A DNA stretch of 64,000 bases from Lachnospiraceae bacterium (GTDB lineage Bacteria > Bacillota > Clostridia > Lachnospirales > Lachnospiraceae). The notes under the pieces were generated by a model. That model saw only the letters and a program-made list of their open reading frames with translations. It had not been told where the DNA came from and did no database searches. Where the stretch lies: contig JAILDL010000063.1 of assembly GCA_024689465.1 (NCBI GenBank), positions 1 through 64,000 of the forward strand, given 5' to 3'. The translations under genes and the position numbers were made by a program. Shown piece by piece: positions 1 through 64,000 of this stretch (within the stretch, counting starts at the first letter, position 1; each line of letters starts with the position of its first letter).

Positions 1-207
1 AAAAACGAAATGGATATCAGTCCCTCTGATTATCTGGCGACCGTGCGCATGGACAAGGCCAAGGAACTCCTGCGGACAACGGACCTGAAGATCCGGGATA
101 TCAGCCTGGAAGTGGGCTACGAAGACGATCACGTCTTCACCAGAAGATTTAAGAAGTACACCGGCAAGACGCCCGGTCAGTACAGGAGCGAACATTATGT
201 ATACTAA
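1..207 (+). CDS. AraC-family transcriptional regulator, C-terminal fragment
   Basis: This is the 3' end of a gene that begins before the window; the frame is open from base 1. The visible 68 residues form the second half of an AraC/XylS DNA-binding domain: a helix rich in MDKAKELL, the turn DISLEVGYED and the signature FTRRFKKYTGKTPGQYR. Such proteins activate sugar catabolic genes. The stop lies inside the following GH43 gene (11-nt overlap), so regulator and enzyme are probably co-transcribed and translationally coupled. The effector domain is outside the window, so ligand and any histidine-kinase partner cannot be judged. Confidence 0.9.
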   Translation, partial: KNEMDISPSDYLATVRMDKAKELLRTTDLKIRDISLEVGYEDDHVFTRRFKKYTGKTPGQYRSEHYVY

Positions 208-1666
208 TCCGGTCATCACCGGTTTTGCGGCAGATCCCAGTATCTGCAAGGGAGCAGACGGGTACTATCTGGTTACTTCCACATTTACATACTTTCCCGG
301 TATTTCGGTCTTTTTCAGTCAGGACCTGCTATCCTGGAAGCAGGTGGGAAATGCGATCCCCACTCCCGAGGATATCGACTTTGCGGGAGAGGATGTAAAC
401 GGTGGGATCTGGGCACCTACTATCCGCTATTATGAAGGGGAATACTATGTCTGCGCAGCAGTGGAAAAGAAAGGCAATCTGATCACTCATACAAAGGATC
501 CGGCCGGAACATGGGCAAAGCCGGTGTGGGTGGAGATCGGAGGAATCGATCCATCGCTGTTTTTTGAAAACGGAAAAGCCTATTTTTGCACCAATGACTG
601 GAGCGATGGAATGCCGGGAATCCGGCTGGGAGTGGTAGATCCGAAAACGGGAGAAACCCTGGAGCATTTTTCCTGTATTTATCGCGGAAACGGAGGCGGC
701 TGGCTGGAAGCGCCTCACATTTATCATATCGGAGAGTATTATTACCTGCTGGCGGCAGAAGGCGGAACCTACAGCGGACATATGGAGATCGCGGCCAGAT
801 CCCGAAACCTGTATGGACCCTATGAAAGCTGCCCGCTTAATCCCATTCTGACCAATCGGGCAGACACATCCAAAGCCATCAGCTGCACGGGACACGGCGA
901 TCTGATACAGGCCGAAAGCGGGCAGTATTATATGGTGCACTTAGGTTGCAGACCGGGGGCCCTTGCTATCTCTTCTCTGGGAAGGGAAACCTTTCTCTCA
1001 CCGATAAAATGGGAGAATGGCTGGCCGGTGGTTCCGGGAGGAATGGCAACTTTGCAAAACGATGATCCCTGCTTATCGGATGCGGATCAGAAAAAGACGG
1101 TACTTTTGGACGATTTTACCCAGGATGCCTGGCCGGTTTTCTGGAAATTTCGGGGAAATAGTTGCAACAATATGAAACGGGGAAACGGCGCTCTAACGAT
1201 TTCCTTATCAAAAAGGGAAACGAAAGCCTTCGCCTATGTCCGGCAACCGGATCTGTTCTTTACCTGCAGAGTTGTTTTGGACACCGGAAAACTGTCATTG
1301 ACGGAAGGCGCTTTTATCGGACTGACCCTGTATCTTTCGGATTCCTTTTATGTTCTGTGGGGGATCCGTGTAAAGGAGGGGCAGTGTCGTCTGGTGCTGG
1401 AGCAGCAGGCGGATGATCTGAAGATCTGCCATGAGGATGTGATGTGGGATGCGCAAGGCCCCGTTCGCCTGCGGATCATCGGTGAAGACAGGAAATACCG
1501 TTTTGGGGCAGAGCGCGCAGCTTTGCCATTGCAGGAGAAAACCCTTTCCGCCCGGTTCTTATCGCCCTCCGTTATGGACAGAGGGTTTACGGGAACCATG
1601 GTGGGCGTGGGGATCCTCGGAGAAGAATATGACAGCGGCAGCTTTTGTTGCATGGAGATTGGATAA
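197..1666 (+). CDS. GH43 beta-xylosidase / alpha-L-arabinofuranosidase
   Basis: A 489-residue glycoside hydrolase family 43 enzyme, expected to remove xylose or arabinose from the non-reducing end of xylan-derived oligosaccharides. The five-bladed propeller starts at once (NPVITGFAADPSI). Asp13 fits the general base, Asp118 in GGIDPSLFF the pKa-modulating Asp, and Glu171 in GGWLEAPHIY the general acid. Residues from about 320 onward form a beta-sandwich of the type found C-terminal in XynB-like GH43 proteins. There is no signal peptide, so it should act in the cytosol. An AGGAG at 184-188 lies 8 nt before the ATG, inside the end of the AraC gene. Xylosidase versus arabinofuranosidase cannot be settled from sequence alone. 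Confidence 0.9.
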   Translation: MYTNPVITGFAADPSICKGADGYYLVTSTFTYFPGISVFFSQDLLSWKQVGNAIPTPEDIDFAGEDVNGGIWAPTIRYYEGEYYVCAAVEKKGNLITHTKDPAGTWAKPVWVEIGGIDPSLFFENGKAYFCTNDWSDGMPGIRLGVVDPKTGETLEHFSCIYRGNGGGWLEAPHIYHIGEYYYLLAAEGGTYSGHMEIAARSRNLYGPYESCPLNPILTNRADTSKAISCTGHGDLIQAESGQYYMVHLGCRPGALAISSLGRETFLSPIKWENGWPVVPGGMATLQNDDPCLSDADQKKTVLLDDFTQDAWPVFWKFRGNSCNNMKRGNGALTISLSKRETKAFAYVRQPDLFFTCRVVLDTGKLSLTEGAFIGLTLYLSDSFYVLWGIRVKEGQCRLVLEQQADDLKICHEDVMWDAQGPVRLRIIGEDRKYRFGAERAALPLQEKTLSARFLSPSVMDRGFTGTMVGVGILGEEYDSGSFCCMEIG

Positions 1667-1669
1667 AAA

Positions 1670-3529
1670 ATGAATCTGAAAACAGATAAGGAATATACAC
1701 CCATCCCCTTCTGGTTTTGGAATGATGAGCTGACGGAAGAGGAGATCTTTCGCCAGATGAAGGAGATGAAGGACAAGGGGGTGGACGGATTTGTGATCCA
1801 TCCCAGAAAAGGCCTGCCGGATTCCATCGGATATCTGTCGGATGCTTATTTTCACTTTGTAAAATATGCGGTAAGGAAAGCCAAAGAGCTGGACATGATC
1901 GTGGTCTTATACGATGAAGCCATGTATCCCTCCGGGTCCTGTCACGGAGAAGTGGTACGATCCGACCCTTCCTTTGCTTCCAAAGGACTTCTGCGGATGA
2001 CGGAAAAGCCTGCCCGGTCTGAAGGAACGATCCTTGCGGAAGCTTTGGAAAACGGAGAACAGATCTATTACGTTTTAGCGGAAAGCGGTGGCACCATCCG
2101 GGGAGTGCATCCCGGCGAAGACGATGGAGAAGCGGGGGCACCGAGAAGCGCGGATCTGCTGAATCCTGCAGCGGTCCGTAAATTTATCGAACTGACCCAC
2201 GAACGGTATTATCGGGAGTTATCTCCCTATTTCGGAGATACGATCCGCGGCTTTTTTACGGATGAGCCCAATATCCTGGGACGAAATGCCCGCAGGGATA
2301 TGATCCCCTGGACGAAGGGACTGCTGGAGGAGTTTTTGCAAGCAGGCGGGACCGTAGCACAGCTGCATTTTCTTTTTGAAGAGACCGGAAAACGCTCGGA
2401 GCAGGGGGCGTTTTCACAGACAAGGCAGATCTACCAAAGGGTGTTGCATAAACGCCTGGGAGAAAGCTATTACAAACAGCTGTCGGCGTGGTGTTTCGCC
2501 CATCATATCGATCTGACCGGGCATCCGGAAAAAAGCACGGATATTGGATACCTGCAGTATTTTCAGGCACCCTGTCAGGATATCGTATGGCGGTTTGTGG
2601 AGCCGGAGGATGGGCATGCCATCGAAGGGGAGCATTCCACTATGGGAAAGTGTTCCTCCGACAGTGCCAGACACCGGGGGAAGAGACGAAACGGCAACGA
2701 GTGCTTTGGCTGTTGCGGGCAGCGGCAGGATCCCAAACGCTTTACCGAAGAAGACATGTGCTGGTACTTAAACTGGCTGTTTGTAAGAGGGGTCAACCTG
2801 GTGTATCCCCATGCCTTTTATTACTCGATCCGGGAGGATCGGGGAGATGAGAGACCGCCGGAAGTGGGACTGCACAATCCATTCTGGCCGAATTACCGGA
2901 AAATGAGTGCTTTTATCAAGCGGATGTGTTATCTGAATACAGACAGTGTAAACCATGCACCGGTAGCGGTTCTGTGCGGGGAAGAGACGCTTTCCTGGAA
3001 GATCGCAAAACCGCTCTATGCCCATCAGATCGAGTTTAACTATCTGGAGGCGGATCTGCTTTCTGCCTGCCGGGTAGAAAACGGACAGCTGCGGATCGCA
3101 TCCCAGTCCTATGGGGTGCTGCTGGCAGAGCCGGAGGAATATGCTGGGGTGGATGCCTCGGCGCAGGCGGTGCTTAAGATGTTTGAAAACAGTGGCGGAA
3201 CGATCCGGATCACAGACGGAGAGAATCTGAATCTGTCTGCGTTGGATGTAAGGCGGGAACTGCATTTTTCCGGAGAAACCGATGCATTGCGGTGCAGCCA
3301 TGTGACCAAAGAGGGGAAGGACTATCTGATCGTGACCAATGAAGGGCTCTCTCCCATAACGGTTTTCTGGGAGAATGGCAGCTATCGGGTAACGGAGATT
3401 TATGATCCTTATGAGGATCAGTCGATCCTTCCGGATGCGTTTCAAAAAAAGGACCGTGAGGAAAGCGGCATCTTGTCGCTGCCACCCTTCTCTCTTAAGA
3501 TCTTTGGATTGGAAAGATCGGATCTATAA
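1670..3529 (+). CDS. GH106-related putative glycoside hydrolase, short form
   Basis: A 619-residue protein starting 3 nt after the GH43 stop. The N-terminal half resembles the catalytic barrel of GH106-like (alpha-L-rhamnosidase-related) proteins: PFWFWNDELTEEEI, GVDGFVIHPRKG, VLYDEAMYPSGSCHG and FTDEPNI (Glu199), followed by a TGHPE segment and GNECFG. The C-terminal part looks like a small beta-sandwich. It shares these motifs with the 1017-residue protein at 42853-45906 but is about 400 residues shorter. It has no signal peptide. Its place between GH43 and GH115 suggests a role on xylan side chains, but substrate and even catalytic activity are inference. It could equally belong to an undescribed family of the same fold. 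Confidence 0.65.
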   Translation: MNLKTDKEYTPIPFWFWNDELTEEEIFRQMKEMKDKGVDGFVIHPRKGLPDSIGYLSDAYFHFVKYAVRKAKELDMIVVLYDEAMYPSGSCHGEVVRSDPSFASKGLLRMTEKPARSEGTILAEALENGEQIYYVLAESGGTIRGVHPGEDDGEAGAPRSADLLNPAAVRKFIELTHERYYRELSPYFGDTIRGFFTDEPNILGRNARRDMIPWTKGLLEEFLQAGGTVAQLHFLFEETGKRSEQGAFSQTRQIYQRVLHKRLGESYYKQLSAWCFAHHIDLTGHPEKSTDIGYLQYFQAPCQDIVWRFVEPEDGHAIEGEHSTMGKCSSDSARHRGKRRNGNECFGCCGQRQDPKRFTEEDMCWYLNWLFVRGVNLVYPHAFYYSIREDRGDERPPEVGLHNPFWPNYRKMSAFIKRMCYLNTDSVNHAPVAVLCGEETLSWKIAKPLYAHQIEFNYLEADLLSACRVENGQLRIASQSYGVLLAEPEEYAGVDASAQAVLKMFENSGGTIRITDGENLNLSALDVRRELHFSGETDALRCSHVTKEGKDYLIVTNEGLSPITVFWENGSYRVTEIYDPYEDQSILPDAFQKKDREESGILSLPPFSLKIFGLERSDL

Positions 3530-3551
3530 AAAGTTGTAAAACGGAGAAAAT

Positions 3552-5861
3552 ATGAGCTTACAGATCAACAGAAATACTACGATACAGGCAGAGAACATTC
3601 CGGTCCCGGTGGGGAAAGCGGTAGAAGCATTTTACCGGGATCTTCGAAATACCTGTACGGATACCGAACAACCGGGATTGACCATCTGCCTGGCCCCCTT
3701 AGCAAACCCTGCGAAAGGATCTGCTAAGGAGGATACCGCTGCGGAAAAAAACGGCAGGTTCCGGATGGAAGCAGAACAGTTTATCCTGCAGCGGACAGGG
3801 GATAAGCTCCTTCTGACCGCAGGGGGAGACCTTGGCTTTATCTACGGCATCTACCACATCAGCCGCACCTTTCTGGGCGTGCAGGATTTCTGGTTCTGGA
3901 ACGAGCAGATCCTCGTAAAGAAGGCAGGATACCATGTGCCGGAGGACTATCATTACGAGTCAGTCCCTGCCAAAGTGCGTTTTCGCGGCTGGTTTGTCAA
4001 CGATGAGGTGCTCTTTGATGAGTGGAAACCCAGGAAGGAGAATATTCAGCCCGGATCAGACGGGAAGCAGATCATGGATTACGGGAAGGTTATCGATGAC
4101 AGCTTCCCCTGGAAGATGGCTTTTGAAGCCCTGCTGCGCTGCGGCGGCAACATGGCTATTCCCGGAACGGATTTTAATGCCCATATCTATAAGAAACTGG
4201 CGCGTGATCACGGCCTTTGGATCACCCATCATCATGCGGAGCCTTTAGGAGCCCGGATGTTTGCCAGGGCATATCCGGATCTGGACGCCAGCTTTGATAA
4301 GCACGGAGACCTGTTCCGCGGGCTCTGGCAGGAAGCCATTGAGGAGCAGAAGGACTGCAAGGTGATATGGAATCTGGGCTTTCGCGGACAGGGGGATCGG
4401 CCATTCTGGGCGGATGATCCAACCTATGAGACACCGGCAGCTCGCGGAAAGCTGATGAGTGACCTGATCCTGGAGCAGTATAACCTGGTAAAGGCTTCGG
4501 ATCCCCAGGCGGTGTGCTGCACCAATCTCTACGGAGAAACCATGGAGCTGTATAAGGATGGGTTTCTTTCCTTCCCGGAGGACGTGATCAAGATCTGGGC
4601 GGATAACGGCTTCGGCAAGATGGTTTCCAGAAGACAGAACAATCACAATCCCAGGGTGGTGGCGCTTCCGAATCAGGAAGATACAAGTGCTCACGGGATC
4701 TATTATCATGCATCCTTTTATGATCTGCAGGCAGCAGGGCAGATGACCATGCTGCCCAACTCTCCGGAATTTGTGGCAAAAGAACTGCAGGACGTTTATG
4801 CCCACGGCATAGAGGATTTCTGGCTGATCAACTGTTCCAATGTGAAGCCCCATACCTACTATCTGGACCTGATCGCACAGATGTGGCAGGGAGGAACCGG
4901 TGCGCGCCTGCCCGGAGCATGCACCAATCAGCCGGCTGCGGACAGGACAGTTGAAACGGTGGATGCGATCGCAAAGCGGCATCCGGAAAACTATGTCAGA
5001 ACCTGCTACGGCAATCTGCAGCCGGAGTTATTACAGGAAATCCGGGATCTTTATGCCCTCTGGCCTTCCTATGCCATCCAGTATGGCCCTCATGAAGACG
5101 ATCATGCGGGGGAACAGTTCCCCAATCATGGCGCGCGGATCCTGGCCAGCGGCTTTTTACGGAATTTCTCCCTGGACGAGCCTGCGAAGGCAGTTGCCCT
5201 TCCGGAACTGGACTGGGTCTGCAAGGCAGACACCCTGCTGGAACAGGTGCAGTGGTATGAGGAGAAGTTTGAGCAGGGAGAAAAAGGGTACCGGGAGTAT
5301 CTTGCAAAGTGCCTGGAGGGGAAAGAAAAACTGGAGGCAGCAGGGGGTTCTGATGAAACCGGGTGCACTGCAGCAACCATTTTGGACCACAACCTGATGG
5401 TGCAGGTCCGGTATCTCCATGCCAGCTATCTGGGAGCCCTTCATATCTGCAGAGCTCTCAGGACCTGTCTGGATGCCGGACAGACCGGCAGCAGATTTAT
5501 GGATGTCCTGGAGGAAGGCGCCAAAGGAAAACAGGTGGACTACCTGACCGCTTTTTACGAAGCGGGTCTTGCTGCGAAGGCGTTTTTTGACGGGTATGAT
5601 GCCATGCGGGATACGGAAGAGGGCATCTGGAAGCATTTCTACCGGAATGACTGTGAGGCGGATATCCGCCAGTCCGGCTATGTGGCAAAAAGCCTCATGG
5701 GATATCTGCGCGTTCTGGGAGACGGCCCGCATTTTTATCAGTGGCAGCGGAAGTTTCAGAAGGAATCCGGTGGGGAAAAGGTGCATCTGATCCTGCGGAT
5801 AAAGCCCCATCTGACCGACGAAGAACTATGGCATTTGATGGAAGAAACCATGGAAAAATAA
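3552..5861 (+). CDS. GH115 xylan alpha-1,2-glucuronidase
   Basis: A 769-residue protein matching family GH115, which removes (4-O-methyl)glucuronic acid from internal or terminal xylose units of xylan. Recognisable stretches are the N-terminal alpha/beta domain with DLGFIYGIYHISR, RGWFVNDE, the large barrel with NLGFRGQGD, and the block DNGFGKMVSRR then GIYYHASFYD and FWLINCSNVKPH. It is somewhat shorter than typical GH115 enzymes, so the last beta-rich domain may be reduced or missing. No signal peptide is visible, so it is probably cytosolic. It follows the GH106-related gene by 22 nt, in the same probable operon. Glucuronate released here would feed uxuB-uxuA downstream. Confidence 0.85.
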   Translation: MSLQINRNTTIQAENIPVPVGKAVEAFYRDLRNTCTDTEQPGLTICLAPLANPAKGSAKEDTAAEKNGRFRMEAEQFILQRTGDKLLLTAGGDLGFIYGIYHISRTFLGVQDFWFWNEQILVKKAGYHVPEDYHYESVPAKVRFRGWFVNDEVLFDEWKPRKENIQPGSDGKQIMDYGKVIDDSFPWKMAFEALLRCGGNMAIPGTDFNAHIYKKLARDHGLWITHHHAEPLGARMFARAYPDLDASFDKHGDLFRGLWQEAIEEQKDCKVIWNLGFRGQGDRPFWADDPTYETPAARGKLMSDLILEQYNLVKASDPQAVCCTNLYGETMELYKDGFLSFPEDVIKIWADNGFGKMVSRRQNNHNPRVVALPNQEDTSAHGIYYHASFYDLQAAGQMTMLPNSPEFVAKELQDVYAHGIEDFWLINCSNVKPHTYYLDLIAQMWQGGTGARLPGACTNQPAADRTVETVDAIAKRHPENYVRTCYGNLQPELLQEIRDLYALWPSYAIQYGPHEDDHAGEQFPNHGARILASGFLRNFSLDEPAKAVALPELDWVCKADTLLEQVQWYEEKFEQGEKGYREYLAKCLEGKEKLEAAGGSDETGCTAATILDHNLMVQVRYLHASYLGALHICRALRTCLDAGQTGSRFMDVLEEGAKGKQVDYLTAFYEAGLAAKAFFDGYDAMRDTEEGIWKHFYRNDCEADIRQSGYVAKSLMGYLRVLGDGPHFYQWQRKFQKESGGEKVHLILRIKPHLTDEELWHLMEETMEK

Positions 5862-5920
5862 AGGTTTTCTGTGCATTGTTCTGATTGACTCTCTATGTCG
5901 TTCGTGCAAGAATAGAGAAC

Positions 5921-6568
5921 ATGATGCTTGAGAAAATTGTAAAACGAAACAAACCTGTAACAAGAATTATCCTGGTGATCATCGGGGTCTGTGCCATGGG
6001 CGTCGGCCTGTATTTTCTGGATCATATCAAATTCGGAACAGACTCCTGGAGCACCTTTAACCTGGCCCTTTCCCGAAAGTTCGGGATGAGCTACGGCAAT
6101 ACTCTTCTCATCGCCAACCTGATCGCTCTGATCTTTGTCCTTTTATTCGGCAGACGGGAGATCGGGATCGGAACCATCGCCAACATGGTGCTGGTAGGCT
6201 ATGCCAAGGATTTCAGCGAGTGGCTGTTTGGAAAGTTCATTCCGGACTCCTTTTTTGAACCCTTTTTAAACCGGTGCCTTATCCTGATCCCGGCCATGGC
6301 CTGGTTTATCGTAGCGGTGGCCATCTATGTGGCAGTGGATCTGGGGACATCCCCTTTTGATGCGGTGCCCAATATCCTTGCCAGAAGAATTGCGAAGATC
6401 CCCTTTATGTACCTGCGGATCACCTACGATGCACTGTGGGCAGTCCTTGGCTTTTTCCTGGGAGGAACGGTAGGTGCCGTAACGGTTTTGATCGCACTGT
6501 TTTTGGGCCCCTGCATTACCTGGGTTAAGCACAAGCTGGAAAAGACCTTCGGCTTTATCAATGATTAG
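5921..6568 (+). CDS. YczE/YitT-type integral membrane protein
   Basis: A 215-residue membrane protein resembling the YczE/YyaS/YitT group, whose function is not established. About five hydrophobic segments are visible, starting with IILVIIGVCAMGVGLYFLDH and ending with a glycine-rich helix near AVLGFFLGGTVGAVTVLIAL; a DLGTSPFDAVPN-type motif, typical of the group, sits near residue 140. The frame stays open upstream to a TTG at 5885, but the ATG pair at 5921/5924 gives the expected short charged N-terminus. It lies 59 nt after the GH115 gene and converges with the AraC gene, overlapping its stop by 11 nt. A transport role in sugar or uronate use is possible only by context. Confidence 0.75.
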   Translation: MMLEKIVKRNKPVTRIILVIIGVCAMGVGLYFLDHIKFGTDSWSTFNLALSRKFGMSYGNTLLIANLIALIFVLLFGRREIGIGTIANMVLVGYAKDFSEWLFGKFIPDSFFEPFLNRCLILIPAMAWFIVAVAIYVAVDLGTSPFDAVPNILARRIAKIPFMYLRITYDALWAVLGFFLGGTVGAVTVLIALFLGPCITWVKHKLEKTFGFIND

Positions 6569-7448
6569 CCCCTTTAGCGGCATGGGTGCTGTATTCGGAA
6601 GGAGACAGGCCGTATTCTTTTTTGAAAGCCCGGTAAAAGGTGGAATAATCCTTAAAACCGTATAACAGACAGACCTTAGTGGCTTCTCCCCCTGCCAGCA
6701 TGGCGCTGCAGCAGGCGGAAAGCCGCTTTTTTAATATATACTGATGGACGGACAGCCCCGTATTATCCTGAAACAAGTGGGAAATATGGAACTTGCTGAC
6801 GTAGAAGGCGGATGCGAGACGATCCAGGGACAGGTCCTCTTCCAGATGATCGTCGATGTAGGCGGTCACGCCGTCATAGAGGGACAGATTTTCCCGGGGC
6901 GTTTTGGGGTGCTTTTGCTCATAGATGCTGCGGTTCAGCTGCAGAACCAGCAGATCCACCTGCAAACGGATCTCCTCCTGTCTGCCGAACCGTTCGGAAT
7001 GGATCTCATCCAGTAACCGGAACAGCATGTTTTGCAAGGTACTGAAGGTAAGGATATCAAAGTGATAGATAAATTCCCTGCTGGTGATGGTATGCTGGGG
7101 CGCATAGGCATAGTCCGGGGACTTTTGCAGCAGCAGGTCGCAGTATTCGGAGCTGATCCAGAAAACGAACCGCCTATAGGGTACGTTTTCATCCCGGATC
7201 ACGGCATGGTGGGGAATGCCCGGGGGAATGATGATCACATCCCCGGGAGAGAGGGTGTACTTTACCTGTCGGATGTACATATCCACTTCCCCTTCCAGAA
7301 AGAAGTAGAATTCATAGTAATCATGGTCATGGTCGCCCACGGCCTTAAAGTGCAGGTCGCTGTAGTAGAAGACTTCGAAGTCATCGGACAGCATGTACTG
7401 TCTGGTATTAAACTGGGATCGAAGATTTTTGCGCAATGGTTTTTCCAT
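6558..7448 (-). CDS. AraC-family regulator with N-terminal cupin domain
   Basis: A 296-residue one-component regulator. Residues about 25-110 form a cupin-like sugar-sensing domain (DHDHDYYEFYFFLEGEVDM, SPGDVIIIPPGIPHH), and residues about 190-290 are the double helix-turn-helix AraC domain (LDRLASAFYVSKFHISHLFQ, then GFKDYSTFYRAFKKEYGLSPSEY). It is transcribed away from uxuA across a 224-nt intergenic region with two inverted repeats, which makes it the natural candidate regulator of uxuA-uxuB and perhaps the upstream xylan genes. Its 3' end overlaps the YczE-type gene by 11 nt. Targets are inferred from position only. Confidence 0.9.
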   Translation of the reverse strand: MEKPLRKNLRSQFNTRQYMLSDDFEVFYYSDLHFKAVGDHDHDYYEFYFFLEGEVDMYIRQVKYTLSPGDVIIIPPGIPHHAVIRDENVPYRRFVFWISSEYCDLLLQKSPDYAYAPQHTITSREFIYHFDILTFSTLQNMLFRLLDEIHSERFGRQEEIRLQVDLLVLQLNRSIYEQKHPKTPRENLSLYDGVTAYIDDHLEEDLSLDRLASAFYVSKFHISHLFQDNTGLSVHQYILKKRLSACCSAMLAGGEATKVCLLYGFKDYSTFYRAFKKEYGLSPSEYSTHAAKGANH

Positions 7449-7535
7449 CCTTTCCGGTATCTGCCAGCGGCAGGTTTTTCAAAATACTCCCTGCTCCCAA
7501 CGGATCACTTTCAACATAACACCACACCACAATTT

Positions 7536-7550
7536 TTGCAATGTGTGCAA
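7536..7550. promoter_or_regulatory. Inverted repeat TTGCA-N5-TGCAA, candidate operator
   Basis: TTGCAATGTGTGCAA is a perfect 5+5 bp inverted repeat in the divergent araC-uxuA region, 36 nt upstream of a TATAAT. Its placement suits a regulator of uxuA, but the protein that binds is unknown. Confidence 0.4.
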
Positions 7551-7553
7551 CAA

Positions 7554-7591
7554 GTCTGCCAATCGGAATCGGCAGGCTTATTTTTTATAAT
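7554..7591 (+). promoter_or_regulatory. Palindrome and -10 element upstream of uxuA
   Basis: GTCTGCC and GGCAGGC (7554-7577) can pair around a 10-base spacer and form an imperfect palindrome. They are followed by a T-rich run and a perfect TATAAT at 7586-7591. No good -35 is found 16-18 nt upstream, because the palindrome occupies that place. This fits an activator-dependent promoter for uxuA-uxuB. The same stem plus T-run could instead be a short terminator or attenuator. Confidence 0.45.
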
Positions 7592-7672
7592 GATTTCAGG
7601 ATCCAAGATCCCCCTGCCTGTACAGGGCAGGAATCCAAATAAACACACCACCCACAGAAAGGGCAGAAAACT

Positions 7673-8746
7673 ATGGAAATGACAATGCGCTGGTTCGGTA
7701 CCGGATTTGATACCGTAACCCTGAAACAGATCCGGCAGGTGCCGGGGGTAACCGGAGTGATCACCACTTTGTATGATACACAGCCCGGTGAAGTATGGAG
7801 CAGAGAGAAGATCCGTGCTCTGAAGGAAGAAGTGGAGGCAGCCGGCCTGCATATCTCCGGTATTGAGAGTGTAAACATTCACGATGCCATCAAGATCGGT
7901 TCGCCCGACCGTGATCAGTACATTGCAAATTATATTGAGACTCTGGAAAACCTGGGTCTGGAAGATATCCACATGGTATGCTACAACTTCATGCCCGTAT
8001 TTGACTGGACCAGAACCGAGCTGGCCAGAAAGCGTCCCGACGGTTCCACGGTCCTGGCTTACACCCAGGCGGCAGTGGATGCCCTGGATCCGGAGAAGAT
8101 GTTTGATTCCATCGCCGGCGATGCCAACGGTGCCATCCTTCCCGGTTGGGAGCCGGAGCGTATGGCACATGTAAAGGAACTCTTTGAGATGTACAAGGAT
8201 GTAGATGATGAGAAGCTGTTTGCAAACCTTGTTTACTTCCTGGAAAAGATCATGCCGGTGTGCAACAAGTATGACATCAAGATGGCCATCCATCCCGATG
8301 ATCCTGCATGGAGTGTATTCGGTCTGCCCCGTATCATCATCAACAAGGCAAACCTGCTTAAGATGATGAAGGCGGTGGACGATGTACACAACGGCATCAC
8401 CTTCTGTTCCGGTTCTTACGGTACCAACCTGGAAAATGATCTGCCGGATATGATCCGTTCCTTAAAGGGCCGCATCCATTTTGCACACGTACGGAACCTG
8501 AAGTTCAACTCTCCCGATGATTTCGAAGAGTCTGCACATCTTTCTTCGGACGGAAGCTTTGATATGTACGAGATCATGAAGGCTCTGTATGAGATCGGCT
8601 TTGACGGCCCCATCCGTCCCGACCACGGCCGTATGATCTGGGATGAAGTGGCAATGCCCGGTTACGGCCTGTATGACCGTGCTCTGGGAGCCACCTACTT
8701 AAACGGTCTTTGGGAAGCCATTGACAAGAATGCAAAGAGAGGATAA
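7673..8746 (+). CDS. uxuA: Mannonate dehydratase UxuA
   Basis: A 357-residue protein that dehydrates D-mannonate to 2-keto-3-deoxygluconate. It matches UxuA along its length: MRWFGTGFDTVTLKQIRQVPGV at the start, then GIESVNIHDAIK, CYNFMPVFDWTRTEL, MAIHPDDP, and FAHVRN with DHGRMIWDE near the end, which supply the metal-binding His, Cys and Asp residues of this TIM-barrel family. It lies 9 nt before uxuB and is transcribed with it. Together with the alpha-glucuronidases in this window it gives an outlet for glucuronate stripped from xylan. The isomerase UxaC needed before UxuB is not present here. Confidence 0.97.
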   Translation: MEMTMRWFGTGFDTVTLKQIRQVPGVTGVITTLYDTQPGEVWSREKIRALKEEVEAAGLHISGIESVNIHDAIKIGSPDRDQYIANYIETLENLGLEDIHMVCYNFMPVFDWTRTELARKRPDGSTVLAYTQAAVDALDPEKMFDSIAGDANGAILPGWEPERMAHVKELFEMYKDVDDEKLFANLVYFLEKIMPVCNKYDIKMAIHPDDPAWSVFGLPRIIINKANLLKMMKAVDDVHNGITFCSGSYGTNLENDLPDMIRSLKGRIHFAHVRNLKFNSPDDFEESAHLSSDGSFDMYEIMKALYEIGFDGPIRPDHGRMIWDEVAMPGYGLYDRALGATYLNGLWEAIDKNAKRG

Positions 8747-8755
8747 GGACCGATC

Positions 8756-10378
8756 ATGGAACTGACAAATAAAGGACTTGAAAATAAAGAGACCTGGCAA
8801 AGCGCAGGGTATACACTGCCTTCCTTTGACCGGGAGGAAATGATCCGTAAAACAAAGGAAAACCCCACCTGGATCCATTTCGGTGCCGGCAACATTTTCC
8901 GTGCCTTTCAGGCAGCAGCTTCCCAGAAGCTGTTAAATGAGGGCGTTTGCGATACCGGTATCATCGTGGCAGAGGGCTTTGATTATGAGATCATCGAAAA
9001 GATGTATCGTCCCCACGATAACCTTTCCGTACTGGTTACCTTAAAGGCAGACGGAAATGTGGAAAAGACGGTGGTTTCCAGCATTGCGGAAAGTTGCATC
9101 CTGGATTCCGAAAACGATGCAGAGTACGTGCGGATGAAGGAGATCTTTGCAAAGCCTTCCCTGCAGCTGGCAACCTTTACCATTACCGAAAAAGGCTACA
9201 GCCTGGTAAACGGCAAGGGAGAACAGCTCCCTGCTGTTTCTTCTGACTTTGCGGCAGGTCCCGAAAAACCTGCCAGCTACATCGGCAAGGTAGCATCCCT
9301 GTTATATGCCCGCTTTAAGGCAGGAGAGCTTCCCATTGCCATGGTCAGCACCGATAACTGCTCCCATAACGGAGAGAAGCTGTTTGCGGCAGTTCATGCT
9401 TTTGCTAAGAAGTGGACCGAAAACGGCCTTGCCGATGCAGGGTTCCTTTCCTATATCGAAAATCCTGAAAAGGTATCTTTCCCCTGGAGCATGATCGACA
9501 AGATCACCCCCAGACCGGATGCTTCCGTGGAAGCCATCCTGCGTAAGGACGGCCTGGCAGGGCTGGATCCTGTGATCACGTCCAAGAACACCTATGTAGC
9601 ACCTTTCGTCAACGCAGAAGAAAGCGAATACCTGGTGATCGAAGATCTCTTCCCCAACGGAAGACCTGCTCTGGAAAAGGCAGGCATGATCTTTACCGAC
9701 CGGGAAACCGTGAACAAAGTAGAACGGATGAAGGTATGCACCTGCTTGAATCCTCTTCACACCGCCCTGGCGGTATACGGATGCCTGCTTGGTTTTACCC
9801 GTATCTCCGATGAGATGAAGGATGCGGACTTAAAGAAGCTGGTAGAGATCATCGGCTACCGGGAGGGCCTTCCCGTTGTGACCGATCCCGGCGTGTTAAA
9901 TCCCCGGGAGTTTATCGATACCGTTGTGCAGGTACGTATCCCCAATCCCTTTATGCCGGATACGCCCCAGCGTATTGCAACCGATACTTCCCAAAAGCTC
10001 CCCATCCGCTTTGGCGAGACCATCAAGGCCTATATGGCTTCGGAGCAGTTGGATGTACATAGCCTCCGCCTCATTCCCCTTGTATTTGCAGGCTGGATCC
10101 GCTATCTGATGGCAGTCGATGATGAAGGAAATGTATTTGAACCCAGTTCTGATCCCCTCCTAACGACGGTTCAGCCCTATGTGGCTTCCTTCAAACTGGG
10201 AGAAGCAGTCAGTGCAGAGCAGGCAATGACCGCCCTCCGTGGGCTCCTGGAAAACGACACCATCTTTGGAGTGAACCTGGTAAAGGCAGGCCTTGCCGAT
10301 CTGGTAGTGGAGTACTTTATCCAGATGGTAAGCGCTCCCGGACAGGTCCGGAAAACACTTCAAAAGTACGTGAAGTAA
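8756..10378 (+). CDS. uxuB: Fructuronate reductase (mannitol dehydrogenase family) UxuB
   Basis: A 540-residue long-chain mannitol dehydrogenase family member. Near residue 40 it shows the nucleotide-binding stretch IHFGAGNIFRAFQ, then VSTDNCSHNGEKL, a SFPWSMIDKITPRP motif, and LNPLHTALAVYGCLLG in the substrate domain. The family includes fructuronate, tagaturonate and mannitol dehydrogenases. Being 9 nt after uxuA makes NAD-dependent reduction of fructuronate to mannonate by far the likeliest role. The AAGGA before the ATG sits in the uxuA-uxuB gap. A strong terminator follows. Confidence 0.92.
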   Translation: MELTNKGLENKETWQSAGYTLPSFDREEMIRKTKENPTWIHFGAGNIFRAFQAAASQKLLNEGVCDTGIIVAEGFDYEIIEKMYRPHDNLSVLVTLKADGNVEKTVVSSIAESCILDSENDAEYVRMKEIFAKPSLQLATFTITEKGYSLVNGKGEQLPAVSSDFAAGPEKPASYIGKVASLLYARFKAGELPIAMVSTDNCSHNGEKLFAAVHAFAKKWTENGLADAGFLSYIENPEKVSFPWSMIDKITPRPDASVEAILRKDGLAGLDPVITSKNTYVAPFVNAEESEYLVIEDLFPNGRPALEKAGMIFTDRETVNKVERMKVCTCLNPLHTALAVYGCLLGFTRISDEMKDADLKKLVEIIGYREGLPVVTDPGVLNPREFIDTVVQVRIPNPFMPDTPQRIATDTSQKLPIRFGETIKAYMASEQLDVHSLRLIPLVFAGWIRYLMAVDDEGNVFEPSSDPLLTTVQPYVASFKLGEAVSAEQAMTALRGLLENDTIFGVNLVKAGLADLVVEYFIQMVSAPGQVRKTLQKYVK

Positions 10379-10393
10379 ACTTTTTACCAAGGA

Positions 10394-10430
10394 AGAAGCT
10401 GTTTGCCTTTCAGGCAGGCAGCTTCTTTTA
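10394..10430 (+). terminator. Terminator after uxuB
   Basis: AGAAGCTG and CAGCTTCT pair, with an inner GCCT/AGGC stem, and are followed by TTTTA. A second weaker hairpin (AACCGC/GCGGGTT, 10441-10458) with a T-rich tail follows at once and may reinforce it, isolating clpB. Confidence 0.8.
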
Positions 10431-10479
10431 CTCTCCCAATAACCGCATTTTGCGGGTTTATATTTTTTTAAGAATCATT

Positions 10480-10506
10480 TTAGCACTCGACTGTTGACAG
10501 TGCTAA
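10480..10506. promoter_or_regulatory. CIRCE element (HrcA operator) of clpB
   Basis: TTAGCACTC, nine bases, then CAGTGCTAA. This is the CIRCE consensus TTAGCACTC-N9-GAGTGCTAA with a single mismatch in the first base of the right arm. HrcA binds CIRCE to repress chaperone genes. It overlaps the clpB promoter. Confidence 0.93.
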
Positions 10507-10521
10507 CAAGACGAGTAGAAT
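10494..10521 (+). promoter_or_regulatory. SigA-type promoter of clpB
   Basis: TTGACA at 10494-10499 and TAGAAT at 10516-10521, 16 nt apart. The -35 lies inside the CIRCE element, so HrcA binding would exclude RNA polymerase. Confidence 0.85.
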
Positions 10522-10589
10522 GAGGGTAGACAGAAGGAAATACAGGAATACTTCTGAAAAAGAAGCGAACCTTCCGAAAGGAGGACCCT

Positions 10590-13178
10590 ATGAATATTAC
10601 GAAATTTACCCAGAATTCCATAAATGCCGTAAACGGCTGTGAGAAGATCGCCTATGAGTTCGGCCATCAGGCCATCGGAGAGGTGCATTTGCTTTATTCG
10701 CTGCTGTGCCTGGAGGACAGCCTGATCCTGAAACTTATTGAAAAAATGGAGATCGACACGGACCATTTTGTAAACCGTACAAAGGAATATCTGCAGAAGA
10801 TGCCCCGGGTATCCGGCGGTCAGATCTATATGAGCCAGGAATTAAACAAGGCCCTGACCCTGGCAGAGGATGAAGCTGGGCGCATGGGAGACGAATATGT
10901 TTCCGTGGAGCATCTCTTCCTCAGCATGTTAAAGCATCCCGACCGGGATATAAAGGATCTGTTTAAGGAATACGGGATCACCCAGGAGCGGTTTCTGCAG
11001 GCGCTGTCCTCGGTACGGGGCAATCAGCGGGTGACCAGTGATAATCCGGAAGCCACCTACGATACCCTGGAAAAATACGGGGAGGACCTGGTGGAGAAAG
11101 CCCGGAAACAGAAGCTGGATCCGGTCATCGGCAGAGACAGTGAGATCCGGAATGTGATCCGGATCCTGTCCCGAAAGACCAAGAACAATCCGGTGCTCAT
11201 CGGTGAACCCGGTGTCGGTAAGACGGCAGTTGTAGAAGGCCTGGCACAGCGGATCGTTCGAGGAGATGTACCCCAGGGATTAAAGGATAAGAAAGTATTT
11301 GCTCTGGATATGGGAGCACTGGTTGCAGGTGCCAAATACCGGGGTGAATTTGAGGAACGTCTGAAAGCCGTGCTGGAAGATGTGAAAAACAGCGACGGGC
11401 AGATCATTCTCTTTATCGATGAGCTGCATACCATCGTGGGTGCCGGAAAGACTGACGGTGCTTTGGATGCCGGCAATATGCTAAAGCCCATGCTGGCCAG
11501 AGGAGAACTGCACTGCATCGGTGCCACCACGCTGGATGAATACCGGCAGTATATTGAAAAAGATGCGGCCCTGGAAAGAAGATTCCAGCCGGTCATGGTA
11601 GAGGAGCCTACGGTGGAGGATACCATTTCCATTCTCCGTGGTTTAAAGGAGCGGTATGAGGTATACCACGGGGTAAAGATCATGGACAATGCCCTGGTCA
11701 GTGCGGCGGTTTTATCCAACCGCTACATTTCCGATCGTTTTCTGCCGGATAAGGCCATCGACCTGGTGGACGAAGCCTGCGCCCTGATCAAGACGGAACT
11801 GGATTCCATGCCTACCGAGCTGGATGAACTGCGGCGCAAGACCATGCAGATGGAGATCGAAGTGACGGCCCTTAAGAAGGAGGATGATTCCTTAAGCAGA
11901 GAGCGTCTGGAGGATCTGCAGAGAGAACTGGCGGAATTAAAGAGCGAGTATGAGAACCGTAAGGCACAATGGGAAAATGAGAAAGCATCTGTAGACAAAC
12001 TGTCCCGCCTGCGGGAGCAGATCGAAGAGATGAACAATGAGATCCAGATCGCCCAGCAGGAAGGAAATCTGGAAAAAGCGGCGGAACTGTCCTACGGCAA
12101 GCTTCCGGCTCTTAAGAAACAGCTGGAGATGGAAGAAGCGGCGGTCAAGGATAAGGATCTGTCCCTGGTGCATGAACAGGTGACGGAAGAGGAGATCGCC
12201 CGGATCATTTCCAGATGGACCGGTATCCCGGTGGCAAAGCTGAATGAAAGCGAGCGGAACAAAACCCTGCATCTGGACAGCCAGCTGCATAAGCGGGTAG
12301 TGGGCCAGGACGAAGCGGTGGAAAAGGTAACGGAAGCCATCATCCGTTCCAAGGCGGGGATCAAGGATCCCACCAAGCCTATCGGTTCCTTCCTGTTCCT
12401 GGGACCCACCGGCGTAGGTAAGACGGAGCTTGCTAAAACCCTGGCGGCAGCCCTCTTTGATGATGAGAACAATATGGTGCGGATCGATATGAGTGAGTAC
12501 ATGGAGAAGTATTCTGTGTCCCGTCTCATCGGAGCGCCTCCCGGATATGTAGGCTATGAAGAAGGCGGACAGCTGACGGAAGCAGTGCGGAGAAAGCCCT
12601 ACAGCGTTGTGCTGTTTGATGAGATCGAAAAGGCCCATCCCGATGTGTTCAACGTTTTGCTGCAGGTATTGGATGACGGACGGATCACGGATTCCCAGGG
12701 ACGGACCGTGGACTTTAAAAATACCATCCTGATCATGACCAGTAACCTGGGGGCACAGGACCTTCTGGAAGGCATCCGGGAAGACGGAACCATATCCGAA
12801 GAAGCGCAGGAGCGGGTACAGGAGCAGCTTCGTCTCCACTTCCGTCCGGAATTTTTAAACCGGCTGGATGAGATCGTGCTGTTCAAGCCCCTGACCAAAG
12901 AGAACATCAGCGGTATCATCTCCCTGATCGTGGATGACTTAAATAAGCGCCTTGCGGATAAGGAGCTGCGCATCGAGGTAACCCCCGGGGCAATGCAGCA
13001 CATCGCAGAAGAAGCCTATGATCCGATATACGGAGCAAGACCCTTAAAACGGTACATCACCAAGCATGTGGAAACGCTGGCAGCCAGACTGATCCTGGAG
13101 GATCAGGTCCGGGAGCAGGATGTGATCGTGATCGATGTGCAGGGAGAGGAACTGACGGCAACCTGCCGGCATGCGTGA
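10590..13178 (+). CDS. clpB: Disaggregase ClpB
   Basis: An 862-residue Hsp100 ATPase that pulls polypeptides out of aggregates together with DnaK. Domains in order: double Clp-N repeat (about 1-145), first AAA+ module with Walker [14 protein letters not shown] near residue 205, a long coiled-coil middle domain (about 400-520, rich in Glu, Lys and Leu) that distinguishes ClpB from ClpA and ClpC, second AAA+ module with [12 protein letters not shown] near residue 605, and the C-terminal small domain. Length fits ClpB. The start is set by GGAGG just before the ATG. It is a single-gene unit with its own CIRCE-controlled promoter and terminator, so heat-shock control by HrcA is expected. Confidence 0.97.
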
Positions 13179-13241
13179 TCGGTGGATTTCCTGCCAAAGA
13201 ACTCCTGCAAAACCCTTAATGGAACAAACATACAGATAAAG

Positions 13242-13277
13242 AAAGGCCTTCCCGGCATGACCGGGAGGGCCTTTTGT
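13242..13277 (+). terminator. Terminator after clpB
   Basis: AAAGGCCTTCCCGG and CCGGGAGGGCCTTT pair around CATGA and run into TTTTG. The strong, GC-rich stem ends clpB; the complement may also serve the convergent regulator gene. Confidence 0.9.
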
Positions 13278-13319
13278 TGCTTGGAGTTTTATGAAAACGA
13301 TCCGGGATATTCCAACGCT

Positions 13320-14237
13320 TTACGGATTCATGGGCACGTAATTGATGCTGACGTTGATGTCCTGGTCATAATTACCGAAGGTCTTGCCAAAGAGAGTCAG
13401 GCCTCCCACATGTTTGGCGTTTTCTTCTACCGCCATGCGGAAACGGATGGTACTGCTGTAGTCCAGGTTCAGACTGCCTGTGGTCACATCGGAGATCTTT
13501 AATCCATCGATAAAGGTTCCCTTGCGATTGATGACAAGCAGCTTCAACAGACCGTACTGGTTCCAGTTGGGAAGCCACCAGTCCGGGGTGAGCAACCCTC
13601 TTACATCGCCGAAATCACCGGGCAGGGTCCACATGCCCAGATAGGTGTCGTTCAGATAAAAGCTGATATCCGAAGGCCAGTCTTCATTGACCCCCGGCGC
13701 CTCCGAGCTGACCTCCATGGAGATGGAGATCTGGGAGATCCGGTTGTTGTGGGGGATCAGGTTGGGAACGGTATATTCCACGTAGCCTTTGGTAAACCAT
13801 ACGATATCCGCCTGAAACCGGTCAGGATGATCAAAGTAGCGCAGATCGTCCAGCTCGCCGATCAGGGATTTGCTGGTGGCGATGCCGCAGGTAGGGTAGA
13901 CCTCGTGACTGGTAAACTGTCCTACCCTGATCTGTGTGCTAAAAGTATTGAGCTCTTCGGGACGTTCAAAGTCCACCAGGAGCTTATCCTGTTTGACGGT
14001 GTAGGCTTTTTCGTTGCCGTGACTGGAAGGAACGTTGCACAACGTGATGAGCCCGCAGGCTTCCAGTTTCTTGATGTGACCGGTGAGAGCACCGTTGCTG
14101 ATATTTAATTGAGATGCCAGCTGGTTCATGTTCATGTGACCGTTTTCCAGCAGGATGTTCAGGATCTGAAGACGTACCTCGGAGCCTAAGGCTTTAAAGA
14201 TATCCAGGCCGTCATTCAGGGTATTTATGTGGATCAT
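13320..14237 (-). CDS. ArsR-like winged-helix regulator with C-terminal beta-rich domain
   Basis: A 305-residue regulator. Residues about 8-70 form an ArsR-type winged helix (DIFKALGSEVRLQILNILLE, MNQLASQLNISNGALTGHIKKLE). The remaining 220 residues are a beta-rich domain I cannot assign with confidence; similar proteins sit beside sugar transporters in Clostridia and are presumed sugar sensors. The frame stays open upstream to 14468, but that stretch is hydrophobic and AT-rich. The ATG at 14237, preceded by AGAGGT, gives the expected N-terminus. It is divergent from the ABC importer across a 378-nt AT-rich gap, so it probably controls that importer. Confidence 0.85.
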   Translation of the reverse strand: MIHINTLNDGLDIFKALGSEVRLQILNILLENGHMNMNQLASQLNISNGALTGHIKKLEACGLITLCNVPSSHGNEKAYTVKQDKLLVDFERPEELNTFSTQIRVGQFTSHEVYPTCGIATSKSLIGELDDLRYFDHPDRFQADIVWFTKGYVEYTVPNLIPHNNRISQISISMEVSSEAPGVNEDWPSDISFYLNDTYLGMWTLPGDFGDVRGLLTPDWWLPNWNQYGLLKLLVINRKGTFIDGLKISDVTTGSLNLDYSSTIRFRMAVEENAKHVGGLTLFGKTFGNYDQDINVSINYVPMNP

Positions 14238-14615
14238 GCAGATTACCTCTGTCGCGTTGCTTGTTGGAAATACAGATAGTGTAGCATCAAACCGTCTTGC
14301 GGTCAAAAGGCGGGAGCGTGACAAAAAGGAAAAATCCGGAGGAAGGAGGGAAAAAAAGAGTGAAATTGTATGGAAAAGAGAGAATAAACATGTAAATTTG
14401 TTTAGACTAATCAAAAGTAAAACGTTAAAACAAGAAAATATGACCAATGATGATTGAAGAATGCACAATCTAGATGTGCAAATTTTATTAAATAGTAACG
14501 AATATATAAAATAGTTTAAATAAATCTAAAATAAATATTGCAAATTGATGCCGGGTGAGGATATAGTTAGGGCAGCAGTTATACAAATTGCCAAAACAAC
14601 TTGAAGGAGGAACGT
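14238..14615. promoter_or_regulatory. AT-rich divergent control region, regulator / ABC importer
   Basis: This 378-nt gap holds no convincing gene. It is markedly AT-rich from about 14400 to 14560 and carries the palindrome at 14462-14480 and TATAAA-like -10 candidates around 14503-14510 without a clear -35. Promoters for both flanking transcription units must be here. A purine-rich stretch lies at 14321-14395. Confidence 0.5.
14462..14480. promoter_or_regulatory. Palindrome TGCACA-N7-TGTGCA, candidate operator
   Basis: TGCACAATCTAGATGTGCA has perfect 6-bp arms around a 7-base spacer containing TCTAGA. It lies about 25 nt upstream of a TATAAA-like sequence in front of the importer operon, and is a good candidate operator for the divergent ArsR-like regulator. 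The assignment is inference. Confidence 0.55.
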
Positions 14616-16055
14616 ATGAAAAAGAAACTATTAAGTGTACTACTGAGTACAGTAGTGGCAGCTGCTTTACTGGCTGGCTGTGGCTCATCCGATGCGGGAA
14701 GTGCTCCTGCGGCGGACAGCGGCGCTGATGCCGGTGCAGAAGAAGCTGCGGAAACAGTGGCAGAAGAGAGCGAAGCTCCTGTCAGCACCTTCGGTGATGC
14801 AGACGGTACCCACCTTGAGATGTGGACCTTCGTTGAACTTCACGGTCAGCATTACAAAGACATGGCAGAAGTTTGGAACGAGCAGAATCCGGATCGAAAG
14901 ATCGAGATCACCTGTACCACCTATCCTTACTCCGATATGCACACCAAGCTGCTCACTTCCCTGGAAGCAGGCACCGGCGCACCGGACATCTGTGACGTCG
15001 AAGTAGGTCAGTACCCCAACGTTGTTGCCGGCCTTGATAAGTGGCTGGTTCCCCTGGATGACTATGCAGCTCCTTATATGTCCACCATGGTTCCTGCCCG
15101 TATGCAGACCTACCAGGGTTCTGACGGACATTATTACGGTGCTCCTTATCACGTAGGTGCAACCGCCATGTACTACAATGTAGCAGCTATGGCCGAAGCT
15201 ATGGGCCTGGATCAGGATGCTGTCATCGCAAAGATCGATGCGGTAAAGACCTGGGATGACTACGCAGCACTTGGTGAAGAGTATGTAGCAGCGATCGGTG
15301 AAGACGGAAAGTTCTGGACCAGCGTAGATACCGGCGGAACCGACTGGCTGTGGCTGGCTATGGCTGAGTACGGCGATGATTGGACCGGCGGATTTGAGAA
15401 TCCCGCAAACTGCCAGCTGGAATCTGTAAAGAAGATGCTGGAGATGCAGCAGGGCTGGTTAAAGAGCGGTCTGGCACAGATCTCTCCCGACGGACATGTG
15501 GATCTGGAAGCAGGTTTCCAGAACATCATGGATCACAACATCGTTTCCTTCCCGAAGGCACTTTGGTATATGAGCCGTTTCACCAACTATATGCCGGAAG
15601 AAAGCGGTAACTGGTACATCGCTAAGTGTCCTGTATTTGAAGCAGGCCAGAAGTGCTCTGTAGGTATCGGCGGTACCGGAACCATCGTAACGCAGCAGTC
15701 TGAAAACAAAGAGCTGGCAGCTGAATTCCTTTGCTGGGCAAAGATGTCCGATGAAGGCGAGCAGCACATCTGGGATAAGCTTGGTTTCGATGTCTGCAAC
15801 ACAGCTATGTGGGACAAGGACAGCTTTGCACACGATGATGCAAACCAGTTCAATGCTTACTTCATCAACTATCCTTACGATGTATTAAACGAGATCGGTA
15901 TGGACAACATCGGCAAGATCTCTGTTGTTGCCATCAGCCCTACCATCAACGAGTATGTATGCACCACCACGTTAAACGAAGTTCTGGAAGATCCTGATTA
16001 CAGCGTAGATGACGCGCTCCAGGAGCTGCAGGATGCAGTGGATATGGAGCAGTAA
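14616..16055 (+). CDS. Sugar ABC transporter substrate-binding lipoprotein
   Basis: A 479-residue extracellular binding protein that would capture oligosaccharides for import. It starts with a lipoprotein signal (MKKKLLSVLLST then LLAGC, acylated Cys22), followed by an Ala/Glu-rich linker to about residue 55 and a type-I solute-binding fold (LEMWTFVELHGQHYKDMAEVW, then WYIAKCPVFEAGQKCSVGIGGTGT, characteristic of family 1 sugar binders). AAGGAGG at 14604-14610 decides the ATG at 14616 over the in-frame TTG at 14601. A hairpin separates it from the permease genes. Its nearness to GH51 suggests arabinoxylan oligosaccharides as ligand; that is inference. Confidence 0.92.
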   Translation: MKKKLLSVLLSTVVAAALLAGCGSSDAGSAPAADSGADAGAEEAAETVAEESEAPVSTFGDADGTHLEMWTFVELHGQHYKDMAEVWNEQNPDRKIEITCTTYPYSDMHTKLLTSLEAGTGAPDICDVEVGQYPNVVAGLDKWLVPLDDYAAPYMSTMVPARMQTYQGSDGHYYGAPYHVGATAMYYNVAAMAEAMGLDQDAVIAKIDAVKTWDDYAALGEEYVAAIGEDGKFWTSVDTGGTDWLWLAMAEYGDDWTGGFENPANCQLESVKKMLEMQQGWLKSGLAQISPDGHVDLEAGFQNIMDHNIVSFPKALWYMSRFTNYMPEESGNWYIAKCPVFEAGQKCSVGIGGTGTIVTQQSENKELAAEFLCWAKMSDEGEQHIWDKLGFDVCNTAMWDKDSFAHDDANQFNAYFINYPYDVLNEIGMDNIGKISVVAISPTINEYVCTTTLNEVLEDPDYSVDDALQELQDAVDMEQ

Positions 16056-16088
16056 GAAGTAACGATATAAGCTTTTCATTACTCTCTA

Positions 16089-16125
16089 GGGGGATACCGG
16101 AGATTCCCGGCATCCCCCGTTTTTT
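16089..16125 (+). terminator. Intra-operon hairpin between binding protein and permeases
   Basis: GGGGGATACCGG pairs with CCCGGCATCCCCC (one bulge) and is followed by GTTTTTT. It has terminator form but lies inside the transporter operon. It probably lets only part of the transcripts continue and protects the binding-protein mRNA, a common way to make more binding protein than permease. Confidence 0.8.
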
Positions 16126-16163
16126 AGGCAGAAGGTTATTTGAACAATAGAAGGGTGTGTACC

Positions 16164-17060
16164 ATGAAGGCAAAAAAACTGTTGTATTCCCAGAAAGTTG
16201 CCCCGTATGTGTTTGTTTTGCCGTTTATCTTAAGCTTTGCCGTTTTCTGGATCTATCCGCTGATCACGGCGTTCACCATGAGCTTTCAGAAGATCACTCC
16301 GGCAGACACGACCTGGACGGGCATTGATAATTACCTGAAACTCCTGAAGGACAAGGTGTTTCTCATTGCTGTTTCGAACAGTGCGAAGTACATGTTTTTC
16401 ACACTGGTGCTGTTGATCCCCTTTCCCATGCTCTTTGCGGTTTTGATGGATTCCAATATTGTCAAGGCAAAGGGTGTCTGGAAAGCGATCCTGTATATGC
16501 CGGCGTTAACCTCTGTGGTCATTTCCGGTACCCTGTTTCGTCTGATGTTCTCGGAATATAAGACCGGACAGATGAATGTGATCGCCGAGGCCCTCGGGTT
16601 TGGCAGTTACAAGTGGTTAAAAAACGGCTGGTCCGGTATGCTGGCCCTGCTGGTTTTATGCTGCTGGAGATGGACCGGCGTGAACATGCTGTATTTCCTG
16701 TCGGGCTTAAAAGCCATCGATTCCTCATTGTATGAGGCGGCGGACATCGACGGCGCATCCCCTATCCAGAAATTCCGGTATGTGACCCTGCCGCTGCTGA
16801 AGCCCACCACCATTTACGTACTGACGATCTCTGTCTATGCAGGTCTTGCCATGTTCCTGGAGTCCTTCATGTTATGGGCCGGCAACAGCTCTCCCAATAA
16901 CATCGGACTGACCATTGTGGGATACCTGTATAAACGAGGCATCGAAAAGAACGATATGGGCTATGCCTGTGCGGTCGGCGTGATCTTACTGATCGTGGCA
17001 CTGATCATCAACTTTGCCCAGCTGGCCTTGAACGGAACCTTTAAGAAGGAGGAGGATTGA
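16164..17060 (+). CDS. Sugar ABC transporter permease, MalF/UgpA type
   Basis: A 298-residue inner-membrane permease with six hydrophobic segments, beginning with PYVFVLPFILSFAVFWIYPLI. The cytoplasmic EAA loop, which docks to the ATPase, reads EAADIDGASPIQKFRYVTLP at about residues 191-210. The ATG at 16164 follows AAGGGTG; an in-frame TTG at 16140 is less likely. It is followed 4 nt later by the partner permease. No ATP-binding subunit is encoded nearby, so a shared MsmK/UgpC-like ATPase elsewhere must energise the complex, as is usual for this importer class in Firmicutes. Confidence 0.93.
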   Translation: MKAKKLLYSQKVAPYVFVLPFILSFAVFWIYPLITAFTMSFQKITPADTTWTGIDNYLKLLKDKVFLIAVSNSAKYMFFTLVLLIPFPMLFAVLMDSNIVKAKGVWKAILYMPALTSVVISGTLFRLMFSEYKTGQMNVIAEALGFGSYKWLKNGWSGMLALLVLCCWRWTGVNMLYFLSGLKAIDSSLYEAADIDGASPIQKFRYVTLPLLKPTTIYVLTISVYAGLAMFLESFMLWAGNSSPNNIGLTIVGYLYKRGIEKNDMGYACAVGVILLIVALIINFAQLALNGTFKKEED

Positions 17061-17064
17061 TACC

Positions 17065-17937
17065 ATGAGTCAAATGCATAAAGATCTTTCTCATTCCCCG
17101 AAACACATTGCCCTTTCCGTTCTGGGCACCGGTTTCTTTGTTGTGCTGTGCGGGATCATCGCTTTTCCGGTTCTGGCCGGGCTTCTGGCATCCTTCCGTC
17201 CCGGAACGGAGCTGATCCGAAAGGGTCTGGCCATCGATCTGGATTTCTCTACCATGACACTGTCCAACTACAAATACCTCCTTGGAGGAAACGAGGACAG
17301 TCGCAAGTATTTCATGTGGTATCGGAATTCCCTTCTGATCACCATTGTGTCCGTCGTGCTGACGCTGCTGATCTGCTATTTTGTATCCTACGGCCTGACC
17401 ATGTACAACTTTAAACTGCAGAATCTTCTGTTCTCTCTGGTCATTGCCACCATGATGGTTCCCTTTGAGATCCTGCTGCTTCCCCTGTACAAGGAGATCA
17501 TTGCCCTGCATCTGATCGATACTTATGTGGGCGTGATCATCATCGGCCTGTGCAATGCGTCCACGATCTTCTTCTTCCGGCAATACCTGACGGGGCTGCC
17601 CAAGGAACTCTTAAGCGCGGCCCGCATCGACGGCGCCAACGAATACTATATATCCGCAAGGATCATCATGCCTTTGGCAAAGCCTGCCTTTGCATCCATG
17701 GGCATCCTCTCCGCCATGGGATCCTGGAATGCCATCCTGTGGCCTTTGCTGGTATTAAAGGGAGCGCAGAAATTTACGCTGCCCATCGGCCTCAACACCC
17801 TGCTGACCCCTTACGGAAATAATTACGACGTACTGATCGCCGGTTCCATGTTCGGTATCCTGCCGATCTTTGTGGTATTCCTGATCTTCCAGAAATACAT
17901 TATCGACGGTATGACGGCGGGCGCAGTGAAGGGCTGA
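17065..17937 (+). CDS. Sugar ABC transporter permease, MalG/UgpE type
   Basis: A 290-residue permease, the second membrane subunit of the importer. Six membrane segments are visible (the first is LSVLGTGFFVVLCGIIAFPVLAG) and the EAA loop is LSAARIDGANEYYISARIIM at about residues 183-202. An AAGGAGGAGG run before the start, within the end of the previous gene, gives close coupling. GH51 follows 29 nt later and is probably in the same transcript. Confidence 0.93.
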   Translation: MSQMHKDLSHSPKHIALSVLGTGFFVVLCGIIAFPVLAGLLASFRPGTELIRKGLAIDLDFSTMTLSNYKYLLGGNEDSRKYFMWYRNSLLITIVSVVLTLLICYFVSYGLTMYNFKLQNLLFSLVIATMMVPFEILLLPLYKEIIALHLIDTYVGVIIIGLCNASTIFFFRQYLTGLPKELLSAARIDGANEYYISARIIMPLAKPAFASMGILSAMGSWNAILWPLLVLKGAQKFTLPIGLNTLLTPYGNNYDVLIAGSMFGILPIFVVFLIFQKYIIDGMTAGAVKG

Positions 17938-17966
17938 TCACACAGATTTAGTAAAGGAACGATTCT

Positions 17967-19490
17967 ATGGCAAAATTATTCATCAATAATTCATGTAAAA
18001 AAGGCACCATCGCCCCGGAGATCTACGGCCATTTTTCGGAACATCTGGGCCGTTGCATCTATGAGGGGCTGTATGTAGGGGAGCAGTCGGATATCCCCAA
18101 TACCAACGGCATGCGAAATGACGTGGTGGAAGCCTTAAAGGAAATGAAGATCCCGGTCCTGCGCTGGCCGGGCGGCTGCTTTGCCGATGAGTACCACTGG
18201 ATGGACGGCATCGGTCCCAAGGAGCAGCGAAAGAAAATGATCAATACCCACTGGGGCGGCGTAGTGGAGGATAACAGCTTCGGAACCCACGAGTATTTTG
18301 AACTGTGTCGCCAGCTGGGATGTAAAACCTATGTCAATGCCAATGTGGGCAGCGGCACCGTTCGGGAAATGAGCGAATGGGTGGAATACATGACCTTTAA
18401 CGGCGTATCCCCCATGGCGGAGCTGCGTAAGAGAAACGGCCACGAAGAGCCCTGGAAACTGGATTACATCGGTGTGGGAAATGAAAACTGGGGCTGCGGC
18501 GGCAACATGCGCCCGCAGTTTTACGCAGACGAATACCGCAGATACCAGACCTATGTGAGAAATTACAGTGGCAATGCGCCCATCACCAAGATCTGCTGCG
18601 GCGCCAATGTGGATGATTACCGCTGGACCAGAAAGGTGCTGGAGACCTGCTTCGAAGGGACACCTGCATTCCTCCACGGACATATGGACGGTCTTTCCCT
18701 GCATTATTACACCCTTCCGGAGACGGAGGATGACTGGAATGTTAAGGGATCTGCCACCAATTTCACCGAGGAGATCTTCTACCAGACCTTAAAGCGCGGC
18801 GTGTTCATGGAAGAACTGATCCGGCGGCACGGCGGGATCATGGACGAGTTCGATCCGGAAAAGAAAATCGGCATGATGGTGGATGAATGGGGAATCTGGA
18901 CGGATGTGGAACCCGGTACCAATCCCGGATTCCTGTATCAGCAGAACACCATGCGGGATGCGCTGGTTGCAGGCAATACCCTGAACATCTTCAACAATCA
19001 CTGCGACCGGGTGAAGATGGCCAACATCGCCCAGCTCATCAATGTGCTGCAGTCCGTGATGCTGACGGAAGGGGAGAAGATGATCAAGACCCCGACCTAC
19101 TATGTATTTAAGATGTACAGCGTGCATCAGGGGGCACAACTCCTCTCTGCGGATCTGACCGAGCAGGGCAAGGCAGGAAGCGGAAAGAATGAACTGGATA
19201 AGGTGATCGCATCGGTATCCGAAGGAGACGACGGAACCATCAACATCACCCTGACCAATAACTCTCTGGAAGCTGCAGAAACTGTGGAAGTAAAGCTTGC
19301 GGAAGACGCAGACGCCTATGGGGTCAGCAAGGCAAGCGTCCTCACCGGCAGCATGAATGCCCACAACACCTTTGCACAGCCGGATGCGGTAAAAGAAGAA
19401 CCTTTCAAGGATCACAAAAAGACAGAGGGAGGATTTATCTTTACCCTTCCTGCCTGCAGTGTGGTCTGTGTTCGAATAAAGAAGGCCTGA
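17967..19490 (+). CDS. abfA: GH51 alpha-L-arabinofuranosidase
   Basis: A 507-residue GH51 enzyme that removes alpha-L-arabinofuranosyl side groups from arabinoxylan or arabinan oligosaccharides. The N-terminus (IAPEIYGHFSEHLGRCIYEG, then LRWPGGCFADEYHW) is diagnostic. Glu173 in GVGNENWGCGG is the acid/base and Glu307 in MMVDEWGIW the nucleophile; the C-terminal jelly-roll follows from about residue 390. There is no signal peptide, so it works in the cytosol on imported oligosaccharides, matching its place at the end of the importer operon. Confidence 0.96.
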   Translation: MAKLFINNSCKKGTIAPEIYGHFSEHLGRCIYEGLYVGEQSDIPNTNGMRNDVVEALKEMKIPVLRWPGGCFADEYHWMDGIGPKEQRKKMINTHWGGVVEDNSFGTHEYFELCRQLGCKTYVNANVGSGTVREMSEWVEYMTFNGVSPMAELRKRNGHEEPWKLDYIGVGNENWGCGGNMRPQFYADEYRRYQTYVRNYSGNAPITKICCGANVDDYRWTRKVLETCFEGTPAFLHGHMDGLSLHYYTLPETEDDWNVKGSATNFTEEIFYQTLKRGVFMEELIRRHGGIMDEFDPEKKIGMMVDEWGIWTDVEPGTNPGFLYQQNTMRDALVAGNTLNIFNNHCDRVKMANIAQLINVLQSVMLTEGEKMIKTPTYYVFKMYSVHQGAQLLSADLTEQGKAGSGKNELDKVIASVSEGDDGTINITLTNNSLEAAETVEVKLAEDADAYGVSKASVLTGSMNAHNTFAQPDAVKEEPFKDHKKTEGGFIFTLPACSVVCVRIKKA

Positions 19491-19507
19491 GGGCACACCT
19501 TTTAAAG

Positions 19508-19548
19508 GCGGTTTTCCCTGCTTTTGCGGCAGGGGAGACCGCTTTTTT
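19508..19548 (+). terminator. Terminator after GH51
   Basis: GCGGTTTTCCCTGC (19508-19521) pairs with GCAGGGGAGACCGC (19529-19542), allowing G-T pairs, and runs into six T. Confidence 0.9.
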
Positions 19549-19698
19549 ACGGGATAATAAGAAGGAAAAAGAAAAAAGAAGAAATAATATAAAAAATGGA
19601 AACAAAAGGGTAAAGAATACCGGAGGATGAACCGATATCTATAATGTGCAACGGAATGCACCGTGATCCCCATGGACGGAGAAAGGAAGTACCCGATT

Positions 19699-19893
19699 AT
19701 GGTTGTCACGAAACAAAAAGAAGGATTGGAGGAAAGAGGGGTCATGGATCCTTATACCGAACTGTCCATCGAGGAAACAAAGGCGCAGGAAGCAGAACTT
19801 GCCAGTATTTATGAGCGTATGGTCGCTGTCAATGATGGTGTGAAGAAAACCTTGTTGATACTGGATCAATGGGTTGGTGCTTCTGCATCCTGA
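19699..19893 (+). CDS. Small hypothetical protein
   Basis: A possible 64-residue protein, MVVTKQKEGLEERG followed by an acidic helix-forming segment (ELSIEETKAQEAELASIYERMV) and a hydrophobic end. I do not recognise it. GGAAG lies 9 nt before the ATG at 19699; an in-frame GTG at 19663 and ATGs at 19672 and 19744 are alternatives. A TATAAT at 19640-19645 lies upstream and a terminator just downstream, so the stretch is built like a small transcription unit. Whether it is translated is unproven; a small RNA is the main alternative. Confidence 0.45.
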   Translation: MVVTKQKEGLEERGVMDPYTELSIEETKAQEAELASIYERMVAVNDGVKKTLLILDQWVGASAS

Positions 19894-19948
19894 GCATTTG
19901 TTACGAAAACAACCGAATGCATCAAACAAACAACAAACAAACACGCGT

Positions 19949-19975
19949 AAGCCCATCCATTTTGGATGGGCTTTT
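19949..19975 (+). terminator. Terminator after the small ORF
   Basis: AAGCCCATCC and GGATGGGCTT pair around ATTTT and continue into TTTCG. It ends the unit carrying the small ORF, ahead of the histidine kinase gene. Confidence 0.85.
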
Positions 19976-20057
19976 CGTGTATGAAATGCTATAATAAGGA
20001 TGGTATATTCTGTTTCTAGGACATTCGGCTTTTTTCATTCAACGAGGGGTCGTGTAT

Positions 20058-23000
20058 ATGGATATTAAGAAAAACTTAGATGCCGGAAACTACAATGAAT
20101 ATTTTGACATTAGCCCGATGGCATGTGGGGTCTGCAGGGCGCTGAAGGATGAAACGGGAAGCATCTACGACTATATGCTGATCTACGCCAATCCTGCCCT
20201 GATGAACACCGTCGGACTCATGGAAGGGGATACGGTGGGCATGTTCCTTCGGCAGAATGTGCGCAAATCCGGCGAGAACTGGCTTTCCTACTGTGCGAAG
20301 ACCATGGAGGAGCAACAGCTTTCCTACTACCTGTTCCGGAATCTGGACGGCGAATATGTGCTCCTGCAGTTCAGCCACATGGAAAGCGATCGTATGACCG
20401 TGATCTTCCAGGTGATGGATGACATCGGCGGGCTGGAGGCCGTGGCCAGTAAGCGGCCGGCGCATTCGGAATACTATGATGAAGAAGAGACCATCAACCT
20501 GATCCCGGAAGGGATCGCCGTTTTTCGGATAGATGACGGATTTGATACCGTCCTGACCTATTACAATGATGCCATCACCGAGATGACCGGTTATACCAGA
20601 GATGAGATCGACCACAGTATGGTGAAGCGGATCTGCTATCCGGTCCCCAGTGATGTGGAGAAATACATAGCCGCTTCCCGGGAAGCCATTCGCAGCGGCA
20701 AGCCTGCTACCATGGAGTACCATTCCATCCGCAAGAACGGGGAGCAGATCTTTATCGAGGTCTGTTTTGCCACCAAACAGGCTGCAGACGGTAAGATGCT
20801 GTTATACGGGATCTACAATGACATCACGGCACTTAAGAATGCGGAGCTGCGCCTGGAAGAGAGCCAGAAGGCCTATCAGGTAGCCATTGAAAACGATCGG
20901 ATCAGCTTATGGCATTACGATATCATGACCCATACCTTTTTCCAGGATCAGACGACTGCACCGGAACTGGAAGAGATGATCACGGTTCAGCCGGATTATC
21001 CGGAGATCAAGATCGCTGTGGGGGATGTCCGGGAAGACTCCGCGGACAGACTGCGTCGGTTGTTTGAACGCATCAGCAACGGAGAGGATGCGGTGGCAGA
21101 TGAGATCTGGATCCGCAGCGCCTCCGATCCGGAGGAATTTATCTGTACCCGGTTTTACATCAGTAACCTCCGGGATGAATTCGGTGAGATCATCCGGACC
21201 GTTGGCATCACCCGCAATATCACCGAAGAGATCCAGGCCAAGCTGGATAAACAAAAATATGAACTGGCCATTTCCAATTCTTCCGTTTCCATATGGGAGT
21301 TTGACTTAAAGGCGGGCCGTTGCCGTACGGACCAGAAAACAGCGGCGCTTTTTGGCCTGCAGGAAGAGACGGAGGGCATGCCGGAAGCTTTGCTCCGATG
21401 CGGTATGGTCCCCCCGGAGTCGGAGGAGGCATACCGGAATCTGTACGCCCAGCTGCAGGAAGGGATCCCGACGGTAAAGACGGAACTGCTTCTGCGCAAA
21501 GAAGACGGTGAGGAGAACTGGCAGCAGTGTACCTATTATACGGTATGTGACGATGACGGAACGCCGTCCTATGCCGTGGGCTGCAGTATGGATTCGACCG
21601 CCATGAAGATCATGGAACGGCATTATCAGGACGAACTGCAGCTTCAGAAGGCGGGTCTGAACGATGCTCTGATCTCCAAAGCCCGTGTGGATGTGCAGAC
21701 CGGTGAGATCGAGACCATTACCTACGGAGAATCGGAAGAGCGCAAGAGCGTGATCCCTTCGCTGGATGTTCTGCGGGAGGTTTTGCAGACCTTCTGCGAA
21801 GAAGAAGACCTCCGGGAAGAGATCCGAAAGGTCTTCTGCAGAGATTATCTGCTGAGCATGTATGCCGACGGCAAGAAGGAAATCTCCTTTGACGGCAGAG
21901 GAATGTACCGAAATGATATGGTATGCTGGATCAAAGTGCTCATTCGGATGCATCGCAATCCCGACACCGGGCACGTCATGGCATTTGTCTATGCCATGGA
22001 TGTGACCAGAGAACGATCCACAGAAGATATTTTTGCCCACGTTGTGGACCAGGATTATGAATTTGTGGGGATAGTGGACGGAAAGAGCGGAAAATACAAG
22101 CTGTTTCCCAAACAAAACTACAAGGGGCCGCTGCCCAAACCGGAAGGGGACGACTTTGTCGCCGCCATGCTGGAGCTGGAACGGTATATCTCTCCGGAAT
22201 CCAAGGCACGCTATCGCGAGATCATGAATTACCGGTTCCTGTTTAAGTGCCTGGATGCGGTTCAGTTTGCTTCCACTGTTTTCTGCTGCTCCTATGAAAA
22301 CGGAGAACTTCACTATCTGAAGATCCGCGCATCCTATACCGATGCGGCGGATAAGGAATTTATCATAACCGTAACGGATGTGTCCGATGTGGTGCAGGGC
22401 GAAAATGAGAGCCGTATTGCGCTGGAAGAAGCTCTGCGAAACGCCATGGATGCCAACCATATCAAATCTGCCGTACTGGGCAAGCTGACCCATGACGTGC
22501 GGACACCGGTAGCCTCTCTGTCCGGTTTGATCCTGCTGTTAAAAGAACAAACGGACAAGCTGGTGATGACCAAAGAGGAGCGGGCAAGGATCGAGCAGTA
22601 CCTCCATCAACTGGATGCCACCAGCCGGGAACTGTTAAATTCCGTAAACGATGTGCAGACGCTGGACAATCTGGACAAGCAGGCCAGACTTTCCCTGCAG
22701 GAATGCAACATTCGGGAACTGCTGGGTGAACTGGCGGACAATACAGCCAGAGACGCCGCACTGAAAAACGTGCATTTCAAGGCGGAACTGAGCAATATCA
22801 AAGCACGCATGGTGCTGTGTGACCAGGGAAAAGTACGGCAGATGCTTTCTGTCCTGCTGTTTAACGCCATCAAGCATACCCCCGCCGGCAAGCAGGTAAC
22901 ATTGACGGCCGGAGAAGCCACCTATGACGGTAACCAGACCATCTATACCATCAGTATCCGGGATAACGGAACGGGAATCGAAAAGGAACTGATGCCCCAT

Positions 23001-23615
23001 ATTTTCGAACTGTTTTCAAAGGAACAGACCTCCGGGATCAGGGGGTACAACGGGACCGGACTGGAACTGCCGGTGGCAAAGCAGCTGGCGGACCTGATGC
23101 AGGCAGACTTAAGTGCCGATTCCCTTCTGGGAAAAGGATCGACCTTTACGGTGGTCCTGCCTTTGGAAAATGCCGCAGATGATGTGGTAGAGCCGGGAGA
23201 AAAGAAGGAGAAGACCCTTTCACGGGATCTGTTTTTGGATCGCCGGATCCTGCTGGCAGAAGACAATGAGATGAATGCGGAAGTTGCCCGGATGCTTTTG
23301 GAATCCAAGGGCTTTAAAGTGATAACCGTCAGCAACGGAGAAGAGGCGGTTCGGGAATATTCCCAGCGGGAAGTGGGATATTTCGATGCAGTGGTGACGG
23401 ATCTGCGTATGCCGGTCATGGACGGCTTTGAAATGACGCGAAAGATCCGGAAGTCGGGAAGAGCGGATTCTTCCTTTATTCCCATTATCGGCATGAGCGC
23501 GGATATGTACGAAGAAGATCTGAAGGATGCAAAGGAAGCGGGGATGAACACCCACCTTGCCAAGCCCATCCAGCCGGATCACCTGTTCCGTACATTGGCC
23601 GAGCTGATGTACTAA
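20058..23615 (+). CDS. Multi-PAS hybrid histidine kinase with receiver domain
   Basis: A 1185-residue signalling protein with no membrane segment. About six PAS-like modules fill residues 1-760; the second is the clearest (INLIPEGIAVFRIDDG to GIYNDITALKNAE). A HisKA domain follows with H-box LGKLTHDVRTPVASL (His812), then an HATPase domain (LLFNAIKHTP, DNGTGIE, GYNGTGLEL) and a C-terminal receiver (LLAEDNEMNAEVARMLLE, phospho-acceptor Asp1115 in VVTDLRMPVMDG, Lys in LAKPI). GAGGGG at 20044-20049 favours the ATG at 20058 over the GTG at 20052. No cognate regulator with an output domain is adjacent, so it is an orphan hybrid kinase. The cytoplasmic signal is unknown. Confidence 0.9.
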   Translation: MDIKKNLDAGNYNEYFDISPMACGVCRALKDETGSIYDYMLIYANPALMNTVGLMEGDTVGMFLRQNVRKSGENWLSYCAKTMEEQQLSYYLFRNLDGEYVLLQFSHMESDRMTVIFQVMDDIGGLEAVASKRPAHSEYYDEEETINLIPEGIAVFRIDDGFDTVLTYYNDAITEMTGYTRDEIDHSMVKRICYPVPSDVEKYIAASREAIRSGKPATMEYHSIRKNGEQIFIEVCFATKQAADGKMLLYGIYNDITALKNAELRLEESQKAYQVAIENDRISLWHYDIMTHTFFQDQTTAPELEEMITVQPDYPEIKIAVGDVREDSADRLRRLFERISNGEDAVADEIWIRSASDPEEFICTRFYISNLRDEFGEIIRTVGITRNITEEIQAKLDKQKYELAISNSSVSIWEFDLKAGRCRTDQKTAALFGLQEETEGMPEALLRCGMVPPESEEAYRNLYAQLQEGIPTVKTELLLRKEDGEENWQQCTYYTVCDDDGTPSYAVGCSMDSTAMKIMERHYQDELQLQKAGLNDALISKARVDVQTGEIETITYGESEERKSVIPSLDVLREVLQTFCEEEDLREEIRKVFCRDYLLSMYADGKKEISFDGRGMYRNDMVCWIKVLIRMHRNPDTGHVMAFVYAMDVTRERSTEDIFAHVVDQDYEFVGIVDGKSGKYKLFPKQNYKGPLPKPEGDDFVAAMLELERYISPESKARYREIMNYRFLFKCLDAVQFASTVFCCSYENGELHYLKIRASYTDAADKEFIITVTDVSDVVQGENESRIALEEALRNAMDANHIKSAVLGKLTHDVRTPVASLSGLILLLKEQTDKLVMTKEERARIEQYLHQLDATSRELLNSVNDVQTLDNLDKQARLSLQECNIRELLGELADNTARDAALKNVHFKAELSNIKARMVLCDQGKVRQMLSVLLFNAIKHTPAGKQVTLTAGEATYDGNQTIYTISIRDNGTGIEKELMPHIFELFSKEQTSGIRGYNGTGLELPVAKQLADLMQADLSADSLLGKGSTFTVVLPLENAADDVVEPGEKKEKTLSRDLFLDRRILLAEDNEMNAEVARMLLESKGFKVITVSNGEEAVREYSQREVGYFDAVVTDLRMPVMDGFEMTRKIRKSGRADSSFIPIIGMSADMYEEDLKDAKEAGMNTHLAKPIQPDHLFRTLAELMY

Positions 23616-23804
23616 TTGCGCAGGATAACCATCTACATGTCAGGAACGTTCTGGAATCAAAAAAGAAACTGCCTCCTGCCGGTCTGTTTTTGGGAATGTG
23701 GGGAGTTTTCCCATTACGAGACCGGAAGAAGACGCACCCGGATACTGCAGTGGAAACGGGAAATAAAGCGGAACAAGAGATAAACGGATAACAGAGGACA
23801 GAAA

Positions 23805-24857
23805 ATGAAGAAACACAGAACCTGCGCGCCGGCGATCCCGGTGCTCTGTATGGGGATCCTGCTGACACTGACAGGATGCGGAAAGCAAACGGGCGAGTAT
23901 ACCCAGGCCGGCATGAACAGTGTGATGAGCATGGAATACAGTGCGGCTTTGGACAGCTTTGACCAGGCCCTTTTAAACGGAGAAGAAGAGCGGCAGATCC
24001 TGCGGGGAAAAGGACTTGCCTATATGGGACAGGCTGCCTATGAGGATGCGGCGGATGCCTTTGAACAGGCTCTTTTTGGCAGCGACATGATCCCGGATGC
24101 AGTGGATGTGGACATCAATTATTATCTGGCCACCTGCTATTACCGTCTGGGAGATGCGCAGAAGGCACTGGCGGTGTACGATGCCATTTTAAACCGGTCC
24201 AGGAAGGAAACGGCGGCCTGGTATGAGCGGGGCATCGTGGAGCTGGAAGTGGAGCAGTACGACAAGGCCATCGCGGATTTTGAGAAGGCCATGGAGCTGG
24301 CCCCTGCCGATTACGACATGCTGGTGCGGATCTACGAAGCACTGGAGGAAAAAGGCTATGGGGAGCAGGGCAGAGTCTATCTGGAACAGGCGCTGGAAAG
24401 TGGCACCGGCAATATGGCAGACTATGACAGAGGCCGTATTTCCTATTATATGGGGGACTATGTGACCGCCCGTAACAAGCTGGAGGAATCCCGCAGCACG
24501 GGAGGACAGGATGCCTGCTTTTATCTGGGCAAGAGCTGGGAGGCGCTGGGAGACTACAACTATGCCGCCAGCGTATACAACAGCTATCTGGCGGAGCACG
24601 GACCCGATGCAAAGATCTACAACCAGCTGGCCCTTTGCAAGCTGCAGCTGGGAAACTACCAGGAAGCCCTGGAGGCCATCCGGGGGGGACTTTCCCTGGA
24701 GGATTCCGGGATGGAGCAGACCCTTTGCTACAACCAGATCGTGATCTATGAGTACCTGGAGGACTATGATCAGGCACTGGTCCTGTGCAGGAACTTTTTA
24801 CAGAAATATCCCACCGATACCCAGGCACAGGCAGAATACCTGTTTCTGAACCGGTAG
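23805..24857 (+). CDS. TPR-repeat lipoprotein
   Basis: A 350-residue surface lipoprotein. The signal peptide ends in LTLTGC (acylated Cys25). The rest is about eight tetratricopeptide repeats (for example YSAALDSFDQALLNGEEE, YEDAADAFEQALFG, YDKAIADFEKAMELAP, NYQEALEAIRGGLSLED), which usually hold protein partners. It starts 189 nt after the kinase gene in the same direction and may be its operon partner. Partner and function cannot be read from the sequence. Confidence 0.85.
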   Translation: MKKHRTCAPAIPVLCMGILLTLTGCGKQTGEYTQAGMNSVMSMEYSAALDSFDQALLNGEEERQILRGKGLAYMGQAAYEDAADAFEQALFGSDMIPDAVDVDINYYLATCYYRLGDAQKALAVYDAILNRSRKETAAWYERGIVELEVEQYDKAIADFEKAMELAPADYDMLVRIYEALEEKGYGEQGRVYLEQALESGTGNMADYDRGRISYYMGDYVTARNKLEESRSTGGQDACFYLGKSWEALGDYNYAASVYNSYLAEHGPDAKIYNQLALCKLQLGNYQEALEAIRGGLSLEDSGMEQTLCYNQIVIYEYLEDYDQALVLCRNFLQKYPTDTQAQAEYLFLNR

Positions 24858-24874
24858 GGGTGTCACGCATCTAA

Positions 24875-24922
24875 ACACAATATCTGCGAATTGTCAAAAT
24901 ATTAACCCACTATATATTGTGT
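24875..24922. promoter_or_regulatory. Pair of NrdR boxes upstream of nrdD
   Basis: Two 16-bp boxes start exactly 32 bp apart. Box 2 (24907-24922), CCACTATATATTGTGT, matches the NrdR consensus ACACwATATATwGTGT at all but the first two positions or so. Box 1 (24875-24890), ACACAATATCTGCGAA, matches in its left half only. Spacing of about three helical turns is the known arrangement for NrdR, the ATP-cone repressor of ribonucleotide reductase genes. Confidence 0.85.
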
Positions 24923-24930
24923 TTTCGACA

Positions 24931-24960
24931 TTGACAGCACCAGATGTGGAATGTTACACT
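24931..24960 (+). promoter_or_regulatory. Candidate promoter of nrdD
   Basis: TTGACA at 24931-24936 and TACACT at 24955-24960 are 18 nt apart, just downstream of the NrdR boxes. The -35 is perfect and the -10 moderate. Confidence 0.55.
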
Positions 24961-25035
24961 GATTACAGTGGCGCGTTGCCCGAGAAACCTTGATCACGGG
25001 CATAAGAAGGGGCGCCTTAATACAGGGAGGGTGTA

Positions 25036-27432
25036 ATGTTTCAGGTAATTAAGAGAGATGGTGTGGCAGTCGATTTTACATTGACGAAGATCAGCGATGC
25101 GATCATGAAGGCATTCGTTGCGACCGACGTTCAGTATACCAATGACGTGGTCGATCTGCTGGCACTGCGGGTAACATCCGATTTCCAGGAGAAGGTTAAG
25201 GATGGGACCATCCATGTGGAGGATATCCAGGACAGCGTGGAAAAGATCCTCGAGCAGGCAGGTTATACAGAGGCAGCGAAGGCTTATATCCTGTATCGTA
25301 AGCAGAGAGAAAAGCTTCGTGAGATGAAGTCCACCGTTCTTGATTACAAGAAACTGGTTGATTCTTATGTGAAGGTGGAAGACTGGCGGGTCAAGGAAAA
25401 TTCCACCGTTACCTATTCCGTTGGCGGTCTGATCCTGTCCAATTCCGGCGCGATCACCGCAAATTACTGGCTCTCCGAGATCTATGATCAGGAGATCGCC
25501 GATGCGCATCGTAATGCGGATATCCATATCCATGATCTGTCCATGCTTACCGGCTATTGTGCTGGCTGGTCCTTAAAGCAGCTGATCAAGGAAGGACTTG
25601 GCGGCATCCCCGGCAAGATCACATCTTCTCCTGCAAAGCATCTTTCCGTACTTTGCAACCAGATGGTGAACTTCCTTGGCATCATGCAGAATGAATGGGC
25701 CGGTGCGCAGGCATTCTCTTCCTTCGATACCTATCTTGCTCCCTTTGTTAAGGTAGACAACTTATCCTACTATGACGTTAAGAAGTGCATTGAGAGCTTC
25801 ATATACGGCGTAAACACACCTTCCAGATGGGGTACCCAGGCACCTTTCTCCAATATTACATTAGACTGGACCGTTCCCGCCGATCTTGCAAACCTGCCCG
25901 CTATCGTTGGCGGTAAGGAAGTGGATTTCACCTACGGTGATTGCAAGACCGAGATGGATATGATCAACAAGGCCTTTATCGAGACCATGATCGAAGGCGA
26001 TGCCAACGGCAGAGGCTTCCAGTATCCCATCCCGACCTATTCCATCACCCGGGACTTTGACTGGTCCGATACCGAGAACAACCGTCTCCTGTTTGAGATG
26101 ACTTCCAAGTACGGTACCCCTTACTTCTCCAATTACATCAACTCCGATATGGAGCCCAGCGATGTAAGAAGTATGTGCTGCCGTCTGAGACTGGATCTCC
26201 GTGAGCTGCGCAAGAAGAGCGGCGGCTTCTTCGGATCCGGCGAGAGCACCGGAAGCGTAGGCGTTGTTACCATCAACCTGCCCCGGATCGCTTATCTGTC
26301 CGCCAGCAAGGATGAATTCTATAAGCGCTTAAACCGCATGATGGATATCGCCGCCAGATCCTTAAAGATCAAGCGCGGCGTCATCACCAAGCTTCTGGAT
26401 GAAGGTTTATATCCTTATACCAAGAGATATCTGGGAACCTTTAACAATCATTTCTCCACCATCGGCCTTCTGGGCATGAATGAAGTGGGCCTGAATGCAA
26501 ACTGGCTCCGCGCGGATATGACCGATCCCAGAACCCAGGAATTTACCAAGGAAGTATTAAACCACATGCGCAACCGTCTTTCCGATTATCAGGAGCAGTA
26601 CGGTGATCTGTACAACCTGGAGGCAACTCCCGCAGAGTCTACCTCTTATCGTCTGGCAAAGCACGATAAGGAGAAGTGGCCTGCCATCAAGACTGCCGGC
26701 GACAAGAGCGGTGTACCCTACTACACCAATTCTTCCCACCTGCCCGTAGGCTACACCGAGGATATCTTCTCTGCACTGGACATCCAGGACGATATCCAGA
26801 CCCTGTATACCTCCGGAACCGTATTCCACGCGTTCCTGGGAGAGAAGCTTCCCGACTGGAAGGCGGCAGCGACCCTGGTGCGCACCATTGCCGAGAATTA
26901 CAAGCTTCCTTACTACACTCTGTCTCCTACCTATTCTATCTGCAAGGAGCACGGTTATCTCTCCGGCGAGCAGAAGAAATGTCCTGTATGCGGCGGCACC
27001 ACCGAAGTATACAGCCGTATCACCGGTTACTACCGTCCCGTTCAGAACTGGAACGACGGTAAGCTGCAGGAGTACAAGGATCGTAAGGTTTACGACATCA
27101 GCCGTTCTTCTCTTAAGAAGCCGGTCAGTGTGATGATCAAGATGCCGGAGCAGACCACTGCAGATGCTTATGAAGTAGAGGTCAGGGAACCGGAGCACAT
27201 CACCTATCTGTTTACCACCAAGACCTGCCCCAACTGCAAGGCAGCCAGGGAATACATGAAGGGCATCAACTACATCCTCATCGATGCAGAGGAAAACAAG
27301 GAACTGACAGCCAGATATCATGTCATGCAGGCGCCCACCGTTGTCACCGTAAACGGGGATGATGTAAAGAAGATCGCGAACCTCTCCAATATCAAGAAGT
27401 TTGCGGAAGAAAAAAAGCTTCTGAACATTTGA
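25036..27432 (+). CDS. nrdD: Anaerobic ribonucleoside-triphosphate reductase with C-terminal redoxin domain
   Basis: A 798-residue class III ribonucleotide reductase that makes dNTPs using a glycyl radical. Residues 1-95 are the ATP-cone allosteric domain (FQVIKRDGVAVDFTLTKISDAI). The catalytic barrel follows, then a zinc site (CKEHGYLSGEQKKCPVCGG) and the glycyl radical loop RITGYYRP with Gly664. After about residue 715 there is an extra thioredoxin/glutaredoxin-like domain with CPNC (Cys731, Cys734) and the cis-proline motif QAPTVV. Fused redoxins are known in some class III enzymes and suggest a thiol rather than formate as reductant; that is inference here. The activase gene nrdG is not adjacent. 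The GGGAGGG before the ATG fixes the start. Confidence 0.95.
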   Translation: MFQVIKRDGVAVDFTLTKISDAIMKAFVATDVQYTNDVVDLLALRVTSDFQEKVKDGTIHVEDIQDSVEKILEQAGYTEAAKAYILYRKQREKLREMKSTVLDYKKLVDSYVKVEDWRVKENSTVTYSVGGLILSNSGAITANYWLSEIYDQEIADAHRNADIHIHDLSMLTGYCAGWSLKQLIKEGLGGIPGKITSSPAKHLSVLCNQMVNFLGIMQNEWAGAQAFSSFDTYLAPFVKVDNLSYYDVKKCIESFIYGVNTPSRWGTQAPFSNITLDWTVPADLANLPAIVGGKEVDFTYGDCKTEMDMINKAFIETMIEGDANGRGFQYPIPTYSITRDFDWSDTENNRLLFEMTSKYGTPYFSNYINSDMEPSDVRSMCCRLRLDLRELRKKSGGFFGSGESTGSVGVVTINLPRIAYLSASKDEFYKRLNRMMDIAARSLKIKRGVITKLLDEGLYPYTKRYLGTFNNHFSTIGLLGMNEVGLNANWLRADMTDPRTQEFTKEVLNHMRNRLSDYQEQYGDLYNLEATPAESTSYRLAKHDKEKWPAIKTAGDKSGVPYYTNSSHLPVGYTEDIFSALDIQDDIQTLYTSGTVFHAFLGEKLPDWKAAATLVRTIAENYKLPYYTLSPTYSICKEHGYLSGEQKKCPVCGGTTEVYSRITGYYRPVQNWNDGKLQEYKDRKVYDISRSSLKKPVSVMIKMPEQTTADAYEVEVREPEHITYLFTTKTCPNCKAAREYMKGINYILIDAEENKELTARYHVMQAPTVVTVNGDDVKKIANLSNIKKFAEEKKLLNI

Positions 27433-27460
27433 TTGGAAAAAGACATTATAGTATAGTAGA

Positions 27461-27489
27461 AAAGGCGTTGTGAGATGCAACGCCTTTTC
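27461..27489 (+). terminator. Terminator after nrdD
   Basis: AAAGGCGTTG pairs with CAACGCCTTT around seven bases and runs into TTCTT. It separates nrdD from pyrF. Confidence 0.88.
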
Positions 27490-27555
27490 TTGCGATATGG
27501 AATCTTTTAGCATTTTTAGCACTTTTCTCAGTATTATTTCGAAAAGGAGTTTTTT

Positions 27556-28479
27556 ATGATTAATTATTTGGTCGACGGCATCCGGAAGAAAGAGGCCCCT
27601 ATTGTGGTGGGTCTGGATCCCATGCTGAAGTATGTACCGGAGCATCTGAAGAAGGAGGCCTTTGCCGCCTTTGGCGAAACACCGGAAGGTGCGGCAGAAG
27701 CCATCTGGCAGTTTAACAAGCAGATCGTGGATGCGGTGCAGGACCTGGTTCCGGCGGTAAAGCCCCAGATCGCCATGTATGAGCAGTTTGGCGTAGCCGG
27801 CGTGCAGGCTTTTCAGAAGACGGTGGATTACTGCCGCAGCAAGGGTCTGGTGATCATCGGCGATATCAAGCGCGGTGACATCGGTTCCACTTCCGAAGCC
27901 TATGCGGTAGGACATCTGGGACAGGTACAGATCGGGGAGAGCCGGTTCTACGGATTTCACGAGGACTTTGCTACGGTCAATCCCTATCTGGGCAGCGACG
28001 GCGTAAAGCCGTTCCTGAAGGTTTGCGCAGAGGAGAAGAAGGGCATCTTTGTTCTGGTGAAGACTTCCAATCCCAGCAGCGGCGAGTTCCAGGATCAGAT
28101 GATCGGTGATAAGACCTTATATACCCTGGTGGCCGAGAAGGTCGCACAGTGGGGCGAAGAAGTGATGGGAGATACCTACAGCTACGTAGGTGCCGTTGTA
28201 GGAGCAACCTATCCGGAAATGGGCGCAGCCCTTCGAAAGGTCATGCCCAAAACCTATATCCTGGTGCCGGGCTACGGCGCACAGGGCGGCAAGGGCTCTG
28301 ACTTAAAGGCCTTCTTTAATGCAGATGGACTGGGCGCCATCGTAAACTCCTCCCGTGGCATCATCGCCGCTTATCAGCAGGAGAAGTACGCACAGTACGG
28401 TGCGGAACACTTTGCAGAAGCTTCCAGAGCAGCGGTACTGGATATGAAGGAAGATCTTCGCCAGGCCTGGGAACGCTGA
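27556..28479 (+). CDS. pyrF: Orotidine 5'-phosphate decarboxylase, long (type 2) form
   Basis: A 307-residue enzyme making UMP from OMP, the last step of de novo pyrimidine synthesis. It belongs to the long OMP decarboxylase group rather than the 230-240-residue form: VVGLDPMLKYVPEHL at the start, then VKPQIAMYEQFG and the active-site stretch VIIGDIKRGDIGST with the catalytic Lys and Asp, and LVPGYGAQGG near the phosphate site. AAAAGGAG precedes the ATG. pyrE follows 77 nt later; the other pyr genes are not in the window. Confidence 0.95.
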   Translation: MINYLVDGIRKKEAPIVVGLDPMLKYVPEHLKKEAFAAFGETPEGAAEAIWQFNKQIVDAVQDLVPAVKPQIAMYEQFGVAGVQAFQKTVDYCRSKGLVIIGDIKRGDIGSTSEAYAVGHLGQVQIGESRFYGFHEDFATVNPYLGSDGVKPFLKVCAEEKKGIFVLVKTSNPSSGEFQDQMIGDKTLYTLVAEKVAQWGEEVMGDTYSYVGAVVGATYPEMGAALRKVMPKTYILVPGYGAQGGKGSDLKAFFNADGLGAIVNSSRGIIAAYQQEKYAQYGAEHFAEASRAAVLDMKEDLRQAWER

Positions 28480-28556
28480 GGGCAGACATCTCAAAGAGAA
28501 AACAGAACAACAGACGGGCCGGAAAACGGCCGGCATATTATAACAGAGGTTGACAG

Positions 28557-29234
28557 ATGGAACAGTATAAACAGGAATTTATTGAATTTATGGTAGAATG
28601 CGGCGTTTTAAAGTTCGGTGACTTTGTGACAAAGTCCGGACGGAAAACCCCCTTCTTTGTAAACACCGGTTTTTACCGCACCGGCGCACAGCTTCGGAAA
28701 CTGGGCGGCTTCTATGCCCAGGCGATCCATGACCGTTTCGGTCTGGACTTTGATGTGCTTTTCGGGCCTGCCTACAAGGGAATTCCCCTTTCCGTAGCAA
28801 CCGCCATTGCCATTTCCGAGAAATACGATACCGACGTTCGTTACAGCTCCAACCGCAAGGAAGTAAAGGACCACGGCGATAAGGGCATCCTGCTGGGAAG
28901 CCCTATGGCAGACGGAGACCGGATCGTTATGATCGAGGATGTGACCACGGCCGGTACTTCCATCGGAGAAACCATGCCCATCTTAAAGGCACAGGGGGAT
29001 GTGACCGTCAAGGGTCTGGTGGTCAGCGTGGACCGTATGGAGAGAGGCCAGGGCACCAAAAGTGCTTTAAAGGAGATTTCCGAAACCTACGGTATGCAGA
29101 CGGCAGCCATTGTTACCATGGCGGAAGTCATTGAATATCTTACCAGGACACCGATAAACGGAAGCATCCTGATCGATGAAGCCAAAAAAGCGGCCATCGA
29201 TGCTTACTATGAGCAGTACGGAGCAGAGGACTAA
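28557..29234 (+). CDS. pyrE: Orotate phosphoribosyltransferase
   Basis: A 225-residue enzyme joining orotate to PRPP to form OMP. The PRPP-binding motif is VMIEDVTTAGTS; the flexible loop reads RKEVKDHGDKGILLG, and GPAYKGIPLSVATA is the conserved phosphate loop. It works directly before PyrF in the pathway and follows it on the chromosome. The stop is immediately followed by the ATG of the small membrane protein. Confidence 0.96.
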   Translation: MEQYKQEFIEFMVECGVLKFGDFVTKSGRKTPFFVNTGFYRTGAQLRKLGGFYAQAIHDRFGLDFDVLFGPAYKGIPLSVATAIAISEKYDTDVRYSSNRKEVKDHGDKGILLGSPMADGDRIVMIEDVTTAGTSIGETMPILKAQGDVTVKGLVVSVDRMERGQGTKSALKEISETYGMQTAAIVTMAEVIEYLTRTPINGSILIDEAKKAAIDAYYEQYGAED

Positions 29235-29552
29235 ATGCGCAGCAGAAGTTACATGTTCACCAACAAGCGCCACAGCGAGCTGTCCATCATGAGCTCGGTG
29301 CTGGGAGTGATCAGCGTGATCTCTCTGGTGCTTGTGGTGTTTCTTTCCTACAAAAATGAAGGAACACCCAGTGCCCGCTACGGTGCGGTCTGTGTGCTGT
29401 CCCTTGTCTTTTCTCTCAGTGGCATTATCCTGGGAGTAGCAGGCAGGATGCAAAGAGACAGCTTTTATTTCTTTGCCTATCTGGGCATTGCCCTGAATGT
29501 GGCAGCGCTGTTTATCATCAGCGCCATTTTGTATGCAGGAGCCTATTTATGA
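29235..29552 (+). CDS. Small three-TM membrane protein
   Basis: A 105-residue protein with three hydrophobic segments (MSSVLGVISVISLVLVVFLS, AVCVLSLVFSLSGIILGVAG and LGIALNVAALFIISAILYAG) and a short basic N-terminus. It resembles small clostridial membrane proteins of unknown function (DUF6142-like; assignment uncertain). It begins right after the pyrE stop and overlaps the next gene by 4 nt, so it is likely translated in line with both, perhaps with the downstream peptidase. Confidence 0.7.
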   Translation: MRSRSYMFTNKRHSELSIMSSVLGVISVISLVLVVFLSYKNEGTPSARYGAVCVLSLVFSLSGIILGVAGRMQRDSFYFFAYLGIALNVAALFIISAILYAGAYL

Positions 29553-31651
29553 CCACAGAATTTACAGAAGATATGGAATTTATCAAGGAGCGCTATGAGC
29601 TGGCCAGAGAGCGGATCCGCATGATCGCCTCCGGCTCCGAGGGAGCGCTTTCCCCGAAATACGACGCCTTTTTTACGGCAGCGGCCGGATATATGCTGCA
29701 GATCGCAGAAGCCTATGAATTTGTGGAAAAGGGCGGTATGGACAGGGCAACCATGGAGGAGCTTACAGCTTTCAATCACAGCCTGTATGCCCCCATCATG
29801 CCCAAGGCCTATGAAACCAGCTATGCCAATCCGGACTATGCCCATGCACAGTTCGGAAAGCAGTTTGACCGGATCCTCTGCGTGCTTTACAGCGAGATCC
29901 CGGCCATGATCCCCTATGCCTTTCAGCAGGATCTGGATCCCATGACCATTCGCATGGAGCTGCTGTTACAGTGCTATGGCATTTTCCGTTCCGCCTGGCA
30001 GGAAGATCAGATCCTTCCGGACCCGGAAGAGATCCGCAGCGTACTGTATTATTTTGTATTTGACTATTCCGAAGACTCCATCCGTTCCATCATAAAAAGT
30101 CAGGTGCATCCGGAAGGGAACTTTGCCGTAAACCTGCTGAAAAATGCAGATCTTACGGACCTTCGCTATCTGTTTTCCTACGGCCTTTACGTCACCGAGG
30201 ATGAGATCCGCAGCGCCCGGTATTTAAATGCGCTGCCGGAAGAGATCGTCCGCAGCATGGGCTATACCCTGGCGGAGGGATACATTACCGGATTTGCTGT
30301 TTGCGGCAAGGACATCTCCATTAAGAAGACCGGTGAGGTACTGTACTGGCTGGGCTTTGAGCGGATGTTCCGTTATACGCTGGAGCGCCTCTCTCAGATC
30401 GGTATGGAAGTGACCGCCCGGAGAAGTCCGGCATCCCTGCTGGATGGCAGAGTGGTATCTCCCGGAGGCTATGCGTCCACTTCTCCCAACAAACAGTTTG
30501 ACTTTGATCATTACGAAGATATGGCCCTGCTGCTGGATAAGAAACTGGCCAACCACCGAAACGAATGCCTGAAAAGTGCCTTCGAAGCCTACAGGCAGGA
30601 TGCGAAATTACATGGCGGTCCGCTGGTTCTGGATATCTTCGGGGAAGAGGATTTTGAACCGCAGCAGAAGGAAGCGGCCTGCCGTTTTAACGAAAGCCAG
30701 CAGGAACTGTATGTCTCCTACCGTGCAAAGCGGGCGGAGATCACCATGACCTATATTGTCGGCAGCGAGCGGAGCTTTACCATTGTGGCGTATCCGCTGC
30801 CCGGCATCGGAAAAGACTACGATGCGATCTTTCAGGAGACCTTAAAGATCAATACCATGGATTCTGCCCATTACAGCAAGATCCAGCAGCATATCGTGGA
30901 TACCCTGGACCAGGCGGACTATGTGCGGGTAAAAGGACAAAACGGAAATTTGACCGATCTGGTCATTAAGCTGCAGGAAAAGCCGGATCCGGAAAAGGAT
31001 ACCTGTTTTGAGAACTGTGTGGCCGATGTGAACATCCCCGTGGGCGAAGTCTTTACATCCCCGGAACTGGAAGGAACCAGGGGTACGTTGTTTGTCAGCC
31101 ACGTCTTCTTAAACGGACTGGAATACTTTGACCTTAAGATCACCTTCGAGGATGGCTGCATTACCGATTATATCTGCAGCAACTTCCCGGAAGAAGCAGA
31201 AAACCGGAAATACATAGAGGACCATATCCTGTTCCATCACAAGACTCTCCCTATGGGAGAGTTTGCGATCGGCACGAATACGACGGCTTTTGCCATGATG
31301 GAGCGTTTCGGGATCGGGGCAAAGATGCCCATCCTGATCGCGGAGAAGACCGGACCCCACTTTGCGGTGGGCGACACCTGCTACGTCCATGATGAGGATA
31401 ACGTTTCCTACAACCCGGATGGCAAACGGATCTTTGCCAGAGAGAATTCCTTCTCAAAGAAGCGGAAGGAGGATCCGGAGAAGGCCTACTTTAACTGCCA
31501 TACGGATATCACCATTCCTTACGGAGAGCTGGGAGAGATCGTGGCGGTAAAGGCAGACGGAAGCGAGCTGCCCATTATCCGAAACGGCCGGTTCGTGGTA
31601 CCGGGAACCGAAGAATTAAACATCCCTCTGGATGAAATGCAGAATTCTTAA
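29549..31651 (+). CDS. M29-type aminopeptidase with long N-terminal domain
   Basis: A 700-residue protein. Its C-terminal half (about 340-700) resembles family M29 (AmpS/PepS/AmpT) metallo-aminopeptidases: DVNIPVGEVFTSPELEGTRG, the metal-binding pieces MGEFAIGTNT and TGPHFAVGDTCY, and the His-x-Asp block NCHTDITIPYGELGE. The N-terminal half (about 1-335) is a helical region I do not recognise and is absent from ordinary M29 enzymes of about 410 residues. It overlaps the small membrane protein gene by 4 nt (ATGA). No signal peptide is present. Peptide turnover is likely, but activity is inferred. Confidence 0.75.
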   Translation: MTTEFTEDMEFIKERYELARERIRMIASGSEGALSPKYDAFFTAAAGYMLQIAEAYEFVEKGGMDRATMEELTAFNHSLYAPIMPKAYETSYANPDYAHAQFGKQFDRILCVLYSEIPAMIPYAFQQDLDPMTIRMELLLQCYGIFRSAWQEDQILPDPEEIRSVLYYFVFDYSEDSIRSIIKSQVHPEGNFAVNLLKNADLTDLRYLFSYGLYVTEDEIRSARYLNALPEEIVRSMGYTLAEGYITGFAVCGKDISIKKTGEVLYWLGFERMFRYTLERLSQIGMEVTARRSPASLLDGRVVSPGGYASTSPNKQFDFDHYEDMALLLDKKLANHRNECLKSAFEAYRQDAKLHGGPLVLDIFGEEDFEPQQKEAACRFNESQQELYVSYRAKRAEITMTYIVGSERSFTIVAYPLPGIGKDYDAIFQETLKINTMDSAHYSKIQQHIVDTLDQADYVRVKGQNGNLTDLVIKLQEKPDPEKDTCFENCVADVNIPVGEVFTSPELEGTRGTLFVSHVFLNGLEYFDLKITFEDGCITDYICSNFPEEAENRKYIEDHILFHHKTLPMGEFAIGTNTTAFAMMERFGIGAKMPILIAEKTGPHFAVGDTCYVHDEDNVSYNPDGKRIFARENSFSKKRKEDPEKAYFNCHTDITIPYGELGEIVAVKADGSELPIIRNGRFVVPGTEELNIPLDEMQNS

Positions 31652-31743
31652 AGGATCATAAAAATCCATGGCGGGCGGTTGAAAAGACACGGACCCCTAT
31701 GGTTAAATTAAAGGTGGTGCGCTTGCACCGGAAAGGATGGATT

Positions 31744-32244
31744 ATGGCACAGGTTGGAATTGTTATGGGTTCCGATTCGGATATGCCGGTGATGAAAAAG
31801 GCAGCCGAAGTGCTGGAGGAATTCGGGATCTCTTATGAGATGACCATTATCTCCGCCCACAGAGAACCGGATGTGTTTTTTGATTATGCAAAAAGTGCAG
31901 AGCAGAAAGGGTTTAAGGTGATCATCGCAGGAGCCGGAATGGCTGCGCATCTTCCCGGAATGTGCGCTGCGATCTTCCCCATGCCGGTGATCGGCGTGCC
32001 CATGCATACGACTTCATTAGGAGGAAAGGATTCTCTCTACTCCATTGTACAGATGCCCTCCGGGATCCCGGTGGCGACCGTTGCCATTAACGGCGGCAAG
32101 AATGCCGGTATCCTGGCAGCCAAGATCCTGGCAACCTCCGATGACGCACTGCTGCAGAAGCTGAAGGATTTTACCGTCCGAATGAAGGAAGAGGTACAGG
32201 CCAAGGATGCCCGTCTGCAGGAAACAGGCTGGCAGAATTACTGA
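31744..32244 (+). CDS. purE: N5-carboxyaminoimidazole ribonucleotide mutase PurE
   Basis: A 166-residue enzyme of de novo purine synthesis that rearranges N5-CAIR to CAIR. GIVMGSDSDMPVMKKA, SAHREPD and GAGMAAHLPGM are the substrate-binding signatures of PurE. GGAAAGGA before the ATG at 31744 sets the start; the open frame continues upstream to 31699 without family resemblance. purM follows after 95 nt that contain short GC-rich inverted repeats but no clear terminator. Confidence 0.96.
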   Translation: MAQVGIVMGSDSDMPVMKKAAEVLEEFGISYEMTIISAHREPDVFFDYAKSAEQKGFKVIIAGAGMAAHLPGMCAAIFPMPVIGVPMHTTSLGGKDSLYSIVQMPSGIPVATVAINGGKNAGILAAKILATSDDALLQKLKDFTVRMKEEVQAKDARLQETGWQNY

Positions 32245-32339
32245 TATCGATCATACGTTACATTAGGATAAACAGAGCGGAATCCCCTTTGGGGCCCTTC
32301 CGACAGACCGCGCAGAAAGCGGAAGAAAGGGATTAAGGA

Positions 32340-33365
32340 ATGGATTACAAGAAGGCCGGTGTAGACATCGAAGCAGGCTACAAGTCAGTGGAACTGATGA
32401 AGCAATATGTAAAAGGAACCATGCGTCCGGAAGTGCTGGGATCTCTGGGAGGTTTCTCCGGAGCATTTTCCATGGATGCCATGAAGGGGATGGAACATCC
32501 CACATTACTTTCCGGAACAGACGGTGTGGGAACCAAGTTAAAGCTTGCATTTCTCCTGGATCAGCATGATACCGTGGGCATTGACTGTGTGGCAATGTGT
32601 GTGAACGATGTTGCCTGTGCAGGCGGCGAGCCTTTGTTCTTCCTGGATTATATTGCCTGTGGCAAGAACTATCCCGAGAAGATCGCAACCATCGTAAAGG
32701 GTGTTGCGGAAGGCTGCAAGCAGGCCGGTGCGGCACTGATCGGCGGTGAGACCGCTGAGATGCCCGGCTTTTATCCTGTAGATGAATACGATCTGGCAGG
32801 TTTTGCCGTTGGCGTGGTGGATCAGAAGGATATGATCACCGGCCAGGATGCAAAGCCCGGCGATGTCCTCATCGGTATGGCCAGCAGCGGTGTACACAGC
32901 AACGGTTTTTCTCTGGTCCGCCAGGTTTTTGAGATGACCAGGGAGAGCCTCAATACCTATTACGATGAACTGGGCAAGACCCTTGGAGAAGCCCTGATCG
33001 CTCCCACCAAGATCTATGTAAAGGCATTAAAGAGCATTAAGGACGCAGGCGTTACCGTAAAAGCCTGCAGCCACATCACCGGCGGCGGTTTCTATGAGAA
33101 CATTCCCAGAATGCTCCCCGAAGGTGTGAAGGCAGTGGTAAAAAAAGACAGCTACGAAGTACCCGCGATCTTTAAGCTCCTGCAGAAGAAGGGCCAGCTG
33201 GAAGAGCACCTGATGTACAACACCTACAACATGGGTATCGGTATGGTGCTTGCGGTTCGTCCCGAGGATGCAGACAAAGCCATGGAAGCCATCCGGGCAG
33301 CCGGAGAAACACCTTACATCATCGGCTCTCTGGAAGCAGGCGATAAGGGAGTGGAAGTATGCTAA
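32340..33365 (+). CDS. purM: Phosphoribosylformylglycinamidine cyclo-ligase PurM
   Basis: A 341-residue ATP-dependent enzyme that closes the imidazole ring to AIR. It shows [20 protein letters not shown] at the start, [32 protein letters not shown] and [15 protein letters not shown], all PurM hallmarks. Its last 7 nt overlap purN, so the two are translationally coupled. The AAGAAAGGGA before the ATG suits the start. Confidence 0.97.
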
Positions 33366-33952
33366 AGGTGGTAGTACTGGTCTCCGGAGGCGGAACGAAC
33401 CTCCAGGCGATCCTGGACAGCATCGGAGACGGCAGGATCCGGAACGCGAGGGTCGAAGCGGTCATCAGCAACAATCCCGGAGCCTATGCCCTGGAGCGGG
33501 CAAAGAAGGCCGGCATCCCTGCGCTGTGTATTTCTCCCAAAACCTTTGAAAACCGGGAAGCCTTTAACAGGGCCTTCCTTGCAAAATTAGACGAATTACA
33601 GCCCGACCTGATCGTACTGGCCGGTTTCCTTGTGGTACTGCCTAAGGAAATGACCCAGGCCTACAGCGGAAAGATCATCAACATCCATCCTTCCCTGATC
33701 CCCTCCTTCTGCGGAAAGGGATTCTATGGTCTGAAGGTACATGAGGCGGCGTTGGAAAGAGGGGTCAAGGTAACCGGTGCCACGGTGCATTTCGTGGACG
33801 AGGGGACGGATACCGGCCCGATCATTTTACAGAAGGCGGTTTCGGTGGAGCCCGGTGATACGCCGGAGATCCTCCAGAAACGCGTGATGGAGCAGGCAGA
33901 ATGGGTGATCCTGCCTAAAGCGATCGATATGATCGCCAACAACGAGCTGTAG
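33359..33952 (+). CDS. purN: Phosphoribosylglycinamide formyltransferase PurN
   Basis: A 197-residue folate-dependent transferase that formylates [26 protein letters not shown] and the active-site segments [11 protein letters not shown] (with the catalytic Asn and His) and [19 protein letters not shown] are typical. It begins inside purM and is followed 14 nt later by purD. Confidence 0.97.
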
Positions 33953-33966
33953 AAAGGGAAAGAAAC

Positions 33967-35247
33967 ATGAAGATTCTGGTAATCGGCAGCGGCGGAAGAG
34001 AGCACGCCATTGTGCAGAGTATCGCCAAAAGTCCCAAGGCGGATGTGATCTATTGTGCACCGGGAAATGCGGGGATCGCACAGCTGGCAGAGTGTGTGCC
34101 CATTTCCGTGATGGAATTTGATAAGATCGTGGCGTTTGCCAAAGAAAAGCAGATCGACCTGGTGGTTGTGGGACCGGATGATCCCCTGGCAGCAGGATTG
34201 GTGGATGAACTGGAAAAAGCAGGCCTTCGGGCATTCGGACCCAATAAGGCGGCTGCGATCCTGGAGGCTTCCAAGGCGTTTTCCAAGGATCTGATGAAAA
34301 AATACAACATCCCCACAGCAGCCTATGAGACCTTTGATGATCCCGCTGCTGCAGAAGCCTATCTGCAAACGGCCGATTATCCCATTGTATTAAAGGCGGA
34401 CGGCCTGGCGCTTGGAAAGGGCGTTCTGATCTGTCAGAACAAAGAGGAAGCCCTGGAAGGCGTGAAGACCATTATGGAGGATAAGAAGTTCGGCTCTGCC
34501 GGAAACCGTATGGTCATTGAAGAATTCATGACCGGACGGGAAGTGTCCGTTCTCTCCTTTGTGGACGGAAAGACCATCCGAATCATGAGCTCCGCCCAGG
34601 ACCACAAGCGGGCCAAGGACGGCGACCAGGGTCTTAATACCGGCGGCATGGGCAACTTTTCCCCCAGTCCTTTTTATACCGATGAAGTGGATGCATTCTG
34701 TAAGGAACACATCTATCAGGCAACGGTGGATGCCATGGCAGCGGAAGGCAGACCCTTTAAGGGCGTGATCTTCTTCGGCCTGATGCTGACCCCCAAGGGA
34801 CCCCGGGTTTTGGAATACAATGCCCGGTTTGGCGATCCCGAAGCCCAGGTAGTGCTCCCCAGACTGAAGAATGATATAATTGATGTGTTTGAAGCCTGCA
34901 TTGACGGACGGCTTTCCGACATTGATCTGCAGTTTGAAGATAAGGCCTGTGTATGCGTGGTCCTTGCTTCCGACGGCTATCCCCTTTCCTATGAGAAGGG
35001 GAAGGTGGTAACCGGTCTGGAGAAGTTTGAGGGTAAAGAGGATGTTTACATCTTCCACGCCGGCAGCAAGTTTGCGGAGGATGGCAAGACGGTCCTGACC
35101 AACGGCGGACGTGTCTTCGGGGTCACCGCAAAGGCAGATACCTTAAAGCAGGCCAGAACACTTGCATATGAAGCAACGAATTGGGTAGAATTCGAGAACA
35201 AATATATGCGTACCGATATTGCCGGATCCATTGTGGATCTGGACTAA
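33967..35247 (+). CDS. purD: Phosphoribosylamine-glycine ligase PurD
   Basis: A 426-residue ATP-grasp enzyme joining phosphoribosylamine and glycine. LVIGSGGREHAI opens the N-terminal domain; LVVVGPDDPLAAGLVDEL, SPSPFYTD and the ATP-grasp end GPRVLEYNARFGDPEAQVVLPRL follow (both pieces are family signatures). AAAGGGAAAG precedes the ATG. It closes the purM-purN-purD set; purC, purF, purH, purL and purB are elsewhere. Confidence 0.97.
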   Translation: MKILVIGSGGREHAIVQSIAKSPKADVIYCAPGNAGIAQLAECVPISVMEFDKIVAFAKEKQIDLVVVGPDDPLAAGLVDELEKAGLRAFGPNKAAAILEASKAFSKDLMKKYNIPTAAYETFDDPAAAEAYLQTADYPIVLKADGLALGKGVLICQNKEEALEGVKTIMEDKKFGSAGNRMVIEEFMTGREVSVLSFVDGKTIRIMSSAQDHKRAKDGDQGLNTGGMGNFSPSPFYTDEVDAFCKEHIYQATVDAMAAEGRPFKGVIFFGLMLTPKGPRVLEYNARFGDPEAQVVLPRLKNDIIDVFEACIDGRLSDIDLQFEDKACVCVVLASDGYPLSYEKGKVVTGLEKFEGKEDVYIFHAGSKFAEDGKTVLTNGGRVFGVTAKADTLKQARTLAYEATNWVEFENKYMRTDIAGSIVDLD

Positions 35248-35269
35248 TACGCAGTAAGGGGTAATGACT

Positions 35270-36859
35270 ATGAGAAACAGGAATACACTTCGTCGTCTGA
35301 AGGCCGGTGTGATCACCTTGCTCATCCTGGTGATGATGCTGCCCTCCATGAAGGCACTGGCAGCTACGGCTACCGTTACCGCCAGCAACGTTAAGATACG
35401 AGCTTCCGCAGATACCTCCAGTTCCACCGTGGGCAGTGTGACCAACGGCAGCAAGCTGGATGTCATCGGCTCCACCCAGGGCGCAGATGGCTATACCTGG
35501 TATCAGGTATGGGTAAACGGAAATCAGAAGGGCTTTGTCCGTGGAGATCTGGTCAGTGTGGAGGGTTCTGTCTCTACTGTAACGGATACCACACCTGCTG
35601 CACAGTCCACAACGACCACGACCACCGAGCAGACACAGGCGCTTCCCGAGACAAGCGTAACTTCCATGGATGCCCAGGCAGCAGTGATCTCCGCTGATTC
35701 CTGTAACATCCGTTCCGGCGCCGGCACAGGCTATTCTTCCGTTGCCAATGTAAAGAAGGGAACGGCTGTTACATTGACCGGTACCGCACAGGGTACGGAT
35801 TCCAAGGTCTGGTATCAGGTTTCCTTTGTCAATAACGGTGCAACCGTCACCGGCTTTGTCCGCTCCGATCTGGTCACCGTAGGACAGGGAGAGACCACCA
35901 CAGAAGAAGGTGCTTCCCCTGCTGAAGGAGAAGCACCTGCAGAAGGGGAAGGCGAAAATACCGAAGGGGAAGCTGCTCCCGAAGAGACCGTAGAGGAAAC
36001 CCCTGCTGAGCCGGAAGGTCCTAAGTGTGATTATGAGATCGTGTATGCAGATGATGCATCCGGTAACAGTGACTGGTATCTGTACAATTATGCACAGGGT
36101 ACCCGCCTGAAATTAAATGATGTGATAAATGCAGCAACTTCCAACAGTTCCCTGATCGAAGAACAGGCTTCCAAGATCTCCCGTTTGACCATTATCGTAG
36201 CGATCCTGGCCGTGCTGCTTCTGGCAGCGGTGATCGGGCTTACCTTATTATTCTTCCGTCTTCGTGAGTACTCCGATGAGGATGACGATGAGGATGACGA
36301 CGACGATGAGGACGATGAGGACGATGACGAGGATGAGGATGACGACGATGACGACGATGACGATGACGATGACGATCGCGGATTCCTTCGCCGCCGGGAA
36401 AGATCCCGCAGCGTAAAGAGTCGTCCCGTGCAGCAGAGAGCGCCTCAGAGACAGCCCCAGGGCAGCGCAAAACCCGTCGCACCCCAGGGCAGAACCGTTC
36501 AGAAGACCCAGCTGGTGCGCAAGGCGGACGGAACCCTGGTACGTCGTGTGATCACCACTACCGAAGGAGCATCCGGCGCAGCAAGAGGATCGGTACAGAG
36601 CGCAGCCAGACCCACCACCAACAAGAATGCACAGAATGCCGTTCGGAGCGGTGAAAGTGCTTCCCGTGCAGCGCATGAAGATGCACAGACCCTTCGTGAT
36701 GCACAGGCACAGCTTTCTTCCTCCGTAAAGGATGTGATCCCCGAAACACCGAAGAAACCTGCAGGGGAAAAGAACGGTGTGAAGTGGAAATCCAAGAATT
36801 TCCTCAGTGACGATGATGATCTGGAATTAACCTTCTTAGAGGATGATCGTGACGAATAA
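35270..36859 (+). CDS. Membrane protein with two SH3b domains and a poly-acidic cytoplasmic tail
   Basis: A 529-residue protein. A signal/anchor ends near LPSMKALA, then two bacterial SH3 domains (about 31-95 and 140-205) that may bind cell wall, a Glu/Pro-rich spacer, a membrane helix (306-329, VAILAVLLLAAVIGLTLLFF) and a run of 34 Asp/Glu with no other residue (336-369). The cytoplasmic end is Arg, Gln, Ala and Ser-rich and probably disordered. AAGGGG at 35256-35261 favours the second ATG (35270) over that at 35264. It lies 22 nt after purD and before clpC. It may link wall status to a cytoplasmic partner; that is inference. Confidence 0.85.
   Translation: MRNRNTLRRLKAGVITLLILVMMLPSMKALAATATVTASNVKIRASADTSSSTVGSVTNGSKLDVIGSTQGADGYTWYQVWVNGNQKGFVRGDLVSVEGSVSTVTDTTPAAQSTTTTTTEQTQALPETSVTSMDAQAAVISADSCNIRSGAGTGYSSVANVKKGTAVTLTGTAQGTDSKVWYQVSFVNNGATVTGFVRSDLVTVGQGETTTEEGASPAEGEAPAEGEGENTEGEAAPEETVEETPAEPEGPKCDYEIVYADDASGNSDWYLYNYAQGTRLKLNDVINAATSNSSLIEEQASKISRLTIIVAILAVLLLAAVIGLTLLFFRLREYSDEDDDEDDDDDEDDEDDDEDEDDDDDDDDDDDDDRGFLRRRERSRSVKSRPVQQRAPQRQPQGSAKPVAPQGRTVQKTQLVRKADGTLVRRVITTTEGASGAARGSVQSAARPTTNKNAQNAVRSGESASRAAHEDAQTLRDAQAQLSSSVKDVIPETPKKPAGEKNGVKWKSKNFLSDDDDLELTFLEDDRDE
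36275..36376 (+). repeat. GAT/GAC/GAG trinucleotide tract
   Basis: Thirty-four consecutive Asp or Glu codons in three spellings, inside the SH3 protein gene. Such a low-complexity tract can change length by slippage in whole codons, altering the acidic tail without breaking the frame. Confidence 0.9.
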
Positions 36860-36891
36860 GATCAAATGAATCGCCAATGTAATTGGTTTGG

Positions 36892-36920
36892 AAAGTGTCT
36901 GGCGAGAGCCGGACACTTTT
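36892..36920 (+). terminator. Terminator between the SH3 protein and clpC
   Basis: AAAGTGTCTGGC pairs with GCCGGACACTTT (one G-T) around GAGA and ends in TTTTG. The clpC promoter must then lie within or just before it, but I see no clear -35/-10 pair. Confidence 0.75.
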
Positions 36921-36959
36921 GCTTTCCGGACTTTCTTATACAAAAGGAGTAACCAATCT

Positions 36960-39530
36960 ATGTATGATAACTATTCTGAAACCGGGCAGAATGTATTAAA
37001 GTTTGCCCAGGTGGCAGCCAGAAAACTGGGACAGAATTATATCGGCTCCGAACATCTGCTGCTGGGACTGTTAAATATCCTCAGCGGGATCTCCTATACG
37101 GTCCTGTCGGATAACAACGTGGCGGAAAACCGCATTCGGGATCTGATCAGTGACCTGCTTTCCCCTGAAGGGGACCTGGCCATGGAGGAACAGGAAGGGT
37201 ATTCCCCCAAGGTGGAAGCCATCCTGGAGGAAGCCCAGGCACAGGCCCAACGTTTCCATGCATCTTATGTAGGGTCTGAGCATATCCTCCTGGCGATGAT
37301 CAAGGACGGAGACAATGTGGGGCTTCGGATCCTTGGCACCATCGGCGCCAATGTGGTACGGATCTATCAGGATACCCTGATCGCCATTGGGGAGGACCCC
37401 AATCTGGTGCGCCAGGACCTTTCCCGTAAAAACCGGGCCAGGAGCGCCCAGGGAAATGATACGGCCACGTTGGACAGTTACAGCCGGGATCTGACGAAGC
37501 TTGCCAGAGAAGGAAAGCTGGATCCGGTGGTAGGCCGTGAAACGGAGATCACCCGTGTGATCCAGATCTTAAGCCGCAGGACTAAAAACAATCCCTGCCT
37601 TCTGGGAGAACCGGGCGTTGGCAAAACCGCCATTGTGGAAGGCATTGCCCAACGGATCGCAGAAGGGAACGTGCCCTTTACGGTACAGAACAAGAGAGTA
37701 CTGACGCTCGATCTGTCCGGCATGGTGGCCGGCAGCAAGTACCGGGGCGAATTTGAAGAGCGGATCAAGAAAGTGATCGCAGAAGTCATTGCCGACGGAA
37801 ACATCCTGCTGTTCCTGGATGAACTGCATACCATCATCGGAGCAGGCGGTGCGGAAGGTGCCATCGATGCTTCCAACATCTTAAAGCCCTCTCTTGCCCG
37901 AGGAGAGATCCAGCTGATCGGCGCCACCACCATCAGCGAATACCGCAAATATATAGAGAAGGATGCGGCACTGGAACGTCGTTTCCAGCCCGTTACCGTA
38001 GAGGAGCCTTCCGTTGAGGAAGCATTGGAGATCTTAAAAGGAGTTGCTCCCAAATACGAAGAGTATCATCAGGTGGAGATCCTGCCGGAAGCACTGGAAG
38101 CAGCGGTCCAGCTGTCCCAGCGTTATATCAACGACAGACGACTGCCGGATAAAGCCATTGACCTCATCGATGAAGCGGCATCTGCCGTGCGCCTGAAGGA
38201 TACCACCACCCATAAGAAGAGCCGTGATGTGGAACTGGACGAAGAGCTGGCCCGGCTGGAGGTCCTTTTAGAGGAAGCTGTGGTGGACGGAGAGTATATC
38301 CGCGCTACCGCCGTCCGGAAAGAGATCGAAAAGCTGGAAAAGAAGATCCGGCGCAGCAAAGAACGAAAGAGCTCCGGAAAAGCAAAGCGGCTGCAGGTAA
38401 CGGCAGAAGACATCGCAGGGGTCGTTTCCTCCTGGACAAAGATCCCGCTGCAGAAGCTGACGGAGAAGGAAAGCGAGAAACTGCTGAAACTGGAAAACAT
38501 CCTGCATAAGCGGGTAGTAGGCCAGGAAGAAGCCATTACCGCTGTTTCCAAGGCCATGCGAAGAGGCAGAGTGGGCCTTAAGGATCCGGGCCGCCCCATC
38601 GCCTCCTTCCTGTTCCTCGGGCCTACCGGTGTAGGAAAGACGGAGCTGAGCAAGGCTCTGGCAGAAGCCATGTTCGGATCGGAAAATGCCCTGATCCGTG
38701 TGGATATGTCGGAATATATGGAGGGACACTCAGTGTCCAAGATGATCGGTTCACCGCCCGGATATGTAGGCTTTGAAGAGGGCGGCCAGCTCTCCGAAAA
38801 GGTGCGGAGAAATCCCTATTCCGTCATCCTCTTTGATGAGATCGAAAAGGCACATCCCGATGTGTTCAATGTGCTCCTCCAGGTTCTGGATGACGGACAC
38901 ATCACGGATTCCAAGGGACGAAAGGTATCCTTTAAGAATTCGATTCTCATCATGACCTCCAATGCCGGCGCCAAGCGGATCGTAGAGCCCAAGAACCTGG
39001 GATTTGCCGCTGCGCAGACAGCGGAGCAGACCCATGAGAAGATGAAGGCCGGTGTCATGGAGGAGGTCAATAAGATCTTTAAGCCGGAGTTTATCAACCG
39101 TATTGATGAGATCATGGTCTTCCATCAGCTGACGGATCAGGATATGAAGTCCATCATCGGGCTTCTTACCAAGGATCTGGCCGGCAGATGCAAGAAGCAG
39201 ATGAACATCGATCTTACGGTGACGTCTTCGGTAAAGGAGTATCTGGTAAAGAAATACACCAACCTGAAAATGGGTGCCCGCCCCTTAAAGAGAGCGGTTC
39301 AGAATGTTCTGGAGGATTCCCTGGCAGAAGAGATCCTGAAGGGATCGGTAAAACGGGACAGTAAGGTAACGGCCACCATGAAGGGAGATACCGTGGTATT
39401 TCGCAGTGCCGCTACCGGGACAACAACTGCAACCCAAAAGACCACCGGCAGGAAAACGGCTGCAAAAACGGCAGCAAAGAAAACAAATGCAAAGACGGTA
39501 GCAAAGAAAACAGGTAAAAAGAGTAAGTAA
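36960..39530 (+). CDS. clpC: Clp protease ATPase ClpC with basic C-terminal tail
   Basis: An 856-residue Hsp100 unfoldase that feeds proteins to ClpP. Order: double Clp-N repeat (about 1-145), AAA+ 1 ([13 protein letters not shown] near 216), a short middle part with a UVR-like motif ([25 protein letters not shown]), AAA+ 2 ([12 protein letters not shown] near 554) and the small domain with [10 protein letters not shown]. The short middle and UVR-like motif mark ClpC rather than ClpB. The last 38 residues are unusual: 11 Lys, 1 Arg, no acidic residue, in Lys-Thr-Ala repeats as in histone H1. AAAAGGAG favours the ATG at 36960. ctsR, mcsA and mcsB, normally upstream, are absent; radA follows after 1 nt. 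Confidence 0.95.
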
Positions 39531-39531
39531 C

Positions 39532-40911
39532 ATGGCAAAAGGAAAAACCAGCGTATTTTTCTGCAGTGAATGCGGATTTGAATCGGCAAAATGGCTGGGG
39601 CAGTGCCCGGGCTGTAAAGCCTGGAACAGCTTCGTGGAGGAACCGGTGGCAAAGACGGTGAAGGGCGTAAGCCCAGTCACGGCTTCCGGCGGTATCCGGA
39701 TCAAAAAGCCCAGCCTGATCCAGGACATCTCCCTGCAGGATGAACCCCGTATCACCACGGGCATCCGGGAAATGGACCGGGTACTGGGAGGCGGCATTGT
39801 TGCCAGCTCTCTGGTCCTGGTGGGCGGAGACCCCGGCATCGGAAAATCCACCCTGCTGCTGCAGGTGTGCCGGAATCTGGCGGCGGACGGACATAAGGTT
39901 TTATACATCTCCGGAGAGGAATCGCCCAAGCAGATCCGCATGCGTGCGGAGCGGATCGGGGAATTCTCCGGACAGATGCTGTTGTTGTCGGAAACCTGCA
40001 TCGAGAACATCGAGGAAACGGTAAAGGAAGAAAAGCCGGAGATCCTGGTCATTGACTCGATCCAGACCATGTATTCCGAAGAAGTATCCGCTGCACCCGG
40101 CAGCGTTTCTCAGGTACGGGAGGGAACCGGCCGGCTCCTTCGTCTGGCCAAGGGCTTTGGCTGCATGATCTTTGTAGTGGGCCATGTGACCAAGGAAGGC
40201 CAGGTGGCAGGTCCCCGTGTGCTGGAGCATATGGTGGATACGGTACTGTACTTTGAAGGAGACCGTCATGCCAGCTACCGGATCCTGCGCAGCGTAAAGA
40301 ACCGGTTTGGCTCTACCGATGAGATCGGCGTGTTCGAAATGGAACAGACCGGTCTTACGGAGGTGCCCAATCCGTCGGAATATATGTTAAGCGGAAGACC
40401 TCTGGGGGCAAGCGGCTCCATCGTGGGCTGTTCGGTGGAAGGCACCAGACCCATTCTGTTGGAGATCCAGGCCCTGGTGTGCCGCAGCAACTTTGGCCTT
40501 CCCCGCAGACAGGCCACCGGAACGGATTTTAACCGGGTAAACCAGTTGATGGCCGTTCTGGAAAAACGTCTGGGATTGCAGATGGGGGACCAGGATGCCT
40601 ACGTGAATCTGGCAGGCGGTATGAAGATCGTAGAGCCGGCTATGGACCTTGGCATCGCCATGGCGCTGGTTTCGTCCTTCAAGAATGTACCGGTGCAGGA
40701 TGATATGGCGGTTTTCGGAGAAGTGGGCCTAAACGGAGAGATCCGTGCAGTGAACATGGCGCCCCAGCGGGTGCAGGAAGCCATCAAGCTGGGCTTTCGT
40801 ACCATCGTCATGCCGGAAAGCAACAAACGCTCTCTCAAAGGTGTTAAAATAGAAGGTGACATACAGATCATCGGGGCAAGCTCTGTACGGGATGCCATCG
40901 ATGTGATCTGA
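39532..40911 (+). CDS. radA: DNA repair protein RadA
   Basis: A 459-residue RecA-like helicase that helps branch migration in homologous recombination. It has an N-terminal zinc finger (CSECG and CPGCKAW), Walker A VGGDPGIGKSTLL, the RadA-specific KNRFG motif (VKNRFGSTDEIGVF) and a C-terminal Lon-like domain (GDQDAYVNLAGGMKI, EVGLNGEIRAV). The start follows the clpC stop by one base, so it is co-transcribed, a clpC-radA order common in Firmicutes. Confidence 0.97.
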   Translation: MAKGKTSVFFCSECGFESAKWLGQCPGCKAWNSFVEEPVAKTVKGVSPVTASGGIRIKKPSLIQDISLQDEPRITTGIREMDRVLGGGIVASSLVLVGGDPGIGKSTLLLQVCRNLAADGHKVLYISGEESPKQIRMRAERIGEFSGQMLLLSETCIENIEETVKEEKPEILVIDSIQTMYSEEVSAAPGSVSQVREGTGRLLRLAKGFGCMIFVVGHVTKEGQVAGPRVLEHMVDTVLYFEGDRHASYRILRSVKNRFGSTDEIGVFEMEQTGLTEVPNPSEYMLSGRPLGASGSIVGCSVEGTRPILLEIQALVCRSNFGLPRRQATGTDFNRVNQLMAVLEKRLGLQMGDQDAYVNLAGGMKIVEPAMDLGIAMALVSSFKNVPVQDDMAVFGEVGLNGEIRAVNMAPQRVQEAIKLGFRTIVMPESNKRSLKGVKIEGDIQIIGASSVRDAIDVI

Positions 40912-40979
40912 TCGTTTCCATGGAGAAATGTCTTTTTTGTGGATTTTTGCGTTAAGGATGAACAGACAGGAGGGGCATG

Positions 40980-41870
40980 ATGAAAAAGAAGCTTCAGGAC
41001 CGGACAGAAGAAGAACTGATCGAAGAAGGCAAGAAGGCAAAGGCCGGAGGAGTATCCACGGCGCTTGTCTGTGCAGTGGATGTGGTCTACATCGGTGTAG
41101 GCGCTGTGCTGGAATTTGTAAAGAGCTTTAACACCACCTATATGGCCTATCTGCTGTGCGGGATCCTGCTGATCTTTGGCATCGCCTTTATCGTAAAGTA
41201 CTTTGTACGGGAAAACTATCACGACGCCAACAACTACGGCTTTTCCATCGGAACCTTCATGGTGATCCTGGGAGCGCTGGGATTCTCCCGCCTTTCCTAC
41301 GTGGCGGAGAACATCATCCCCTTCCTGGGGATCTGCGCATTGGTGACCAGCATCACCGTGCTGCAAAATACCATTCAGTTAAAGACCCTGCGCAGCCGCA
41401 TCTGGTGGCTGGTGGGCATCTTTGCACTGGTGACCATCGCCGGTTCTGCGGTGATGATCGTAGACGTATTTGGTCTGGCGAAGAAGATCCCGGATTATTC
41501 CTACTGGGCACTGATGGGCGTGGGAGCGATCTCCCTTCTGGCCAGTCTGATCGTCTTTATCCAGACCAAGTTTTACGGAAAGCGTCTGATCAGGGACGCG
41601 AAGAAGGCCCAGGAAGAAGCAGAGACGCCGGTCTTTATCCCCGGGGAGGAGAAGGCACAGGAAGAAAAGATGCAGAACAAGGCTGCAGGCGCCCGGGCGG
41701 AAATGGTAGAGGATGGACCAGATGCGTCTCCTGCATCTGCATGGGATCCGAAAAAGACCGGCTCTGCAGACCGGACGGGTACAGCAGATCCGGAAGAGGC
41801 GGAATCCCTCGATACACCGAAAACCGGCTATGAGGAAGCCAGAAAATATTTTAAGGATCCGGAAGATTGA
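40980..41870 (+). CDS. Six-TM membrane protein, HdeD/DUF308-like
   Basis: A 296-residue protein with six membrane helices between about residues 24 and 193, then a hydrophilic tail of roughly 100 residues rich in Glu, Ala, Asp and Lys. The arrangement of short loops between helices recalls HdeD/DUF308 proteins, though the similarity is loose. AGGAGG at 40968-40973 sits best for the ATG at 40980 (the one at 40977 is 3 nt away). It ends back to back with the convergent AraC gene. Function unknown. Confidence 0.7.
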   Translation: MKKKLQDRTEEELIEEGKKAKAGGVSTALVCAVDVVYIGVGAVLEFVKSFNTTYMAYLLCGILLIFGIAFIVKYFVRENYHDANNYGFSIGTFMVILGALGFSRLSYVAENIIPFLGICALVTSITVLQNTIQLKTLRSRIWWLVGIFALVTIAGSAVMIVDVFGLAKKIPDYSYWALMGVGAISLLASLIVFIQTKFYGKRLIRDAKKAQEEAETPVFIPGEEKAQEEKMQNKAAGARAEMVEDGPDASPASAWDPKKTGSADRTGTADPEEAESLDTPKTGYEEARKYFKDPED

Positions 41871-42740
41871 TCAGCGCCGCAAGGCCCGATAGGCAGAGGG
41901 CGACACCCGGTGCATCTTTTTAAAAGCCTTCAGAAAGTTGGCAGCGGTAGGATAACCGCAGCGCTCTGCAATGTCTCCGACGGGGTAGTTGGTGGTGATC
42001 AGCAGAGAACGGGCATGTTCCATACGTACCGAGGACAGGTAGGAACCAATGGTCTGACCGGTCACCTTCTTAAAATACCGGCAAAGGTATTCCCTGGACA
42101 GTCCAAATTCCGCAGATAACCGCTTAAGAGAGATGGGATCGTGGTAATGGGTGTTCAGATAGGTGAGGATGTCATCCACATCGGAATTGCCGGTCAGCGG
42201 ATTAAAAGTTCCCGCTTTGCCGTATTCGTATTCCCGCATGAGCGATAAGAGCAGGATCTGCAGGGCATATTCCATAAGCTCCCCGGACAGAGAGGTATAG
42301 TGATTGTACTCATGGGTAATGGTCCAGAACTGATTCCGGTAATAGGTGGGATCCTTTGGACGAAACAGATGATAAAAAGGCTTATTCGGTTGGGATAGCC
42401 CGGAATATACGCTTAAAAGCCCCTTGTCAGCAAGGGGCTTTATTTTTTGCAGAACCTTGTGCATATAATCCTGTCGGATCAGAAGATTTCCGATAAACAG
42501 GAGCCTGTCCTCATAGGACACAAAGTCATGGACCGCTCCCGGGGAAAGGAGCACAATGGTCCCTGCGGATACACGGATCTTTTCTCCCCGGCAGATGTGC
42601 AGACCTTCCCCTTCGTAGACGTAGGCCAACTCGTAAAAATCATGGCGATGCAGGTCGCAGGTGGTGGATTGCCAGCAAAAGAAGGCGTGCAGATCCATGT
42701 CCGGTTTTATAAAATCTTCGCTTTTCAGCAGATGGTCCAT
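41871..42740 (-). CDS. AraC-family regulator with cupin domain
   Basis: A 289-residue one-component regulator. The cupin part (HRHDFYELAYVYEGEGLHI, VSAGTIVLLSPGAVHDF) occupies about 30-90; the AraC domain is at the end (ISLKRLSAEFGLSREYLCRYFK and GYPTAANFLKAFKKMHRVSPSAYR). The frame opens at a TTG (42752), but a GGAG seven bases ahead makes the ATG at 42740 a better start. It diverges from the second GH106-related gene and is its likely regulator. The target is inferred from position. Confidence 0.9.
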   Translation of the reverse strand: MDHLLKSEDFIKPDMDLHAFFCWQSTTCDLHRHDFYELAYVYEGEGLHICRGEKIRVSAGTIVLLSPGAVHDFVSYEDRLLFIGNLLIRQDYMHKVLQKIKPLADKGLLSVYSGLSQPNKPFYHLFRPKDPTYYRNQFWTITHEYNHYTSLSGELMEYALQILLLSLMREYEYGKAGTFNPLTGNSDVDDILTYLNTHYHDPISLKRLSAEFGLSREYLCRYFKKVTGQTIGSYLSSVRMEHARSLLITTNYPVGDIAERCGYPTAANFLKAFKKMHRVSPSAYRALRR

Positions 42741-42752
42741 TCCATACTCCAA

Positions 42753-42764
42753 GTCAATATATGC
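42753..42764. repeat. 12-bp direct repeat, copy 1
   Basis: GTCAATATATGC, repeated exactly at 42845-42856. This copy is next to the 5' end of the AraC gene, the other spans the start codon of the divergent hydrolase. AraC-type proteins often bind direct repeats, so these may be operator half-sites; a GGTCAATC at 42773 is a partial third copy. Confidence 0.4.
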
Positions 42765-42844
42765 GTGATATCGGTCAATCTAAGAATACCACATTTCCCT
42801 ATAGCTTGTTATCCTTATTCAGGAGAGAACGGATCCATTGGGAG

Positions 42845-42856
42845 GTCAATATATGC
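42845..42856. repeat. 12-bp direct repeat, copy 2
   Basis: Second exact copy of GTCAATATATGC, 92 bp from the first, overlapping the end of the GGAGGT and the ATG of the GH106-related gene. Binding here would hinder translation initiation or transcription. Confidence 0.4.
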
Positions 42857-45800
42857 TCTATGATTTTGAAAAAGACAATTGGAACGAAGAACTGTTTGCA
42901 GATCCGCCGGCCAGCCTGAGGGGAACACCCTTCTGGGCATGGAACTGCTATATGACAAAGGAAAAGGCCAGAGAGCAGATCCTGCTGATGAAGGAAATGG
43001 GCTTTGGCGGCTTTCACATCCATGTACGGGTGGGCTTTGAAAACCGGTACATGGGCAGAGAATATCTGGAGCTGGTGGAGGACTGCAAAGAGTTTGCAAA
43101 GGAAAACGGGATGCTGTGCTATCTCTACGATGAGGACCGGTATGCTTCCGGGATCGCAGGGGGAGAGGTAACAAAGGATGTCCGTTTTCGCTCCCGTCAT
43201 CTTTTGTTTACCCGTACGTACAGAAAAGAATATGATGTCTCCCATGGGGCTTTCCTGGCGGCACAAAAGAGGGGCGAAAAAGGGAGAGGCTGCCTTCTTG
43301 CCACCTACCGGATCGCAGTGAAAAACGGCCATATGCACTGGTTAAAGGAAGGACAGAGGGACGAAAATGCCATTCTCTGGTATGCCTATGAAGAGGTGGC
43401 AAGCGAACGGCCCTGGTGTAACGACCAGACCTATGTGGATGCCATGAATCCCGAGGCCATCCGCCGCTTTCTGGAGACTACCCATGAAAAATATTACGAA
43501 AAACTGGGAGATGATTTCGGCAGTGTGATCCCCTCCATCTTTACCGACGAACCCAATATCGGAGGGATCCGTCTGGACGGGGAAACGGGAAACTTTGCCT
43601 ATCCCTTTACCGATGGGCTTCCGGAAACGTACAGAGAGACCTACGGGGAGGATCTTTTGGAGGTGCTGCCCTATCTGATCTGGGATCATCCCGATGACCC
43701 TGCCTTCAGTCACCGGATCCGGAGAAACTATTTTGATCTTTGCAGAAAGCTGTTTTACAAAGCCTATCATCAGCAGATCGGGGACTGGTGCAGAGCGCAC
43801 CATATTGCTTTTACCGGACATCTCCTGGCAGAGGACGGTCTCTTTTCCCAGACTTCCTCGGCAGGGGAAGCCATGTACCAGTACAAAGCTTATGACATTC
43901 CCGGCGTGGACAACCTTTGTGACCTGCGGGAATACACCACCTTAAAGCAGGCGCAGAGTATCGCCAGACAGCTGGGAAGGGAAGGGGTCATGAGCGAAGA
44001 GTACGGTGTGACCCAGTGGGATTTTTCCTTCCAGGATTATAAGCTTTCCGGGGACTGGCAGGCAGCCCTGGGGGTGACCTTACGAGTGCCCCATCTGACC
44101 TGGGCGTCCATGAACGGCGAAGCAAAGCGGGATTATCCGGCTTCCATCGGCTGGCAATCCCCTTGGTACCGGCAATTTAAGGCTCTGGAGGATTATTTTG
44201 CCCGTATCGGCTACTGTATGAGCCTGGGAAAACCCAGGGTACGGGTGGCCATTCTCCATCCCCTGGAGGAAGCCTGGAACGTCATAGGAGCAGGGGATGA
44301 GAACACGGCTCTGCGAAAGCGCCTGGAGGAAGCGTTTCATAAGCGAACGGAATGGCTGGTCAAAAGCGGTGTGGATTTTGACTTTATCAGCCAGTCTCTC
44401 TGGGAGGAAATGCCGGAATGGCAAAAAGACGGCTATCTGCAGGTGGGGGAGATGACCTACGAGCTCCTGCTGGTACCCCGGCCCTTGCAGCTGCGGGAAA
44501 CCATCCGGCAAAGACTGGAAGAGCTGAAGAAAAACGGACGTACTCAGGTCGCAGAGGCAGAGCACTTCGACGAGAGCCTGCTGGATGTGCTTTCCCCTTA
44601 CCGGGATGTACAGATCTGTGATGAAACGGGACGACCGTCGTGGGATTATCTGTATCAGCTCCGCAGTCTGGGAGAGTCTGAACTTTTGTTTTTGGCACCG
44701 GCAGAGAAAGCAGAGAAGACCAGAGGGCCTTTTACCTGGGGCCGGAAGGGACTGTTGGAGAGACGCTCTGTGGTGGTGACGATCCGGGGGCATTACCTTG
44801 CGGAAGAACTGGATCCCTTCACCGGAGAGAGGAAAGAAGCATCCTATGAGCAGGTGGGGGATACAACCAAAGTCTTCCTGCAGGCTTCCTGGGCAGACAG
44901 CTTCCTGCTGCTGCTCTCCGGGACAGAAAGGAAGGGAGCACGGGCAGGCAGGGCAGAGGGGGCAGCCTGTACGGCCGTGGGGGAGAACGGCCTGCCTCTG
45001 GAAGAGCCTTTGGCCTATCGTAATACGGAGCCCAACGTGCTTTTGCTGGATCGCATGTCCTATTGTCTGGACGGAGGTCAAGAAAGCGCTGTTACAGAGC
45101 TCCTGCAGGCGGATAACCAGATCCGCGCTGCGCTGGGCTATCCCCTGCGCATGGAAGAAGTGGTGCAGCCCTACATTCGGACGGACGTTAGCCGGGATCA
45201 TCGGCTGGTCCTGAAAGCCGTGATCGATTCGGAAACGGAGGTGGCAAACTGTCTGCTGGCAATGGAAGAGCGGGCCTATTGTACCGTTTTCCTCAACGGA
45301 ACACCGGTGGATAGAATGCCTGTAGGCTACTACGTGGATCCCTGCCTGGAAACCCTGCATCTTCCGCCCATCCGAAAAGGACGAAATCTCCTGGAGATCC
45401 ATATGCAGTACGGTCTTAAGAGCAATCTGGAATGGATGTATCTGCTGGGAGAATTCGGTGTACAGATGGGGGGCAGCAGGACCAAACTTACCGGAAAGCC
45501 GGATCGTCTGACCTGGGGAGATTATACCAGACAGGGGTTCCCCTTCTATACCGGCAACATGGAATATCGGGTGGAGATCCCGGAAGAAGGACGGTTACAG
45601 ATCGGACGCTTTTCCGGATTCGGAGTGACCCTTCGGCAGGAAGAAAAGGAGAAACTGGTGGCCATCCTGCCCTATGAAACAGAGACAAAAAAAGGAGCTG
45701 CCACCATCACGCTACTGGGAAATCGCTATAACGGATTCGGACAGCTCCATATGATCGGAGATGATCTGAATTGGGTGGGACCGGATTCCTGGCGGACCAC

Positions 45801-45906
45801 CGGCTCGTCCCGAACGGACAGCTATCAGGTAAAGCCCATGGGAATCCTGGCGGCGCCGGTTATTTACCGTACCAGCCGATGCCCTCATCATTCCAGCCCT
45901 TACTAA
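42853..45906 (+). CDS. GH106-related putative glycoside hydrolase, long form
   Basis: A 1017-residue relative of the protein at 1670-3529. Shared motifs in order: PFWAWNCYMTKEKA, GFGGFHIHVRVG, CYLYDEDRYASGIAGG, FTDEPNIGG (Glu233), TGHLL and SEEYG. After the barrel come several beta-rich domains; a jelly-roll-like part near 750-870 (LLAMEERAYCTVFLNG) looks like a GH2-type sugar-binding fold. There is no signal peptide. GGAGGT at 42841-42846 favours the ATG at 42853 over the TTG at 42838. The final 15 codons run antisense to the end of the DUF5648 gene and may be an extension. Substrate unknown; alpha-L-rhamnosidase or another deoxy-sugar or uronic-acid hydrolase is possible. Confidence 0.65.
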   Translation: MLYDFEKDNWNEELFADPPASLRGTPFWAWNCYMTKEKAREQILLMKEMGFGGFHIHVRVGFENRYMGREYLELVEDCKEFAKENGMLCYLYDEDRYASGIAGGEVTKDVRFRSRHLLFTRTYRKEYDVSHGAFLAAQKRGEKGRGCLLATYRIAVKNGHMHWLKEGQRDENAILWYAYEEVASERPWCNDQTYVDAMNPEAIRRFLETTHEKYYEKLGDDFGSVIPSIFTDEPNIGGIRLDGETGNFAYPFTDGLPETYRETYGEDLLEVLPYLIWDHPDDPAFSHRIRRNYFDLCRKLFYKAYHQQIGDWCRAHHIAFTGHLLAEDGLFSQTSSAGEAMYQYKAYDIPGVDNLCDLREYTTLKQAQSIARQLGREGVMSEEYGVTQWDFSFQDYKLSGDWQAALGVTLRVPHLTWASMNGEAKRDYPASIGWQSPWYRQFKALEDYFARIGYCMSLGKPRVRVAILHPLEEAWNVIGAGDENTALRKRLEEAFHKRTEWLVKSGVDFDFISQSLWEEMPEWQKDGYLQVGEMTYELLLVPRPLQLRETIRQRLEELKKNGRTQVAEAEHFDESLLDVLSPYRDVQICDETGRPSWDYLYQLRSLGESELLFLAPAEKAEKTRGPFTWGRKGLLERRSVVVTIRGHYLAEELDPFTGERKEASYEQVGDTTKVFLQASWADSFLLLLSGTERKGARAGRAEGAACTAVGENGLPLEEPLAYRNTEPNVLLLDRMSYCLDGGQESAVTELLQADNQIRAALGYPLRMEEVVQPYIRTDVSRDHRLVLKAVIDSETEVANCLLAMEERAYCTVFLNGTPVDRMPVGYYVDPCLETLHLPPIRKGRNLLEIHMQYGLKSNLEWMYLLGEFGVQMGGSRTKLTGKPDRLTWGDYTRQGFPFYTGNMEYRVEIPEEGRLQIGRFSGFGVTLRQEEKEKLVAILPYETETKKGAATITLLGNRYNGFGQLHMIGDDLNWVGPDSWRTTGSSRTDSYQVKPMGILAAPVIYRTSRCPHHSSPY

Positions 45907-46792
45907 GGAGCTGGGAGCGTTCTTCTTTGCTCATGGTGTAGTGGTGACTTCCCGCAGGCTTTGCCTTCGGATCGTAGAGACGGTATAAAGGCGTAGAACC
46001 GCCGGAATACCAGCCGATCCCCTGATCTTCCCAGCCCTGGGATACCAGCTGATCCCGCTCCTGGGTACTGGTGGTGTAGTGATGATAGTCCGCACTCCTG
46101 TGATACAGGCGATAGACCGGACGATCGGAGGAAGCAGGTGTATACCAGGCGATGCCTTCGTCGTTCCAGCCCTGCGCAGTAAAGGAATCCCGCTCGGAGG
46201 TGCTGATGGTATAGAGATGCTCGCCGGTGGTTGGCCGAAACAGCCGGTAGACCGGGACTGTATCTCCGGTGATGGTACTCCCACCGGAAGGGGTGGGAGT
46301 AGGATCGGTCTGTTCCTGCTCCTTCAGCTTTTCTTCAAAATACGGATCGGCATTAAAATCCCCCTGGAGGACAAAGTGGCCGCTTGCAGCCTGGGAGAAA
46401 TTGGGACGGTAATCCGAAGGGACGCCCTGGCAGATCCTGCGGAAGTTATTTCCCGGGATCTTTTTTTCCACACCCTGGACGGTATAATACAGATCGATGC
46501 CGCTGAAGGTGGAGCTTTGTTCAAAGATGATGACACCGGCGCCGGTGATGGAGCCTCCGGGCTCCACGGTCAGAGCGCCGCTTATTTCCAGACCCTGGGG
46601 ATCCGGCGTAAAGGTCTTAAAGGTAACGGTGACACCGCTCTTTATGGTTACGTTGTTATAACGGTTGATGAACCTGGATAATGTGGTGTTGGAAGAAAAG
46701 ACCACGTCTCCCGCAGCCTGAACCGGAAGAGCCGGGATCAGAGTAAGCAGAAGGATGAAGGAAATCAGTACGGTTAAACACTTTCTTTTCAT
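45860..46792 (-). CDS. Secreted protein with three DUF5648 repeats
   Basis: A 310-residue exported protein. The signal peptide ends near LPVQA. Residues about 28-160 are a beta-rich region with GALTVEPGGSITGAGVIIF, then a Pro/Thr/Ser linker. Three repeats of about 42 residues follow, each like VYRLFRPTTGEHLYTIS plus GWNDEGIAWY. This repeat (DUF5648) is found on secreted clostridial and mycobacterial proteins and has been linked to surface binding without firm function. No anchor is visible, so it is probably released or wall-associated non-covalently. Its last codons overlap the GH106-related gene on the other strand. Confidence 0.8.
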   Translation of the reverse strand: MKRKCLTVLISFILLLTLIPALPVQAAGDVVFSSNTTLSRFINRYNNVTIKSGVTVTFKTFTPDPQGLEISGALTVEPGGSITGAGVIIFEQSSTFSGIDLYYTVQGVEKKIPGNNFRRICQGVPSDYRPNFSQAASGHFVLQGDFNADPYFEEKLKEQEQTDPTPTPSGGSTITGDTVPVYRLFRPTTGEHLYTISTSERDSFTAQGWNDEGIAWYTPASSDRPVYRLYHRSADYHHYTTSTQERDQLVSQGWEDQGIGWYSGGSTPLYRLYDPKAKPAGSHHYTMSKEERSQLLSKGWNDEGIGWYGK

Positions 46793-46916
46793 AGTATACG
46801 CCCCTTTTCGTTTGATTCTTTGTGAAATAAGAATGTAATCCTATAATAACAGAAAAATGATACAAATCAAGATGACATTTCTGACAACTGCAGAGTTTCA
46901 AAAGGGCAAAAAACCA

Positions 46917-46945
46917 TTGCATTTAGGAAAAAAGCTTGTTATAAT
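46917..46945 (+). promoter_or_regulatory. Promoter of tRNA-Trp
   Basis: TTGCAT (46917-46922) and a perfect TATAAT (46940-46945) are 17 nt apart, about 30 nt ahead of the tRNA. Confidence 0.8.
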
Positions 46946-46974
46946 TTCACTTGTGCCGTGACAATACGGCAAAT

Positions 46975-47045
46975 AGGGGCATAGTTCAAAGGTAGAACGG
47001 AGGTCTCCAAAACCTTTGATGTGGGTTCGATTCCTACTGCCCCTG
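46975..47045 (+). tRNA. trnW: tRNA-Trp (CCA anticodon)
   Basis: A full cloverleaf can be drawn: acceptor stem AGGGGCA/TGCCCCT, D-arm GTTC/GAAC, anticodon stem GAGGT/ACCTT with loop CTCCAAA (anticodon CCA) and T-arm GTGGG/CCTAC with TTCGATT. The discriminator base is G, as expected for tryptophan. The 3' CCA is not encoded. It stands alone, with its own promoter and terminator. Confidence 0.97.
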
Positions 47046-47052
47046 TACAGAA

Positions 47053-47087
47053 GACCGCTCAGCCCTTTCGGCCGGGCGGTTTTTTCA
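47053..47087 (+). terminator. Terminator after tRNA-Trp
   Basis: ACCGCTCAGCC pairs with GGCCGGGCGGT (one mismatch) around a TTTC loop and is followed by TTTTTTC. Confidence 0.88.
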
Positions 47088-47138
47088 TGGTTTTCCCCTT
47101 TTTTTCAAGGATTTTCTGCACTATCATCAGAGCGCATA

Positions 47139-47147
47139 TGCTATAAT
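47139..47147 (+). promoter_or_regulatory. Extended -10 promoter of the diguanylate cyclase operon
   Basis: TGCTATAAT contains TATAAT (47142-47147) with the TG of an extended -10, which can work without a -35. It lies 32 nt before the first GGDEF gene start. Confidence 0.6.
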
Positions 47148-47178
47148 GAACTAGTTGGTTTCACTGAGGACAAGTGCC

Positions 47179-48882
47179 GTGGAAAGTGCTAAGATCAAGG
47201 CAGCTTTTAACCTGTCCATGCAGGTTTCGCTGGCCATCACATTCGGTTTCATATTGACCTATTTATACCTGAGTATCAGCTTTACCCGGTTACCGGACGG
47301 TATTTTGGATGTTTCCGGGAGCTGGCTGACCCGGACGGAGGGGGAGACCTTTGTCCGGCCCAATACGAGGGATCGGTTTCTGCGCAAAGGAGAGGAAGTG
47401 GAGATTCGTTTCTTTGCGCCGACTTTGTATGGGTCCATGAACGAATCCCTGTGTTTCGTTTCTCAGGGCACGGCCTTCGTGATGTATGACTGGCTGGGAC
47501 GGGAGGTTTATTCCTATGGAATGGACCTTTTGGAGGAGCACAGGATGATCCCCCGCAAGGTTCACTTCATCCGTATTCCCGAACGCGCCAAGCAGCACAG
47601 CCTCTGTCTGCAATTTGTTGCGGCCCAGAACGGTGCAAGGGTACGCTTCCGCTCTGCCTATTACGGCGATGTGGAGAAACTGGAAACCATCTATTTTAAA
47701 CGCAAATCTTTTGCGCTGCTGTGCGGTCTGTTCCTGATGGGCTTCGGATTTTTGCTGATCATGCTCCGCTTTTTCTTCAAGGGCTGGTTCTCCAAGCTGT
47801 ACGGGACCTTTTTTCAGGGTATGCTTCTGTTCGATATCGGCCTGTATACCCTTTGCTACAATGATCTGTTCAGCCTCTTTGTACGCAACGAACGGATCTC
47901 CACCTTTGTGGAATATCTTTCTTGCATGTTCTTACCGATCCTGATCCATCAATGCATTATGCGTAACCAGGACCGGCGTCGAAAAAGGCTGCCTTACTTT
48001 ATCTGCCAATTGATGCTGGGAATGGTGGGGATCGTCATTTTACTGCATTTCTTAAAAGTGGTTCACATTAATGAATTAGGGCCTGTGATCCAGGCGGTGC
48101 TGCTTATCTGGGCATTTTATGCCCTTGGATGGCTTACGCTGACCATTCGCAGGGATCTGGAACGTATGGGAGCGGAGCTTTATGCCAATATTTCCAGACG
48201 TTGCATTTATTTTGGCCTGTATTCCATGATCCTCCTGTCTTTGTGCGACTTTTTCCTTTCTGCCACCGGACAGAGCTACGGGATCTTCATCAATCAGGAT
48301 ACCCGCGGACTGTTCATCATGCTGGGAGGCTGCATTCTCATCGGCGATATGCTGCTGAGTTATTTCTTTCATACGGTGGGCAGCATGCAGGAGGAAGAGG
48401 TACGGGAGCGTCTGGAAGGACTGGCCTATACGGATGAACTGACCGGCTTGTCCAACCGTGCCCATTGCGACCGGTTTATGGCCGAAAACAGTGTGAAACA
48501 CTTAAAATGTGTGATCGTAAGCTTTGACCTGGATGGTCTTAAGAAGATCAATGATATTGAGGGACATCAGGCAGGAGATGCCTATCTGACGGGATTTGCC
48601 GCACTTCTGACAGAGAACTTCGGAAGAGAAACGCTTCTGGGGCGTATGGGTGGAGATGAGTTTATCATGATCACCACGGATCTGGATGTATTAAAGCTGG
48701 ATAACCGGTTGTACAAGATGTTTCTGATGGCTAAGGATGATCAGATACGGTTTTCCTACGGATATGCGGTATCCGATGAGGTTCCCGGAGGAAACCTGCA
48801 GACTGTCTATATGCTGGCGGATCAGCGGATGTATCGGATGAAGGATCAGCACTATGAAGAATCCGGGGAGGAGAAGAGTTGA
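47179..48882 (+). CDS. Membrane diguanylate cyclase (GGDEF), 7TM type
   Basis: A 567-residue protein expected to make cyclic di-GMP. One N-terminal membrane helix (about 12-33), an external beta-rich domain (about 35-165), then seven membrane helices (about 175-385) as in 7TM receptors with diverse modules, and a GGDEF domain (about 400-560) with FDLDGLKKINDIEGHQAGD and an intact GGDEF at 491-495. The usual RxxD inhibitory site before GGDEF is absent (RETL). The start is uncertain: the frame opens at a TTG (47155), but GAGGA 8 nt before a GTG (47179) suits better. Its stop overlaps the next gene by 4 nt. Confidence 0.88.
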   Translation: MESAKIKAAFNLSMQVSLAITFGFILTYLYLSISFTRLPDGILDVSGSWLTRTEGETFVRPNTRDRFLRKGEEVEIRFFAPTLYGSMNESLCFVSQGTAFVMYDWLGREVYSYGMDLLEEHRMIPRKVHFIRIPERAKQHSLCLQFVAAQNGARVRFRSAYYGDVEKLETIYFKRKSFALLCGLFLMGFGFLLIMLRFFFKGWFSKLYGTFFQGMLLFDIGLYTLCYNDLFSLFVRNERISTFVEYLSCMFLPILIHQCIMRNQDRRRKRLPYFICQLMLGMVGIVILLHFLKVVHINELGPVIQAVLLIWAFYALGWLTLTIRRDLERMGAELYANISRRCIYFGLYSMILLSLCDFFLSATGQSYGIFINQDTRGLFIMLGGCILIGDMLLSYFFHTVGSMQEEEVRERLEGLAYTDELTGLSNRAHCDRFMAENSVKHLKCVIVSFDLDGLKKINDIEGHQAGDAYLTGFAALLTENFGRETLLGRMGGDEFIMITTDLDVLKLDNRLYKMFLMAKDDQIRFSYGYAVSDEVPGGNLQTVYMLADQRMYRMKDQHYEESGEEKS

Positions 48883-50627
48883 AAGAGAACCGTCGAAACA
48901 GTAATTCTTCCCGCTCCATCAGCATCATGATCCTGACCATTACCATTCTGGCCAATATTCTGGTGACCTTTCTGGCAACCTTTTATGAGCATGATTATGA
49001 CGAGCACATTCATTGGAATCTGTATGTGAACGATGTCCCTGTGGGAAGCGGGGCCGGGAATAACCCCTATGTGAATGTGGGAGAGCCCCTGAACGAGGGG
49101 GATGTTCTGCGTATGGAAACGGTCCTGCCCGATCTGGGCGAGATCTCTTTTCCTGCGTTTCAAATGCGGGCACAGTACTGTGCGGTGCAGGTTTTGGTGG
49201 ATGATCTGATCTACAAGGAGTACGATATGGACAAGTATCGGAAGGGAAGTTACATCGGAGCCAACAACTATCTGGTTTCTCTTCCCGAAGACTACGCCGG
49301 CAGGCGCATACAGCTGCGCGTGCATTGCCAGGCGGATAATGTGAGCGTCCCGCTGTACAATCTGATCTTCGACAGTGAACCGAATCTGCGCTATATCTTC
49401 CTGCACATGGTGTTTCTGCCCATATCCTCCGGTGCGGTCCTGCTGCTGTTAGGCGGGATATTGCTGATCATTTCCCTGTCCTTCAGTATCAATAACCGGA
49501 TGTTTTTGTCCCATTCCCTTTCGGCACTGATGACCACCGGGATGGGAGCCATGCTGCATTCCCACTTCGGCATTACGGCGATCTACTGGGATGGCATGAA
49601 TGTATCGCTCCTCTATTATGTGTCTTCCATGCTGGTCCTTTTGGTGGCCGGGATCTGGTCCGGACGGATCCTGGATAAGCTCTACCGTTTTTTGCACCGG
49701 TGTATTATTTGGACCTATGGGATCTATGTGCTTTTGCGCATCCTGCTCCATGCGGCCGGCCTTCTCTGGATCCATGAATATTTCGGGCTGGAACTGGTAG
49801 CAGGGTTGTTTTTGCTGTTGCCGATCTTTCTGGACAGAAGGAAAGCGGCGAGGGAGGGGACCGAATGGTTTGATGATTCCTGGAAGCTGCAGATCTTCGG
49901 TATGAAGGCCTCCTTCCTCTTTGATATAGTGGCCTACAGCTGTACCATGCTGGGCTCCATGTTCTTTAAGGACTTTCACAATCTGCTGATCATGGTGGAG
50001 ATCATAGCCCTTACAGGCGGTATGATGATCTTTCCGGTTTGCCAGCTGGTGAATTTCCTGCGGTTTTCGACGGAGTCCTTCCGGCGAAACGAAGAATTCG
50101 ATGATCTGACCCGTGTCGCCTTTGAAGATGTACTGACCCGCCTGCCCAACCGGGCAAGCCTGAACCGTCAGGTGATGAGCTATGAAAATGCAAAGATGGA
50201 CTATACCATCGTCAGTATCGATGTAAACGGCTTAAAGCATACCAATGATACCTACGGACATGCGGAAGGCGATAAGCTGTTAAAGGGTTTTGCCCAGGCA
50301 TTAAAAAACGTGATCGGTCGCAACGGCTTTTGCTGCCGGACCGGAGGGGACGAATTCCTGATCCTGATCCCGGAATCACTGGCCCAGGCAGAAAACGATC
50401 TTCTGCGGCTTAGCGGGATGCTGGAAGAGATGAACGAGCGGGAAAAACATCCCTGGAAATATGAGGCGGCGTACGGCTGTGCTCTCCGGGGAGAGGCAGA
50501 TAGCTTCCATGAAGCGTATCTGCTGGCCGATCAACGTATGTACGAGAAGAAACGGAAACAGAAGGCGAAGCACTCTGCCGGGGAAAAAAACGGCAGAAGC
50601 CGCAAACCGTCACATGAAAGAGGATAA
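48879..50627 (+). CDS. Second membrane diguanylate cyclase (GGDEF)
   Basis: A 582-residue protein built like its neighbour: one N-terminal helix (ISIMILTITILANILVTFLA), an outside domain (about 40-165), a seven-helix region (about 175-400) and a GGDEF domain with SIDVNGLKHTNDTYGHAEGD and GGDEF at 489-493. The RxxD inhibitory site is also missing (RNGF). It starts with TTG overlapping the previous stop (TTGA), with GGGGAGG seven bases upstream, so translation is coupled. The two sensor halves differ, so they may sense different signals. The esterase gene follows after 5 nt. Confidence 0.9.
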   Translation: MKENRRNSNSSRSISIMILTITILANILVTFLATFYEHDYDEHIHWNLYVNDVPVGSGAGNNPYVNVGEPLNEGDVLRMETVLPDLGEISFPAFQMRAQYCAVQVLVDDLIYKEYDMDKYRKGSYIGANNYLVSLPEDYAGRRIQLRVHCQADNVSVPLYNLIFDSEPNLRYIFLHMVFLPISSGAVLLLLGGILLIISLSFSINNRMFLSHSLSALMTTGMGAMLHSHFGITAIYWDGMNVSLLYYVSSMLVLLVAGIWSGRILDKLYRFLHRCIIWTYGIYVLLRILLHAAGLLWIHEYFGLELVAGLFLLLPIFLDRRKAAREGTEWFDDSWKLQIFGMKASFLFDIVAYSCTMLGSMFFKDFHNLLIMVEIIALTGGMMIFPVCQLVNFLRFSTESFRRNEEFDDLTRVAFEDVLTRLPNRASLNRQVMSYENAKMDYTIVSIDVNGLKHTNDTYGHAEGDKLLKGFAQALKNVIGRNGFCCRTGGDEFLILIPESLAQAENDLLRLSGMLEEMNEREKHPWKYEAAYGCALRGEADSFHEAYLLADQRMYEKKRKQKAKHSAGEKNGRSRKPSHERG

Positions 50628-50632
50628 GACAA

Positions 50633-52597
50633 ATGGGAGAAACGATCCGATTACCGAGACTGTTAGGAAACGGCAGCATATTACAGCATGGAAAACCCAT
50701 TCATATCTGGGGCTGGGTCGATCGCGCAGAAGGCGATGTGGCGGACCTGACTGTGGAGCTGATCGAAGAGGATGCGGCGCAGACCTTTCGCCGCAAGACC
50801 CTGGCCGATCAGCGGTTTGATGTCTATTTTTCGCCCCTGGAACCGGGAAGAAAGCTGACCCTCCGGGTTTCGGATGAAAAAGGCGAAGTGGCAGAGCGTC
50901 ATGACCTGCGCACCGGAGAGGTGATCCTGTGCAGCGGGCAGTCCAACATGGAGCTTCCCATGGAACGGGTAAAATACCGGTATCCTGAGGAGATCGCATC
51001 GGCACAGGATGAAGACCTGCGCTGCTTTAAGGTAACGGAGCATACCAATTTCCACCATCCGGAGGAGGAACACCTCAGCGGCGAATGGAAGAGCGTGTGC
51101 GCGGAGACCATCCGGAGCTTTTCCGCAACCGCCTACTTTTTCGGGAAGGAACTGCGTTCTCTTGCCAAGGTGCCGGTGGGCCTGATCGACTGTTCCCTGG
51201 GCGGAAGCCTGATCAGCTCCTGGATGAGCCGGGAGATGCTGGAGGATTATCCGGAACTGCTGGAACTGGCGGACCGGTATGCAGACGATGCTTTCCTGGA
51301 ACAGAGGAAAAAGCAGAATGACGAAAACGCAGCGGCCTGGTATGGTGCGGCAGATGCTGCAAACATCGGGATCAAAGAGCACTGGGAGAACCCTGCAAAC
51401 TTTTCTCCGGAGCGCTGCACCGAGACTCTGGAGATTCCCTGCTTCCTGGAAGATACGCCTCTGAAGGGCTTTATCGGAAGCTTCTGGATCACAAAGACCT
51501 TTACGGTTCCGGAACATCTGGCCGGCAAACCCATGCGGCTGTGGCTCGGAACCATTGTAGATAACGATATTTTCTATGTAAACGGTGTAAAAGTGGGAGA
51601 AACTCCCTATCAGTATCCGCCCCGGAAATATGAGATCCCCGCGGGTGTGTTAAAGGCAGGAGAAAATACCATTACCGGACGGATCCGGGTGGAAAACGGA
51701 GAGGGACGCTTTACGCCCAACAAAAAGTATGCCCTGTTTTCCATGGATACGGATACTTCCGCCATCGATGCGGATCAGAGCATCCCGGGAGAGGATGAGA
51801 TCGATCTGTCCGGAACCTGGCATTACAAGGTAGCCTGTACCTGTGAGCAGATCCCGCCCACAGACTTCGTCAACTGGAAGCCTACCGGCCTGTTTAACGG
51901 CATGACGGCACCCTGCCATAATTTCCCCATCGGGGGCATCATCTGGTACCAGGGAGAATCCAACTGTGCAGAGCCCCAAAACTATACCCTTCTCACCAGA
52001 GCCATGGTGGAAGGCTACCGCAGACTGTGGCAGGATCCGGAGATCCCCTTCTGGTATGTTCAGCTGCCGAACTTTGTGGTGGATTGCAAGGAAGAGATCC
52101 AGTGGCCTGCCCTCCGGGAAGCCCAGAGACGCTGCGACAGCATTCCCCTTACCGGCATGGTGGTTGCCATTGACTTAGGCGAAGACTACGACCTGCATCC
52201 CACCGGCAAGAAACGCATCGGGAAACGTCTGGCCCACCTGCATGCGGCATTTGCCTATCATTTTAACGAAAATCCGGAAAGTCCCTTTGTGGCGGAGGTA
52301 TTCTCCACCCGGGACGGCCTGCTCCTTCATACCAATCCGGTGCGAAGCCTACATGCGGACCATGGCAGCGTGAAGCTCCATCCCGCAGAGGGCCTGGAGA
52401 TCCTGGACTTTTCCGCGGAGGATTCCATGGGAAATGTGATCCCCCTTCAGGCCAGTCTGGAGGGCAGGGATATCCTGCTTTCGGATGTACCGGAGGATGT
52501 GACGGCCATCCGCTACTGCTATTCCAATACCAACAAAGGTGCCCTGATCTACGGGGACAACGGACTGCCCTTAAGCCCTTTCAGAATGGAGATCTGA
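50633..52597 (+). CDS. SASA/CE20-like carbohydrate acetylesterase
   Basis: A 654-residue SGNH-fold esterase of the sialate-O-acetylesterase-like group. The nucleophile block is CSGQSNMEL with Ser104, the oxyanion block is WYQGESNC, and the Asp-His pair is YDLHPTGK. Between the two halves (about 270-380) lies an inserted beta-sandwich (SFWITKTFTVPEHL, VDNDIFYVNGVKVG), an arrangement seen in acetylxylan esterases of family CE20; that assignment is tentative. No signal peptide is present, so it would deacetylate imported oligosaccharides. It sits between the diguanylate cyclases and GH2 with gaps of 5 and 1 nt. Confidence 0.85.
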   Translation: MGETIRLPRLLGNGSILQHGKPIHIWGWVDRAEGDVADLTVELIEEDAAQTFRRKTLADQRFDVYFSPLEPGRKLTLRVSDEKGEVAERHDLRTGEVILCSGQSNMELPMERVKYRYPEEIASAQDEDLRCFKVTEHTNFHHPEEEHLSGEWKSVCAETIRSFSATAYFFGKELRSLAKVPVGLIDCSLGGSLISSWMSREMLEDYPELLELADRYADDAFLEQRKKQNDENAAAWYGAADAANIGIKEHWENPANFSPERCTETLEIPCFLEDTPLKGFIGSFWITKTFTVPEHLAGKPMRLWLGTIVDNDIFYVNGVKVGETPYQYPPRKYEIPAGVLKAGENTITGRIRVENGEGRFTPNKKYALFSMDTDTSAIDADQSIPGEDEIDLSGTWHYKVACTCEQIPPTDFVNWKPTGLFNGMTAPCHNFPIGGIIWYQGESNCAEPQNYTLLTRAMVEGYRRLWQDPEIPFWYVQLPNFVVDCKEEIQWPALREAQRRCDSIPLTGMVVAIDLGEDYDLHPTGKKRIGKRLAHLHAAFAYHFNENPESPFVAEVFSTRDGLLLHTNPVRSLHADHGSVKLHPAEGLEILDFSAEDSMGNVIPLQASLEGRDILLSDVPEDVTAIRYCYSNTNKGALIYGDNGLPLSPFRMEI

Positions 52598-52598
52598 C

Positions 52599-55500
52599 AT
52601 GCGACTATTGTTTAACGGAGAATGGAAATTTCTGGAGACCAAAACCGGAACGGTCTATCAGGAGGCGATGGAGCGTCTGGACGACTTTGTGCCTGTTCAG
52701 GTGCCTCACGACTGGCTGATCTTTGATGCAAAGGATCTGTACCGGGACGGCTGCGGCTGGTACTTTAAGAAGGCAGCTCTTCCCGCCGAATATACCCCGC
52801 AAAAGGGAAAGAAGCTGTTTTTATGCTTTGACGGCGTCTATATGGACTGCGCTCTGTATGTAAACGATCAGAAGGCAGGAGAGTGGAAATACGGGTATTC
52901 TCCCTTTACCATGGATATCACGGCTTATGTAAAGGAAGGGGACAACCGCTTTGTCCTTTCCGTAACCCATCAAAATCCCAACAGCCGCTGGTATTCCGGT
53001 GCCGGTATTTTCCGGAACGTGCAGCTGTTTATCGCGGAAGAGACCTATATTCCCCAAAACGGCATTTATGTACATTCCCACAGGGAAAATGACCATTATT
53101 TCCTGCAGGTGGAAACGGAGATCGCCACCACCCGTCAGGATGTATCCCCTTATGCTGCGATCCCGGAGATCGGCAACTATCAGTTGGAGTATGTACTGCT
53201 GGATGAAACCGGCCAGCAGGTGGATCTGACCAAATTATCGGAAAACTATCGGGAAGTAGCGGATGAGATCCTGGATGTCACCGGAAACGGCGACATCCGT
53301 ACCGTGAAGGTAACTTCCTACCGGCTGGAAAAGGTAAATGAATGGGATGCGGATAACCCCTATCTCTACCGGCTGGTCACACGTCTTCTGGAAAACGGAA
53401 GAGTGATCCAGGAAGAAAGCTGCCGTATCGGTTTTAAGGACATAGAGATGATCCCGGACAAGGGGCTGTATATAAACGGAAAGCACTGCAAATTTCAGGG
53501 CGTTTGCGAACACCACGATCTGGGAGCTTTGGGAGCGGCCTTTCATAAGGAGGCCATGGCCCGGAAGATCCGGATCTTAAAGTCCATGGGAGTCAACGCC
53601 ATCCGTCTGACCCACAACATGGCAGCAGAAGGTGTTCTGGAGCTGGCGGATGAAATGGGGATCTATCTGATCTCCGAAGGCTTTGATATGTGGGAGAGGC
53701 CCAAGACCACCTATGATTACGCCCGGTTCTTCCCCAAGTGGCATGAGAAGGATGTGGCAAGCTGGATCCGCAGAGACCGCAATCATGCCAGCGTGGTCTT
53801 ATGGAGCATCGGAAATGAGATCTACGATACGCATGCGGATGCGAGAGGCCGGGAAGTAACCGCCGATCTGCAAAAGCAGGTATTGCTCCATGACCCGTTG
53901 CAAAATGCAAGAGTCACCATCGGCTCCAACTACATGCAATGGGAAGGAGCTCAGAACTGCGCGGATATCCTGAAACTGGCGGGATACAATTACGGCGAGC
54001 GTCTCTATCCGGAGCACCACGCGGCCCATCCGGACTGGGTGATCTACGGCAGTGAAACCAGCTCCATCGTGCAGAGCCGTGGGGTATACCATTTCCCCTT
54101 AGCTTCCAACATCCTGTCCGATGACGATGAACAGTGCTCTGCCCTGGGAAACAGCACCACCAGCTGGAGTGCCGTAAGCTATGAAGCCTGCGTCACCATC
54201 GACCGGGATACCCCCTACTCCCTGGGACAGTTTTTATGGAGCGGATTTGACTACATTGGGGAACCCACTCCCTACCATACCAAGAACTCTTATTTCGGCC
54301 AGATCGATACAGCCGGTTTCCCCAAGGATTCCTACTATGTGTGGAAAGCTGCCTGGACGGATGTAAACTCTGACCCTATGGTACACATCTTCCCTTACTG
54401 GGATTTTAACAGGGGTCAGCGCATCGACCTGCGGGTGGTGAGCAATGCACCCAATGTGGAATTGTTCCTGAACGGAAAGAGTCTGGGCAAACAAAAATTG
54501 ACCAATAAAGTCAATGGAGGAAGCCATATCATCGCCGATTACCAGGCCCTTTATGAGCCCGGTACGCTTCTTGCCATCGCAACGGATGAAAACGGAAAGG
54601 AAGTGGCCCGGGAAGAAAAGCATTCCTTCGGAGATGCAGTCGAACTGGAAGTAAAGCCTTCCAAGGGTAAGTTTGATCATCCCGGTGATCTGATCTTTCT
54701 GGAGATCTCCGCTTTGGATGGAGATTCCAATCCCGTGGAGAATGCCTCCAACCGGGTTCATGTCTTTGTGGACGGCCCGGCACGCCTGGTGGGTCTGGAT
54801 AACGGGGACAGTACAGACTTAGACAGCTATAAGGGAACCAGTAAGCGCCTGTTTCACGGAAAGCTGCTGGCCATTTTGGAAGCCGGTAATGACAGCGGGA
54901 TCGTGGTGGTGACCGTGACCAGCCGCAACATGGAGCCCAAGGTCTTTAACTTCCTCTCCGCCGTGGAGGAAAACGCTCCCCGGATCGTGTACGACCGTGC
55001 CATGGAGCAGACGGAATACATCGATGAATGCAGAGACTATGAGATCGTAAACGGCAAGGCCTATGAGATCCCGGTACGAAAACTGGAGATCACGGCTGCG
55101 GACGGGCAGCAGTTTACAGCAGAACAGAAGGTTCTTCATGCTACGGTGAAGGTCCTTCCGGAAGGAGCAGACGATCAGGAGGTAACCTTTACCGCCGTCA
55201 ATGACAAAGGCGTGGAGACCAGTCTGGTAAGCCTGGAAACAAAGGGACATGAAGTGACCATGACGGCTCTGGGAGACGGAGATTTCTTCCTGCGAGCTAC
55301 CTCTAAGAGCGGCACGGAAAAGGTTCGCGTGATCTCGCAGCTGGAGTATTCTGTAACCGGTGTGGGACAGGCATCCTTTGACCCCTATCATTTTGTATCC
55401 GGCGCCCTTTATACCGGCGGTACCGGTTCCATTACCAGCGGAAATGAGAAGGGTATCGCCACCGGCAGGATGGAGCGGACCGTGGTCTGCTTTGACGGTC

Positions 55501-56135
55501 TGGACTTTGGCCCCGCAGGTTCCGATGAAGTGACCATTCCCATTTTCAACATGGGAGAGAGCAAGGAAGTGAACCTGTATCTGGGGAATCCCGATGAAGG
55601 CGGCATATTGCTTGCTAAGACCACCTATGAGAAGGAAATGATCTGGGGCGTTTACCAGGATCATATCGTACATTTTGACAGACGGATCTGCGGGAAGCAG
55701 ACGCTGGCCATTGAAGTGTTCGGAAAGATGCACATTAAGGGATTTGTCTTTAAGAAAGAGGAAAAGGCTTTCCTAAGCCTTCCCGCTACAAGTGCCGATG
55801 CCATCTACGGAGATACCTTTATCCGAAAGGAAGAGGGGATCTACGGCATCGGAAACAATGTGGCCATGGATTTTGAAGAGATGGACTTTGGAGAAGAAGG
55901 CACCACATCCGTGACCATCAAAGGACGGGCGCGCGGCGGCAAAAATACCGTGCATCTGCGGTTTTTGGATGCGGAAAGCGGAAAGGAGATCCGCCAGATC
56001 GCTGAGTTTGAACCTTCCGAGGAGGTGGAGGAGAAGACCTTCACCCTGGAAAAAGTAACCGGAAAGCAGAAAGTGACGTTTATCTTCCTGCCCGGTTGTG
56101 ATTTTGACTTTGTTTCCTTCCGGTTTGAGACGTAA
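52599..56135 (+). CDS. Large GH2 glycoside hydrolase with CBM-like C-terminal modules
   Basis: A 1178-residue GH2 enzyme (beta-galactosidase-like). N-terminal sugar-binding jelly-roll (about 1-150), Ig-like domain (150-290), barrel (290-590) with Glu407 in WSIGNEIYDTHAD as acid/base and Glu486 in IYGSETSS as likely nucleophile, then DUF4982-like and Ig-like domains. Two beta-sandwich modules at about 930-1055 and 1060-1178 resemble family 6 carbohydrate-binding modules (GLDFGPAGSDEVTIPIF and EEMDFGEEGTTSVTIKGRAR). There is no signal peptide. It begins 1 nt after the esterase stop. Beta-galactosidase, beta-glucuronidase or arabinopyranosidase are all possible; the context suggests a capping sugar on xylan side chains. 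Confidence 0.88.
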   Translation: MRLLFNGEWKFLETKTGTVYQEAMERLDDFVPVQVPHDWLIFDAKDLYRDGCGWYFKKAALPAEYTPQKGKKLFLCFDGVYMDCALYVNDQKAGEWKYGYSPFTMDITAYVKEGDNRFVLSVTHQNPNSRWYSGAGIFRNVQLFIAEETYIPQNGIYVHSHRENDHYFLQVETEIATTRQDVSPYAAIPEIGNYQLEYVLLDETGQQVDLTKLSENYREVADEILDVTGNGDIRTVKVTSYRLEKVNEWDADNPYLYRLVTRLLENGRVIQEESCRIGFKDIEMIPDKGLYINGKHCKFQGVCEHHDLGALGAAFHKEAMARKIRILKSMGVNAIRLTHNMAAEGVLELADEMGIYLISEGFDMWERPKTTYDYARFFPKWHEKDVASWIRRDRNHASVVLWSIGNEIYDTHADARGREVTADLQKQVLLHDPLQNARVTIGSNYMQWEGAQNCADILKLAGYNYGERLYPEHHAAHPDWVIYGSETSSIVQSRGVYHFPLASNILSDDDEQCSALGNSTTSWSAVSYEACVTIDRDTPYSLGQFLWSGFDYIGEPTPYHTKNSYFGQIDTAGFPKDSYYVWKAAWTDVNSDPMVHIFPYWDFNRGQRIDLRVVSNAPNVELFLNGKSLGKQKLTNKVNGGSHIIADYQALYEPGTLLAIATDENGKEVAREEKHSFGDAVELEVKPSKGKFDHPGDLIFLEISALDGDSNPVENASNRVHVFVDGPARLVGLDNGDSTDLDSYKGTSKRLFHGKLLAILEAGNDSGIVVVTVTSRNMEPKVFNFLSAVEENAPRIVYDRAMEQTEYIDECRDYEIVNGKAYEIPVRKLEITAADGQQFTAEQKVLHATVKVLPEGADDQEVTFTAVNDKGVETSLVSLETKGHEVTMTALGDGDFFLRATSKSGTEKVRVISQLEYSVTGVGQASFDPYHFVSGALYTGGTGSITSGNEKGIATGRMERTVVCFDGLDFGPAGSDEVTIPIFNMGESKEVNLYLGNPDEGGILLAKTTYEKEMIWGVYQDHIVHFDRRICGKQTLAIEVFGKMHIKGFVFKKEEKAFLSLPATSADAIYGDTFIRKEEGIYGIGNNVAMDFEEMDFGEEGTTSVTIKGRARGGKNTVHLRFLDAESGKEIRQIAEFEPSEEVEEKTFTLEKVTGKQKVTFIFLPGCDFDFVSFRFET

Positions 56136-56140
56136 AAAGC

Positions 56141-57010
56141 CTACAACCGGTGGTTCTTGTTCATCTTCTTGTATTCGGTGGGCGTGCAGTTTCTGGCCTG
56201 TTTAAAGATCCGGTTAAAGGTGGACAGAGAATTAAAGCCTGCCTGCATGGCCACATCCGTAACGGACAGATCCGGATTGATGAGAAGACGCTCCGCTAAG
56301 TCGATACGGCACTGGGTCAGATATTCGTAGCAGCTAAGACCCGTAAACTGTTTAAACAGACGGGAAAAATGGAACCGGGAAAAACCGGCCAGGCTGGCCA
56401 GTTCATCCATGGAGACATCTTCCGCACAGTGTTTGGTCATGTATTCGCAAATGGTCATGAACCGCTGGATGTATTCGTGCCGCTTGGCATTGGTGGCATC
56501 CGGGAATTTGTTTTCGGTATTTAAGTGGGCCCGTCCGATGGCAACCAGAAACCGGATGAGGTCCGAGTAGATGCTGGCAGCACAGAAGCTGTCATGCTGT
56601 ACGTATTCATTAAACAAATGCTCCACCAGAGAGCTTAAATATTCCGCCAGTTCGGGATTTTCCTCCTTGCGTACCAGCGCAGGAGCATTCACGGCTGCGA
56701 ACAGGGAGTCGACTCCGGGGATATTGCCGATCAGGGAATAATCCGCCAGCAGGATGTAGCGGCTCCCTTCTTTTGGCGCTTTTAACTGATGCAGGGTTCC
56801 CGGTGGGATGAAAAGAATGTCCCCGGGGAAGAAATGGATCACCTGATTGTCAATGATTGCGGTATAATCGTTTTCAATGGGAAGAATGATCTCCAGGGCA
56901 GTATGCCAGTGCAGAGGGTAATCTTCCACCTCCCGGTTGCGATACAGGCGGATCCCTTTGATCAGATCATAGCGTATGGTTTCTCTCGTGCCTTCCAGTT
57001 CGGGAATCAT
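56141..57010 (-). CDS. AraC-family regulator with cupin domain
   Basis: A 289-residue regulator with N-terminal cupin (DYPLHWHTALEIILPIEN, FFPGDILFIPPGTLHQL) and C-terminal AraC domain (MDELASLAGFSRFHFSRLFKQ, GFNSLSTFNRIFKQARNCTPTEYK). AAGGAG seven bases before the ATG at 57010 fixes the start. It is convergent with GH2 (5-nt gap) and divergent from GH3, so it most likely controls GH3-GH67. Confidence 0.92.
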   Translation of the reverse strand: MIPELEGTRETIRYDLIKGIRLYRNREVEDYPLHWHTALEIILPIENDYTAIIDNQVIHFFPGDILFIPPGTLHQLKAPKEGSRYILLADYSLIGNIPGVDSLFAAVNAPALVRKEENPELAEYLSSLVEHLFNEYVQHDSFCAASIYSDLIRFLVAIGRAHLNTENKFPDATNAKRHEYIQRFMTICEYMTKHCAEDVSMDELASLAGFSRFHFSRLFKQFTGLSCYEYLTQCRIDLAERLLINPDLSVTDVAMQAGFNSLSTFNRIFKQARNCTPTEYKKMNKNHRL

Positions 57011-57134
57011 AGATAAACTCCTTAAAGATCAGTTGTCTGTGCTGACGATTCTGCTGTTTACCCCTCTTTACCATAATAGCAAAAAATGAACAAAAATACG
57101 CAAGGAATAAAATGTTTCTCCGGGAATTGTTCCA

Positions 57135-57140
57135 TATAAT
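57135..57140 (+). promoter_or_regulatory. Possible -10 element upstream of GH3
   Basis: A perfect TATAAT lies 63 nt before the GH3 start in the araC-GH3 divergent gap, without a recognisable -35, as expected for a promoter that needs an AraC-type activator. Confidence 0.4.
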
Positions 57141-57202
57141 GCAACTATGTAGAGAATATGATAGGTATTGTTTCACAAATATGAGGGTAAAGGGGTAAAG
57201 AT

Positions 57203-59335
57203 ATGGAATTTTCGGAAAACACCGCACTATTAACGGAGTACCGCCGGAGAGCTGCTGAGCTGGTAGGTAAGATGACGCTGGATGAAAAGGTTTCCCAGCT
57301 GGTCAATCATTCACCTGCCATCGAGCGGCTGGGGATCCCGGCATATGACTGGTGGAATGAAGCCCTTCACGGCATCGGACGTGCCGGCGTGGCAACGGTT
57401 TTCCCCCAGGCCATCGGTCTGGCTGCGACCTTTGATGAAGATCTGATGGAGAAGATCGCAGACACCATTTCCACGGAAGGACGTGCAAAGTACAATATGC
57501 AGTCTCGATTTGAAGATCGGGACATCTATAAGGGGCTGACCTTCTGGTCTCCCAATATCAACATCTTCCGTGATCCCCGTTGGGGAAGAGGACAGGAGAC
57601 CCTGGGAGAAGATCCCTATCTGACCTCCCGTCTGGGCGTACGGTTTGTTATGGGCCTGCAGGGGCATGATGCCCGCTATATGAAGCTGGCTGCCTGCGCA
57701 AAGCATTTTGCGGTGCATTCCGGACCGGAAGGTATCCGTCACAGCTTTGATGCCAAGGCAGATCCCCAGGATATGCGGGAGACCTATCTGCCTGCCTTTA
57801 AGGCACTGGTACAGGAAGCAAAGGTGGAGGCGGTCATGGGCGCCTATAACCGTACCAACGGGGAGCCTTGCTGCGGTTCCAAGACTTTGCTGAAGGATAT
57901 CCTGCGAGACGAATGGGGCTTTGAAGGCCATGTGGTTTCCGACTGCTGGGCCATCAAGGATTTCCATACCGGCCACATGGTAACCGCCAATGAGATCGAA
58001 TCCATTTCCCTGGCCATGAACAACGGCTGCGACATTAACTGCGGCGACCTGTTTGTTCTGATGAAGAAGGCGATTGAAGAAGGCAGAGTGTCCGAAGAGC
58101 GTCTGGACGAAGCACTGACCAACCTGTACACCACCCGTATGAAGCTGGGTGTATTTGACGGGAAGGGTGAGAACCCTTACGATGCACTGGACTACACCGT
58201 GGTCGACACCGTAGAGAATCAGCATTTTAACCGGGAAGTTGCTGAGAAGTGCATGGTCCTGTTAAAGAATAACGGACTCCTTCCGCTGGATAAGAGCAAG
58301 ATCCGTTCCATCGGTATCGTGGGACCCAACACCAACAGCCGAAAGGCCCTGGTTGGTAACTACGAAGGAACGGCTTCCCGCTATTTCACCATTTCCGAAG
58401 GCATTCAGGAATATGTGGGCGAAGACATCCGGGTATTTACCTCCGAAGGCTGCCACATGTTCAAGCAAGGCATCAGCGGCTTAAGCCAGGGACATGACCG
58501 GCTCTCTGAAGTAAAGGGCGTATGCGAAGTCAGTGACGTGGTAGTGGTATGCCTTGGTCTGGATGCGGATCTGGAGGGAGAAGAAGGCGATGCCGGCAAC
58601 GAGTTCGGCAGCGGCGACAAGCCCAATTTAAAGCTGCCCGGCGAGCAGGAAGAAGTACTGAAGATTGCAGTGGCAAGCGGAAAGCCTGTGATCCTGGCTC
58701 TGTTATCCGGTAGCGCACTGGCAGTGCCTTATGCAGACGAGCATGCGGACGCCATCATGCAGTGCTGGTATCCCGGTGCCCAGGGGGGACGTGCTTTTGC
58801 AAGACTCCTTTTTGGCGATGTCAATCCGGAAGGCAAGCTTCCCATCACCTTCTACCGTACCAGTGAGGAACTGCCGGAATTTACCGATTACTCCATGAAG
58901 GGCAGAACCTATCGTTATATGCAAAATGAAGCCCTGTATCCTTTCGGATACGGCTTATCCTATACGGATTACCGGATCACGGATGTGAAGGCTTCTTCCG
59001 ATACACTTGGGGAAGAAGGCATCAAGGTTTGTGCAAAGGTAAAGAATAACGGCAAGATGGACGGTGTGGACACCATCCAGGTTTATGTAAAGATCGATGA
59101 AGAAGGTACTCCCAACCCGCAGCTGAAGGGCATTGCAAAGGTAGCCCTGAAAGCAGGGGAAGAGAAGGAGGTTTTGGTATCTCTTAAGAAGGAAGCCTTC
59201 GGACTCTTTGACGAACAGGGCAAGTTCCAGTATGCTACTGGTAAGGCCATCGTTTATGTTGGCGACCAGCAGCCGGATACACGCTCCGAAAAGCTTACCG
59301 GCAAGAAGGTAGCAGCCCTGACGATCAATCTGTAA
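57203..59335 (+). CDS. GH3 beta-xylosidase / beta-glucosidase
   Basis: A 710-residue GH3 enzyme. The N-terminal barrel reads QLVNHSPAIERLGIPAYDWW and NIFRDPRWGRGQETLGEDP; Asp247 in HVVSDCWAIKDFH is the nucleophile. The second domain has VGNYEGTASRYFTISEGI, resembling GH3 beta-xylosidases, and the C-terminal fibronectin-type domain ends the chain. No signal peptide. AAAGGGG precedes the ATG. Its pairing with GH67 and an AraC regulator supports xylo-oligosaccharide hydrolysis; beta-glucosidase activity cannot be excluded. Confidence 0.93.
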   Translation: MEFSENTALLTEYRRRAAELVGKMTLDEKVSQLVNHSPAIERLGIPAYDWWNEALHGIGRAGVATVFPQAIGLAATFDEDLMEKIADTISTEGRAKYNMQSRFEDRDIYKGLTFWSPNINIFRDPRWGRGQETLGEDPYLTSRLGVRFVMGLQGHDARYMKLAACAKHFAVHSGPEGIRHSFDAKADPQDMRETYLPAFKALVQEAKVEAVMGAYNRTNGEPCCGSKTLLKDILRDEWGFEGHVVSDCWAIKDFHTGHMVTANEIESISLAMNNGCDINCGDLFVLMKKAIEEGRVSEERLDEALTNLYTTRMKLGVFDGKGENPYDALDYTVVDTVENQHFNREVAEKCMVLLKNNGLLPLDKSKIRSIGIVGPNTNSRKALVGNYEGTASRYFTISEGIQEYVGEDIRVFTSEGCHMFKQGISGLSQGHDRLSEVKGVCEVSDVVVVCLGLDADLEGEEGDAGNEFGSGDKPNLKLPGEQEEVLKIAVASGKPVILALLSGSALAVPYADEHADAIMQCWYPGAQGGRAFARLLFGDVNPEGKLPITFYRTSEELPEFTDYSMKGRTYRYMQNEALYPFGYGLSYTDYRITDVKASSDTLGEEGIKVCAKVKNNGKMDGVDTIQVYVKIDEEGTPNPQLKGIAKVALKAGEEKEVLVSLKKEAFGLFDEQGKFQYATGKAIVYVGDQQPDTRSEKLTGKKVAALTINL

Positions 59336-59365
59336 GCTTTTGAAGGAATGTAAGATAAAGTTTTT

Positions 59366-59401
59366 GCGGGCGGCTGGCATCCTACAGTCGCCTGCTTTTT
59401 T
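59366..59401 (+). terminator. Hairpin after GH3
   Basis: GCGGGCGGCTG pairs with CAGTCGCCTGC (two mismatches) and is followed by TTTTTT. It may stop part of the transcript before GH67 or just protect the GH3 mRNA. Confidence 0.7.
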
Positions 59402-59463
59402 GCCTGGACAGGGAATTGCCGGTAAGGAAAGGTTTTGCCGGTCCGGATGGATACGGAGGATAC

Positions 59464-61491
59464 ATGGATAAGGATTATACAAAGCTTTGGCTGGATTACA
59501 GCAAACGAAAGGATATGGGAAACGGCGCACTGTTTAAGACCATCAGTGTCTTTGATTTCAGCAATCCCGAAGGTTTCCCTGTTATACAAAATGCGCTGGA
59601 GGAGTTGACCAAGGGGGCAGCCGGTATGCTGGGCGTGATCCCGCTGGTGCTTTCCGGGGATCGTTCCGCGGAGAGTGCAGGGGTACAGTTTCCCAAGGGA
59701 ACCTTAAGCATCCGTCGGATGGAGGATCTGGGGCCGGAAACCTATCACGTGATCGAGCATGAAGGAAAACTCCATCTCCATGCGGGAGACGAAAACGGCG
59801 TGTTGTACGGCGCCTTTGAGATCCTGCGCCGGATCGCCATGGAGCAGCCTCTTACGGGAATGGATGTCACGAAGACACCGGATTGCCCTTTTCGTATGTT
59901 AAACCATTGGGATAACCTGGATGGTAGCATCGAGCGTGGCTATTCCGGTAAATCCTTCTTTTTTGAGAACGATGAGATCCTGGTAAACGACCGCACGGAG
60001 CAGTATGCCCGCCTGATCGCTTCCGTGGGGATCAATGCAGTGGTGATCAACAATGTAAATGTGAAAAATGCCGCGTCGCTTCTCATCACCGACACTTATT
60101 TTGCCAAAGTGGCAGAGCTTTCCGGTGTTTTTTCCCGGTACGGGATCAAGCTGTATCTGAGTCTGAACTTTGCTTCCCCTATGGAGATCGGCGGACTGAA
60201 TACCGTAGATCCCTTAGAACCCCAGGTGATCTTCTGGTGGGAGAGCAAGATGGCGGAGATCTTCGCAAAGATCCCCAATCTGGGCGGCTTTCTCGTAAAG
60301 GCAGATTCCGAAGGAAGACCCGGACCCTTTACCTATGACAGGACCCAGGCAGACGGGGCCAATATGCTGGCGGATATTGTGAAAAAATACGGTGCCCGCA
60401 TCATCTGGAGAGCCTTTGTGTATAACTGTCAGCAGGACTGGAGGGATACGAAGACAGACCGTGCCTGTGCAGGGTATAACAGCTTTAAGCCGGTGGACGG
60501 AACCTTCCGGGATAATGTGATCCTGCAGGTAAAGAACGGCCCTATGGACTTCCAGATCCGGGAAGGGGTTTCCTCCCTGTTAGGAGGCATGGAAAAAACC
60601 AACGAGATGCTGGAGGTACAGATTGCCCAGGAATATACCGGGCAGCAGATCGACCTTTGCTATCTCATGCCCATGTTCCGGGAAATCCTGGATTTTAAGA
60701 CCTATTGCGGAAAAGAAAAGGACACCGTGGCGGACATCATTTCCGGACGGTGCTTTGGAAATAAAAATACGGGCATCGCAGCCGTAACCAATACAGGCAA
60801 TGACCGGAACTGGACGGGGAATGATCTGGCAGCAGCAAACCTTTACGGGTTCGGACGCCTGGCCTGTGATCTTTCCTTAAGCCCGGAGCAGATCGCCCGG
60901 GAGTGGATCGCCTTAACCTATGGAAACGATCCGGTGGTCATGGAGACGATCCTGAAGATGCTGCTGGAATCCAGAGAGATCTACGAATCCTATACATCCC
61001 CGCTGGGAGTTGGCTGGATGGTGACCCCGTCCGTACATTACGGTCCCTTCGTGGACGGCTACGAATATTCCAGATGGGGATGCTATCACAGAGCGGACCA
61101 TGCGGGCATCGGCATTGATCGGACGAAGGAGGGAAGCGACTATGTTTCCCAGTATCACGAGCCCAACACCTCGTTATACAATGATATCCGTACCTGCCCG
61201 GAGGAGCTGCTGTTGTTCTTCCATCATGTGCCCTATACCTACCGCTTAAAGAGCGGGAAGACCCTGATCCAGCACATCTATGACAGCCATTTTGAAGGCT
61301 ATGAGCGGGCGCTGGGCTTGCAGGAGAGCTGGAAGAGCTTAAAGGACCGCCTTCCTTTGGAAGTTTACCACCGGGTAGAAGAGCGCCTGATCCGTCAGGT
61401 GGCCAATGCCAGAGAGTGGCGGGATCAGGTAAATACCTATTTCTACCGCAAGAGCGGCATTCCCGACGAGAAGGGACGGGAGATCTACTAA
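59464..61491 (+). CDS. aguA: GH67 alpha-glucuronidase
   Basis: A 675-residue GH67 enzyme, which cuts (4-O-methyl)glucuronic acid from the non-reducing terminal xylose of short xylo-oligosaccharides. YTKLWLDY at the start, MLNHWDNLDGSIERGYSGKS, LVKADSEGRPGP (acid Glu), SFKPVDGTFRDNVILQVKNG (catalytic Asp) and PMDFQIRE (catalytic Glu) are diagnostic. The length agrees with intracellular bacterial AguA when the ATG at 59464 is used; a TTG at 59416 would add 16 residues. GGAGG is 4 nt before the ATG, rather close. It is cytosolic and works with the GH115 upstream in this window. Confidence 0.96.
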   Translation: MDKDYTKLWLDYSKRKDMGNGALFKTISVFDFSNPEGFPVIQNALEELTKGAAGMLGVIPLVLSGDRSAESAGVQFPKGTLSIRRMEDLGPETYHVIEHEGKLHLHAGDENGVLYGAFEILRRIAMEQPLTGMDVTKTPDCPFRMLNHWDNLDGSIERGYSGKSFFFENDEILVNDRTEQYARLIASVGINAVVINNVNVKNAASLLITDTYFAKVAELSGVFSRYGIKLYLSLNFASPMEIGGLNTVDPLEPQVIFWWESKMAEIFAKIPNLGGFLVKADSEGRPGPFTYDRTQADGANMLADIVKKYGARIIWRAFVYNCQQDWRDTKTDRACAGYNSFKPVDGTFRDNVILQVKNGPMDFQIREGVSSLLGGMEKTNEMLEVQIAQEYTGQQIDLCYLMPMFREILDFKTYCGKEKDTVADIISGRCFGNKNTGIAAVTNTGNDRNWTGNDLAAANLYGFGRLACDLSLSPEQIAREWIALTYGNDPVVMETILKMLLESREIYESYTSPLGVGWMVTPSVHYGPFVDGYEYSRWGCYHRADHAGIGIDRTKEGSDYVSQYHEPNTSLYNDIRTCPEELLLFFHHVPYTYRLKSGKTLIQHIYDSHFEGYERALGLQESWKSLKDRLPLEVYHRVEERLIRQVANAREWRDQVNTYFYRKSGIPDEKGREIY

Positions 61492-61532
61492 GCAGGATCG
61501 AAGGCCTGTGGGAAGGTCTTCTTTGAACAATA

Positions 61533-61585
61533 AAAAACGGTACCTCGCATCCTGTGATCCCACAGGACGCGATGGTACCGTTTTA
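61533..61585. terminator. Bidirectional terminator between GH67 and the GLUG lipoprotein
   Basis: AAAACGGTACC pairs with GGTACCGTTTT, with a nested inner stem (TCCTGTG/CACAGGA). Poly-A on one side and poly-T on the other let it serve both convergent genes. Confidence 0.9.
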
Positions 61586-61594
61586 TTTTGGTAA

Positions 61595-63595
61595 TTAGTT
61601 GGATGCTTCTTCGGGAACATCGGGAGGTAAGACGATGCCGGCTTCCTTAAGAGGAGCGGAAAAATCGCCCAGGGAAGGAATCAGCAGATCACCCTGCACA
61701 GCGTTACCGGACAGGATGGTGTTGTCTCCTGTCTTGGCGGTAATGGCAGCGTTCTGGAAGTAACCGATCTCTTTGGAAAGGGTATCCTTGTCCGGGATCT
61801 CGCCCTTTAATATCACATTTCCGGTATTGGAATTGCCGGAAAGCTCATAGGTTCCTTCCACATCGGTATCGAACCATCCTACGATGCCGGCAGCAAAGAT
61901 GGGAGCGTGATTGGCAGCATAGTCTTCCCTGTAGTAGAAGGAGATCTCACCGCTGTTTTCACATCCTTTTACTACAACGGAGGAACCGGCATTGTTCATC
62001 AGTGAGGTGATCCCCACGATGCCTCCGTTGGCAATACTGTTTTCCCCGTCGATGGCACCGGTATTGACACAGTTTTCAATGGTAATGGTATTTACGCCTT
62101 CCTCAGGTTTGGAGCAGGTCAGGAAGGAGCAGATCCCGCCAAGAGAGGCCGCTATCTTATTGGAGGAAACCGCTGCGCGGTTTTCACACCCTCTGATGGT
62201 CAGCACACCGCTCTGGGTAAGGACAGCGGTATGAACCAATCCGCCTACACTACCGGACATGGCACCGGCATTTAAGGAATTCTCCAGGATCACTTCCTGG
62301 CCTTCGGAAACATTGATGTAGCCGGTGATACCGCCTAAATTGTTGTTTTCATTGGTGCTGGTCAGATCACCGTAATTCTCCAGTGCGGAGAGGGTGGTTG
62401 TGGTTGTCCGCTCCGCCATGGACTGGACCATAACGGTTCCGACTACACCGCCTGCATACTGATCGGTGCAGCTGACCGCCCCTTCATTGATAAGACCGGA
62501 AACGGTAAGGGTTATTCCGTTGTCTGTGAGTTCTCCGATCACGCCGCCGCAGGAAACAATGGAGGAAGCATCCTCTGTACGGGTTACGGTGCCGAGATTC
62601 TGCAGATCGGAGATCAGACAGGTCAGGGAAGAAATGTTTTCACCGTACTTATTCATAGCGTCCTCTCCGATGACCAGGGTGGATGCGGCAGGACTTAGGC
62701 TGCCAATGACACCGCCGATGTTTGCAGAACCGTTTCCGGTTACTGCGCCGCGGTTTTCACAACCGGACACCTGGTATCCTGCAAAGGATCCGATCACGCC
62801 GCCTGCCGTGCCGGTACTTCCCGTGCGGATCTCCACAGGACCGTAATTGCTGCAATACTGTACGGTTGAGCCGCTGGCTGCCTGACCGACGATACCGCCT
62901 ACGATACCACTTTCGGTTACGATCTTTGCGTAGCTGGAACAAGTGCGAACCTGCGCATTACCAAGAGTAGAGATCTCTCCGACGATGCCTCCGATGGGAG
63001 TGGTGCCATATCCGGAAACATAAAAGGCAGAATCCTCCAGGAGGACATTCTCAATCAGCGCATCATCACCGATCGCTCCGAACAGGCCGACTCTGTAGGA
63101 ACTGTTGCCGGTGACGGCGCCTGGATTACCGCAATAATACAAACCGCGGATCACGTGCTGACGGCCGTCAAAATGACCCCCAAATTCACTGTAATCTTGC
63201 CCGTTTCCGATCACGGTCCAGTTGTACTGGGGAGCACTGCTTTCCCAGGAATCAATGGCATCCGTGGGATTGATCTCAATATCATTCAGCAAAATGTAGG
63301 AAGCGGAAACATAGTCCTTATCCCGGTTGTTGACCAGATCGGCCAGATATTTTAACTGCTCTTTGGTAGCAATCTGATAAGGATCCTCCTCCGTGCCGCT
63401 GCCACCTGCAAAGCTGTCTGCCGCAGGAATCTCTTTTGCTGTGGTTGTTCCGAATAAGAAGGAAGCCCCCTCGCCGGTTTCCTCTGAAGTATTTGCGGGT
63501 TCGGAAGCTGCTTTGCCACCACCGTTCCCGCAGGCGGTCAGGACCAGGACAGACATTGCCAAGGTCATGATGCCCATCAGAAATTTCTTTTTCAT
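61595..63595 (-). CDS. GLUG-repeat surface lipoprotein
   Basis: A 666-residue lipoprotein: signal LVLTAC (acylated Cys22), a Gly/Ser/Glu-rich linker, then GTEEDPYQIATKEQLKYLADLV, the usual opening of GLUG proteins, and about ten repeats with GGIVGE, GGVIGSL, GGITGY motifs to about residue 590. These form a right-handed beta-helix and are found on adhesins and surface proteins. Ligand unknown. The frame ends just next to the bidirectional terminator. No enzyme motif is visible. Confidence 0.85.
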   Translation of the reverse strand: MKKKFLMGIMTLAMSVLVLTACGNGGGKAASEPANTSEETGEGASFLFGTTTAKEIPAADSFAGGSGTEEDPYQIATKEQLKYLADLVNNRDKDYVSASYILLNDIEINPTDAIDSWESSAPQYNWTVIGNGQDYSEFGGHFDGRQHVIRGLYYCGNPGAVTGNSSYRVGLFGAIGDDALIENVLLEDSAFYVSGYGTTPIGGIVGEISTLGNAQVRTCSSYAKIVTESGIVGGIVGQAASGSTVQYCSNYGPVEIRTGSTGTAGGVIGSFAGYQVSGCENRGAVTGNGSANIGGVIGSLSPAASTLVIGEDAMNKYGENISSLTCLISDLQNLGTVTRTEDASSIVSCGGVIGELTDNGITLTVSGLINEGAVSCTDQYAGGVVGTVMVQSMAERTTTTTLSALENYGDLTSTNENNNLGGITGYINVSEGQEVILENSLNAGAMSGSVGGLVHTAVLTQSGVLTIRGCENRAAVSSNKIAASLGGICSFLTCSKPEEGVNTITIENCVNTGAIDGENSIANGGIVGITSLMNNAGSSVVVKGCENSGEISFYYREDYAANHAPIFAAGIVGWFDTDVEGTYELSGNSNTGNVILKGEIPDKDTLSKEIGYFQNAAITAKTGDNTILSGNAVQGDLLIPSLGDFSAPLKEAGIVLPPDVPEEASN

Positions 63596-63767
63596 ACCGC
63601 ATCTCCTTATTTTTCTTTCGGTGAACGTTACACCGGATTCATTTTATCACGGCAGATCCGGATTGAACATTCAACCTGACGTTTAAATTCAGAATATTTC
63701 AAACAATTGGTGAAAAATGTAAAGCTTCTGTTTGGATAAGCCGTTCAATATAGGATAATGACTATGT

Positions 63768-63773
63768 TATAAT
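63768..63773 (+). promoter_or_regulatory. Possible -10 of the GNAT gene
   Basis: TATAAT with TTCAAT 18 nt upstream (63744-63749), in the 213-nt divergent gap between the lipoprotein and the GNAT gene. Confidence 0.45.
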
Positions 63774-63808
63774 GATTTCTGAAAATACAACAACAGGAAG
63801 GCAAAAAA

Positions 63809-64000
63809 ATGCTCAAACTGATAGAAGCAAACCTGGAGGATCTGGAGAAGGAATGGGAATTCGTCCGGGATATTCCGGAGGATGAAAACGGATTTACCAA
63901 CCCCTGGCACGGTGTATCCAGAGAAGTCTTTGAACAGGAGGCTCTGCCGGGCATGCTGAAGGATGCCCGGGGAGAGGACCTGCCGGATTGGAAAGTGCCG
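63809..64000 (+). CDS. GNAT-family N-acetyltransferase, N-terminal fragment
   Basis: Sixty-four codons run off the end of the window. MLKLIEANLEDLEKEWEF and DIPEDENGFTNPWHG resemble the start of a GNAT acetyltransferase group common in Firmicutes. The acetyl-CoA-binding motifs are beyond the edge. AGGAAGG lies upstream of the ATG at a normal distance. Substrate unknown. Confidence 0.7.
   Translation, partial: MLKLIEANLEDLEKEWEFVRDIPEDENGFTNPWHGVSREVFEQEALPGMLKDARGEDLPDWKVP

Follow-up and report, generated by a model that had tools for sequence, protein, structure and literature searches.

The window, a 64,000-nucleotide stretch from a Lachnospiraceae bacterium, carries at positions 1670-3529 of the plus strand an intact open reading frame with an ATG start and a product of 619 aa. 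The three barrel motifs that the first-pass annotation had assigned to this protein were recovered in the translation, with PFWFWND at residues 13-19, VLYDEAMYPSG at residues 79-89, and FTDEPNI at residues 196-202. Its placement between a GH43 gene and a GH115 gene was likewise confirmed by Pfam. The features considered here are:

1-207, plus strand: AraC-type regulator gene (3′ end), identified from its translation; the window and the contig begin inside it
197-1666, plus strand: GH43 with a GH43_C2 domain (Pfam 242 bits); closest solved proteins BoGH43A, a beta-xylosidase, and BoGH43B
1670-3529, plus strand: short GH106-type protein, 619 aa (motifs, profiles, predicted fold)
3552-5861, plus strand: divergent short-type GH115, 769 aa (Pfam 188.4 bits)
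5885-6568: 227-aa ORF, no Pfam match
6558-7448, minus strand: ORF between the genes on the GH115 side and UxuA
7673-8746, plus strand: UxuA, mannonate dehydratase of glucuronate catabolism (family search)
8756-10378, plus strand: mannitol-dehydrogenase-family protein, probably UxuB fructuronate reductase (family search)
42838-45906, plus strand: long relative of GH106 type with 1022 aa (40.9 bits in Pfam, above the cut-off), about the size of Ram106B

The stop of the AraC-type gene and the start of GH43 share 11 bases, and the gaps on the two sides of the 619-aa ORF are 3 bases (to GH43) and 22 bases (to GH115). Because of this overlap and these short gaps, the four genes appear to make up a single operon; promoter-like sites in 1-10600 occurred at chance level. 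Inspection by eye revealed no obvious N-terminal signal peptide in the GH43, 619-aa, and GH115 products. UxuA and the probable UxuB, named so because it is placed beside UxuA, form a separate unit (7673-10378) past the 227-aa ORF and the minus-strand ORF. Elsewhere, the window contains GH67, GH3, and GH51 genes; a plant-polysaccharide cluster at 50633-61491 encodes a SASA-type esterase, a GH2 with a CBM6-like end, a GH3, and a GH67. The window also encodes two Clp/ClpB-type AAA+ proteins (10590-13178 and 36888-39530) and, side by side at 47155-50627, two GGDEF proteins of similar length (575 and 582 aa).

When searched alone, the 619-aa protein scored 26.9 bits against Pfam GH106 (PF17132), below the cut-off of 29, which is a detection limit and not a defining trait of GH106. 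Of the 63 aligned family members, 54 matched the model at E ≤5e-7, the query not among them. A phmmer search of the PDB with the 619-aa sequence alone returned nothing at E ≤1, and the only NCBIfam match was a marginal one of 15.9 bits to the BT4145 rhamnosidase model, whose cut-off is 1300. Homology to the 1022-aa relative in the window was evident from BLAST identities of 29-41% over two barrel stretches, and profile-profile comparison of the short and long families gave a probability of 100% (E 1e-92). The two window proteins differ by 403 aa, in line with the shortfall of about 400 residues noted earlier.

We then predicted the structure from the 63-sequence alignment (pLDDT 91.7, pTM 0.93). 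The model comprises a (beta/alpha)8 barrel, an alpha/beta domain, and a small beta domain, without a C-terminal jelly roll. By VIA, the closest structures were all GH106, with Z scores of 31.4 to 5mqm (572 aligned, 3.5 Å), 31.0 to 6q2f, and 30.8 to 5mwk; Foldseek likewise gave its best E value to GH106 structures (3.6e-25, against 3.0e-14 for the following family), and an earlier model from 11 sequences produced the same ranking. The barrel fold is thus closest to GH106 structures, represented by BT_0986 (5mqm/5mwk) and RHA-P (6q2f), whose chains exceed 1000 aa and are 14-16% identical to the 619-aa protein in structural alignment. The first non-GH106 family by VIA was GH42 (Z 22.5). The GH42 beta-galactosidases share the barrel, alpha/beta, and small beta domains (Z 20-22) but are clearly further by fold, and a GH42 identity was rejected given the drop of about 9 Z and the lack of any GH42 sequence among the phmmer or profile matches. 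These results support the assignment of the 619-aa protein to an uncharacterised GH106-type branch that lost the C-terminal jelly roll. The GH106 relationship proposed at first pass holds, as does the description of the specificity as uncharacterised: no characterised member of the branch was found in the accessible papers or by the family and PDB searches.

The active site was compared with two published patterns. In the accessible text of PMC6828813, BT_0986 has the base E593, the acid E461, and the Ca2+ ligands D458, S459, E538, and E561, whereas in four Ram106B rhamnosidases (Thermotoga maritima Tm1074 and its relatives) D-E replaces D458-S459, H replaces E538, and D replaces E561; these enzymes retain E593 and have no E461. 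We aligned the long family to BT_0986 and RHA-P by profile, and then the short family to the long one. In these alignments, D198-E199 fell on D458-S459, H285 on E538, and E344 on the base E593, with D304 one column away from E561. All five residues were invariant in the 63 short and 17 long sequences. The position of the general acid E461 is taken by N201, and the acid is not kept; the 63 short sequences have D (28), N (15), C (7), or other residues (13) there. In the model, D198, H285, and D304 end strands 4, 5, and 6, respectively, and E344 lies within strand 7. Such barrel positions are the usual places of catalytic and metal residues. The five residues may be read as the putative catalytic and metal set of the protein, with E199 as the presumed general acid.

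The D-E/H/D/E set therefore gives the 619-aa protein a Ram106B-type site. This likeness was drawn from the published residue pattern, with the long relative in the window as the sequence stand-in. The Ram106B enzymes also resemble the 619-aa protein in having no signal peptide, and the Tm1074 gene lies amid ABC transporter genes, according to the same source (PMC6828813). They differ in size, as they are 116-121 kDa proteins (about 1000 aa), like the long relative in the window, whereas the query has 619 aa and no C-terminal jelly roll. BT_0986 and RHA-P have the fold (VIA Z about 31) and the base in common with the 619-aa protein, which does not keep E461 and most Ca2+ ligands. The first-pass annotation had suggested a possible new family, to be favoured if GH106 catalytic residues were lacking. 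The base is kept in all 63 sequences, and the loss of the BT_0986 acid is shared with Ram106B rhamnosidases that still belong to GH106. The short protein therefore seems to be a new branch within an established enzyme family and not the founder of a new one. The possibility of a pseudogene or inactive paralogue was rejected, as both the reading frame and the catalytic set are intact.

Relatives of the 619-aa protein numbered at least 536 in one scan, and close relatives were found in 10 of 396 other Lachnospiraceae genomes (own genome excluded; branch holders set by the gap between 432 and 154 bits). Numbers of this order are well past what chance would produce. Relatives without fused frames are about 605 to 870 aa long, and most have the C-terminal jelly roll that the 619-aa protein does not. 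Of the 80 loci of the relative scan, 54 entered the 63-row alignment, beside the query itself and 8 of the 10 neighbourhoods of the family relatives; L033 is the same locus as L054, L042 is identical to L092, L039 was omitted, and the remaining omissions were fused, cut, or redundant. L064 and L067, for which an antisense frame over the gene had been picked, were set aside. In a tree built on the first 462 positions of the query, with two long-branched outgroup rows, the query fell inside a 19-sequence clade from gut and rumen (support 100/99), where it grouped with four Butyrivibrio sequences (100/97). Because two of the 19 come from Treponema or Treponemataceae MAGs, transfer between phyla is likely. 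The compact GH106-type gene was noted in rumen Treponema genomes (L145, 5402-7639; L053; L058), one of which carries a short-type GH115 on another contig, an observation that suggests transfer between phyla. The long protein at 42838-45906, probably a Ram106B-like alpha-L-rhamnosidase, sits on a very long branch among its relatives.

When we examined the neighbourhoods of the relatives, GH115 adjacency was found at 4 of the 80 named loci, all from Butyrivibrio (L044-L047), and at one independent locus (L038). The four are exactly the Butyrivibrio sister sequences of the query, and their GH115 proteins are 63-67% identical to that of the window. The GH115 gene directly follows in three of them and comes after a 215-aa ORF in L044. 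This syntenic locus shares GH43 and an AraC-type gene with the window (a 728-aa HTH_18 protein immediately before GH43) and has transporter genes and a beta-galactosidase-like GH2 upstream. At L038, which holds a distant relative, the neighbouring GH115 is of the canonical kind, and GH88 and GH35 are present as well. BLAST detected no GH115 in the remaining named loci, several of which are on short contigs. The adjacency is thus limited to one clade and one further locus, and most relatives have other neighbours, which counts against the interpretation given below.

Among 90 neighbourhoods, which include the duplicate pairs L033/L054 and L042/L092, 14 had a GH88 and 7 a PL26 (of the rhamnogalacturonan lyase type) no further than about 10 kb away, Bacilli included. 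GH88 accounted for 6 of the 115 near ORFs sampled (of 201 eligible); among the 113 far ORFs (of 240 eligible), it was outside the 25 commonest families, yet at least one GH88 gene (L104) was present. The GH88 and PL26 genes near the Bacilli relatives point to rhamnogalacturonan. These searches found neither family near the GH115-adjacent Butyrivibrio loci. The L049 genome has its GH106-type gene on one contig and, on another (L147, 1-2158), a short-type GH115 next to a GH88.

The association with GH115 extended to whole genomes. In counts that ignore phylogeny and use cut-offs set after the scores were known, GH115 (similarity to the window GH115 at E ≤1e-10) was present in 9 of 10 branch-holding family genomes versus 45 of 386 others (p 8e-8), and in 8 of 10 versus 22 of 386 at a stricter cut-off. 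The window-type short GH115 occurred in 4 of 10 holders versus 16 of 386 (p 8e-4). Generalist genomes were considered as the sole cause of the association, which they may yet be: the GH67 control showed no clear link (3/10 versus 34/386, p 0.057), and the 9 of 10 holders compare with 12 of 52 genomes that have only other GH106-type genes (p 1.2e-4). The GH115 link to the 619-aa gene is real, in gene order and in genome content. RhaA was present in 7 of 10 holders versus 103 of 386 others (p 0.006) and was not found in the other three; it occurred in all five genomes of the GH115-linked clade and in two of seven other holders, several of the seven being MAGs. The genomes in which RhaA was not found likewise count against the interpretation given below. 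UxaC was present in 12 of 12 genomes.

We next considered the partner enzymes, which had been described as xylan enzymes. Both are indeed present, but their best solved matches weaken a xylan role. For GH43, these were BoGH43A, an alpha-L-arabinofuranosidase (8e-90), a beta-xylosidase (1e-81), and BoGH43B (1e-79). The window GH115 best matched BtGH115A (PDB 5by3), and a profile of nine short GH115 proteins gave it a slight lead (131 bits) over xylan enzymes (116, 110, and 108). In the accessible text of PMC9063842 and PMC13059095, BtGH115A is the one GH115 reported as active on arabinogalactan and inactive on xylan, and the former doubts its linkage. With BtGH115A barely ahead of the xylan enzymes, the substrate of the short GH115 is not readable from its nearest relative, and an arabinogalactan assignment from GH115 alone is weakened. 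Being nearly equidistant from both, the short GH115 is itself uncharacterised. The short-type proteins (about 670-770 aa), found in 21 of 397 family genomes, are a divergent, uncharacterised GH115 branch, and the xylan setting of the 619-aa gene is weaker than it first seemed.

On the computed evidence, namely the fold, the sequence homology, the invariant catalytic set, the operon shared with GH115, the GH115 genome link, and the presence of RhaA and UxaC, the 619-aa protein is probably a cytosolic, metal-dependent exo-alpha-L-rhamnosidase of an uncharacterised compact GH106-type branch with a Ram106B-type active site. The released sugar is quite likely rhamnose; of the pNP sugars tested on the four Ram106B enzymes, pNP-alpha-L-rhamnoside alone was cleaved (PMC6828813). 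That the rhamnose sits on a uronic acid is close to an even matter, leaning slightly against. That this acid, in the query clade, is the glucuronic acid of an arabinogalactan-type side chain and not of xylan or pectin is possible but on the doubtful side; the side chains of gum arabic are known to be capped by rhamnose in an alpha-1,4 linkage to glucuronic acid (PMC8377490). A side chain capped by a sugar, as suggested earlier, is still plausible, with ordinary L-rhamnose on uronic acid as the likeliest candidate in place of a rare sugar.

Since the gene adjoins GH115, the enzyme probably serves the intracellular rhamnose uncapping of acidic plant-sugar fragments. Acidic oligosaccharides would be taken into the cell, where the 619-aa enzyme would cut off the terminal alpha-L-rhamnose capping a uronic acid; GH115 would next release the exposed glucuronic acid, and GH43 would release arabinose or xylose. 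Glucuronate would then enter the route of UxaC, UxuB, and UxuA, and rhamnose that of RhaA. For comparison, the accessible text on the cytosolic proteome of B. proteoclasticus lists GH67 and GH78 and does not contain the terms GH106 and GH115 (PMC5217386).

Three other interpretations were weighed against this uncapping of a glucuronic acid side chain. The enzyme might instead be a rhamnogalacturonan rhamnohydrolase that takes the non-reducing rhamnose off GalA of RG-I oligosaccharides, its GH115 neighbourhood being local re-use or coincidence. We regard this as a minority possibility that deserves attention, as a table note in PMC6828813 credits the GH106 member BT_4145 with this activity, and as GH88 and PL26 recur near the relatives. 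Neither was detected near the GH115-adjacent Butyrivibrio loci by these searches, with GH88 nevertheless present at the GH115-adjacent L038, and UxuA and the probable UxuB lie near the gene. UxuA and UxuB serve glucuronate, not galacturonate.

A xylan substrate, with rhamnose taken from a side chain of glucuronoxylan or out of the rhamnose-bearing reducing-end sequence of xylan, is unlikely. GH43 and GH115 adjoin the gene, GH67, GH3, and GH51 lie elsewhere in the window, and the host genome also holds a canonical GH115; against this, GH67, the marker of glucuronoxylan use, had no clear link to the branch, and neither neighbour is clearly a xylan enzyme by best solved match. It is equally improbable that the enzyme has abandoned rhamnose for another sugar. 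RhaA went undetected in several holders, the jelly roll was lost, and a branch-specific stretch contains invariant R144 and D152, with further invariant arginines at R205, R308, and R395. However, the complete Ram106B-type catalytic set is retained, and all five genomes of the window clade have RhaA.

The GH115 pairing is specific, and the chemistry involved is probably already known. A bolder proposal, in our judgement rather unlikely, is that the compact GH106-type protein and the short GH115 are a dedicated pair for a rhamnose-capped (4-O-methyl)glucuronic acid side chain. In that case, Rha-(1,4)-GlcA would have its first GH106-type enzyme and GH115 would gain a subtype of new specificity, the pair being spread among Butyrivibrio and rumen Treponema. 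If this were true and the chain were xylan, a rhamnosylated glucuronoxylan would be revealed. Gum arabic is an arabinogalactan protein whose side chains are often rhamnose-capped, and few uncapping enzymes are known, GH145 and PL27 being those named in the accessible text of PMC8377490; a 2014 review called it unknown whether a characterised GH106 cuts Rha-(1,4)-GlcA (PMC4052742, accessible text). A small soluble GH106-type enzyme would make a handy tool and would help settle the role of divergent GH115 genes in rumen bacteria. The searches also indicate that Pfam GH106 misses some probable relatives.

Follow-up and report, generated by a model that had tools for sequence, protein, structure and literature searches.

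A conserved pair of membrane diguanylate cyclases joined to the CE20–GH2 half of a glucuronoxylan block: a likely composite operon in a Lachnospiraceae genus

Introduction

Why do two predicted diguanylate cyclases (DGCs) stand directly ahead of an acetylesterase and a large glycosidase? The question is raised by four co-oriented genes in a 64,000-nt stretch of DNA from a Lachnospiraceae bacterium, analysed as a whole and hereafter called the window (contig C119 of a genome of 2.97 Mb, 82% complete). The initial annotation proposed that the four genes form one operon, in which extracellular glycan sensing by the outside domains of the cyclases sets c-di-GMP together with intracellular glycan breakdown. 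All statements on conservation within the genus are based on one other species, the congener G001.

Results

Layout and borders of the four-gene run

The features of the run and of the adjoining block are collected in Table 1. The open reading frames and Pfam matches agree with the GGDEF-GGDEF-SASA-GH2 layout first described, with spacings of −4, +5 and +1 nt; the −4 is a TTGA overlap, in which the TTG start codon of DGC2 overlaps the DGC1 stop. A Shine-Dalgarno-like stretch precedes each of the four starts. The extended −10 promoter placed ahead of the run also stands, since the congener carries its counterpart at the same place, although position 47139, initially given as the beginning of the run, belongs to this promoter. 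The DGC1 start is likely to be the GTG at 47179, which is preferred because the longer frame from the TTG at 47155 would begin only 7 nt past the TATAAT at 47142–47147. The promoter has no good −35 element, and a simple sigma-70 scan missed it.

Table 1. Positions in the window of the four-gene run, its left border and the adjoining glucuronoxylan block
Feature	Position	Strand	Evidence
tRNA-Trp(CCA), conserved left operon border	46974..47046	+	ARAGORN, Rfam; precedes DGC1 in congener too
Intrinsic terminator of tRNA-Trp	47049..47085	+	−21.3 kcal/mol, z −3.9, U-tract; terminator at same place in congener
Extended −10 promoter TGcTATAAT	47139..47147	+	Read in sequence; TGgTATAAT at same place in congener
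DGC1 (type 1), GGDEF	47179..48882	+	Pfam PF00990 E 2.9e-23; hydropathy; motif alignment
DGC2 (type 2), GGDEF	48879..50627	+	Pfam PF00990 E 6.5e-27; type-2 clade 100/99
CE20-type esterase (SASA)	50633..52597	+	PDB 9h4u over residues 4–652, E 1.3e-118
GH2, GalB/GalA-like	52599..56135	+	Pfam; PDB 7cwd E 1.3e-142; NCBIfam GalB 569 bits
AraC-family regulator of block	56141..57010	−	Pfam; ortholog in congener 88%
Putative AraC-type operator ahead of GH3	57077..57112	+	25.6 bits, held-out matrix; identical 36-mer in congener
GH3 of block	57203..59335	+	Pfam
GH67 alpha-glucuronidase of block	59416..61491	+	Pfam E 4.6e-150

In the congener the locus is spread over three contigs. One reads clpC-radA-DUF308-hypothetical-tRNA-Trp-terminator-promoter-DGC1 and then ends; a second carries DGC2-CE20-GH2; the third, which shares exactly 141 nt of GH2 with the second, carries GH2-AraC-GH3-GH67. 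The DGC1–DGC2 junction of the congener thus falls in the assembly gap. The gene order is kept despite identities of 49% for DGC1 and 78% for CE20. With the AraC protein at 88% and another DGC of this genome (contig C181, see below) at 73%, DGC1 is, by these sequence comparisons, evolving unusually fast between the two species, and its outside part (44% identity) more so than its GGDEF domain (61%). Between DUF308 and tRNA-Trp the window has AraC, GH106-like and DUF5648 genes (41871–46792), where the congener (L100) has one short hypothetical gene.

The junction between DGC2 and the esterase is the point at which the run might be divided. A simple sigma-70 and terminator scan gave no plus-strand promoter or terminator match from 50,000 to 50,633, so that the terminator or separate promoter that would have split the cyclases from the esterase was not seen. 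Hairpins lie near this junction in both species; that of the window lacks a U-tract (z −2.1), and partial termination or an undetected promoter at this point is possible. The spacing is not conserved: the gap is 56 nt in the congener against +5 nt in the window, because DGC2 of the window extends further at the C terminus. Because there is no internal promoter or terminator match, the promoter is conserved, the congener keeps the order and no operator was found ahead of CE20 (see below), DGC1 to GH2 are likely to be one transcription unit, as the initial annotation had it.

The enzymes belong to a recurring glucuronoxylan block

CE20 enzymes are SGNH/SASA esterases in which a domain is inserted in the catalytic domain and the triad is made of Ser and Asp-x-His (PMC11127375). 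The window esterase has a jelly-roll insert within its SGNH domain, its alignment with 9h4u includes this insert, and S104 and D520/H522 occupy the triad positions; judged by the full-length match and these positions, it is CE20-like. The GH2 protein has the GH2 domains and the two catalytic glutamate motifs (GNE 405–407 and GSE 484–486), and is nearest to GalB/GalA-type enzymes, its NCBIfam GalB score lying under the cut-off of 900 bits. Neither CE20 nor GH2 has a hydrophobic start, and both are predicted to be intracellular. A related intracellular CE20, XuaJ, is thought to deacetylate imported arabinoxylo-oligosaccharides (PMC11127375).

Xylan genes are found at both ends of the window: GH43, GH115, UxuA, a transporter and GH51 at the left, and CE20, GH2, AraC, GH3 and GH67 at the right. 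On the minus strand, a 666-aa open reading frame adjoining GH67 (61595–63595) has no Pfam or NCBIfam match. A polysaccharide-utilisation locus of Gram-positive bacteria unites glycan enzymes, a regulator and a transporter. Here the enzymes and the AraC gene are present and the ABC permeases are more than 30 kb away; permeases lie nearby in three related loci (L103, L104 and L106).

A CE20 relative at E 1e-60 was found in 26 of 397 family genomes, including the two genus members. We read 20 of the 24 neighbourhoods that lie outside the genus, together with six named neighbourhoods, and most of these contain GH2, GH3, GH67, AraC or transport genes. The exact order CE20-GH2-AraC-GH3-GH67 occurs without DGCs in L103, L106 and L107, and in L105 with a GH43 inserted. 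The DGC pair is in none of these neighbourhoods outside the genus, and a GGDEF gene of any kind is present in just two of them (L062 and L107), in each case a lone gene several kilobases away from CE20. Thus CE20-GH2-AraC-GH3-GH67 is a recurring glucuronoxylan block that occurs without DGCs.

A putative AraC-type operator is kept ahead of GH3 and not found ahead of CE20

The motif TAGCAATATnTG-N-GCAAGAaAT was learnt from eight GH3 promoters of relatives, with the window kept out of the training. Its only strong site in the window is the one at 57077, ahead of GH3, which at 25.6 bits exceeds the best score (16.2 bits) in 60 simulated 64-kb sequences and is matched by 36 identical bases in the congener. 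From its position, we infer that this putative operator is bound by the neighbouring AraC protein. A second candidate, a minus-strand site at 42,437, was discarded when its score fell from 13.9 to 4.6 bits with the held-out matrix.

With the matrix made from GH3 promoters only, an operator is also found ahead of CE20 in L103–L106, at 10.7–18.8 bits (empirical p 0.017–0.035 each). No such operator lies ahead of CE20 in the window (−13.7 bits) or the congener (−2.5 bits), the GH3 copy being the only one found. In L050, L052, L054 and L055, where CE20 lies within longer same-strand runs, it is likewise without an operator of its own. The absence of a CE20 operator fits an operon-internal position and, taken alone, does not tell when a loss took place. 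It is probable, as far as the motif comparison goes, that CE20-GH2 moved out of the AraC-controlled set and is now driven by the DGC promoter.

The cyclase pair is older and wider than its link to xylan

Both GGDEF domains score well above the Pfam cut-off (82.9 and 94.7 bits against 23.8), and the LKxxND, GHxxGD and GGDEF motifs are intact in both, so that all catalytic motifs are kept. Motif alignment found no RxxD I-site, the optional product-inhibition site, in either. By hydropathy, both proteins have an N-terminal helix and a multi-pass membrane part, with a probable beta-rich outside domain between them and the GGDEF domain at the C end, and they are predicted to be membrane enzymes that make c-di-GMP.

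The pair itself was followed with profiles of the two types. At all 11 complete loci where type 1 matched strongly (above 450 bits), a strong type-2 match follows directly on the same strand; the congener, cut by a contig end, is not among the 11. No solo type 1 or type 2 was seen among the strong matches. In the tree, the 12 type-1 rows fall into a single clade and the 11 type-2 rows into a second (100/99 for each), and the subgroups of the two clades match. The distance matrices of the two types are correlated (mirror-tree r 0.575, permutation p 5e-5, with shared species history left in). Since types 1 and 2 are separate clades, recent tandem duplication was rejected as the origin of this pair family. 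A heterodimer would be the simplest reason for such strict pairing.

Outside the window, the pair occurs at ten further loci in eight other genomes, two genomes having two copies, and its order is always type 1 then type 2. Its neighbours there are apparently non-glycan genes, as far as protein starts, and Pfam scans of some of them, can tell. The pairing of the cyclases predates the xylan association and reaches beyond it, and its origin does not lie in xylan sensing. The proposed role as a dedicated glycan sensor is not supported, as the pair stands beside unrelated genes at these ten loci and the CE20-GH2 block outside the genus lacks the pair. The four-gene order suggested as a sign of function is kept in the congener, the gap at its DGC1–DGC2 junction aside, whereas outside the genus the two halves are separate. 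Further tandem DGC pairs of the same build, mostly with 4-nt overlaps, are present in other lineages of the family (L185, L186, L187, L188, L189 and L190); those of G050 and G363 likewise divide into first and second groups.

The outside domains of types 1 and 2 are homologous to each other (hhalign 99.6–99.9%) and fit no Pfam sensor family. DGC1 and DGC2 (P0001 and P0002) gave no Pfam 7TMR-DISMED2 or 7TMR-DISM_7TM match at E up to 10, and for 7TMR-DISM one relative reaches 7.5 bits against a cut-off of 29. Profiles of the outside domains gave only chance-level matches to solved structures, the best being 33 residues of the GH2 structure 6hpd at E 0.02. With no Pfam sensor match and no convincing match to a solved carbohydrate-binding domain, glycan sensing by these domains is still a guess. 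An AlphaFold2 model of DGC2 from the single sequence shows strands followed by long helices; its pLDDT of 48 led us to set it aside for fold comparison.

Cyclase–glycosidase joins recur in this genome

The genome has 30 GGDEF and 13 EAL matches, one PilZ match and one c-di-GMP-I riboswitch match; given the last three, c-di-GMP can be degraded and read. The four-gene run is one of several places where a GGDEF gene is joined to genes for glycan enzymes. A single DGC of the same build lies between GH51 and GH1, with gaps of 73 and 5 nt (L077:6621-11369, contig C181 of G000), in an order kept in the congener (L198). Another DGC of this build follows a GH53 galactanase by 36 nt (L076:8899-12657, contig C39). 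On contig C38 (L095:9256-14547), a GH3 gene and a GGDEF/EAL gene share about 10 nt and are followed by a MarR gene. On contig C200 (L078:8428-12446), a GGDEF/EAL and a GGDEF gene with a 4-nt overlap lie downstream of an ABC transporter set.

Overall, among 22 genes lying close to GGDEF genes on the same strand, 5 encode GH or CE enzymes. In a test set up post hoc, with 4% taken as the share of GH/CE genes, this gives a binomial p of 0.0015; the 4% is an assumption for which Butyrivibrio totals (PMC6912079) served as a guide. The result speaks for a non-random association of DGCs with glycosidases in this genome. Outside the genus, the C181 DGC is most closely related to a protein of G237 (30%), and no glycosidase was recognised beside that gene; therefore the C181 join also looks genus-specific. 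The join in the window is shared by the two genus members and is one instance of a wider pattern. The coupling of cyclases to glycosidases that was first remarked on is real and recurrent in the genome, whereas the pair was not originally a xylan sensor.

Discussion

A composite operon and its alternatives

We give slightly better than even weight to a genus-level composite operon, in which an ancient DGC pair has been joined to the CE20-GH2 half of a glucuronoxylan block. The starting point would be a two-gene membrane DGC unit, inherited as a pair and probably forming a single receptor; its simplest form would be a heterodimer, in which two unlike outside domains sit above two GGDEF halves. 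This unit would have been joined end to end with CE20-GH2. Lacking the AraC-type operator of its relatives, CE20-GH2 is probably transcribed from the promoter ahead of the DGCs; the AraC operator remains in place for GH3-GH67. An outside signal would then set c-di-GMP, and with it lifestyle, and a cell making the receptor would also make enzymes that remove acetyl and galactose-like groups from imported xylo-oligosaccharides. Within this account, it is co-transcription, enzyme activity, the heterodimer, the signal or ligand and the benefit for xylan use that we infer.

It could instead be that the xylan block simply landed 3′ of the DGC pair at tRNA-Trp, that a promoter for CE20-GH2 lies undetected in the 3′ end of DGC2, and that the co-orientation is accidental and c-di-GMP irrelevant to xylan. 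Such neutral joining would suit the lack of linkage between pair and block outside the genus, the unconserved +5 spacing and the hairpins near the junction. We nevertheless consider it unlikely, since the junction has no promoter match, the order survived while DGC1 dropped to 49% identity, and the genome has two more DGC-GH joins, one of them conserved. The model first put forward, in which glycans derived from xylan are sensed by the outside domains and attachment is adjusted in step with intracellular breakdown, gains from NicD, the nearest architecture, for which carbohydrate binding through 7TMR-DISMED2 has been reported (PMC8544897), from the recurrence of DGC-GH joins, and from the faster divergence of the outside part of DGC1 than of its GGDEF domain. 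The same pair adjoins unrelated genes elsewhere, however, and its outside domains match neither a Pfam sensor nor a solved sugar-binding domain, which makes this model improbable in our view.

A further alternative opposes only the heterodimer step and is compatible with the operon reading: the two genes may be linked for dosage or regulation, each protein being an independent homodimer with its own signal. Indeed, with all catalytic motifs kept in both GGDEF halves, neither protein needs a partner for missing residues. The strict order, the lack of solo types among the strong matches and the matching tree halves argue the other way, and we see the independent homodimers as a real but lesser prospect. 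Taking the composite operon with a heterodimeric receptor one step further, the pair might be an obligate heterodimeric cyclase of the Lachnospiraceae, its different outside domains making it a two-signal detector that the genus wired to xylan by promoter capture; this we offer tentatively, at rather less than an even chance.

Significance and comparison with known systems

GGDEF genes number in the tens in these genomes, yet we came across little work on c-di-GMP in Lachnospiraceae of the rumen and gut. The cyclase pairing is the most novel part of the finding: a strictly ordered, conserved pair offers a tangible candidate for a cyclase that works as a heterodimer, and a search of the open-access literature for heterodimeric cyclases or DGCs in glycan operons gave nothing directly on point. 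The missing operator beside a likely captured promoter would, if true, clearly illustrate how fibre breakdown and lifestyle signalling can be rewired to one another.

In architecture, the window DGCs resemble NicD of Pseudomonas aeruginosa (7TMR-DISMED2/7TM/GGDEF; PMC8544897), with a probable beta-rich outside domain, a multi-pass membrane part and a C-terminal GGDEF domain; unlike NicD, they have no Pfam 7TMR-DISM match, form an ordered two-gene pair and lie inside a likely glycosidase operon. The E. coli dgcO-pdeO operon (PMC8846402) also brings two c-di-GMP enzymes together and is co-transcribed, but it combines a cyclase with a phosphodiesterase, whereas both members of the ordered, conserved pair in the window are cyclases. 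Heteromeric contacts show that the GGDEF domains of unlike proteins are able to pair (PMC5635695); these are two-hybrid contacts rather than a conserved ordered cyclase pair. On the enzyme side, the Xua cluster of Ruminiclostridium cellulolyticum, which includes XuaJ (PMC11127375), likewise combines a cytoplasmic CE20 with glycosidases for imported xylo-oligosaccharides. In contrast to that cluster, CE20-GH2 in the window stands behind two DGCs and lacks the AraC-type operator that belongs to its block.
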